A model generated the notes under the pieces. It saw only the letters and a program-made list of their open reading frames with translations. It ran no database searches and had not been told where the DNA came from. This document shows positions 1 to 32,914 of a stretch of 32,914 bases of DNA, in pieces; position 1 is the stretch's first letter; each line of letters begins with the position of its first letter. A program made the translations under genes and the position numbers. The DNA comes from an uncultured Oscillospiraceae bacterium (lineage in GTDB: Bacteria > Bacillota > Clostridia > Oscillospirales > Oscillospiraceae): contig CANPWM010000022.1 of assembly GCA_947584295.1 (NCBI GenBank), positions 1-32,914 on the forward strand, read 5' to 3'.

Positions 1-57
1 CGCCACTCCGCTTAATTCCTTTTTCCTACGCAGGGAGCTCTTCTTTTCCCTGTCCAC

Positions 58-981
58 TTGTCCTGGGGCAGTTCAGAGTTGACTGAGCTATTTAATAAAA
101 ATATAGACATATTAGAGAAGATGTCTTTCATTAGTATAGGCGAGAAGACGATTGAAGTCACGTCAGTATTTAGAAACTATTACTATAGTCAAATTGCGCC
201 TGATGAGAAGGCCATATTTCAAGAATGTGCTTTAAATTATTATATTGATCTGCATGAGGAATTAGCAGCAGAACATAAGTTCAGCGCGATAGTTTACGCA
301 GAGATAGCGTATCATTTGACTTCTTTGAATCGAATCAAAGAGCTTGTTAAGTATTTGCCCGGAAACTATAATACTATGAAGATATTGGCCAAAACTATTT
401 ACCAACGCGATAGAAATTACAATATGGCATTGCAACTTTATTTGATGCTCAATAGTGTGTATTCTGACGACACCGAAATACTGTCATACCTTGGCCGTTG
501 CTATGCACGGATGGGGAAATGGGACTCTGTCAGAGAATTTTTTGAAAAAGCGATTTCTTCTGCCCAGAGAAAGAAGGAGGATACATGGTATCTTTATCGA
601 GATTGGGGTCACCTCAATGTTCGCTACTATATGGATGGTGAAGCAGATACTAATTTTGAACAAGCAAGGAAGCTTCTAAGGCAAGAAACTGGTCATGATG
701 ATGACCCTGGAATCTTAGCAGCCGAAGGTTTTATGATGGAGCGTAACCATAATATACCTGAGGCGATAGCAAAATATGAGGCTGCCCTTCAATTGAATAG
801 CAGGCATGAGTTCACAATCCAGAATTATGCGAATCTTCTCCGTAGACTTGGCGATGAGAAAGGCGCCAAAGAGCTAGAGATGAATCTCATTAATGATGAT
901 TTTGCAGGGCTTGGAGATCGCACAGATGACTTTTATTCCGGCTTTGATATTATATTCGATGATGATACAGATGATGATTAA
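58..981 (+). CDS. TPR-repeat protein, C-terminal part of a STAND-like regulator (5'-truncated)
   Basis: The 307-residue reading frame begins at a TTG with no good ribosome site, and an in-frame TAA lies at 13-15. The true N-terminus is therefore missing: it is either cut off by a rearrangement or lies in another frame outside the window. Residues about 5-65 resemble the winged-helix segment that follows the NTPase core in STAND/NB-ARC-type proteins. Residues about 95-285 are helical pairs with the tetratricopeptide pattern (for example LSYLGRCYARMGKWDSVREF near 140), and the protein ends in an acidic tail (DDDTDDD). The DNA is visibly more AT-rich than the giant gene downstream. STAND proteins with TPR sensors act as signal-gated switches, often in regulation or phage defence. 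Without the NTPase domain that role is only an inference, and the gene may be a non-functional fragment. Confidence 0.6.
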   Translation: MSWGSSELTELFNKNIDILEKMSFISIGEKTIEVTSVFRNYYYSQIAPDEKAIFQECALNYYIDLHEELAAEHKFSAIVYAEIAYHLTSLNRIKELVKYLPGNYNTMKILAKTIYQRDRNYNMALQLYLMLNSVYSDDTEILSYLGRCYARMGKWDSVREFFEKAISSAQRKKEDTWYLYRDWGHLNVRYYMDGEADTNFEQARKLLRQETGHDDDPGILAAEGFMMERNHNIPEAIAKYEAALQLNSRHEFTIQNYANLLRRLGDEKGAKELEMNLINDDFAGLGDRTDDFYSGFDIIFDDDTDDD

Positions 982-1340
982 GAATCGGCTGGTGATGACG
1001 CTCTCCAGAATAATCTTTTTGGGGTAAGTATCGTCGTGTGTCTGCCTGAAAGATTTTGAAGGCAGGAATTATTTATAAATTATGTAAGAATATTCTGACT
1101 ATATAAGCCAGAGTTGCAAATGCTTCTCCGGCATTTAGATCTTGGACAGAGGAACAATGGATGCCTGATGGAATCCCAGAGCGTTTTGAGCGAAGCAGAG
1201 CGCTAGTTGGGACCCATAGTTTATGTTTGCTTGTCTAGTGTATAGCCAGTATACTTGGATAATGAATTATTGCAGTCTACTATTTGGATAATCTCAATTA
1301 ATTAGTTCGGACTTAAGAAACTCAAGAGCCTTGGAGTAGT
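982..1340. other. AT-rich spacer without recognisable gene
   Basis: No reading frame here has coding character. A weak hairpin (CTGCCT near 1039 pairing with AGGCAG near 1060) is followed by an AT-rich stretch and could end transcription of the TPR gene, but its stem is only six pairs. Confidence 0.4.
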
Positions 1341-1363
1341 GTATTATACAATGGTAATAATAC
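1341..1363. promoter_or_regulatory. Inverted repeat upstream of the decayed toxin-antitoxin pair
   Basis: GTATTAT at 1341-1347 and its exact reverse complement ATAATAC at 1357-1363 are separated by nine bases. The repeat lies just upstream of the promoter at 1385-1413, so it could be an operator half-site pair. No regulator is known for it. Confidence 0.4.
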
Positions 1364-1384
1364 CGGCCAGACAACACCACCAGA

Positions 1385-1413
1385 TTGACGTATTGCTTCA
1401 AACTGGGTATAAT
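1385..1413 (+). promoter_or_regulatory. Sigma-A-type promoter with palindrome over the -10 box (mntA/hepT remnant)
   Basis: TTGACG (1385-1390) and a perfect TATAAT (1408-1413) are separated by exactly 17 bases. The -10 box sits inside the palindrome GGGTAT-A-ATACCC (1405-1417). An operator over the -10 box is the usual arrangement for autoregulated toxin-antitoxin operons, and the decayed mntA follows directly. Confidence 0.7.
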
Positions 1414-1437
1414 ACCCATATATTGAGAGGTGTCAAT

Positions 1438-1726
1438 TTTATTTGTTCTGTGGAAGAATTGAGGAGGCGGATATCGCCTATGGCCTAGAATACGGCCTGC
1501 GGGATGTCTATCGGTTCAGATTCTATGTCCATAGCGTGGCCAGAGAGCAGAGCGATGTGGGTATTCTCATCGACTGCACTGGTGCCAAATTGGCGGCATG
1601 TTCAAGATGGGCGAGCCGTAAGAGAACCTGCGCGCCAACATCGGCACGGAAGTTGACCTTGTGACCATGCAGACCTTGGAACAGTCCAGTACCCACCAGC
1701 CACTCGTCACTGTTTATCGAGAATAG
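1438..1726 (+). pseudogene. Decayed MntA-type nucleotidyltransferase (antitoxin of a HEPN/MNT pair)
   Basis: Read across three frames, the sequence gives the usual MNT order: a start-region helix SVEELRRRISPMA, then EYGLRDVYRFRFYVHS, then EQSDVGILIDCTGAKL, then ENLRANIGTEVDLVTMQTLE, ending at a TAG at 1724-1726. Family members carry GSYARG followed by SDxD; here the GS/ARG residues and the second acidic residue are replaced (RFYVHS, SDVG). There is an in-frame TAG at 1486-1488 and a frame change near 1600. The nucleotidyltransferase active site is therefore destroyed and the gene cannot make a working antitoxin. It precedes the decayed HEPN gene, as in intact mntA-hepT pairs. Identification rests on remembered family motifs. 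Confidence 0.65.
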
Positions 1727-1761
1727 CCGCTGCGAGTCGCTGCGCATCATATCAGCCGCAT

Positions 1762-2103
1762 CCTTCTGCATGGCTACTGCGTATCGACACTCACTGTGAG
1801 GGCATAGAGTTATTCAATGACCGCTTTGGCAGGAATTTTGATGCGTTCACTTTGGAGCGGTCCTCTTTCAGCGCGGTCTCCGTGTGCGTTCTTTATGTTT
1901 GGGAACTGTCCAACGGCCTGCCCGACGAATTTCTGGAGGCCACAAAGGATCAGTTTCCCTGGGGGATGATTTGCGGGGTGTGAAACTGGCTGGCCCACTC
2001 CTATGCGGAAGAAGATAAAAGGATTCTGTAGGAGACGGCCCGTAACGACATCCCCAAGGTCCTGGCTTTCTGTGAACAGGAGCTGAGCAGTTCTCAAAGG
2101 TAA
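1762..2103 (+). pseudogene. Decayed HepT-type HEPN ribonuclease toxin
   Basis: One frame reads through the HEPN (DUF86/HepT) fold: RIDTHCEGIELFNDRFGRNF, then SSFSAVSVCVLYVWELSNGL, DEFLEATKDQFPWGMICGV, and after a stop NWLAHSYAEEDKRIL, ending at TAA 2101-2103. The catalytic motif of the family is RxxxxH, usually seen as RNxxAHxY. Here the Arg position is a TGA stop (1981-1983), one transition away from CGA, while the following N-x-x-A-H-S-Y is preserved. A second stop, TAG at 2029-2031, replaces what is usually Trp before E-T. The toxin is dead precisely at its catalytic arginine. Its antitoxin partner lies just upstream and is also decayed. Confidence 0.7.
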
Positions 2104-2186
2104 AACCATGAAAACCCTTTGCCGGTTATATGCAAACACTTGATCACTGGGTCTGTTTCAAATCCGATAATTCCGTTTGGACTATT

Positions 2187-2218
2187 GCCGGAGCAAAGTC
2201 CGTTTGCTCCGGCGATTT
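2187..2218 (+). terminator. Strong hairpin with T-rich tail between hepT remnant and giant gene
   Basis: GCCGGAGCAAA (2187-2197) pairs perfectly over 11 bases with TTTGCTCCGGC (2203-2213) around a five-base loop, followed by GATTTTC. This fits an intrinsic terminator for the upstream remnant operon. It also sits only about 45 bases before the start of the giant gene, so it could act as an attenuator in that gene's leader if the promoter lies further up. Confidence 0.65.
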
Positions 2219-2259
2219 TCGTACCCAATACATAGTTATGCATAAGAGGAGAGAAAGAA

Positions 2260-5200
2260 ATGTTATACGTCAACAATACCCACGAAGACTGGATACGTCT
2301 GTATGATGAATGCGTCCGACTTGGCGTTGTAGACACGGAGATCGAGGTCACCATTGGAGCGGGAGCCGATGAATCATATGACATCACCAACCTCCGCTAT
2401 CTGTTCCCGCTTGCCGCCTGGCTTTATGACAAGGGGATCATCTCAACTGATGAGGGCAAGCGACTGTATATAAACATTATACCAGCAGGAAAAAAGAAGA
2501 AGGATGTTGCAAAGAACAATAAGAAGGCCCCGGAAAACGCAGGGCCGGAGCCATATGACGACTATGCACGGGTAAGAGCCTTTTTGGCGAACGCAGTTAC
2601 TATTTCCTACATTGACTTTCGGTTCGATTCGCAGCATCCTTTTCAATATCATTTTGCTGAGTTAAATCATAGCAGAGTCTATTATGGCAATCTACCACCC
2701 ATCTTTATAGCGGAGGATGGGGCCGCAACGTCGGGAGCCTTTGATTACAGATACTTAGGTGAGAATTTTGATTGCAGAGAAAAGAGAAGTAAAAGTGATT
2801 TTCCTACGCAGTTAGAACGCTGCCATGAGACGCTGTTCAATAGGATATCCGACTTGGCGAAGGAACGCACGAATGATGCTGAGCCAGAAAAACTGGACAA
2901 AATGCTTCTTCGCCCTTATATAAAGCGAGTAGAGGAGCTTTTGCCGGAGATGGACGCTCTCTCCCAGATCATCTGGATGTACTTGCTGAGAGAGCTGATC
3001 GAAAGCAAGGAGATAATGCTCGGAGAAAAAGGCAACCGGGACGACCGCAAAGTGTCTGCACCCTTGTTTGATAAAAGCCGTATCGACGCCGTCTCCTATG
3101 GACAGGCGATCTATCAGCTTGTTGAAAACGCGTGCATCCACTCGGAACAACACCGGGCCTGGTTTGGGATGCGGATACACAGGGCCGGCCGCGGACGACC
3201 TATGTCAGAACTCATGGAAGAGGCGGAAACGCGGGAACGCCTCTACAGAAAATACGGGCCGTGTTTTAGAAATCAATGGTACAGCTGCATATTTAACGCA
3301 GATGATAGTCGGTTGTTTTTTGAGTTTTATGTACTCAACGGCGTGTTTGACGGCGTGGGCATGGTGGAACACTATAACAACTCCTGCAAAGAATCGAATA
3401 AGCAGCCGGTCTCGTCACTTGCCGAGCTTTTTAACCTGACGGCAACTGATGACGAAGAAGATAAAGAGCAACATATCCAAGATATTACGGTACACTACGG
3501 TCTACCGCTTTTGCGGCGGATCGTCACGGTCAACCACGGATATTTGATGGGCAGCACGCCTGGGACCATTCACAGCGGCGAAGATTATAACAGCGAAGAT
3601 AAAAACGATGAAGGCCAGGGGAAGACGCAGATCCCAGGTTTTGCGAAGGAAGAAGATATATGCAGGAATTATTACGCAGGATATCAAGTCAAAGAGAAGG
3701 GAGGAAAACTCCCTGTTCGAACATACTTTACGGAGTTTTCTGCTATAATGCCGATCCATCACCAGTGGGAGAATACAGGTACAAATCATATATCGCTGCC
3801 GGAGGGGAAAAGCATTTTCGGGGATATGATGCCCGAAGCCAGAAAATACGTGCTTTGCTGCCGCTGCGGTCTTCTCCTGGCAGGCGTCGCGAAGCAACAG
3901 AATAAAATAGAGGATACCAAAGCGTATCGAGAAGTATTAAATGCAGCTTTGCCCATCAGCGCGAAACATGAACTGGACGACGCCATTATTTTGCTGGAGA
4001 TACAGTCTTTGTCCCTTTATCAAATGGAGATCCTCTCCAAAGCGCTGTTTGCATGGATCAAGGAAGCAAAAGATGCGGGTATGACTGCGCCGCTTATCGC
4101 GTTGATCACGTCGTCGTATATCCAAACGCACGAGATGCTGCGTCTGTTCTCTATATTCTACTTAAAGGGAAAGGAAGACATGCGCGGGGTACAGATCGCC
4201 TTTTGTGAGCACGACGCCGATGATATATTCAGGGTCAAATTTATTCTGGCTGGTGATGACCTTGGGAGCGCCTATGAGGCGGCGAAAATATATGCCTATC
4301 ACCATGCGGCGGAGGCCCGCGACTTCCTGGACCTGCTGGGCTATTTGACGGAGGAGCCGGAGGACAGAGATGAGAAAAGAAACGGGAAAAACCTGCCGGC
4401 TCTGTACCCCTTTGATCTGTTTCTGCCGAGTGCGTGGCAAGAGGAAGAAAAGCGATATGAATTGCCAATCGACCCCTGGCGGGACAGTTGGTTCCTTTCC
4501 TATGTAAAGGGACGGCTGAATAAGGATATGCGCTGCAGCGGCAACGGCTGCATGTTGGACGACATCCATGTCCGTCTGGGTTCCAAGATACATTTGGACC
4601 GCTTTTTTGAGGGGGAGATGCTGTTCCACGACAGCGGCGACGTCCTCCGGTTTGCTTATTTACTGACATGGGATATCCTCTATGTCAGCCGTTATCCGAC
4701 AGGAGGAAAAGTGTTACTGCTGGGCTATGAGGAATATTCCACATCCTTGATACTGCAAATGCAGCATTGGCTGGAGCAGCAAACCAATATCGACGCGGTC
4801 TATACGGCCACCGTCTATGATGACGAGGAGGACCCGGGACAGGTCGCCGTCAGAAGCGGCTTTGACGAGAGGACAACGACACTGACCGGCATCCAGCCCG
4901 TCATTGTGATGCCGGTGGGAACGACGCTGTCCACCGTTTATAAGATACGAAACACTGTGAACCGGCGGCTTGGCCAGGTATTCACAAATAACGATTCTGA
5001 TCGGCTCGGGCGCTATTGCCTGATCCTGATCAACCATGACCTTTTCTCTTCCGATGACCTGTCTGGCGTTTCTAAGCGCTATTGGAAAGGGAAAGTGCCG
5101 GAAGAATCGATCGTAGAGCTGCAGGAAGAGATGCCCACACAGCGATCTAATGGGATAAAAGTGAAATATTTGCTGCCGGCGGACGCGCGGTGGATTGAGC

Positions 5201-8200
5201 CGGAGGGATGCAACATCTGCGCCCACAGCGACAGCGCCCCCATGGGCACACACCAGGCAGGAACGATGCCCGGCGCGATCTTCTCCATGTGGGGCGCCCG
5301 CGGCGGCCGCTTTCATGAACTCTTCCCCGGTGGTGCGCGAAGGAATAAATCAGAGCAGAAATTAAACGATATGCATATCAGAGAAAACCGCAACCGCATC
5401 AGTCAGCTGTTCGGTTCCCTGCGTTACTCGCATGTGTATGACGAGAACAATCATTTTCAGTTCTATATTGATTTCGGGTCATTCTATCGTCGGAACCGGG
5501 AGAGTATAGATAACGCGATCCGCACATGGAGTGTGCCGGCGGATGATTTTCACATCATCGTCTCTCCACTTCAGATTAAAAATTCTCCCTTCCTGAAATC
5601 AGTTATAGATTATGTGTTTCACGGCAATGTCCGTGTGTTGCATTTGGATATAAAAAATGCCTATCGCGAAGAGATCAGAACAAGATTCAACTATATCGCT
5701 TTTGAATTTAAACAGGTGTGTCAGACATCTCCCAAGACGCATCTGCGCATCCATTTCGTGGATACGACAGTTGTCACCGGCAGCATCCTCAACCGGGCAA
5801 AAATCTTTGTACAAATGCTCATCCACCAGGCAGGATGCGATGAGAGCCGGATAGAGCTTTTTGATAAGCTGTTTCTGCTTGTCAACAGGAGCGCCTACGA
5901 TACGCTCAGGGCATTTGTCAAGCGACCGGAGAGCGATTTGAAGACATACATTGTGCTTGCGGTCCCGTCCTATAATACAGAGCGGGATACATGCCCAGCG
6001 TGTCGTTTGGTCAACAAATATGAACTGCTATATAAGCGGTCCGCCACGGAGCTTCTCGGCAATGAATTTGAACGTCTGGCAAATAAACATATGAAAAGAA
6101 GTCCGGAAGAGTATGACCAGTGGTTCAAAGCAAAGGTGCTTGGAAGTCACTCGTACTTCAACTGGCTTCAGCAGTGGCTGTGCGTGAACGTTTCCGATAA
6201 AGAAAACCGCATTTTCCACTATATTACCCTGAAAGACGATATAGCAGGAAACAAGAATACGGACAACACTCGCCAACGCGAGGATGAGGAAGACTATCAA
6301 AAAGCGGAAAAAGTCCGTGAAATGCTCCGTGCTTATACGGACAGCATCCTTGCAGAATTGAAAAAGTCTCCATCGACGGACAAATCAGATGAGAAAACCG
6401 ACACAGCGGTAAGGGCTGTCCAGTTGACGGATGGACCGGGCGATCAAAGGCAGCATATCCTTGAAAGGTGGGCGGAGACCAGTCTGAAAGACGCCATCGA
6501 GTTTGCCGCTGGAAATGGGTGCACTACCGAGGAGATCAAGGATTTTTCTGAAAACGCTTACTATCTAATCAATAAACATCTGGTTGGGAGCCAGGCCTAT
6601 ATGCGACTGTACGCCTTACAGCGTTCCCACGAGAGTCTGAATGAAAAGACCGGGGCTGGAAATGTCCACTCCGGCCGAGAGCAGATCGATGCGGCATATT
6701 CCGTCATGCTTGAACTGATCGCTGACGCCGTGATCGATCCAAACAGTAGAATAGCAGGTCGGCCCGCATACCGCGTGGCTGTGCTTGGACATAACGTGGA
6801 GTGGCTCATCTCCTTTGTTAAGATCCTGTCCCGTGAGCAGATAGCAAAATACTATGATTATCGACAAGCGATCCTGCGGATCATGGGAGAGCTCATCGAA
6901 CTGTTGGACATCCGCAGTGAGAGGATCGGACGGGAGAAGAGCGAGGAAAAACTGCAATTGGTGTTGACCAAACTGCGGTCGGGAAAGAAGGAGGACGCGG
7001 CCCATTGGGAGCCGATCATCCGAACCCTCCAAATGATTCGCCCCAAAAAAGCGGAAGACTATCGGCCCATCTTTGCGCAATGGGAGTATCAGCTGACAAT
7101 GATCGTGCTGTACCGCGCCGCCGACCTGCAAATGCATTTTATGACGGACGCCGGAGAAAACGCTGCCGTAATACGCCGGTACTACCGCCTGGTGGACCGT
7201 TTTTTTGAGAGCGTGCTGAAAGGGCAGCCGACTCCGGAGGGAGAGCAGAAAGAAATGACGGCGGTCACGCTGAAGCGGATGACCTTCGCACCGCCACCAG
7301 TGAGAGAGGTCGTACTGCGGTACCTGAAAACACTGAAGCTGGCCGTTATGGCGGGGGATGATGACATTCCCTGCATGAACCTTATCAAAGTCGTGGAGAA
7401 TCTCAACGAGGCGGCCCAGGCGTGCCGGCCAGGACAAGATGACGCGGTAAGGAAAACGGAGCTTCAGTGCGCCAGATATATCTACGTTGAGAATATCCGT
7501 ATGATATATTCCGGCATGCGAGATCTGGAAGAGAGCATCTCCAAGAGCAAGCTGGACAGCATAGATGACCAATTCCGACCGGGAGAAAAATTCAACGAAA
7601 AGACCAGGGCGGTTTTTGATTTGGTTCAGAGTCGTTTGGAGCAATGTTACCGCAATTTGGACGGGCTTGCAAAGGAACAGGACGTACTGTACCAGAACGT
7701 GTTGGGTAATTTTTGCCGTTTCTGGCATAGCAGCACGAAAACGCCGCCGGTCTCCAACTGCGGGAAGGATCATGCCTCATCCGCCAAGCATATCTCCTAT
7801 ATGCTGCAATATTTCAGGCGCATCAATGGGCTGATCAGCTTTTATGCACAGGGCGGAGATGTTGATGATTTGCCGTACATATACGAGGAACTTTGCCGTA
7901 TTATATGCGGCATTGCGAGCGCCCGTATGTGCTATATCGCCGCCAGGGTCGACAAGAATATCCCCCAAATCTTTACCCAGTCCGGTTTCTATGGGAAATA
8001 TATGCTGGATAGTAAGATCGTGACCCCAGCAAAGATGGATGTTATCGTTCAATCTGCGGAAGAGGCATGGGACGATAAGCCAACTCTTCGCGGCAAGCAG
8101 CATGAAGAGGATATATTTGGCTGGAAAGAGGATTTCGATGTAGAGAACGTGATAGACGGGGCTGCCTGTCTCAAAGCCGCCAACGGCGGGACAGAGAGGT

Positions 8201-9882
8201 TTCTGGTCATCCGAATGTCACCTCATAATATACACGCGGAAAATGAGCGCTTTTACCTTGTCCTGCAGATGGAGGATGAGAAGCAGCGGGAGAAGGCGAA
8301 CGAGGAGGAGCATGGCGCGTCCAAAACGCTGCAGCTCGTGCGGGATATCCTGTTTATGCGGCGGCGGTTGCAGGAGGTCTTGTCCAGAGATTATACAACG
8401 CTGCTGAACTATCGATTCGACTGCTCCTATATTCGACCGTTCTCTTACAGTGCGTCGGCAAAACGGTCAGCAAAGTTACCAGGCATACTGCATATATCCG
8501 ATCTGCACATTCATGAGGACATCACAACGCTTCAGGCCAGCTCTTGCAGTTCGATCGTCAGTAAGGCAACAAGCATCCTGAACAAAATAGATGATAAACT
8601 GAAAGAGTTTGGAGCCGTTGACCTGCTGGCTATCACCGGAGACATTGTGGACGGTAGGGATGCCAACGCGCCGCAAATGGAAGCCAATTACGGCTATGCC
8701 GAAAAGTTCATCAATATGCTCGTCCGTCTGCTTTGGGCGGATGATGAGGATTATTTGCCTCACGATTGGAGAAGGCGCGTCATGATCACAACGGGAAATC
8801 ATGATTACGCAGCCATGAACCAGTTCAAAGCAACGGTACAGCGGCGAACCCTGGCTTCCGGAACACCCTTGGAAACCGAGAGTGGGACGATGTCCAAGTT
8901 CACCTATTTCATTGATTTTCTGATTCGTTTCCTGGACCCGCCCATTGACGTGCTGCTCCGAAACGACCTGAACGAGATACGTAGCTATCGCAAGTTGGAC
9001 GTGGACGTGTTGCTTCTGAACTGTTCGGGTATGGCACTGCCGCGCAGGACAAACAAAATGGCTGTCAACGTCAGGATCGTAAGTAAAATGCTCAAACACT
9101 CAATTTGGTACGATGATGAAAAGCGCTTCCGCCTCTGTCTGGCCCATTACGCGCCAAACTATGATTTGTCTTATCTGATGGATGAATATGACCCCCTGCC
9201 CGGCTGGACCTGGCCCGGACAGAACTCGACCAACACAACTGTGAACGATTTGGTGAGCCATTTTGAGGCTGCAATCCAGGAAACTCATGATGACCTCTAC
9301 CGAAGTAAAACGGTGAATACGACGACCGGCGGATTGGGTGCTCAAAATAAGAGGCCATTGACTCGGTCAGCGCCAACCCAAGAACAGCAAATATTCATAG
9401 CTGAGTTTCAGTGTATGGAGACGGCGCTCAAGGATATGTGGAGCGGCGCATTAAGACCGAGCGGCAGGGCAGGCCAGTTTTATAACAGTCTGACGCAGGG
9501 TACAAATCCGGTAGATGCGGCCCGTAAAATACATAAGAATGAGTTATATCAAAAGATGAAAGATTATTATAACTGGCTTCTTGATGTGGGATGTTTGAAT
9601 CAGGAACAAGTGGCGCAGCTGGCATCTGAGGTGAATGATTGCATAGTCATGAGCGAGTATGACAAGCAGTGTTTTCAGAAAGTCAAAATAGCTGCTGGGA
9701 GGCTGGATCTGTATCTTGCCGGTCACATTCATGAGGATAGGTACAATAAAGCAGAAAATGTTCTTGTGGCTGACAAGCTTTTCAGAGACGACAGCTTAGA
9801 TGCTCATGGATACCTTGTAAAGCTATTACCGGGATCACATCCGGGTGGTAACCAAGACTATTGTCTTATGTCTTTGTACTGA
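2260..9882 (+). CDS. Giant multidomain protein: GHKL ATPase, PRTase-like segments, GAF-like segment, metallophosphoesterase
   Basis: The 2540-residue protein starts at an ATG behind AAGAGGAGAGAAAG. Residues about 275-510 look like a GHKL (histidine-kinase/Hsp90-type) ATPase: N-box LVENACIHS (N290), a G1-like segment VLNGVFDGVGM near 358, a G2-like GLPLLRRIVTVNHGYLMGS near 415 and a final strand TEFSAIMPI near 493. Two segments resemble phosphoribosyltransferase loops: PVIVMPVGTTLST near 880-892 and HFVDTTVVTGSIL near 1165-1177 (D1168). A Cys pair, C1245/C1248, follows. Residues about 1280-1870 are mainly helical. About 1871-2050 is GAF-like with a coiled linker. The C-terminus is a calcineurin-like phosphoesterase with D2081/H2083, GD at 2128, GNHD at 2179-2182, H2296 and GHIH (H2489/H2491), so all metal ligands are present. 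No signal peptide or membrane helix is seen, so it is probably cytosolic. The overall function is unknown. Confidence 0.8.
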   Translation: MLYVNNTHEDWIRLYDECVRLGVVDTEIEVTIGAGADESYDITNLRYLFPLAAWLYDKGIISTDEGKRLYINIIPAGKKKKDVAKNNKKAPENAGPEPYDDYARVRAFLANAVTISYIDFRFDSQHPFQYHFAELNHSRVYYGNLPPIFIAEDGAATSGAFDYRYLGENFDCREKRSKSDFPTQLERCHETLFNRISDLAKERTNDAEPEKLDKMLLRPYIKRVEELLPEMDALSQIIWMYLLRELIESKEIMLGEKGNRDDRKVSAPLFDKSRIDAVSYGQAIYQLVENACIHSEQHRAWFGMRIHRAGRGRPMSELMEEAETRERLYRKYGPCFRNQWYSCIFNADDSRLFFEFYVLNGVFDGVGMVEHYNNSCKESNKQPVSSLAELFNLTATDDEEDKEQHIQDITVHYGLPLLRRIVTVNHGYLMGSTPGTIHSGEDYNSEDKNDEGQGKTQIPGFAKEEDICRNYYAGYQVKEKGGKLPVRTYFTEFSAIMPIHHQWENTGTNHISLPEGKSIFGDMMPEARKYVLCCRCGLLLAGVAKQQNKIEDTKAYREVLNAALPISAKHELDDAIILLEIQSLSLYQMEILSKALFAWIKEAKDAGMTAPLIALITSSYIQTHEMLRLFSIFYLKGKEDMRGVQIAFCEHDADDIFRVKFILAGDDLGSAYEAAKIYAYHHAAEARDFLDLLGYLTEEPEDRDEKRNGKNLPALYPFDLFLPSAWQEEEKRYELPIDPWRDSWFLSYVKGRLNKDMRCSGNGCMLDDIHVRLGSKIHLDRFFEGEMLFHDSGDVLRFAYLLTWDILYVSRYPTGGKVLLLGYEEYSTSLILQMQHWLEQQTNIDAVYTATVYDDEEDPGQVAVRSGFDERTTTLTGIQPVIVMPVGTTLSTVYKIRNTVNRRLGQVFTNNDSDRLGRYCLILINHDLFSSDDLSGVSKRYWKGKVPEESIVELQEEMPTQRSNGIKVKYLLPADARWIEPEGCNICAHSDSAPMGTHQAGTMPGAIFSMWGARGGRFHELFPGGARRNKSEQKLNDMHIRENRNRISQLFGSLRYSHVYDENNHFQFYIDFGSFYRRNRESIDNAIRTWSVPADDFHIIVSPLQIKNSPFLKSVIDYVFHGNVRVLHLDIKNAYREEIRTRFNYIAFEFKQVCQTSPKTHLRIHFVDTTVVTGSILNRAKIFVQMLIHQAGCDESRIELFDKLFLLVNRSAYDTLRAFVKRPESDLKTYIVLAVPSYNTERDTCPACRLVNKYELLYKRSATELLGNEFERLANKHMKRSPEEYDQWFKAKVLGSHSYFNWLQQWLCVNVSDKENRIFHYITLKDDIAGNKNTDNTRQREDEEDYQKAEKVREMLRAYTDSILAELKKSPSTDKSDEKTDTAVRAVQLTDGPGDQRQHILERWAETSLKDAIEFAAGNGCTTEEIKDFSENAYYLINKHLVGSQAYMRLYALQRSHESLNEKTGAGNVHSGREQIDAAYSVMLELIADAVIDPNSRIAGRPAYRVAVLGHNVEWLISFVKILSREQIAKYYDYRQAILRIMGELIELLDIRSERIGREKSEEKLQLVLTKLRSGKKEDAAHWEPIIRTLQMIRPKKAEDYRPIFAQWEYQLTMIVLYRAADLQMHFMTDAGENAAVIRRYYRLVDRFFESVLKGQPTPEGEQKEMTAVTLKRMTFAPPPVREVVLRYLKTLKLAVMAGDDDIPCMNLIKVVENLNEAAQACRPGQDDAVRKTELQCARYIYVENIRMIYSGMRDLEESISKSKLDSIDDQFRPGEKFNEKTRAVFDLVQSRLEQCYRNLDGLAKEQDVLYQNVLGNFCRFWHSSTKTPPVSNCGKDHASSAKHISYMLQYFRRINGLISFYAQGGDVDDLPYIYEELCRIICGIASARMCYIAARVDKNIPQIFTQSGFYGKYMLDSKIVTPAKMDVIVQSAEEAWDDKPTLRGKQHEEDIFGWKEDFDVENVIDGAACLKAANGGTERFLVIRMSPHNIHAENERFYLVLQMEDEKQREKANEEEHGASKTLQLVRDILFMRRRLQEVLSRDYTTLLNYRFDCSYIRPFSYSASAKRSAKLPGILHISDLHIHEDITTLQASSCSSIVSKATSILNKIDDKLKEFGAVDLLAITGDIVDGRDANAPQMEANYGYAEKFINMLVRLLWADDEDYLPHDWRRRVMITTGNHDYAAMNQFKATVQRRTLASGTPLETESGTMSKFTYFIDFLIRFLDPPIDVLLRNDLNEIRSYRKLDVDVLLLNCSGMALPRRTNKMAVNVRIVSKMLKHSIWYDDEKRFRLCLAHYAPNYDLSYLMDEYDPLPGWTWPGQNSTNTTVNDLVSHFEAAIQETHDDLYRSKTVNTTTGGLGAQNKRPLTRSAPTQEQQIFIAEFQCMETALKDMWSGALRPSGRAGQFYNSLTQGTNPVDAARKIHKNELYQKMKDYYNWLLDVGCLNQEQVAQLASEVNDCIVMSEYDKQCFQKVKIAAGRLDLYLAGHIHEDRYNKAENVLVADKLFRDDSLDAHGYLVKLLPGSHPGGNQDYCLMSLY

Positions 9883-10001
9883 TGTATATTTCTGCTCAGG
9901 GACAGGACGGCTAAATGTAGTATATTTTGCTGTGTGCTCGCCTGCAACTTCTTGATAGAAACAGGGAGCGCTGTGAAAAAGAGTATCAGTCGCATGTACA
10001 A

Positions 10002-10511
10002 TTAACCGTTCTTCTTGATATAATAAGATTGGCGGGGGCCTTCACGACCTCCCGCCGATCCTCTTTTATACCCCTGAGTTCCGTCGATGGCGAGGCCGGC
10101 TAAGATATCATCTATAAGCGCTTTACTCTTTGCGTCCGAAATGTTTCCGGTTTTTGCGTAAATACACACGGAAAGCTCAACACCGTCCTCGATAGAGAAA
10201 CGATATTCCAGGCGCTCATCGCAGTAAGTGCTGTACATGACCTGGTGCCCGGAGAGGCCATTGAACGAAACGGGAGAGATCACGCTCAGAGCATTGATCC
10301 CGGTCTCAGGATCGAACAGTTCCTACAGTTCTTCCGCATTCCCGTGGCAGCCCTCTTCGATCTCCCACACCACTTGGTGCTGTTTGTCTGGCGTATATGT
10401 GTTTAAGCCGTACTAGACTACATTCTCTGGCTCGGTTTCCAGCCAAAAGCCATCCGGTAGGGTGAATGATACCCCAAATGCATGAAAACGCCCGTCTTTG
10501 AATAAAAGCAT
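10002..10511 (-). pseudogene. Decayed small hypothetical protein gene with two in-frame stops
   Basis: On the minus strand an ATG (10509-10511) behind a good GAAAGGGAAG ribosome site opens a frame that runs to the stop at 10002. It is interrupted by a TAG after ETEPENVV and by a second TAG after GNAEEL. The longest uninterrupted piece starts at an internal ATG at 10283. The complete product would be about 169 residues and includes LKSDG-like acidic turns and the segment YCDERLEYRFSIEDGVELSV. I do not recognise the family. Both stops lie in otherwise coherent coding sequence, so this is recent decay, unless the stops are recoded or are sequencing errors. Confidence 0.6.
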
Positions 10512-10626
10512 GTTTTTCTTCCCTTTCTAATTCTTTAATACATACTCTGATGCTTCACATTTGTGTATGTATGTGCTGTTTTGGTTTATACTATGCCGAA
10601 ATGGATTAGTAAAGGGCAGGGTGTTT

Positions 10627-10965
10627 ATGATTGATAAAAGATTCGGGAAACGTGTAAAGGCATGCAGAGAACAGCTTGGACTAACGCAGGAGCAGCTCGC
10701 AGAGAAGATTGGTCTCACACCGAATTACATCTCCACGGTTGAGCGGGGTACGGCATTCCTGCGCTATGACAAGCTGATAGCAATCATCAACGGCTTGGAG
10801 GTTTCTGCAGACGCGCTGTTCTGTGACGTTGTGGAGCATGGGACAGAGTATAAGGCATCACAGCTATCCCGGCTCCTTGAAGGAGTCTCCAGCGAGGAAC
10901 AGCATCGCATTCTTGAGATGGTGGAGCTGATGGTGAAGCAGGCGAGAGGGTCCTTGGCGGGATAA
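10627..10965 (+). CDS. XRE-family helix-turn-helix transcriptional regulator
   Basis: The 112-residue protein starts at ATG 10627, preceded by AAAGGGCAGGG. Longer in-frame starts upstream lack a ribosome site. Residues about 5-62 form the classic HTH_3/Cro-CI domain: RFGKRVKACREQLGLTQEQL, AEKIGLTPNYISTVERG (recognition helix), then a scaffold helix YDKLIAIINGLEVSADALF. A short helical C-terminus (SQLSRLLEGVSSEEQHRILE) probably mediates dimerisation. It diverges from the decayed gene ending at 10002 and is followed by gene remnants, so its target is not evident. It may regulate itself or the neighbouring accessory genes. Confidence 0.9.
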   Translation: MIDKRFGKRVKACREQLGLTQEQLAEKIGLTPNYISTVERGTAFLRYDKLIAIINGLEVSADALFCDVVEHGTEYKASQLSRLLEGVSSEEQHRILEMVELMVKQARGSLAG

Positions 10966-11166
10966 GGAAATTAGTCGACTCTCTATATCTTGACTTGAAC
11001 TGCATTCTGTTATATTTACTATTTGCTTGAAATCTGCATAAGGGTCGCATATCTGAAACATTGGTCGCCGTAGAGGTGGAGCTTTGCTGCGGCCAGCTTT
11101 TTTAATAGAGCACGCCCTGCCGTTCATTGGTATTGTGCTTATCTGCTCAAAACTAGGTTGCAAATC

Positions 11167-11211
11167 AACAACGCCACCAGGCCCTCCATTGGGGCGCCTA
11201 GTGGCGTTGTT
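11167..11211. terminator. Long hairpin between XRE gene and minus-strand remnant
   Basis: AACAACGCCACCAGGC (11167-11182) pairs with GCCTAGTGGCGTTGTT (11196-11211) with one mismatch. It lies immediately beyond the stop of the minus-strand remnant at 11215 and has only a weak T tail on either side. A related AACGCC...GGCGTT hairpin follows the recombinase gene at the right edge of the window. Confidence 0.55.
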
Positions 11212-11214
11212 CTA

Positions 11215-11470
11215 TTATCCTGTGGTGCGTCTTTCCACGAACCAGCGGCCGATGACGTTGCCCGTCAGGTTGGTGCTTCTCTCGAAGAAGACCCAGTACC
11301 CTTATGGTGTATCGATCACCCTGGCCGCCCACACGGGATGCAGCTTGTCGGATGTCCACGACCATATCGATCACATACCGGGTGCCGTCCTCCCATGTGA
11401 TCACCTTGTGGAGTATCCGCCCTTTAGGATCGTGGTCAACGAGCACTCCTACATATACTTTCTGGCTCAT
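11215..11470 (-). pseudogene. Frameshifted small hypothetical protein
   Basis: The minus-strand ATG at 11470 sits behind a perfect AGGAGG (in TAGGAGGTTATTACAG). The frame starts MSQKVYVGVLVDHDPKGRIL and continues through ITWEDGTRYVIDMVVDIRQA and GGQGDRYTIRV. The expected continuation YWVFFERSTNLTGN and IGRWFVERRTTG is in a different frame and ends at TAA 11215-11217. A small indel near 11300 therefore splits the gene. Short proteins with this pattern (WEDGxxYxIDxVxDxRxAAS ... WFVE) are common in Clostridia as uncharacterised proteins; I do not know a function. Confidence 0.6.
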
Positions 11471-11487
11471 TCTGTAATAACCTCCTA

Positions 11488-12222
11488 GTGGTGGCTACAG
11501 GAAGCAATAAATATGGGGAAAGCGATGTAAACGATTGGACCGACATCATAGAAATATCTGCCGGAAATGGCATTACAGCTGGTCTGCGGTCTGACGGGAC
11601 AGTAGTTGCTGTCGGGAATAATATCGAGGGAAAATGTGATGTGGACAGTTGGGAAGATATCACAGCAATCTCCTTGGGCGACTTTCATACAGTAGGCTTG
11701 CGTTTTGATGGGAAGGTTGTGACTGCGGGGGATAATTCCTTTGGCCAATGTGATGTGAGTGATTGGCATGATGTAGCGGCTGTTTCCGCAAATTTCCTCC
11801 ATACAGTCGGCCTCCATACTGATGGCACGGTTATGGCTGTTGGAGAGAATTATTATGGACAATGTGATGTGGAGAGCTGGTCTGATATTACCACGGTTTC
11901 TGCTGGCCGTTATCATACGGTAGGGCTGTGCGCAGATGGTACGGTGATGGCTACGGAGAGGAACGATTATGGCGAATGCGATGTAGAAAACTGGACAGAT
12001 ATTGTGGCAATCTCTGCCGGAAGTTTTTACACATTGGGTCTGCGGTCCGACGGTACGGTAGTGGTCACAGGAAATAATGAATATGGCCAGCGTGAGGTAG
12101 GCGGTTGGACAGATATAATGGCGGTCTCTGTCAGTAGTTTTTACACAGTTGGCCTGTGTTCCGTAGGCACGGTAGAAACAGTAGGCGGCTTTAGCGACTG
12201 GTCAAATATCAAGTTGCCGTGA
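11488..12222 (+). CDS. RCC1-like repeat protein, 5'-truncated fragment
   Basis: The 244 residues consist of about five tandem units of roughly 40 residues with the pattern DWTDI-x-x-[IV]SAGxxHTVGLRSDGTVVAVGxNxYGxCDV, typical of bacterial RCC1/BNR-type beta-propeller proteins. A full propeller usually needs seven units plus a signal peptide. Here the frame opens directly inside a repeat with GTG GTG, has no ribosome site, and overlaps the leader of the minus-strand remnant at 11470. The last repeat is irregular (CSVGTVETVGGFSDWSNIK). The simplest reading is the 3' end of a larger surface protein joined here by rearrangement. It is unlikely to be translated efficiently. Confidence 0.7.
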   Translation: MVATGSNKYGESDVNDWTDIIEISAGNGITAGLRSDGTVVAVGNNIEGKCDVDSWEDITAISLGDFHTVGLRFDGKVVTAGDNSFGQCDVSDWHDVAAVSANFLHTVGLHTDGTVMAVGENYYGQCDVESWSDITTVSAGRYHTVGLCADGTVMATERNDYGECDVENWTDIVAISAGSFYTLGLRSDGTVVVTGNNEYGQREVGGWTDIMAVSVSSFYTVGLCSVGTVETVGGFSDWSNIKLP

Positions 12223-12317
12223 GGAAATTGAATATCAGTCCAAAAACTCTTGTTCAATTACATCTTTGAGTTGGCCGTATACCTTACTGGGATATAGCTC
12301 TTAGTTATGATCCAATG

Positions 12318-12353
12318 GCGCACATACATGGTCAGACGACCATGTATGTGCGC
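12318..12353. repeat. Perfect 16-bp inverted repeat
   Basis: GCGCACATACATGGTC (12318-12333) and its exact complement (12338-12353) flank a four-base spacer. There is no T run, so it is not an obvious intrinsic terminator. It lies in a 357-base gap between the RCC1 fragment and the Amidase_6 gene. Confidence 0.75.
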
Positions 12354-12368
12354 TCTGCGAGGCACAGC

Positions 12369-12400
12369 CCAGACACCTGAATGTCTGGTCTGTTTTGTGT
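12369..12400 (+). terminator. Short hairpin with T-rich tail
   Basis: CCAGACA (12369-12375) pairs with TGTCTGG (12382-12388), followed by TCTGTTTTGTGT. This is a plausible weak intrinsic terminator ahead of the Amidase_6 promoter. Confidence 0.4.
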
Positions 12401-12500
12401 CGCTGCTGCTCCAATCAAGGGGCGGTCCCCTTGCGACGCTTGCGCGTCTATCCCCTTGCTGTCTGCTGTAAGACCTGTTTATCGAAATATGCAAAAGTGA

Positions 12501-12529
12501 TTGTCAAACGGCCGCAAAACTGGTACACT
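12501..12529 (+). promoter_or_regulatory. Sigma-A-type promoter of the Amidase_6 gene
   Basis: TTGTCA (12501-12506) and TACACT (12524-12529) are spaced by exactly 17 bases, about 50 bases upstream of the ATG at 12580. Confidence 0.6.
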
Positions 12530-12579
12530 GTTACTGTATTCAAACGTGAAATGCTTACAGAAATTGTGAGGTGTGACAG

Positions 12580-13761
12580 ATGGCTTTGCTCAATCTTTCG
12601 GATGAAGAAAAGATCGTTCGTATCTCAAAGGATTTTCTTCAGGCGCGGATAACACGTCTGGAGCAATATGACAGCCCCATCGACTTTCTGACCTTCTTCG
12701 ACCCGGACTCGCAGCAGTTTCGTCATCTTCAGTATATGTCCGACCGCATCGAACTGGAGGCCGGCCTTCGCAGAGCCAACAATGCGCAGGTCATGAAAAG
12801 TGAGCACCACCTAAAACATCACCTAGTGGGTATCAGCGGAGACTATGCGGAGATCACGTTCTTTGAGAGGTATGAGTATGTCCTGAAGCCAGTACCAGAG
12901 TTCAAGACCTCCGAGACAACGAGATATGAAATGGCTCTGAGCAGGGTAAACGGGACCTGGCTTCTGTCGGACATCATCACCGACAGCGATTTTGACGATG
13001 CCTTCCGTGATACAGACGTTGACGTCAAGACGTTTCTCGACTCTAATCTCAAGCGCAAAAAAAGCGTTCCCCCTACAGAGTATCTAGGGCCCGACATGGC
13101 CGATATGTTCCCGGTCTTTACGCCCTACAATATCGAAAAGGCCGTGGCTTATGCAGAAAAATACGCGCTGTCATATAATCCGCTCTTCTACAGCTATAAG
13201 GGGCTGGGCGGTGATTGCCAGAACTTTGCTTCGCAGTGCGTATGGGCGGGCCTCGGGGGAGAGAATACCGCCACGGCGGTCAACCTCAAGATGCCCCCTA
13301 TGGTGCGAAGCGGTCCCCGGGCATGGTATCAGAACAATACGACCGACCATGACCCCTATGGCCGCTGGATAGCCGTCCAGCCGTTCTCCGCCTATATACT
13401 CTCCGGCCAAGTGGGGGACCTAGGACCGGTGGGCACGGTCACAAACGGTCTGGCAAACGCTGCTACGGGGGACTTGATCGCGATCTCTGACGGCAAACGT
13501 TGGTTCCATATCTATGTAGTTGTCGCGCACACAGGCGTCCAGGGTATGCGCACGACAAAGGATCTCTGGGTCTCGGCCCATACTACGGATCGGAACAGAC
13601 AATGGCTCGCGACGCTGATCACAGATGCGCTGCCTGTCCGCACGATACATATCATCGGCGGTGTGAATAACGCGGGTTCCGGCCCATTGTCTGCTCCCGG
13701 GGGTATAGGCCTTCTTGGAGTAGACGAAGCATCGGCAGAAATTCCCCGTATAGATAAATAA
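12580..13761 (+). CDS. Amidase_6 domain (NlpC/P60-like putative amidase) protein
   Basis: The 393-residue protein starts at ATG 12580 behind GTGAGGTGTG. Residues about 1-185 are an alpha/beta N-terminal region with no recognised catalytic motif. The Amidase_6 domain starts at about 190 with YNIEKAVAYAEKYALSYNP, followed by the signature GLGGDCQNFASQCVWAG with the presumed catalytic Cys213. H310 (WFHIYVVV) and H334 (SAHTTDR) are the candidate histidines. Family members are presumed cell-wall or peptide amidases and usually carry a signal peptide. None is visible here, so the protein may act in the cytosol or be released by lysis or non-classical export. The C-terminal 30 residues are Gly/Ala/Pro-rich. 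It has its own promoter and is not overlapped by neighbours. Confidence 0.85.
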   Translation: MALLNLSDEEKIVRISKDFLQARITRLEQYDSPIDFLTFFDPDSQQFRHLQYMSDRIELEAGLRRANNAQVMKSEHHLKHHLVGISGDYAEITFFERYEYVLKPVPEFKTSETTRYEMALSRVNGTWLLSDIITDSDFDDAFRDTDVDVKTFLDSNLKRKKSVPPTEYLGPDMADMFPVFTPYNIEKAVAYAEKYALSYNPLFYSYKGLGGDCQNFASQCVWAGLGGENTATAVNLKMPPMVRSGPRAWYQNNTTDHDPYGRWIAVQPFSAYILSGQVGDLGPVGTVTNGLANAATGDLIAISDGKRWFHIYVVVAHTGVQGMRTTKDLWVSAHTTDRNRQWLATLITDALPVRTIHIIGGVNNAGSGPLSAPGGIGLLGVDEASAEIPRIDK

Positions 13762-13822
13762 GAACACTTTACTTGGTACTGTTTAATCTCTACTTACAAC
13801 ATATAAAGAGGGAGGTATTTGT

Positions 13823-14278
13823 ATGAAAGCGATTGCCACTAATCTGTGTAACAACATCCTGGAACGCGGTAGGCACGATAGTATTCGCATCACCCCAATG
13901 AAGTTGCAGAAGTTGCTGTACTATATCTGCCGTGATTACGTTATCGAAACGGGTCAAATGCCAATAGCAGAGCAATTTCAAGTATGGCAATATGGACCGG
14001 TATTAGAATCTGTGTATGGAGAATTCAAAGATTTTGGCGCACGCCCTATCACATCCTTCGCCAAGAATGCAAGCGGACGGTCATATATGGTCAGCGAAGA
14101 TAAAAATCCAATCTTAGCAAGGAGCATTGATATCGTCTGGGCAAGACATAAAGACAAATCTGGCATTACCCTTTCCAGAATGACGCATCAAACCGGTTCC
14201 GGGTGGATGACCGCTTTTCTTGATGGCCGGGACACCATTACAGAGGAGGATATGAAAAATGATACAACAGGAAGATAA
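13823..14278 (+). CDS. Panacea-domain (SocA/DUF4065-like) protein, candidate antitoxin PanA
   Basis: The 151-residue protein has a strong GGGAGG ribosome site before ATG 13823. It carries the DUF4065/Panacea pattern: an N-terminal helix AIATNLCNNILERG, ITPMKLQKLLYYICRDYVI near residue 25, then FQVWQYGPVLESVYGEFKDF near 52, and the C-terminal LSRMTHQTGSGWMTAF near 115. Panacea domains neutralise many unrelated toxins, including membrane-active ones, and include the SocA proteolysis adaptor. Its stop codon lies inside the next gene (20-base overlap), so the two are translationally coupled. That pairing, plus the small membrane protein downstream, supports an antitoxin role. A phage- or element-encoded adaptor is the alternative. 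Confidence 0.85.
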   Translation: MKAIATNLCNNILERGRHDSIRITPMKLQKLLYYICRDYVIETGQMPIAEQFQVWQYGPVLESVYGEFKDFGARPITSFAKNASGRSYMVSEDKNPILARSIDIVWARHKDKSGITLSRMTHQTGSGWMTAFLDGRDTITEEDMKNDTTGR

Positions 14279-14636
14279 TATAGAGCGCAAGCAGGACAAA
14301 AACAAGACCGCAGAAAATGCCCCCTTGCAGGGCCTCCCAGTGATCGAAGAGGAAGAGGATAGACCATTTCCAACTGACGGCAAGGTGGTCGACAGCGAAC
14401 TAGATGCGACCGAAGATGTTGACAACGCATTTAAACAGCGTAAATTTCTGACCGGCACCGCTGTCCTGTTTGTCGCAATGGGCCTTATGTGCTTGTTTGT
14501 CGTCATGGATGTTGTTTTCTCTCTCAATGGGAATGCAGAACGAACTCTGATAAATAGTGCATTTGAGGCCTTCAAGTTGATTGCTATGACCGTTCTTGGC
14601 TATCTGTTCGGTTCATCAAATATGAATCAACAATAG
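14259..14636 (+). CDS. Small two-helix membrane protein, candidate toxin (PanT) partner of the Panacea protein
   Basis: The 125-residue protein starts at ATG 14259, eight bases after AGAGGAGG inside the end of the Panacea gene. Residues 1-62 are charged and soluble (many Asp/Glu/Lys). Two hydrophobic helices follow, about 63-88 (LTGTAVLFVAMGLMCLFVVM) and 100-118 (FEAFKLIAMTVLGYLFG). It ends in GSSNMNQQ. No enzyme motif is present. Small proteins with one or two membrane helices are among the toxins paired with Panacea antitoxins, and would act by depolarising the membrane. The toxin role is inferred from genetic coupling only; it could equally be a membrane anchor or structural element protein. 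Confidence 0.7.
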   Translation: MIQQEDNIERKQDKNKTAENAPLQGLPVIEEEEDRPFPTDGKVVDSELDATEDVDNAFKQRKFLTGTAVLFVAMGLMCLFVVMDVVFSLNGNAERTLINSAFEAFKLIAMTVLGYLFGSSNMNQQ

Positions 14637-14866
14637 AGACGATATCGCGGATGGCTATGACCATACCGCCACTGGATCGGATGGGATAATGGACTATCGG
14701 GTTATATCCACTTTTCCTGTTATTTCCAGCACTGCCTCCCATCCCACTACTTATTCAGTTGTTGATATGCGCTCTCGGGTATCACCCACATCCGATGCGA
14801 CAGTTGTCTTTGAGTTTATCCAGGGCAAGGACTGCATTGAGAAAACTGCCGCCTAGGCCAAGAGCG

Positions 14867-15085
14867 ACAGCAAGTCCATTGGAAGTAGGCAATGAAGTAT
14901 ATGTCACGAATCTATGGGAGACGCTGACTTACAATGTCATGTCCATCAGGGTCATAGGACCCGACGACATTAACGAAATTCTTATCCAGCCGGAGTAGGA
15001 TATGCTGACGCTGCTGACCTGTCACCCCTACGCCTCCGGGGGTAAATACAGATATGTGGTCTACTGTGACCGCGTAGCCAGCTGA
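14867..15085 (+). pseudogene. 3' fragment of a sortase gene
   Basis: One frame reads LEVGNEVYVTNLWETLTYNV, then IRVIGPDDINEILIQPE, a TAG (14996-14998), then DMLTLLTCHPYASGGKYRYV and VYCDRVAS before TGA 15083-15085. TLLTC carries the catalytic Cys of the sortase TLxTC signature, and K-Y-R supplies the usual downstream Arg. The in-frame TAG and the missing N-terminal half, including the catalytic His region, show that this is a remnant. The stretch 14637-14866 before it has an open frame (starting DDIADGYDHTATGSDGI, ATG at 14689) that I cannot assign. Confidence 0.6.
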
Positions 15086-15117
15086 AAAAAGCAAGGGCAT
15101 CGATTAGAGGCCCTTGC
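15085..15117 (-). terminator. Hairpin with T6 on the minus strand, probably a relic
   Basis: GCAAGGGC (15091-15098) pairs with GCCCTTGC (15110-15117), and the minus-strand transcript would run into six T. No minus-strand gene feeds into it now. It sits right behind the sortase remnant and may be the old terminator of that region. Confidence 0.45.
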
Positions 15118-15249
15118 GTCATGTCATACCGTTACACATGGGAGCAGAATGTAATAACTGCATCTTGGAGGCAACTTAGGCCCACCAAGATGTCTGTCAA
15201 AAGATAACTCCATGGAATAACATGCCGCAAAAAGCCAACGCAGTTTTTC

Positions 15250-15276
15250 AATTTTGCGATTTAGAACCGCAAAATT
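15250..15276. promoter_or_regulatory. Operator-like inverted repeat before the ATPase promoter
   Basis: AATTTTGCG (15250-15258) and CGCAAAATT (15268-15276) are exact reverse complements with a nine-base spacer. The centre-to-centre distance is about 18 bases, roughly 1.7 helical turns. The right arm ends two bases before the -35 box, a good position for a repressor or activator. Confidence 0.6.
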
Positions 15277-15278
15277 AT

Positions 15279-15306
15279 TTGCATCTAAAGGATTTTGTGG
15301 TATAAT
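15279..15306 (+). promoter_or_regulatory. Sigma-A-type promoter of the DUF4143 ATPase gene
   Basis: TTGCAT (15279-15284) and a perfect TATAAT (15301-15306) are spaced by 16 bases. The ribosome site GGAGGTGATC starts only 12 bases downstream, so the leader is very short. Confidence 0.8.
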
Positions 15307-15329
15307 ATCTTTAGATGGAGGTGATCGTC

Positions 15330-16541
15330 TTGGTTTACAGACCTATGTATGTAGATAGGATCATGGCCTATGTGGACACGCCCTTTGTGAAGGTGTTGAC
15401 AGGTGTTCGTCGCTGTGGGAAGTCCACCATATTGAAAATGATTATGGAAAAACTACGGGTGGAAGGGAATATCCCTGACGACCGGATCATAAGCCGCCGT
15501 TATGATTCGATGGAATATGCGGATATGACGGCAAAACAGATGTATGCCGAACTGAAGCAACTCCTATCCCCCACCGGCAGAACGTATTTGTTTCTTGATG
15601 AGGTGCAGGAGATCAATGGCTGGGAAAGGGTCGTCAATTCACTTGCCTCAGATCATAATGTGGATCTATATGTGACAGGCTCCAACTCCCGCATGATGTC
15701 CTCAGAGATATCTACATATCTGACAGGCAGATATGTCACTTTTCGCATCTACACGCTCTCATTTGCTGAGTACCTGAAGTTCAAGGAAATATACAGCTCT
15801 GTAGCGGACCCAAGGACAGAACTGGCGGAATATGTTCGCTTGGGCGGATTCCCAGCAACGCATCTGCGGAAGTATTCTCAGGATGAAATATATACCATCG
15901 TGCGGGATATATACAATTCTACCATTTTTGCCGACATTGTGCGGCGCAATCAGGTAAGAAAGATCGACCAGCTGGAGCGGGTTGTCAAATTCACATTCAA
16001 CAATGTAGGCAATACTTTTTCCGCGAAGTCTATCTCGGATTACTTGAAATCAGAGAACCGGAAAATCGACAACGAGACCGTGTATAGCTATCTGGAAAAG
16101 CTGGAGAAAGCGTATTTGCTTCACCGCTGTTCCAGGTACGACATACAAGGCAAGGAACTGCTGAAAACGCAGGAGAAATTTTATCTTGCGGATACGTCCT
16201 TGAGATACAGTGTTTTAGGCTACAATGCCGATACAGTCGCTGCGAGCCTTGAGAACATTGTCTACTTGGAACTCTGCCGCAGAGGTTACACTGTCCATAT
16301 TGGGAAAACCAATGATGGAGAGATAGATTTCATAGGCACAAGGCCGAATGAAAAGCTCTATGCTCAGGTCACCCAGGAGGTCCGTTCCGAGAAAGTTGAA
16401 AAACGTGAATATCATCGCCTGCTTGAAATACATGACAACTATCCCAAATATGTATTAAGGGCGGATGAGTTTGCAGGAGGAAACTACGAGGGCATAAAAA
16501 CGATGCATATAGCCGATTTTCTTCTCAGTTCGGAGTATTAA
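15330..16541 (+). CDS. AAA-family ATPase with DUF4143 C-terminal domain
   Basis: The start is chosen at TTG 15330, seven bases after GGAGG in GGAGGTGATC. The ATG at 15315 would overlap the ribosome site itself. The 403-residue protein begins VYRPMYVDRIMAYVDTPFVK. It has Walker A GVRRCGKST (residues about 25-33), Walker B YLFLDEVQ (about 86-93) and a sensor-type VTGSNS near 115 (AAA_14). The DUF4143 domain covers about 190-350 and includes the nuclease-like tail AASLENIVYLELCRRGYTVH ... GEIDFIG, which matches the D/E-x-D core of restriction-like folds. Members of this family are abundant in Clostridia and archaea; their cellular role is not established. The gene is monocistronic and sits among mobile remnants. 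Confidence 0.9.
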   Translation: MVYRPMYVDRIMAYVDTPFVKVLTGVRRCGKSTILKMIMEKLRVEGNIPDDRIISRRYDSMEYADMTAKQMYAELKQLLSPTGRTYLFLDEVQEINGWERVVNSLASDHNVDLYVTGSNSRMMSSEISTYLTGRYVTFRIYTLSFAEYLKFKEIYSSVADPRTELAEYVRLGGFPATHLRKYSQDEIYTIVRDIYNSTIFADIVRRNQVRKIDQLERVVKFTFNNVGNTFSAKSISDYLKSENRKIDNETVYSYLEKLEKAYLLHRCSRYDIQGKELLKTQEKFYLADTSLRYSVLGYNADTVAASLENIVYLELCRRGYTVHIGKTNDGEIDFIGTRPNEKLYAQVTQEVRSEKVEKREYHRLLEIHDNYPKYVLRADEFAGGNYEGIKTMHIADFLLSSEY

Positions 16542-16648
16542 CTTACTACTGGGTAGTGTAGAATATAGTGCTCAAATAAGAGACGTAGTTTGCAGTCTCT
16601 GGTAGAATGAAGTTGCAGCACACCATTCTTGAAAGGAGAAAGCAAACC

Positions 16649-17409
16649 ATGTCCGAGAAGATCGCTACATCTGAACAAGGAAGTAATCAACGGCCAGATC
16701 AAAGAATTGCCGAGAGTGTGAAAGAAACGCTCAGCGAGCTACTAGAGGCAGAAGCTGAGAAGCTGACACAGGCGATCCGTAGCGAGCGGAACAGAGCCCG
16801 CCTGGCAACTATGATAGAAACCTTACCACGACCTCTGGCAACGTCACGCTGCATGTGCCACACCTGAAGGGCGTTTCATTCGAGATGGCCATCATAGAGT
16901 GGTACCGCCGCGGGAGAGCAGCGTAGAGGAATCTCTCATAGAGATGTACGTGGCAGGCGTCTCTGTACGCCGGGTGGAGGATGATATAACGGAAGCTCTC
17001 TGGGGGACGAAAGTCTCACTGTCCACGAACAGCGAGTTAAACAAGAAAGTGAGAACGTAGCCATTCTGGTCGCGATCGCAGTCATCGAAGACGGTTACCG
17101 TGAAGTCCTGGGCGCCGCCGAGGGGATGAAAGAGGACAAATCTAGCTGGGTGAGCTTCTTCCAGTGGCTCCGCGGCTACGGGCTGGACGGTGTGAAACTC
17201 ATTATTGGGGACAAGTGCCTGGGGATGCTGGAGGCTGTGGGTGAAGTATACCCAGACGCTAAGTACCAGCACTGCACCGTCCACTTTTACCGAAACGTCT
17301 CCTCTGTCATTCCCAGAGGCAAGATAAAAACGGTAGCCAGGATCCTCAAGGCGATTCATGCCCAAGAGAGCAAGTCCGCCTGCTGGAAGAAGATACATCC
17401 TTGCAATTG
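16649..17409 (+). mobile_element. IS256-family transposase relic (several frameshifts, internal and 3' deletions)
   Basis: ATG 16649, behind GAAAGGAGAAAG, opens a frame with the IS256 N-terminal pattern KETLSELLEAEAEKLTQAIR and SERNRARLAT. Further pieces appear in shifted frames: NLTTTSGNVTLHVPHLKGVS, FEMAIIEWYRR, EESLIEMYVAGVSVRRVEDD, ITEALWGTKVS, then (VAILVAIAVIEDGYREVLGA, AEGMKEDKSSWVSFFQWLRG, VKLIIGDKCLGMLEAVGEV, HCTVHFYRNVSSVIP, ILKAIHAQES). The segment between LNKKV and ENVAIL, about 35 residues that normally hold the first catalytic Asp (YLDG), is missing. The second Asp region (IIGDKCLGM) remains. The third catalytic Glu is beyond the truncated 3' end. The element cannot transpose. 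No terminal inverted repeats were identified. Confidence 0.75.
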
Positions 17410-17435
17410 AAATTGAGAAAGGAATATGATATCAT
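17407..17435 (+). promoter_or_regulatory. Candidate promoter for the biosynthetic operon
   Basis: TTGAAA (17407-17412) and TATCAT (17430-17435) have a 17-base spacing. They lie at the broken end of the IS256 relic, about 185 bases before the first gene of the operon. No better match was seen in the 209-base gap. Confidence 0.4.
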
Positions 17436-17619
17436 AGGAATATGTATTACACTGGTGAGGCGGGTTGTTAGAGCGATTATACATACTGAGACAATATGTA
17501 GCATTAGACAATAACAGAGATCCAGGAGACTATTTTTAAGGGTACTCTATTCTGGCCAATGGAGTTTTTGGATATTTATTAAATCTGAATATGCCGGGAA
17601 TGATAAAGGAATTGAGATA

Positions 17620-20304
17620 ATGAGGTTGCCAAAGACAAAAAGATCTAAAAAGCTATTAAGTCACATACTGTTTGCTTTTTTGATTATGATCCTCTTGGCA
17701 TTGATTCTTTTGCGATGTAATGAGGCCGGAGTTGTGCATTTTCCGGAGAATTGGCTCACGGAACTGCCTCATACAGCCAAGAAACTATTTTTAAGCATTA
17801 AATTTACCGGCGGTTTTGACGACGATCAAAGAAGCACGCTTTGGCCGCTTCTGGTATCGTTAATTATCGCGATGGTGGGCAGCCTGATCACAACGTACGT
17901 GTTTTTGAAGAGCGCGCTGGATCGAACTGCAGATGAAAAACCGTACTTCCTGGCGGTCATCAGAAAATACCGCGAGGAAACAGTCAAGAAATTGTGGCGA
18001 TATACCGTTTTTTCACTGGTCCTTATCACGCTCGTTGTAGTTTTATACGCGCTGTTTTATTTCGTGGAAATACGGTTTTCCGCGGTCGTTCGCGTCCTGC
18101 TTATATTCGCATATTTGGCGGGCCTGGCGGGAGCGGCGTATGTTTTGCATAAGTGCATTGATATCGACCGGGGCCTGGATACTACGGCGAAAAATCTGCT
18201 GGATGAGAAAATACAACATGACCTGAAAGATATAAATATATGCGTTCTGCCCATAAGGTCCTGTATGAAGCGGCTGGGGCTGATCTCGGAAGACCAGATC
18301 AAATGGCTCCAGATAGAAAAACGCGAAGGTGATAAGAAGTACATAATAGATAAAACGAAATTGATCGCGAGATTTTCGGAATGGGAAAAATTCACGCGGA
18401 TGCTCACAGGGCCGGACGGGATGCCGATCGACGAGCGGTCCATGCGCGAACTGATCACGGCATCTGTAGAGAAGGGGATGCAGATATTCAGCGGCACAAA
18501 CGGCGATATCGAGGACCGCGACGCAAAGGCCAACCGGTGGGATACGGATGCGTATAAGAATATCCAACTGTGCAGACGGGAGCTGGCCATGTCAGGGGCA
18601 AGCTTTGGAAGGGCTTTCGCCCTTTTGTCGGAGTGCCGCAATCTGCTCCTGGTGTTGTCTGATCTGGAACAGACGCCGAAGGACGGAAAGCAGGATAATA
18701 ATAATTTCATCGCCGGAAAAGATAGCGAATTATCAGACATATTCTTCTATTTTCTAATCTGTCTGTCCGTGGAGGTTTTTCGTATCCTCCCCAAGATCAC
18801 AGTTTTCTTTCCGGCAGGTCGGTTTGACGCAGCGGACTTCTACGGCGTACGGTTTGAAGACTCTTCTTTTCGGTCGTCCTCTTTTACAAACGCTGTGTTT
18901 ACCAGGGCGAAGATAAACAACAGCAATTTCAGTATATCTAAATTTACCCACTGCCTATTCTTCAATACGGACAGCCGCAACTGCTCTTTTAGCAACACCT
19001 TATTGGAGAAGTGCGACTTTCAGGAGGCGGTGTTTGACGATGTGGATTTTACAGGCGCGGAGTTGACCGATTGCGATTTGAGAAAGGCTTCTTTCCAAAA
19101 TTCTTTTTTGGTCAATCTCGTGTTGAAAGATACCGCGCTCGGCGAAAACGAGTTTCTTGATTCGAAGATCGGAAATGTTTTTCTGACGTACGGAGGGGAA
19201 ACGCCGCCGTCCTTTAAAAATTGTAATTTTACAAATTCCAGCCTCACCGAAATACGTCTATATTGCAAGGGGTTACTGGATGAGCGCGATCATACAGGCG
19301 ATAATTGGCAGATAAAAGAATTACATTCTTTTCTTCAGGACAGCGAGCTTCAAGCCAAGTTTTTCCCCGGACCGCAGGAGCAGGAAACTGGTATAAAGGC
19401 ACTGAAAGAGATAGCGGATCCATTCAGTTTTTCCAGCAGTATTTTTGCCGATCCGAAAGAAGGCCGCTTTGCAGACGAGAGCGTTATTCCGATTTGGGCG
19501 TATATCAAGGAAGCGACGCCCATTTCCTGGTCGGAATGCGTATTCCGCCGAACGGTCATGCCGGGATTTCGTTTTTTCAAGGCGAATCTGGATCAGAGTG
19601 TGTTTGATGACGCGCAAATCAATAACGCGGCGTTTTTCTGTGTCTATATGCCCGGATGTCTCATGCGCGGCGTGAATCTGAGAGAGGCCTTGCTTTTGGC
19701 GGTCGTCATGAAAAGCGTGATATTGGATGACGCTATCTTTTTTAAATCTACATGCAAAATTGTGAATTTTGAGGACGCCTCCCTGCGGCACCTGCACGCA
19801 TCCGAGGCGTTTTTGCAGTACTGTTCGTTTAGCCGAAGCGATTGCAGCAATATAGACTTTACCCGAGCACAAATCCGGGATTCTGCTTTTAGGGACGCGA
19901 TTTTAACAGGGGCGGAATTGACGGAATCACAATTTAAGAACGCGACGCTCGTCAACAGCGTGGCCGATCAAATGCTGGCGTCTTATACGATGTTCGAGGG
20001 ATGTAGTTTTTTGAACGCGGATCTGTCGCAGTCCAATTTGAATTATGCCGAGTTTAGAAACTGCGCGTTCGGACTGGCCGATTTTTCCGATTGTACGGTC
20101 ACAGGCGCCAGGTTTGAAGAATGCGACTTTAACAACAGCAATTTTCGCGGCAGCTGTTTCGTTCAGGCAGTGTTTGTAAACTGCGAGAACCTGTCTGTGG
20201 AAATTTTCGAAGAATGCATGTTTATTCAATGCAGTTTTTTGGAAAGAAACGAGGACTTTGGAAAGGACCTGAGCGGCAGCCGCAAGGTCAGGGTCGTTGA
20301 ATAG
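17620..20304 (+). CDS. Membrane-anchored pentapeptide-repeat protein
   Basis: The 894-residue protein starts at ATG 17620 after AAAGGAATTGAGATA. Four hydrophobic segments lie at about 12-32, 75-97, 128-149 and 153-176, followed by a mostly helical cytosolic part up to about 395. Two blocks of pentapeptide repeats (A/C/S-x-F/L-x-x) follow at about 398-545 and 628-885, with runs such as FDAADFYGVRFEDSSFRSSS and NADLSQSNLNYAEFRNCAFG. They predict two right-handed quadrilateral helices split by a 80-residue insert. Soluble pentapeptide proteins such as Qnr, MfpA and McbG protect gyrase from inhibitors; membrane-fused versions are poorly understood. It is the first gene of the operon, ending 16 bases before the next, so an immunity, scaffold or transport-related role for the pathway product is possible but unproven. 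Confidence 0.85.
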   Translation: MRLPKTKRSKKLLSHILFAFLIMILLALILLRCNEAGVVHFPENWLTELPHTAKKLFLSIKFTGGFDDDQRSTLWPLLVSLIIAMVGSLITTYVFLKSALDRTADEKPYFLAVIRKYREETVKKLWRYTVFSLVLITLVVVLYALFYFVEIRFSAVVRVLLIFAYLAGLAGAAYVLHKCIDIDRGLDTTAKNLLDEKIQHDLKDINICVLPIRSCMKRLGLISEDQIKWLQIEKREGDKKYIIDKTKLIARFSEWEKFTRMLTGPDGMPIDERSMRELITASVEKGMQIFSGTNGDIEDRDAKANRWDTDAYKNIQLCRRELAMSGASFGRAFALLSECRNLLLVLSDLEQTPKDGKQDNNNFIAGKDSELSDIFFYFLICLSVEVFRILPKITVFFPAGRFDAADFYGVRFEDSSFRSSSFTNAVFTRAKINNSNFSISKFTHCLFFNTDSRNCSFSNTLLEKCDFQEAVFDDVDFTGAELTDCDLRKASFQNSFLVNLVLKDTALGENEFLDSKIGNVFLTYGGETPPSFKNCNFTNSSLTEIRLYCKGLLDERDHTGDNWQIKELHSFLQDSELQAKFFPGPQEQETGIKALKEIADPFSFSSSIFADPKEGRFADESVIPIWAYIKEATPISWSECVFRRTVMPGFRFFKANLDQSVFDDAQINNAAFFCVYMPGCLMRGVNLREALLLAVVMKSVILDDAIFFKSTCKIVNFEDASLRHLHASEAFLQYCSFSRSDCSNIDFTRAQIRDSAFRDAILTGAELTESQFKNATLVNSVADQMLASYTMFEGCSFLNADLSQSNLNYAEFRNCAFGLADFSDCTVTGARFEECDFNNSNFRGSCFVQAVFVNCENLSVEIFEECMFIQCSFLERNEDFGKDLSGSRKVRVVE

Positions 20305-20320
20305 ACAGAGAGAGCGGAAT

Positions 20321-21151
20321 ATGTTTTATTGCGGAAAATATATAGATAACTTTGAGTTGGCATTTTCGCAAATGCTGGAGTACTATGGCGTTTCGCCTGT
20401 GCGGCACGTAGACTGTATAGGCCTTCGATGCTTTGGGTTTCGGATGGGCGACAGGGTGAGAGACTGGTTCCGGCCGATGATCTCTTTGCCGGATTCAGTT
20501 TCTGTGCTGTCCGAGGCCGTGCGTATCGAATTTTGCTGTGAAGAGATCGCCTGCCTGGAGCAGCTGCCGGAGCGGGCCGGCGGCTTTGTGCTTGGGCCGG
20601 TAAAAAACGGCCTGACCGCACCGGAGGCCAAAGACTATTACTATGACGGAGACTGCCGGTATTTATTTGTAGAAAAAACCGAACGCGATGAGCTGAAAAT
20701 TTATGACCCGAACGGACTGGCGGGTCTTTGGGTCCGGAGGGACCGCTGGGACCGGGTCCTGCCGTCTCAGCCGATGTTTTGTATTTGGATAGAACGCGAT
20801 CCCCGGCGAGGGACGCATAAATATAAAGATATACGCAGCATATTGCAAGAGGGACTTCGCTATCACAAGAGGATCTGTGAACAGGAGCGTGAACAATTGC
20901 GGCGAGCGTGCCACGCCTATCCGCCAAGCCGGGAAAACATGCTCAGTTTGCAGTACGGCATAAGAAATCTGCTGCTGCAAATGGATAAGGTATTTCTGTT
21001 GGGCGCCTCGGCCGCGGACGGAAAAGCGCAGTTTTTGTCTCAATATCTGGCGGGAAAGCAGGCGTTATATGCGGCGGGCCAACGAGGCGAACCCTGTGCG
21101 CTGCCGGAACTTATCGGCGAAATGTGGAGGATATTGAACCATGTCGGATAG
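20321..21151 (+). CDS. BtrH-N-like (C39-peptidase-like fold) protein lacking the usual Cys
   Basis: The start is ATG 20321, 16 bases after the previous stop; the in-frame TTG at 20297 lies inside the previous gene. The 276-residue product has the layout of the BtrH N-terminal acyltransferase/peptidase-like domain: an N-terminal helix IDNFELAFSQMLEYYGVSPV, then FVLGPVKNGL near 95 (family: GP-x-x-x-G-x-L), YLFVEKTERDELKIYDPNGL near 124-143 (family: H-x-hhh ... hhDPxG). The position where relatives have the nucleophilic Cys, in the first helix, reads IDNFE, and the usual His before the LFV strand is R-Y. It may therefore be a non-catalytic partner of the downstream homologue. The C-terminal third is helical. 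The assignment is based on pattern only and is moderate. Confidence 0.5.
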   Translation: MFYCGKYIDNFELAFSQMLEYYGVSPVRHVDCIGLRCFGFRMGDRVRDWFRPMISLPDSVSVLSEAVRIEFCCEEIACLEQLPERAGGFVLGPVKNGLTAPEAKDYYYDGDCRYLFVEKTERDELKIYDPNGLAGLWVRRDRWDRVLPSQPMFCIWIERDPRRGTHKYKDIRSILQEGLRYHKRICEQEREQLRRACHAYPPSRENMLSLQYGIRNLLLQMDKVFLLGASAADGKAQFLSQYLAGKQALYAAGQRGEPCALPELIGEMWRILNHVG

Positions 21152-22376
21152 ATGCTTTTGGGGCGAGCGGCGCACGGGAGCGTGGGATGGACTTTTTGAA
21201 CAGATCAAAGCGGAGAGTGCTCCGTTCTATCTGTTCCAGGAGGCGATGATAAGGGATAATATCCACGCTCTTCGCCGATATTTTGGAGGCCGGGTCCGGA
21301 TCGCTTACGCCATGAAGGCCAACCCCTGGCTCTGCAAAGCGGCGAGCAGCGCGGCGGAATACATTGAGGTGAGCTCAGGCGGGGAACTGGAGATTTGTGC
21401 CGATCAGGGCATCCCGGGCAATAAACTGATGGCGGACGGCGTGTGGCGGAGCGAGAGAGAGCTACAGAGAGCGCTGGCGCTGGGCGTATCCCGTTTTGGC
21501 GTGAACTCGGTCCGGCAAATGGAGCAGCTGGTCCGTGCTTCAGAGGGCAAAGACCTCCAGGTTTTTTTGCGGGTCACCAGCGGCAACCAATTCGGGATGG
21601 AGCCTTCTGAGGTCCAGACCTGCATGGAGCTGGGACGTTCCCGCGGCAATATTCGGATCAAGGGTTTTCAGTTTTTTCCGGGAACACAGCGCATGGACGC
21701 GCGAAAGGTGGAAAGAGAGTTAGCGTGCCTTGAAAGATGGATCGCGGAATACCAGGAGAATTTGGGTCTTTTCATCGAAGAAATTGAATTCGGAGCGGGA
21801 ATTGGCGTTCCGTACTTTGAAAAAGAAAGAGTGACTGATTATGAACAAGCGCTAGATGCCGTACAGAGTTTTATACATAAGATAACGCGCAGTTGTCAAG
21901 TTACATATGAGGCGGGCCGGATAGTCGCTGCATCTTGCGGTATCTATGTGACGGAGGTCTTTGATGAGAAGTGGAGAGGGGCGCGGAAGATCCTGTTTTG
22001 CATGGGAGGAATAAACCACCTGCGATATCATGGCGGGATCCTTGGGGCGCGCACACCTCGGCTTTTGGGACTCTGCTCGAATCCGGAAGGTACGCCTATC
22101 AACAGCATGATTTGTGGTTCCTCGTGCAGCGAGAGCGATGTTCTGGTGAGAGAATGCTTGAGCCTGGATAAGAATTTTACCATAGGCGACCGGGTCCTGT
22201 TTATGGAAGCAGGGGCATACTCTGGTACTGAGGCATCGAGCTTATTTTTAAGTATGGACCTTCCCCGCGTTTTATTGTATGATGGGAAAGATATCCGCTG
22301 TGTGCGCGATTCGCTGGCAACATACCGCCTGATTAACAATTTAGGAAGTGATTTTCATGAGGGAAACGGGAATTGA
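21141..22376 (+). CDS. Type III PLP-dependent decarboxylase (DapDC/ODC/BtrK-like)
   Basis: The 411-residue protein overlaps the previous gene by 11 bases. The alanine-racemase-type barrel has its PLP lysine K59 in YAMKANP, followed by EYIEVSSGGELEIC (residues about 73-86), HPGQ-like FGMEPSE near 150, and GFQFFPGTQ near 176. The PLP phosphate-binding Gly-rich loop EFGAGIGVPYF lies near 216, EAGR near 258. The second domain carries CGSSCSESDVL (C325, catalytic-type C329, D333) and EAGAYSG near 355. This matches fold-type III amino acid decarboxylases: diaminopimelate, ornithine, and BtrK, which decarboxylates glutamate held on a carrier protein. The carrier gene overlaps its 3' end, so a carrier-bound substrate is likely. 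The exact amino acid cannot be read from the sequence. Confidence 0.9.
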   Translation: MSDRCFWGERRTGAWDGLFEQIKAESAPFYLFQEAMIRDNIHALRRYFGGRVRIAYAMKANPWLCKAASSAAEYIEVSSGGELEICADQGIPGNKLMADGVWRSERELQRALALGVSRFGVNSVRQMEQLVRASEGKDLQVFLRVTSGNQFGMEPSEVQTCMELGRSRGNIRIKGFQFFPGTQRMDARKVERELACLERWIAEYQENLGLFIEEIEFGAGIGVPYFEKERVTDYEQALDAVQSFIHKITRSCQVTYEAGRIVAASCGIYVTEVFDEKWRGARKILFCMGGINHLRYHGGILGARTPRLLGLCSNPEGTPINSMICGSSCSESDVLVRECLSLDKNFTIGDRVLFMEAGAYSGTEASSLFLSMDLPRVLLYDGKDIRCVRDSLATYRLINNLGSDFHEGNGN

Positions 22377-22638
22377 CGAGATTACCGGTCGGGTGATCAA
22401 GATGATAACAAATCGTTTTCAAAATTCACTGGCATATCGAGAGGATGTTCAGATCACAGTGGATACAGAACTCTTCAACGAATTGGAATTTGATTCTCTG
22501 ATGCTGGTCGTGCTCCAGATCGATATTGAAGATGCCTTTCACATACGTTTTGACCCTACGGAGAAAAACTTTCAAGAATTGTTCTCCACCGTCAGATCTC
22601 TAAGCGACTATATAAGAAAGCAGATTGCAATAAAATGA
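22357..22638 (+). CDS. Acyl carrier protein
   Basis: The 93-residue protein starts at ATG 22357, nine bases after AGGAAG; the GTG at 22348 abuts the ribosome site and is less likely. It overlaps the decarboxylase stop by 20 bases. The four-helix carrier pattern is clear: VIKMITNRFQNSL (helix 1), TELFNELEFDSLMLVVLQID (Ser47 in F-D-S-L for the phosphopantetheine arm, start of helix 2), EDAFHIRF, and SLSDYIRKQIA (last helix). It should carry the pathway intermediate as a thioester, loaded by the AMP-forming ligase of the same operon or by another enzyme. No phosphopantetheinyl transferase is encoded in the window, so a host enzyme must activate it. Confidence 0.93.
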   Translation: MRETGIDEITGRVIKMITNRFQNSLAYREDVQITVDTELFNELEFDSLMLVVLQIDIEDAFHIRFDPTEKNFQELFSTVRSLSDYIRKQIAIK

Positions 22639-23795
22639 AGTATAACCAACTGCTTAAACAATTTACATATGAGGTTTATTTGAAGCGACCGATCGTTTCT
22701 CCGGACAGGAGGACGAACTACCGAATTGAACGCGTTAACGGTGGCTTATTATGTGATTTATGGTTTCTTACAGCCGGATGCATGCATGATGCGCAGGGTG
22801 GATGCGTGATGTGCAATTACGGACGGGGCGAGTGTAGCATTGAGCGAAGGGAGTGGGAACGTATCATTGAAGAACTAAAAAGTATTATAAGAAAAATACC
22901 CTTTCCCTTTGAAGATTTTTTGCTCACTCCCAGTGGTAGCATGTTGGATGAACGGGAGGTCCCGCCAACGATGAGGGATATGCTGATCCCTGCTTTGCAT
23001 GGAATACAGACCAAGCGTTTTATTATTGAGACCCGTGCAGACACAGTGACGGACGCGGGTATGGAATTTTTAAGAGAAATCGTTCCAGGCGCTGAAAAGT
23101 ATGTTGAAATTGGCCTTGAATCCAGCAACAACTGGATCCTGAAGCACTGTATCAACAAAGCGTCTACATTTGAAGAATTCTGCACAGCAGTGAACAAGAT
23201 ACATGAGTATGGTATCTGTGTAACGGCTAATGTTGGTCTCGGCTTTCCTTTTATGAGTGAACGGGCCAGCATCATCAATACCATCCAAACGATTCGTGAT
23301 GCATTGGATGCGGGCGCCGACAGCATAGTAGTATTTCCGTATCATATTAAGAAGGGAACATTGCTAGATGTAATGTATCAAAAACAAATGTACCAATGTG
23401 TGTCTTTTTGGGCACTGGTGAAGGTGTTGAATTGCTTCCCGCACGAACGGGACAAGATACAGATTTCGTGGTATAAAGATTATTTCGGGCAAGAGCGATC
23501 CTATATTTACCGCTCTCCATCGACCTGTCCGGCCTGTGAAGGCAAAATCATGAAATATCTGGATGATTACCGGGAAACCCAGAGCGCGGCCTGTGTGGAT
23601 CGGCTAAACCGTTATTCGTGCCAATGCCGAGAGCAATGGGAAAAGACGCTACAAGAACAGCCGGATCATATAGAGATCAAACATGTGGAGCAGTTGTATC
23701 GAAAGCTGGCAGAGTGTTTTAATTTGGATCAGGACCTTCTGGAACGGGAATTGAGCGAAATGAAGCGGGAATTTGAGGGGCAAAAAGTAGGATGA
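22635..23795 (+). CDS. Radical SAM protein with RaSEA/TIGR01210-like CX7CX2C motif
   Basis: The 386-residue protein overlaps the carrier gene by ATGA. The cluster motif is GCMHDAQGGCVMCNYG (C49, C57, C60), a C-x7-C-x2-C spacing rather than the usual C-x3-C-x2-C. I associate this spacing and the GGCxMCxY ending with the Elp3-like group that contains archaeosine-synthesis RaSEA (TIGR01210). FLLTPSGSMLDEREVP near 95 and IIETRADTV near 133 (the SAM-binding ETR) follow, then EIGLESSNNWIL near 158 and NVGLGFPF near 200 fill the remaining barrel strands. Two Cys pairs (TCPAC, SCQC) in the C-terminal part may bind metal. RaSEA cleaves a lysine adduct on tRNA; here the neighbours point instead to a carrier-bound or amidated small molecule as substrate. 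The reaction is unknown. Confidence 0.85.
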   Translation: MKYNQLLKQFTYEVYLKRPIVSPDRRTNYRIERVNGGLLCDLWFLTAGCMHDAQGGCVMCNYGRGECSIERREWERIIEELKSIIRKIPFPFEDFLLTPSGSMLDEREVPPTMRDMLIPALHGIQTKRFIIETRADTVTDAGMEFLREIVPGAEKYVEIGLESSNNWILKHCINKASTFEEFCTAVNKIHEYGICVTANVGLGFPFMSERASIINTIQTIRDALDAGADSIVVFPYHIKKGTLLDVMYQKQMYQCVSFWALVKVLNCFPHERDKIQISWYKDYFGQERSYIYRSPSTCPACEGKIMKYLDDYRETQSAACVDRLNRYSCQCREQWEKTLQEQPDHIEIKHVEQLYRKLAECFNLDQDLLERELSEMKREFEGQKVG

Positions 23796-24679
23796 ACACA
23801 AATTTCACATTAGATGTCGAGAATGAAATCAATAGAATCGTCGCATTTATACGGAATTTCGTAACAGAACATGAACAGGTTGTTGTTCCGGTCTCTGGTG
23901 GATTGGATTCCGATGTTGTTGCGAGGTTGTGCTGCAGAAGCATCGGGAGCGAACGTGTAAAGCTTTTCATTGTAGTCCAGAGCGAAATGGAGGTTAGATT
24001 TCTCCAAAATGCGCGAAATCTGGCCGCAGAATTGTGTGTATCTCTTGCAGAGATCCATTTGGAGCAGGCAAATCAGAGCTTGATGGAGGCGCTGGAACAG
24101 GGAGAGACGGAAAAGGGTATTTTTCAATCAAAGAGTTTTCTTGACCCGGCAAAAGCAAAATGCTCTATACGGTCTTCGGTGATCTCCTGCTATCAGGATA
24201 AAGGCTTTCTTATTGCGGGTACAACAAATCGAAGCGAAAAGGAGATTGGTCTATTTTTGACCTTTGGCGATAATTTGGCTCATTTCAAGCCAATTGCCCA
24301 TCTCTATAAAACACAATTATACGATCTCGCACGTGCGCTGGGAACGCAAGAGCGTGTGTTATTGCAAGAACCTTCAGCTGGATTCTGGATCGGACAGACA
24401 GATTTGGAAGACATCGCATATTGGATTCTAAATGATGGTCCTGTTGTGTTTCCAAAAGAGTTTTCTGAAGAAGAAAATCACCAGGCGATACAGATAAAAA
24501 GTCTGTTGACACAAGAGAAAATTGATCAGGTTTTGATGATGTATTCTGATGGAGCGGAGGCGGTAAGTATTTCTGTGGAAGTGGAGCTACCGTTTGAGAT
24601 CGTGGAGAGGATCCTCCACATTGTTGAAAAAGCAAAACAACTGAAAAGCAGACCTGTGTTGACAGAACTTCAAAGCTGA
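23792..24679 (+). CDS. Divergent NAD synthetase-like (NadE) ammonia-dependent ligase
   Basis: The 295-residue protein overlaps the radical SAM gene by ATGA. It is an N-type ATP pyrophosphatase: P-loop VSGGLDSDVVAR (S35-S40), KCSIRSSVISCYQ near 125, AGTTNRSEKEIG near 145, FKPIAHLYKTQLYDLARALG near 166 and PSAGFWIGQTDLED near 196. NadE adenylates a carboxylate and amidates it with ammonia. It has no glutaminase domain. Two active-site stretches differ from NadE: the usual GGAD-x-x-P is NLAHFKP, and Q-T-D-E is Q-T-D-L. Together with its place in the operon this suggests a paralogue that amidates a pathway acid rather than nicotinic acid adenine dinucleotide. A housekeeping NadE is less likely but cannot be excluded. 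Confidence 0.85.
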   Translation: MNTNFTLDVENEINRIVAFIRNFVTEHEQVVVPVSGGLDSDVVARLCCRSIGSERVKLFIVVQSEMEVRFLQNARNLAAELCVSLAEIHLEQANQSLMEALEQGETEKGIFQSKSFLDPAKAKCSIRSSVISCYQDKGFLIAGTTNRSEKEIGLFLTFGDNLAHFKPIAHLYKTQLYDLARALGTQERVLLQEPSAGFWIGQTDLEDIAYWILNDGPVVFPKEFSEEENHQAIQIKSLLTQEKIDQVLMMYSDGAEAVSISVEVELPFEIVERILHIVEKAKQLKSRPVLTELQS

Positions 24680-24695
24680 TGATGAGGAAATCCAG

Positions 24696-26117
24696 TTGCT
24701 TTATTATAAACTCATAGAAAAGAATCTTCAGGATCCAAGGATCGTTATTTCTGACGGAGTACGCAGCTTCACCTTTTTGCAGTTGCATCAAAAGGTGATG
24801 GAGTATTATGCGGTTCTTCAGGAAAAGCAGGTAAAAAAGGGAGACCGCGTGCTCGTCATTGAGCAGGAACCAATGGAAATGACCCTCCTTCTGTTGGCCT
24901 GTATTGCAGGAGGATATACGTTTGTGCCGGTAAACAGTCGGCTGGACCCGGAAAGCCAAGAGGTCATTATTCAGGATTGCATGCCAAGGATCGTTATTTC
25001 TGACGGATTGAAGAAGATAGCGCCTGACAGTCCCGCCACACATATCCGGCAGCGAAGCTTGTGTGGGGAAGATACATTGGTATATCTGATTTATACGTCG
25101 GGATCAGACGGAATACCGAAAGGCGTCGTTGCAAAACAGAAGCAAGTGCTTTTTTGTGCCAATGCAATCAATAAACGCTTGTGTCATGGACGGGATGACA
25201 GGATTCTTTGCTGTCTTCCCATTTCTTTTGATTACGGTATGTATCAAGTTTTTTTAGCTTTCCTAAGCGGAGCTGTCCTATATCTTGACAGCGGGTATGT
25301 TGTGCAAAAAATACCGCACCTAATCAAGAATTGGGGAATCTCAGAACTACCGACCATTCCAACAGCTGCAAATCTTTTGATAAGAGCGGGAATGCTCAAC
25401 CAGGATACACAGAGCACATTACGCCGCATAACCTTTACCGGTGAGGTCCTTTCAGAGTCTTTGATTAGGCAGCTCAAAAAGATACTCCCGAATGTACAGA
25501 TCATACCAATGTATGGGCTGACAGAGTGTAAGCGTGTTGCGGTCATGCCACCTGGACGGGACGACAAAGTGCTGTCTGGTTCCTGTGGACTTCCGCTGGA
25601 CGGTGTAACGGTTTGGTTAGAAAATGAAGACCCCGTAACGGGTATCGGAGAACTGGTCGTTGAAGGGGATAACGTTATGGAGGGGTATTGGGGGGCGGCT
25701 AATCAAAATAGCGAGGTATTTTCTCTCGATCCGATAACAGGGAAACGAATTATCCGAACTGGCGACCTTTTTTCAATTGATCAGGAAGGATTTCTTTATT
25801 TTCGTGGGCGAAAAAATGGAATAATTAAGATCCGAGGTTACCGGGTAAGCAACATATGGCTGGAGAATAGACTTCAAAATTTCACAGGTGTCCTTGAGAC
25901 GGCTGTAATAGGTATTCCGGATGTTCTTTCAGGTGAAAAGGCAGCCATATTTGTATCTGTGATCTCCGATGTCACGGAAAACGCGGTAAGAGCGGAGCTT
26001 AAATCCCTTCCAAATTATCTGTGGGACTCAAAAATCTTTATTTTTCATGAGCCTCTTCCCAGGAACCAGAATGGAAAAATCAATAGGAATCAGTTACGAA
26101 GAATGACTGAAGGTTAG
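24696..26117 (+). CDS. AMP-forming acyl/aminoacyl ligase (ANL superfamily adenylation enzyme)
   Basis: The 473-residue protein starts at TTG 24696, behind GATGAGGA; no nearby ATG fits. ANL core motifs are in order: YTSGSDGIPKGVV (A3, about 133-145), CCLPISFDYGMYQVFLAFLS (A4 region), TGEVLS near 250, MYGLTECKRV (A5, near 272), RTGDLF (A7 region), GRKNGIIKIRGYRV (A8), and the C-terminal lysine K461 in PRNQNGKINR (A10). All catalytic positions are present. A long YTSGS..FDYG pattern is typical of stand-alone NRPS-type adenylation and exosortase-associated acyl-CoA ligases. It should activate an acid or amino acid and load it on the carrier protein four genes upstream. Substrate specificity cannot be read with confidence. 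An exact 24-base internal repeat encodes PRIVISDG twice. Confidence 0.9.
   Translation: MLYYKLIEKNLQDPRIVISDGVRSFTFLQLHQKVMEYYAVLQEKQVKKGDRVLVIEQEPMEMTLLLLACIAGGYTFVPVNSRLDPESQEVIIQDCMPRIVISDGLKKIAPDSPATHIRQRSLCGEDTLVYLIYTSGSDGIPKGVVAKQKQVLFCANAINKRLCHGRDDRILCCLPISFDYGMYQVFLAFLSGAVLYLDSGYVVQKIPHLIKNWGISELPTIPTAANLLIRAGMLNQDTQSTLRRITFTGEVLSESLIRQLKKILPNVQIIPMYGLTECKRVAVMPPGRDDKVLSGSCGLPLDGVTVWLENEDPVTGIGELVVEGDNVMEGYWGAANQNSEVFSLDPITGKRIIRTGDLFSIDQEGFLYFRGRKNGIIKIRGYRVSNIWLENRLQNFTGVLETAVIGIPDVLSGEKAAIFVSVISDVTENAVRAELKSLPNYLWDSKIFIFHEPLPRNQNGKINRNQLRRMTEG
24735..24758 (+). repeat. 24-bp direct repeat, copy 1, inside the ligase gene
   Basis: This 24-base segment, encoding PRIVISDG in frame, is identical to 24984-25007. 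It starts CCAAGGATCG and ends TCTGACGGA. Confidence 0.9.
24984..25007 (+). repeat. 24-bp direct repeat, copy 2, inside the ligase gene
   Basis: Exact second copy of 24735-24758, in the same frame, again encoding PRIVISDG. The copies are 249 bases apart, a multiple of three, so recombination between them would remove 83 residues in frame. Confidence 0.9.
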
Positions 26118-26201
26118 AAATGGCAGTTTCTCGCGTGTGTTTTATTGTTACACGGTGCGTTTCATCTATACTTGATACCGCAGGAGAATAGAATCAAGAG
26201 A

Positions 26202-27149
26202 ATGAGATTTTATGGGAACCAGGTGTGTTGTGGAAGCTATGCCTGTCTGAACGCGATAAAGGATCGCACGGTCGATGTGATCCTATTTGAGATATCTACA
26301 TTGTCCCCGTTTGGCGTCAAACACGTTAGGAATCCAAAATATGACCGGCTGCTGACAACTTATTTTGATCCCAACCAGGGAATTGATAACGCGTTGAAGC
26401 TATGGGGGTATTATGTATCTACAGAGCATGTGACATCTGCACGGGAAGCGATACAGGCGTTAAAAAAGTGTTTGTCAAAGCAATGCGACGTTATTCTTGG
26501 GCCGCTCAATATGGGTAGTCTGGCATACCATATCATACCGGAACTATTGATGAGGATGGATCACTATATTACGATCGAATACTATTCTGAATCGGAAATT
26601 CTATGCACAGATTCTGAGGGTATCCATCAGCTACGCCTGAGTTATGAACAGTTGCAGGACTATATATCAGTAGAAGATCTGCCGGAGGCGGAAGGGAAAA
26701 TTGCCCTTCGCACAATAAAAAAAGAGAGGAATCACGATTTGAACATTATCTTATCTGATTCTTTGGAAGGCGCATATCGTAACCTCTATCGCGCGGAAGA
26801 AAGCGGTCAAGGTTCACATGCGATCTATGATTGTGTCGCGTTTCTCAAAGAGCAGGAAATGTTTCGTTGGAAACTCCCTTTCTTATATGATTTGGAGTAT
26901 TTTGGGCAAAGAAAGAATCAAACGCGATGGTTCCTTGAAACACTTCAAAAGAATAAGATCATTTCTTCATTATGCGCCATGCCGCTTCAGGATATCATCT
27001 TGCGGCAAGAAAAGCTGATAGGTCTGGTATATCAGGAGCTTCGATGGAAAAATCGTTTCAATGATAAGGCCCTACAAACAGTGGGAGATCTGGAAAGAGA
27101 CTTACAAAATGGCATTCGCAATTGCCTAAAACGCAACGATTTATTGTAA
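26202..27149 (+). CDS. BtrH-N-like acyltransferase/peptidase-fold protein with Cys
   Basis: The frame is open from TTG 26145, but ATG 26202 (315 residues) is preferred because the family begins directly with this segment. The ribosome site is unclear: AGGAG lies 15 bases upstream and AAGAG adjoins the ATG. The N-terminus MRFYGNQVCCGSYACLNAI carries the probable nucleophile (C10 by position). ILGPLNMGSLAYH near 100 and HYITIEYYSESEILCTDSEG near 121-140 match the GP-x-x-x-G-x-L and H-x-hhh ... D-x-x-G parts of BtrH_N domains. BtrH transfers the acyl side chain from its carrier protein to the aminoglycoside acceptor in butirosin biosynthesis. Here it closes the operon, 84 bases after the ligase, and is the best candidate for off-loading the carrier-bound product. 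The second half is helical and unassigned. Confidence 0.6.
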   Translation: MRFYGNQVCCGSYACLNAIKDRTVDVILFEISTLSPFGVKHVRNPKYDRLLTTYFDPNQGIDNALKLWGYYVSTEHVTSAREAIQALKKCLSKQCDVILGPLNMGSLAYHIIPELLMRMDHYITIEYYSESEILCTDSEGIHQLRLSYEQLQDYISVEDLPEAEGKIALRTIKKERNHDLNIILSDSLEGAYRNLYRAEESGQGSHAIYDCVAFLKEQEMFRWKLPFLYDLEYFGQRKNQTRWFLETLQKNKIISSLCAMPLQDIILRQEKLIGLVYQELRWKNRFNDKALQTVGDLERDLQNGIRNCLKRNDLL

Positions 27150-27153
27150 TACG

Positions 27154-27429
27154 TGCGATACTGGTGATATCTATGGATTACCGCACGAACACCATGTTGC
27201 TCTTGTTCTGAATTATCCGGAGGCTATGCGCTTCCATTGCGGGGAGGACGCGCTGTTCATATGCAGCTATGAAGCCAGATGCCTCGGATATATCCGATAT
27301 CATGAGGACAAATCATGGGTTAAAATACATCATCCGACAAATATATTGGTCTGGATTTTTACTGTTGATCGGCCTATTCCACGCACCAGCGGTACTCCCT
27401 GTGGAATCGCACATGCTGTAAAAGGGTAA
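27154..27429 (+). pseudogene. Headless hypothetical protein fragment
   Basis: An open frame starts directly after the BtrH-like stop without a start codon: CDTGDIYGLPHEHHVALVLN, then MRFHCGEDALFICSYEARCL and IRYHEDKSWVKIHHPTN. The first ATG is at 27226 and has CCGGAGGCT right before it, so a 67-residue product is conceivable. I do not recognise the family. Beyond about 27330 the frame overlaps a minus-strand remnant and loses coding character, so it looks like a fragment joined by rearrangement. Confidence 0.35.
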
Positions 27430-27761
27430 CTCATTGGAGACCCTTTCAAATCTGCCAGACAGCAGGAACGGGGAACGTAGGGTAAATCGTTTCCTTCGGA
27501 CCCATCTGCCAGGGGAAATGCTAGTATTGCCTGTTTCGGAAGTCTCTCCCTGTTCACATTCAAAAGAAACCGTATCGCCCACTTTGCAAAAATCTTGGAA
27601 CCCATTGTGTCCCAATCGGCAAGTTGGACGATCTCTACCGAGCCAGTTTCAAAATCAAAACATATCTCGCCCCATTAGCCGTCGCAGTCTGCCTGATACT
27701 CATAGGCTGCGGCGGTAATCTTTTTCACATGAACGGTTTTGGGTTTCTGCCTCAGCCGCAT
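27330..27761 (-). pseudogene. Decayed hypothetical protein with in-frame stop
   Basis: From ATG 27761 the minus strand reads MRLRQKPKTVHVKKITAAAY and EYQADCDG, a TAA, then WGEICFDFETGSVEIVQLAD and WDTMGSKIFAKWAIRFLL. The pattern of a short basic start followed by DFETGxVEIVxLADWD recalls uncharacterised proteins of Clostridia conjugative elements; I know no function. The stop is one change from CAA. The 3' end has no conserved features after about 27500, so the end given is only the end of the open frame. Confidence 0.45.
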
Positions 27762-27779
27762 CGCCCGGATTGCGCCGTC

Positions 27780-28640
27780 TTAAAATAGCAGTATGGTCAA
27801 ATGCTCCACAGCCCGCCGGTAGGCCCGCTCCGCGCCGCTGGCCGTGCTGCCCTCGAACATCACAGCCATGCCCTCAAATGCAGCGCGTTCATGCAAGGGT
27901 CCAACATGGCCGCAGGTCATACAGACGGCGTTGTGTTTTTCCGAAAGCATCTGCTCCCGGAAGTCCATCTTATCAAATGCCCGTCGCACAGCCTCAGCTT
28001 GCATACCGCGCCAGATGGATGCAGCAAAACTAATCCTGTCATAGCTGGCATCTGCGCTGGTTTTTTCGTCGTTCTCATCCTGATGCGAAGTATAAAACGG
28101 CTGCATTCTGCGAAACGACCACGCTGTTTTCAGGTAGTCTCCGGCAAGTTCCAGCGTGCAGTTATTCTCCACCGCGAACGCCGCAGCATGGTCCTCTTTC
28201 TTGTCGGTATCCTGCATCCACGCGGCAAAACGGACTTTCTTGTATACAGCCAGGGATGACAGGGACCACGCTTCTTCCCGCAGGCGAAAACTGAGCAAGG
28301 CATCCTCGACAAAATGGTAAATGTATGTGGTGAACGCCGCGCCCTTGTTTGGATCGTACTGCGGTAATCGTTTGAGAATAGCCTCCGTACAGGCCATTTT
28401 CATATCCACGACCCGCTCCGGGTCATAGCGGTCATATCCGTCCCGGCAGCGAAATTCATATATCCGCTCGTTGAGCATCCGTTCATAGTAGTGGAGGAAA
28501 AAGGAGAAGTAGCGCAACTCTTTCTTTTCTATTGCTGCCAAGATGTAATCGTTCAGCTCCATCTCCGGCGGGGCCGGGTCCAGTTGGATGATATGGTCCG
28601 CCTCCCATGTGGTCATCTCCCATGTGTATCCGTCCAGCAT
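27780..28640 (-). CDS. Sigma-70 region 2-like protein of an integrative element
   Basis: The start is set at ATG 28640, preceded by GGGAGGTG at ideal spacing, rather than ATG 28673. The 286-residue product has a helical N-terminus DYILAAIEKKELRYFSFFLH, then EAILKRLPQYDPNKGAAFTT YIYHFVEDALLSFRL (about 87-125), resembling the core-binding/-10 helices of sigma-70 region 2. The C-terminal half has AEAVRRAFDKMDFREQMLSE, a Cys pair (VCMTCGHVGPL) and GSTASGAERAYRRAVEHLT, which resembles a region-4-type helix-turn-helix. Such proteins are frequent beside mobilisation genes in gut Clostridia. It ends abruptly at LTILLF, next to a decayed gene, so the last residues may be altered. A role as element-specific transcription factor is an inference. 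Confidence 0.5.
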   Translation of the reverse strand: MLDGYTWEMTTWEADHIIQLDPAPPEMELNDYILAAIEKKELRYFSFFLHYYERMLNERIYEFRCRDGYDRYDPERVVDMKMACTEAILKRLPQYDPNKGAAFTTYIYHFVEDALLSFRLREEAWSLSSLAVYKKVRFAAWMQDTDKKEDHAAAFAVENNCTLELAGDYLKTAWSFRRMQPFYTSHQDENDEKTSADASYDRISFAASIWRGMQAEAVRRAFDKMDFREQMLSEKHNAVCMTCGHVGPLHERAAFEGMAVMFEGSTASGAERAYRRAVEHLTILLF

Positions 28641-28674
28641 GGCGGCACACCTCCCTTCCCATGATTTTCCCAAT

Positions 28675-28722
28675 GGCTTATTGAACCTTTGGCTTATTGA
28701 ACCTTTGGCTTATTGAACCTTT
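28675..28722. repeat. Three tandem copies of a 16-bp unit
   Basis: GGCTTATTGAACCTTT occurs three times head to tail (28675-28690, 28691-28706, 28707-28722) without mismatches. The array contains the stop codon of the minus-strand DUF6076-like gene and ends about 35 bases upstream of the start of the sigma-like gene. Confidence 0.95.
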
Positions 28723-29370
28723 CTCGCCTCCGCCATCAGAGAGTCCTGCTCCATTTCCTGGGCATAGCTGCCCTTGGCGTAATCGCTGTTGCTTATGGCC
28801 CGGAGCAGCTTGTCCTTTGCCAGCTTTTTCATAGCGGAGGCAGTCTCCCGGTCCAGCATCCCCCGGCTCACGCTGCGGTTTATGGTATTCAGCCGTCGCT
28901 CATAAACCAATTTCAGCGGATGGTCGTCAGCCAGTTCCCGCTGCTCCCGGCCGCGCAGATTCCCTATCTGGCGGCAGGTCCGGCCCAGCTTGTCCCCCGG
29001 CGCAATGCCGCCGCAGTATTTCGTGTGCCGCGCATTGGTCGTGAGAAACCATCGCCCACAGATCGGGCACTTCCGTGGGGCATGACCTACACACAGCCCC
29101 TCAAAGAGATCAGCCCGGAGCATCCCCACAAAAGAGACAAAGTGCATCCGCTTTACCAGTCGGGGCGTCTCGTCTCCCGGCAGAACAGCAGACACATACT
29201 GTACAGAGATGTTCGTGGTGTCCATCCATGAGCCGCTTTGGTTCGGTCTGAAGAGTTGTCTCAGGACGTCGGGCACCGGCTCTGCGTCCACGGCCTGACA
29301 GTGCGGGGCGGGGAGCTTTAGGTCCGTGGCAACGACCTTATAGGCGCTCAGTACAGAAGGCACCTGCCGT
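28710..29370 (-). pseudogene. DUF6076-like zinc-finger protein, 5'-truncated
   Basis: The recognisable part runs from about SVLSAYKVVATDLKLPAPHC to the stop at 28710-28712. It includes QYVSAVLPGDETPRLVKRMH, a zinc-finger-like CPICGRWFLTTNARHTKYCG (C-x2-C ... C), and a helical tail LVYERRLNTINRSVSRGMLD plus MKKLAKDKLLRAISNSDYAK. I associate this arrangement with DUF6076 proteins of Clostridia mobile elements, whose function is unknown. Upstream of about 29370 the sequence belongs to a plus-strand Y-family polymerase fragment, so the gene's N-terminal part was removed at that junction. The frame stays open to 29489, but only by chance. Confidence 0.6.
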
Positions 29371-29372
29371 TT

Positions 29373-29776
29373 ATGACGCAGCTGCCCAGCGAGATAGTTT
29401 CCGGAGCATATAAGCTGTTCTGCGAACGGTACCCATGGACAACAAGAGTATGGACTGCCACCGTGCGTGCCACCAATTTGGTGCCGCAAGAGACGCTGGA
29501 CCAGTTATCATTGCTTGTGGATACGCAGCGTATAGAGCGCAGGGAACGACTGCAGGATGCAGTGGAGGCTGTGCGGGAGAGATATGGAAAAAAGCGCTTA
29601 CCTATGCAGTGCTCATGGGCGATTTGAATATACCCTGCGATGGCCGCGACCTGGTAAAGATGCCCGGGCTGATGTACTCCTTGATCGTCAGTGGCCCACC
29701 TGCGGCGCTGCATAACGATAAGCAGTGTGCGCATCAATCTGTGACTCTACATATATTTCAGAAAGACACCGAATGA
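29373..29776 (+). pseudogene. C-terminal fragment of a Y-family (UmuC/DinB-like) DNA polymerase
   Basis: Frame 1 reads SEIVSGAYKLFCERYPWTTR, VWTATVRATNLVPQETLDQL and RERLQDAVEAVRERYGKK, the little-finger (IMS_C) part of error-prone Y-family polymerases. The frame then shifts within a run of six A near 29588. The continuation KALTYAVLMGDLNIPCDGRD, LVKMPGLMYS is in the next frame, so one A appears to be lost. The palm and finger domains with the catalytic acidic residues are missing. The fragment abuts the truncated DUF6076-like gene, which marks a recombination junction near 29370. Confidence 0.6.
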
Positions 29777-29785
29777 ATAGAAAAG

Positions 29786-29809
29786 AGCGCCCGCCAGAAG
29801 GCGGGCGCT
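29786..29809 (-). terminator. Intrinsic terminator of the AbrB-like gene
   Basis: AGCGCCCGCC (29786-29795) pairs perfectly over ten bases with GGCGGGCGCT (29800-29809) around AGAA. The minus-strand transcript then runs into CTTTTCTATTC. It lies 42 bases beyond the stop of the AbrB-like gene. Confidence 0.85.
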
Positions 29810-29850
29810 ATGAAGAAGCCAAGGGAATAAGTGTAGCCTGATGTAGCTAG

Positions 29851-30096
29851 CTATGCCTTTTTGAGCAGAGCGGTAACACATGAGGAGCAGACATTCTTTC
29901 CTTTATAACTGGTGAGGTCTTTATAACTGTTGCAGAATACGCAGGCCGGCTGATGCTTTTTAAGTATGACCGTATCCTCGGCCATGTAAACCTCCAGGGG
30001 ATCACGCACCGCGATATCCATGGTACGGCGCAGCTCAATAGGCAACACGATGCGGCCCAGTTCATCCACCTTTCGGACGATTCCAGTTGACTTCAT
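29851..30096 (-). CDS. AbrB/MazE/SpoVT-family DNA-binding protein with C-terminal zinc ribbon
   Basis: The start is ATG 30096, six bases after GGAGG; the frame is open further up, but without a ribosome site. The 81-residue protein has the swapped-hairpin SpoVT/AbrB domain, STGIVRKVDELGRIVLPIEL then RRTMDIAVRDPLEVYM and VILKK (residues about 3-50). A zinc ribbon with CVFC and CSSC pairs follows (about 52-76). Small AbrB proteins of this type are transition-state-like regulators or antitoxins and are common on Clostridia mobile elements. No toxin gene is next to it, so a regulator role is more likely. It has its own promoter and terminator. Confidence 0.9.
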   Translation of the reverse strand: MKSTGIVRKVDELGRIVLPIELRRTMDIAVRDPLEVYMAEDTVILKKHQPACVFCNSYKDLTSYKGKNVCSSCVTALLKKA

Positions 30097-30130
30097 GTTA
30101 AACCTCCATATCGCCCCAAGATTTGATATG

Positions 30131-30159
30131 ACGCTATCACATGGAAATGCGTTTGTCAA
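30131..30159 (-). promoter_or_regulatory. Candidate promoter of the AbrB-like gene
   Basis: On the minus strand a consensus TTGACA (30159-30154) is followed after 17 bases by TAGCGT (30136-30131), a weak -10 box, 35 bases upstream of the start codon. Confidence 0.45.
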
Positions 30160-30460
30160 TGGGTTAAGTCGTGAAAGAGAAAAGCTTGGCGCTCTTGCAC
30201 TACTTGTTACATTGAGTGTTAAAACGCTTCCTCTGGTGGCATATGAACCGGACTCGTGTCAAAGGCGTCATATTCGGCCGGGTGACAGCGGTAATCCAAA
30301 TCATACACAGAGGTCCTCATCCATGAACTGGCAACTCATGGATGGAGACTATTTGAATGACCATGTCGCTTGGATGCTGCTAATGTAGGCTCAAATTGAG
30401 GCAAAACCCTGCTACTGAGTTTGGTCGCTTAATTTGGCTTTTTCAGCATATTAGAGCTGT
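30160..30460. other. Spacer with a possible minus-strand micro-ORF
   Basis: No clear gene. A 33-codon minus-strand frame (30320-30219) reads MRTSVYDLDYRCHPAEYDAF and ends PPEEAF. It has codon-like character but no clear ribosome site and may be the end of a lost gene. Confidence 0.3.
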
Positions 30461-30666
30461 GTGGTCGAGAAGGAAGAACCGACGGTGACGGAAGCGCCGG
30501 TGGATGAGCCGGAGTCCACGGAGGCGCCGGAGGAATTTTCCGCAATCTATATCAACCCCCTGTATGCCGGCGTGGTCACGGAGGCGGATATCCTCAGTCT
30601 CGTCCCTTACAAGCGGCGACCATGGCCGACACCGAGCTCAAAAAGGCAGTCTCCTCCATAGCCTAA
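30461..30666 (+). pseudogene. Internal fragment of a secreted surface protein
   Basis: The frame opens with VEKEEPTVTEAPVDEPESTE, an acidic Pro/Thr linker, followed by FSAIYINPLYAGVVTEADIL. After a frameshift near 30620 it continues ADTELKKAVSSIA to TAA 30664-30666. The INPLYA-x-V-x-TEADL motif is one I associate with the start of large secreted transglutaminase-like or surface proteins in Clostridia. It has no signal peptide of its own, and the following piece on the opposite strand carries one. Confidence 0.45.
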
Positions 30667-30684
30667 GGCTGACGACTATATGCG

Positions 30685-30903
30685 TCAGTAGCTGGTGGCC
30701 CGACAGACATCAATCCCGATCGCAATCACCAGTTCCTCCGTCACGATAGGTTCCTCTGTGGCCACCGGTTCCTCCATGACGATAGGTTCCTCTGTCACGA
30801 CTGGCTCTTCCGCCGCGACGACTTCCTCCGACCCGAACGCTGGGACACCCAGAGAGAACACTGCCGCCAGCGTCAGGAACAGACACAGGCCGTGTTTTGT
30901 AAT
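30685..30903 (-). pseudogene. Signal-peptide and repeat fragment of a secreted surface protein, start codon lost
   Basis: Eight bases after a perfect AAAGGAGG (30919-30912) the minus strand reads ATT ACA AAA, giving ITKHGLCLFLTLAAVFSLGV PAFGSEE, a clear signal peptide with no ATG, GTG or TTG start. Acidic repeats EEPVVTEEPIVMEEPVATEE follow, and the frame ends 73 codons on. The composition matches the plus-strand fragment at 30461, suggesting one gene broken by an inversion. Start by ATT is possible but would be inefficient. Confidence 0.5.
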
Positions 30904-31136
30904 AGTGATTTCCTCCTTTGCATCAATGGCCGGATTGCAACGTCGTCCGCCATCTGCTGTGATTAATTGCTAAGTATTGTAGATTGCAGTCCACAGTTGA
31001 CAGAGACCGTGTTTTCAAAGTTTCTGAGAGCCTGTGCTCTCAGGAATTTTGTGTACTCTTCCTCTAATGTAGAGGTACATGGACGACTATCCGGGAGAAT
31101 TGTCCCTGGCCATATCAACCGCATTGCGGAACAAGA

Positions 31137-31181
31137 AGCAGTGAAAAACGCTACCCTCTGTGCATTCCAGAGAGTGGCGTT
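31137..31181 (-). terminator. Intrinsic terminator of the 31183-31494 gene
   Basis: On the minus strand, AACGCCACTCTCT pairs with AGAGGGTAGCGTT (one mismatch, one G-U) and is followed by TTTTTCAC. It starts two bases beyond the stop codon. Confidence 0.75.
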
Positions 31182-31182
31182 A

Positions 31183-31494
31183 TCATGTCAGACTTTTAAG
31201 CATGTCGTATATGTTCTCTATCTCCGGTGTATCCTCGGCATCGTCAAAATCCTTCCCCCACAGGGCATAAATGGCAAAAGCCCGATACAAATCCGGCGTA
31301 TCTATGATTTTGAGAAACAAGGCTGCACGGTCTACTACGCGTTTGCACATGTCGTGCATATCTTCCTGAGATATATTGTACTTCACATGGGCGTCTTCGA
31401 TAATCTCCCGGAAAAAGAAGTCCGCCATAGCTTTCGGGTATGTGTCGTTTAGTTTCAGTGATTCTTGAATCATTTGCTCTTCATATGTGCCCAT
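31183..31494 (-). CDS. Small helical protein of unknown function
   Basis: The 103-residue protein has a complete expression unit: a promoter (31550-31522), a GGGGG-type ribosome site just before ATG 31494, and a terminator directly after the stop. It is acidic and all-helical: EEQMIQESLKLNDTYPKAMA, DFFFREIIEDAHVKYNISQE, DMHDMCKRVVDRAALFLKII, then DLYRAFAIYALWGKDFDDAE. There are no membrane helices, no signal peptide and no known catalytic motif. I do not recognise the family. Its intact signals amid remnants argue that it is a functioning gene. Confidence 0.75.
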   Translation of the reverse strand: MGTYEEQMIQESLKLNDTYPKAMADFFFREIIEDAHVKYNISQEDMHDMCKRVVDRAALFLKIIDTPDLYRAFAIYALWGKDFDDAEDTPEIENIYDMLKSLT

Positions 31495-31521
31495 GATAGC
31501 CCCCAGCGTTCTTTTTTGTCA

Positions 31522-31550
31522 ATTGTACCACAGAGTGATATCCAATGCAA
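31522..31550 (-). promoter_or_regulatory. Sigma-A-type promoter of the 31183-31494 gene
   Basis: On the minus strand TTGCAT (31550-31545) and TACAAT (31527-31522) are spaced by 17 bases, 28 bases upstream of the start codon. Confidence 0.7.
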
Positions 31551-31568
31551 TAAACTGGGAGTCATATT

Positions 31569-31585
31569 CTTGACTGCCAGTCAAG
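31569..31585. promoter_or_regulatory. Short palindrome between divergent genes
   Basis: CTTGACT-GCC-AGTCAAG is a perfect 7-3-7 inverted repeat between the small orphan gene and the recombinase region. It could be an operator or a recombinase-binding site. Confidence 0.4.
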
Positions 31586-31931
31586 TCTATAGGATGAATA
31601 CCCATACCTACTTGTTTTCAGAAAAGATGTGAGTATGGGCATCATAATCGTTCGTCAGGGAGGAACTGGGCACCAGATCCTCCGTCTGAGCATCCTGCAT
31701 TTAACGGGAAGGGGTATCCTCCAGGTTGATGACTCGCTCCCGGGCGCCTTGACCGCGTCCGGTGAGTGCATGTCTACGGCCCCTTGCCGAGGAGGTGATG
31801 GGCTGCTGTGCGGCTTGCTGGATGCTGCTCGGTACAACACTGATGATGCCTGGTATTATATTGGATCCTGCTGGACAAAGAGCAAAGCTGCCTCCATAAT
31901 GTCAAAGAAATACCTTGCTATGGAGGGCGTT
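31586..31931. other. Open but non-conserved stretch before the recombinase
   Basis: The recombinase frame stays open back to 31629, but this 303-base part lacks a ribosome site at its first start, is Gly/Arg/Ser-rich, and shows no recombinase features. I regard it as leader or remnant DNA. Confidence 0.4.
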
Positions 31932-32840
31932 ATGAAACAGATCAACGAGGCCATTAAGACGTATTTGGAAGCCTGCGAACATGAGAAGGAGCTGTCTCCT
32001 CACACGGTAAAAGCGTATCGTATTGATCTTGCACAATTCTCTCAGTTTACAAATGGTACTTGGGCGGAAAAGGATACGCTGAGCGAATACGTCAAGCATT
32101 TGAACACTCACTTTGCGCCGAGATCGGTGAAGCGGAAACTAGCAAGCGTGTGCGCTTTTTATCATGCGTTGGAGCAGAACGGCGAGGTGGAGATCAACCC
32201 TTTCGATAAACTACACATAAAAATACACATGTCCAAACAACTCCCGCGGACGATTCCCGAGCGAACGGTTCAGGATCTTCTGCGATGTGCTTACGAAACA
32301 TATGTTCCAGGGCGTCGAAAGGTCCTGCGGGATATATTTGTATTGGAGCTGCTATTCAGTAGCGGTGCCAGGGTATCCGAGTTGTGCTCTCTTTCCAATA
32401 ACACCTTTTCCGTCGACGCCAGCGATATGAGGATGCTAATCTATGGCAAGGGACGCAAGGAACGTATCATTCACATCACTACTCCGGAACTGCTTCAGCT
32501 TGGGGAAAGATACTGCAAAGAGTATGAGGCCGACATTCAGCGTACAAACACCATTCTAATTAACGACCGAGGGGCTCCGCTCTCGCCGCAGTCTGTAAGG
32601 CGCATTATCAGAAAGTACCTGGCCAAACTTAACACGCAGACTGATATCACCCCGCACATGTTTCGCCATACCTTCGCCACCTCTCTGCTTGAGGCTGGCA
32701 TGGACATTAGATATATTCAGTCATTGCTAGGGCATAGCTCCATATCTACAACGCAGATCTACACGCATGTGGCAGCAGAGCATCAGACTCAGTTGCTGGC
32801 TGAAAAGCATCCACGCGGGAAAATGAGCTTTTCATTGTGA
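31932..32840 (+). CDS. XerC/XerD-like tyrosine recombinase
   Basis: The start is set at ATG 31932, right after GGAGGGCGTT. The 302-residue length fits Xer recombinases (about 300). The N-terminal SAM-like core-binding domain (about 1-85) includes LSPHTVKAYRIDLAQFSQFT. The catalytic domain holds the full set: R147 (SGARVSEL), K in YGKGRKER near 171, H242 and R245 (HMFRHTFAT), H268 (LGHSSI) and Y277 (TTQIYTH). It should catalyse site-specific strand exchange, either as the integrase of the element spanning the right part of the window or as an accessory Xer-like resolvase. No excisionase gene or attachment site was identified nearby. It is followed by a terminator. Confidence 0.93.
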   Translation: MKQINEAIKTYLEACEHEKELSPHTVKAYRIDLAQFSQFTNGTWAEKDTLSEYVKHLNTHFAPRSVKRKLASVCAFYHALEQNGEVEINPFDKLHIKIHMSKQLPRTIPERTVQDLLRCAYETYVPGRRKVLRDIFVLELLFSSGARVSELCSLSNNTFSVDASDMRMLIYGKGRKERIIHITTPELLQLGERYCKEYEADIQRTNTILINDRGAPLSPQSVRRIIRKYLAKLNTQTDITPHMFRHTFATSLLEAGMDIRYIQSLLGHSSISTTQIYTHVAAEHQTQLLAEKHPRGKMSFSL

Positions 32841-32855
32841 GCTAGTTCGTATACT

Positions 32856-32890
32856 ACAACGCCGCCGAATAAATTCGGTGGCGTTGTTAT
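32856..32890 (+). terminator. Terminator hairpin after the recombinase
   Basis: ACAACGCCGCCGAA (32856-32869) pairs with TTCGGTGGCGTTGT (32874-32887) with one G-U pair around TAAA, followed by TATATG. It is 16 bases after the stop codon. Confidence 0.75.
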
Positions 32891-32914
32891 ATGTGAAGAT
32901 AATTCGAGATTATC

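What the first reader, a model, noticed from the sequence alone, without database searches (positions are those of the whole stretch)
17620..27149. Eight-gene operon that looks like an undescribed carrier-protein-based biosynthetic pathway
Seen: eight same-strand genes, five with overlapping or ATGA-type junctions and the rest 16-84 bases apart. They encode a pentapeptide-repeat membrane protein, BtrH-like protein, PLP decarboxylase, ACP, radical SAM, NadE-like ligase, AMP-forming ligase and a second BtrH-like protein. Known: in butirosin biosynthesis BtrI (ACP), BtrK (PLP decarboxylase) and BtrH (acyl transfer) build and transfer a side chain, and decarboxylase + ACP + AMP-ligase trios also occur in exosortase-A loci. 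Inference: the operon makes an ACP-tethered, decarboxylated, amidated and radical-modified acid that is passed to an acceptor. I know of no described pathway that combines a RaSEA-like radical SAM and a NadE paralogue with this trio.
Basis: partly seen in the sequence, partly recalled or inferred. Interest (0 to 1): 0.9.

Follow-up and report, generated by a model that had tools for sequence, protein, structure and literature searches.

The report
Undescribed carrier-protein biosynthetic gene cluster
An eight-gene bacterial operon belongs to a rare but widely scattered gene cluster that appears to build a small molecule on a carrier protein; relatives carry a protection-type gene like those of producers of DNA-targeting antibiotics, so it may make an unknown antibiotic.

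Summary
In detail: eight same-strand genes at 17620-27149 with the stated families. The set is conserved. One scan with the radical SAM protein found 12 orthologous loci (L015-L026); ten keep B-H in order, one is cut by its contig end, one (L025) has G-H moved to the cluster's other end. A 13th locus is on a phage-like contig (L095). None of 68 other RaSEA-like loci has B, C, D, G or H. The decarboxylase's best solved relatives are BtrK. Models of both 'BtrH-like' proteins match CtaG, CcbD and AziU2-U3; H keeps a Cys-His-Asp triad, B lacks it. F is a dedicated NadE paralogue (13 of 13 genomes have another NadE). Class I (7) carries the pentapeptide protein in 6, the seventh being truncated; class II (7) carries in-cluster UvrA paralogues lacking the UvrB-binding stretch in 7 of 7, and KAS III. 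I read this as a non-canonical thiotemplated natural-product cluster, possibly DNA/gyrase-targeting. Product, step order and target are inferred. MIBiG/antiSMASH were not available.

The parts
17620..20304 (+). A: pentapeptide-repeat protein, 894 aa, about four predicted N-terminal membrane segments, pentapeptide runs about 397-497, 657-707, 752-852; candidate self-protection or membrane component, class I only
   Evidence: Pfam PF13599/PF00805; hydropathy and repeat runs by a simple script; syntenic homologue in L015 (cut by contig start), L017, L018, L019, L020
20321..21151 (+). B: CtaG/CcbD-fold protein without conserved catalytic Cys/His; likely non-catalytic partner (ORF can open at TTG 20297)
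21141..22376 (+). C: PLP decarboxylase, closest solved relative BtrK (L-glutamyl-BtrI decarboxylase)
   Evidence: PDB profile search 7ru7 1.2e-76 and 2j66 2.9e-76 rank first; K59, C325, C329, D333 invariant in 12 of 12
22357..22638 (+). D: stand-alone acyl carrier protein
   Evidence: PF00550; D44-S45 invariant in 12 of 12
22635..23795 (+). E: RaSEA-like radical SAM enzyme, CX7CX2C plus C-terminal CX2C and CXC cysteines
   Evidence: TIGR01210 155 bits, under cut-off; seven cysteines invariant in 13 of 13; own clade 96/93 apart from archaeal RaSEA
23792..24679 (+). F: NadE-type ammonia-dependent PP-loop amide ligase, paralogue of housekeeping NadE
   Evidence: TIGR00552 113 bits; PDB best 2e18 NAD synthetase; second NadE at G000:C27; SGGxDS invariant in 13 of 13
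24696..26117 (+). G: AMP-forming acyl/aminoacyl ligase
   Evidence: PF00501; TIGR03098 best but under cut-off; G460-K461 invariant in 12 of 12
26202..27149 (+). H: CtaG/CcbD-type transferase with Cys-His-Asp triad (ORF can open at TTG 26145)

Best explanation
The operon is a non-canonical thiotemplated (stand-alone carrier protein) natural-product cluster. Ligase G activates an amino or dicarboxylic acid and loads it on the ACP D. BtrK-like C decarboxylates the carrier-bound aminoacyl group. RaSEA-like E carries out a radical step and NadE-type F an ATP- and ammonia-dependent amidation. H transfers the acyl group from the ACP to an amine acceptor through its Cys-His-Asp triad, with its catalytically dead paralogue B as partner. 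A protects or serves the producer. Shown here: family membership, invariant catalytic residues, fold of B and H, conservation of the set, F beside another NadE. Inferred: substrates, order of steps, B-H partnership, role of A, product. Further inference, about 0.35: the product acts on DNA or a topoisomerase, because class II clusters carry a UvrA paralogue of the self-resistance type and class I a pentapeptide-repeat protein. (I had this at 0.4 before one search showed UvrA paralogues of similar build outside the cluster in some class I genomes.)
For: Twelve loci in Lachnospiraceae and other Clostridia, Vallitalea and Bacteroides, plus L095, share C-H; B is seen in 11 of the 12 (one weakly). 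Control: 0 of 68 other RaSEA-like loci have B, C, D, G or H. Gene distances covary in 21 of 21 gene pairs, rho 0.29-0.87, at most 32 of 2000 permutations as high (10 of 13 members used). C: BtrK ranks first among solved structures. H and B: CtaG, CcbD, AziU2-U3 fold; His-Asp spacing 16 in H, as in CtaG H128-D144 (variant names). F beside a second NadE in 13 of 13 genomes. In-cluster short UvrA lacking housekeeping residues 124-263 in 7 of 7 class II; UvrA-like self-resistance proteins lack the UvrB-binding domain (PMC10413001, passages). Closthioamide uses carrier proteins, transferase CtaG, decarboxylase CtaF and a PP-loop enzyme CtaC (PMC6772006, passages).
Against: No product, substrate or assay. 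E and G score under the curated cut-offs of their nearest families, C and G under those of the exosortase trio. B hits no model and its CtaG Z (13.9) is modest, 3.7 above unrelated PCAT1 rows. B was not found in L095 even with its profile. A is membrane-bound, unlike Qnr/MfpA, far under their cut-offs, and not seen in the class II stretches. Class I has no in-cluster UvrA, and three class I genomes (G000, G788, G790) hold an 841-844-aa UvrA paralogue on another contig that also lacks most of the UvrB-binding stretch, so that build alone is not specific to such clusters. No exporter was recognised in the window operon. The window (GC 0.48) sits in a genome whose sampled stretches average 0.58-0.67: a foreign island, or a mis-binned contig.
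Confidence: 0.65

Rival explanations
1. The operon modifies a cell-surface or membrane component: the decarboxylase-ACP-ligase trio, as in exosortase-A loci, makes an aminoacyl group that H attaches to a surface amine, with membrane protein A as platform or acceptor.
For: C and G have TIGR03099 and TIGR03098 as best NCBIfam hits; A has membrane segments and is conserved in class I.
Against: Both under curated cut-off; BtrK ranks first among solved structures; class II shows no A and carries UvrA and KAS III, with an MFS efflux gene in L023/L104 and L024; the set is rare and patchy.
Confidence: 0.14
2. A nucleoside, tRNA or cofactor modification pathway: RaSEA and NadE homologues act in archaeosine or NAD metabolism and the carrier protein supplies an aminoacyl donor.
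For: E is RaSEA-like with the same CX7CX2C motif; NadE genes sit next to RaSEA in Thermoplasmata loci.
Against: No ArcTGT, ArcS or Que gene among the eight; E is its own clade; 13 of 13 genomes keep another NadE; CtaG, CcbD and AziU2-U3 belong to natural-product pathways.
Confidence: 0.08
3. The cluster is biosynthetic, but A is a membrane scaffold or export factor and not immunity, and the class II UvrA serves another end; the product does not act on DNA.
For: A has membrane segments; no other exporter recognised in the class I operon; Qnr/MfpA cut-offs not met; similar UvrA paralogues exist outside the cluster in three class I genomes.
Against: UvrA lies inside the cluster in 7 of 7 class II members, each lacking the same 140 residues; pentapeptide proteins also sit beside RaSEA-like genes in L010, L102 and L103.
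Confidence: 0.35
4. Chance adjacency in a foreign or mis-binned contig, no common function.
For: Low GC, recombinase gene and transposase piece in the window.
Against: Same gene set in 13 further loci and congruent distances.
Confidence: 0.02

Closest known systems
Closthioamide (Cta) non-canonical thiotemplated pathway, Ruminiclostridium cellulolyticum
   Same: stand-alone carrier protein, adenylating loader, decarboxylase, CtaG-fold transferase and a PP-loop ATPase in an anaerobe
   Different: PP-loop enzyme here is NadE-type, not TtuA-like CtaC; RaSEA-like radical SAM and B are extra; CtaF was not compared with C
Butirosin side-chain genes BtrI/BtrK/BtrH
   Different: AMP-ligase instead of an ATP-grasp loader (BtrJ, recalled); radical SAM, NadE and pentapeptide genes are extra; PF14399 (recalled number) not hit
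CcbD (celesticetin) and AziU2-U3 (azinomycin)
   Different: 7-13% identity; CcbD works with an NRPS carrier (entry titles); AziU3/U2 is described as an aziridine synthase (PMC12559475, one passage)
Exosortase-A associated decarboxylase/ligase trio (TIGR03098, TIGR03099)
   Same: same two best-hit families plus ACP
   Different: scores far under cut-off (253 of 592; 151 of 478); no exosortase among the window proteins scanned
RaSEA of archaeosine synthesis
   Same: TIGR01210 best hit and CX7CX2C motif
   Different: under cut-off, separate clade, no tRNA-modification genes in the operon
UvrA-like self-resistance (DrrC, Ecm16, MtrX)
   Same: class II in-cluster UvrA paralogues lack the stretch where UvrB binds
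   Different: found in class II clusters only; the window has a pentapeptide protein instead; not compared with DrrC or Ecm16 themselves

Membership tests
Closthioamide-type non-canonical thiotemplated pathway | stand-alone carrier protein and adenylating ligase | tested here: met
   PF00550 and PF00501; invariant Ser and Lys
Closthioamide-type non-canonical thiotemplated pathway | CtaG-fold transferase with Cys-His-Asp | tested here: met
Closthioamide-type non-canonical thiotemplated pathway | CtaC-like (TtuA-type) Fe-S PP-loop thioamide synthetase | tested here: not met
   F is NadE-type, TtuA model 12 of 450 bits; only one invariant Cys in F
Butirosin side-chain pathway | BtrK-type decarboxylase | tested here: met
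   BtrK structures rank 1 and 2 among 177,635 distinct PDB sequences
Butirosin side-chain pathway | ATP-grasp loading enzyme BtrJ | tested here: not met
   no ATP-grasp hit among the eight proteins
Butirosin side-chain pathway | BtrH family (PF14399) acyltransferase | tested here: inconclusive
   B and H give no such hit at E 0.1; BtrH itself not compared by structure
Exosortase-A trio | TIGR03098 and TIGR03099 over curated cut-off | tested here: not met
   253 of 592 and 151 of 478 bits
RaSEA (TIGR01210) | score over curated cut-off | tested here: not met
   155 of 212 bits
RaSEA (TIGR01210) | CX7CX2C cluster motif | tested here: met
   invariant in A6; same spacing in eight of eight archaeal rows examined
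NAD synthetase | NadE domain with SGGxDS | tested here: met
   TIGR00552 113 over 63.65
NAD synthetase | the cell's housekeeping NAD synthase | tested here: not met
   PRK13980 133 of 255 bits; another NadE over cut-off in 13 of 13 genomes
Qnr/MfpA-type gyrase-protecting pentapeptide protein | pentapeptide repeats | tested here: met
   PF13599, PF00805
Qnr/MfpA-type gyrase-protecting pentapeptide protein | score over Qnr or MfpA cut-offs | tested here: not met
   MfpA 55 of 360, Qnr 50 of 240 bits
Qnr/MfpA-type gyrase-protecting pentapeptide protein | protects gyrase | not testable with these tools
   needs a biochemical assay
UvrA-like self-resistance protein (class II clusters, not the window) | UvrA without the UvrB-binding stretch, inside a biosynthetic cluster | tested here: met
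   residues 124-263 missing in 7 of 7; but similar build also outside clusters in G000, G788, G790
MIBiG entry with the same families | same gene set in a characterised cluster | not testable with these tools
   no MIBiG or antiSMASH here; the rows shown name no such cluster

The most novel reading that the evidence does not exclude
The shared B-H cassette makes a hitherto unknown class of DNA- or gyrase-targeting antibiotic in anaerobes, spread between phyla and even onto phage-like DNA, with immunity swapped between a UvrA-type protein (class II) and a pentapeptide protein (class I). E and F, homologous to the radical and PP-loop ends of the archaeosine route, would turn a carrier-bound carboxyl or amide into an amidine or amide by a new radical SAM/NadE chemistry.
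Probability: 0.18. Interest if true: 0.92.

Novelty: new variant of a known kind. Interest (0 to 1): 0.73.

Why it matters
It adds a biosynthetic cluster family without an NRPS/PKS megasynthase among its recognised genes, a kind that I would expect signature-based tools to miss (recalled, not tested). It places RaSEA-like radical SAM enzymes, known from tRNA, and a NadE paralogue in carrier-protein chemistry. It gives two hints at the target (UvrA paralogue without its UvrB-binding stretch; pentapeptide protein) that make the product's target testable. Some member records (Bacteroides sp. 519, L025; Lachnospiraceae bacterium IMSAGC_011, L021) are not marked as MAGs in their titles, so cultured carriers may exist.

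Tried and rejected
Sequence search of H against solved structures found nothing credible (best E 0.003, a G10 protein); only the fold search worked. Plasmids: no match to window E; one remote match to L095 E in Streptomyces plasmid pFRL5, in another gene context. Phages: no match to L095 E (window E not tried there). The first RaSEA-like relatives in family and class (L009-L014 as fetched) had none of B, C, D, F, G, H and belong to other systems. I considered that the archaeal RaSEA-NadE adjacency showed an E-F-like pair; one search showed NAD synthases over the PRK13980 cut-off in L042 and L056, so it is left as a curiosity. X (class II, between E and F) looked KAS-like by eye; no family hit, left unassigned. 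In L095 neither B nor X was found, also not with their profiles.

Corrected on checking: I first took short UvrA proteins to be absent from class I genomes. One search shows that G000 (C1), G788 (C15) and G790 (C36) each hold an 841-844-aa UvrA paralogue, 34-35% identical to the class II one, also lacking most of the UvrB-binding stretch, on contigs other than the cluster's. I lowered the DNA-target inference from 0.4 to 0.35, the best explanation from 0.66 to 0.65 and the novel case from 0.2 to 0.18 for this. L027, one of the 68 control loci, holds a UvrA-like gene beside an rSAM_b-like gene but no B-H.

Limits: one search kept the best 80 of 493 relatives; genome contigs holds no contigs under 3 kb; L016 is truncated, L018's H is a 151-aa ORF (short or broken); the class I/II split rests on 7 and 7 members; the tree is midpoint-rooted and L095_b and L009_y long branches meet. 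Paper searches cover one open library and I saw only the rows listed: 20 of 256, 33 20 of 28, 54 11 of 11, 55 7 of 7, 78 1 of 1, 79 8 of 31, 90 8 of 10, 91 12 of 18, 105 10 of 462, 106 10 of 80. No paper was read whole.
Full report
WHAT WAS CHECKED. The eight ORFs exist at the given coordinates with the given order and strand; junctions and starts are in the observation check. The window is contig 22 of a 2.35-Mb, 94.8% complete draft genome. Eight stretches of other contigs are 57.8-62.5% GC (single 5-kb bins as low as 51.5%) and two gene-sized ones 63-67%; the window is 48.4% and the operon 46.7%, so the window is a foreign island or a mis-binned contig. A tyrosine recombinase (31629-32840) and a Mutator transposase piece (17126-17410) fit an island.

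RARITY. With E as query, 4 of 400 family genomes (own included) matched at 1e-10 and 4 of 391 class genomes (own included) at 1e-20. The six non-self hits are 25-33% identical; in the stretches fetched around them (L009-L014) none of B, C, D, F, G or H was found, and one (L010) has a remote pentapeptide match. The nine other same-genus genomes listed had none. In the family of G797, 3 of 397 genomes matched the E profile at 1e-40, G797 included.

CONSERVED CLUSTER. A single scan of genome contigs with alignment A1 found 493 relatives and kept the best 80. Twelve (L015-L026; E identity 33-60%) are orthologous; the other 68 are 32% or less, largely archaeal RaSEA by their record titles. In the 12: C 12 (partial in L016), D 12, E 12, F 12, G 12 and H 12 (for L025 G and H were found in the further stretch L106; in L018 H is only a 151-aa ORF), B 10 by tblastn plus a weak phmmer hit at the right place in L026; L016 is cut before B. 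Ten (L015, L017-L024, L026) keep B-H in order, class II with X between E and F; L016 keeps C-H; L025 keeps B-F but has G-H at the other end of the cluster. Control: among the 68 other loci, 0 have B, C, D, G or H (tblastn 1e-3; several are short contigs); 38 have some NadE hit, 1 a pentapeptide hit, and L027 has a UvrA-like gene beside an rSAM_b-like gene. A viral-contig scan gave one further locus, L095, with C, D, E, F, G, H in order; B and X were not found there, also with profiles. Pairwise distances of the seven genes agree in 21 of 21 pairs (10 of 13 members; D weakest). In a tree of 37 radical SAM rows, 14 E orthologues form a clade (96/93), class I a clade (100/99) nested among class II, and seven archaeal RaSEA rows a separate clade (100/100) (midpoint root, long branches flagged).

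TWO ARCHITECTURES. Class I (window, L015-L020; 7 members) is A-B-C-D-E-F-G-H; A is seen in 6 of 7, the seventh contig (L016) being truncated. Class II (L021-L026 and L095; 7 members) shows no A in the stretches seen and carries further genes (families named from L024): a MoaA/SPASM-like radical SAM 7 of 7, an SbnA/CysK-like PLP enzyme 7 of 7, a methyltransferase 6 of 7 (not seen in L026), X 6 of 7 (not in L095), one or two more RaSEA-like genes in 6 of 7 (none in the cut L021), KAS III 7 of 7, UvrA 7 of 7, an MFS gene in L023 and L024. KAS III relatives at 1e-8: 0 of 7 class I genomes. The class II UvrA genes (743-805 aa; in L026 the first part of a 1522-aa ORF) lack, against a housekeeping UvrA, residues 124-263 (140 aa) and 661-684 in 7 of 7. 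That the first stretch is where UvrB binds is recalled; PMC10413001 (passages) says UvrA-like self-resistance proteins lack the UvrB-binding domain and uses them as markers of DNA-intercalator clusters. Against a simple reading: none of the 7 class I genomes has a UvrA as close (48-64%) as the class II copies are to each other's reference, but G000, G788 and G790 hold 841-844-aa paralogues, 34-35% identical to the class II one, on other contigs, which also lack most of that stretch. So in-cluster position, not build alone, is the argument.

MECHANISM. The families fit a stand-alone carrier pathway like closthioamide, where carrier proteins, adenylating loaders, transferase CtaG, decarboxylase CtaF and PP-loop enzyme CtaC take part (PMC6772006, passages). 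By analogy G loads D, C decarboxylates on D, F amidates, E makes a radical change, H transfers to an amine, B assists. RaSEA turns preQ0-lysine on tRNA into archaeosine (PMC11298593, passages), which carries a formamidine (PMC5485725, abstract start in the listing); that QueC, a PP-loop enzyme, makes the preceding nitrile is recalled. E and F thus resemble two ends of a carboxyl-to-amidine route, which is the basis of the boldest reading and is untested.

TARGET HINT. Pentapeptide proteins serve as self-resistance or protection against gyrase inhibitors (speirobactin, PMC12406682, passages; albicidin and microcin B17 named in the abstract start of PMC7897471, listing). Pentapeptide proteins also stand beside RaSEA-like genes in three other loci, L010, L102, L103. 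Against it: A is membrane-bound and far under the Qnr/MfpA cut-offs.

VERDICT. A real, conserved cluster, not described in the paper rows that I saw, best filed as a new variant of non-canonical thiotemplated natural-product clusters. Chemistry and target remain open and testable.

Noticed in passing
L095, L107, L108 (IMG/VR record, 79 kb): A class II cluster lies on a contig classed as viral; 5 of 9 flanking proteins scanned hit PHROGs, among them a primase, clamp-loader-like proteins and DNA ligases. A phage- or plasmid-borne natural-product cluster would be unusual.
   Followed up: partly
L102:2143-9552 (G1115): A third, smaller variant: pentapeptide protein (opposite strand), RaSEA-like radical SAM, decarboxylase, ACP, ligase and H, without F or B.
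   Followed up: partly
L010 and L103; L009 in part: Another RaSEA-like system: radical SAM near a 764/765-aa protein (ATP-grasp plus radical SAM in L103, the only one scanned), with a pentapeptide protein in L010 and L103. A nitroreductase-like gene was recognised by eye only.
   Followed up: partly
L042, L056, L074 and other archaeal loci: RaSEA genes are followed by a NAD synthase gene that scores over the PRK13980 cut-off in L042 and L056 (the L074 piece is partial). Why they are neighbours is unexplained.
   Followed up: partly
L029, L032, L034, L035: A gene 51-61% identical to parts of F lies near RaSEA-like genes in clostridial drafts; in L032 it is split into two ORFs.
   Followed up: no
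L113:5290-7815, L122:699-3230, L123:538-3072: UvrA paralogues of 841-844 aa, lacking most of the UvrB-binding stretch, away from the cluster in G000, G788 and G790; their role is unknown.
   Followed up: partly
L112 (Streptomyces plasmid pFRL5): A remote RaSEA-like radical SAM gene (22.9% identity to L095 E) sits with P450, SHMT, glycosyltransferase and carbamoyltransferase genes.
   Followed up: no
window 2260-9882: A 2540-aa ORF whose only Pfam match at 0.001 is a C-terminal metallophosphoesterase.
   Followed up: no
window 13823-14278, 15315-16541, 29851-30159: Panacea-domain protein, AAA_14/DUF4143 ATPase and MazE-like antitoxin genes, plus a recombinase at 31629-32840: mobile-island type cargo.
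   Followed up: no
L026:1926-6494: One 1522-aa ORF joins a UvrA-like region with two radical SAM regions: natural fusion or sequencing error.
   Followed up: no
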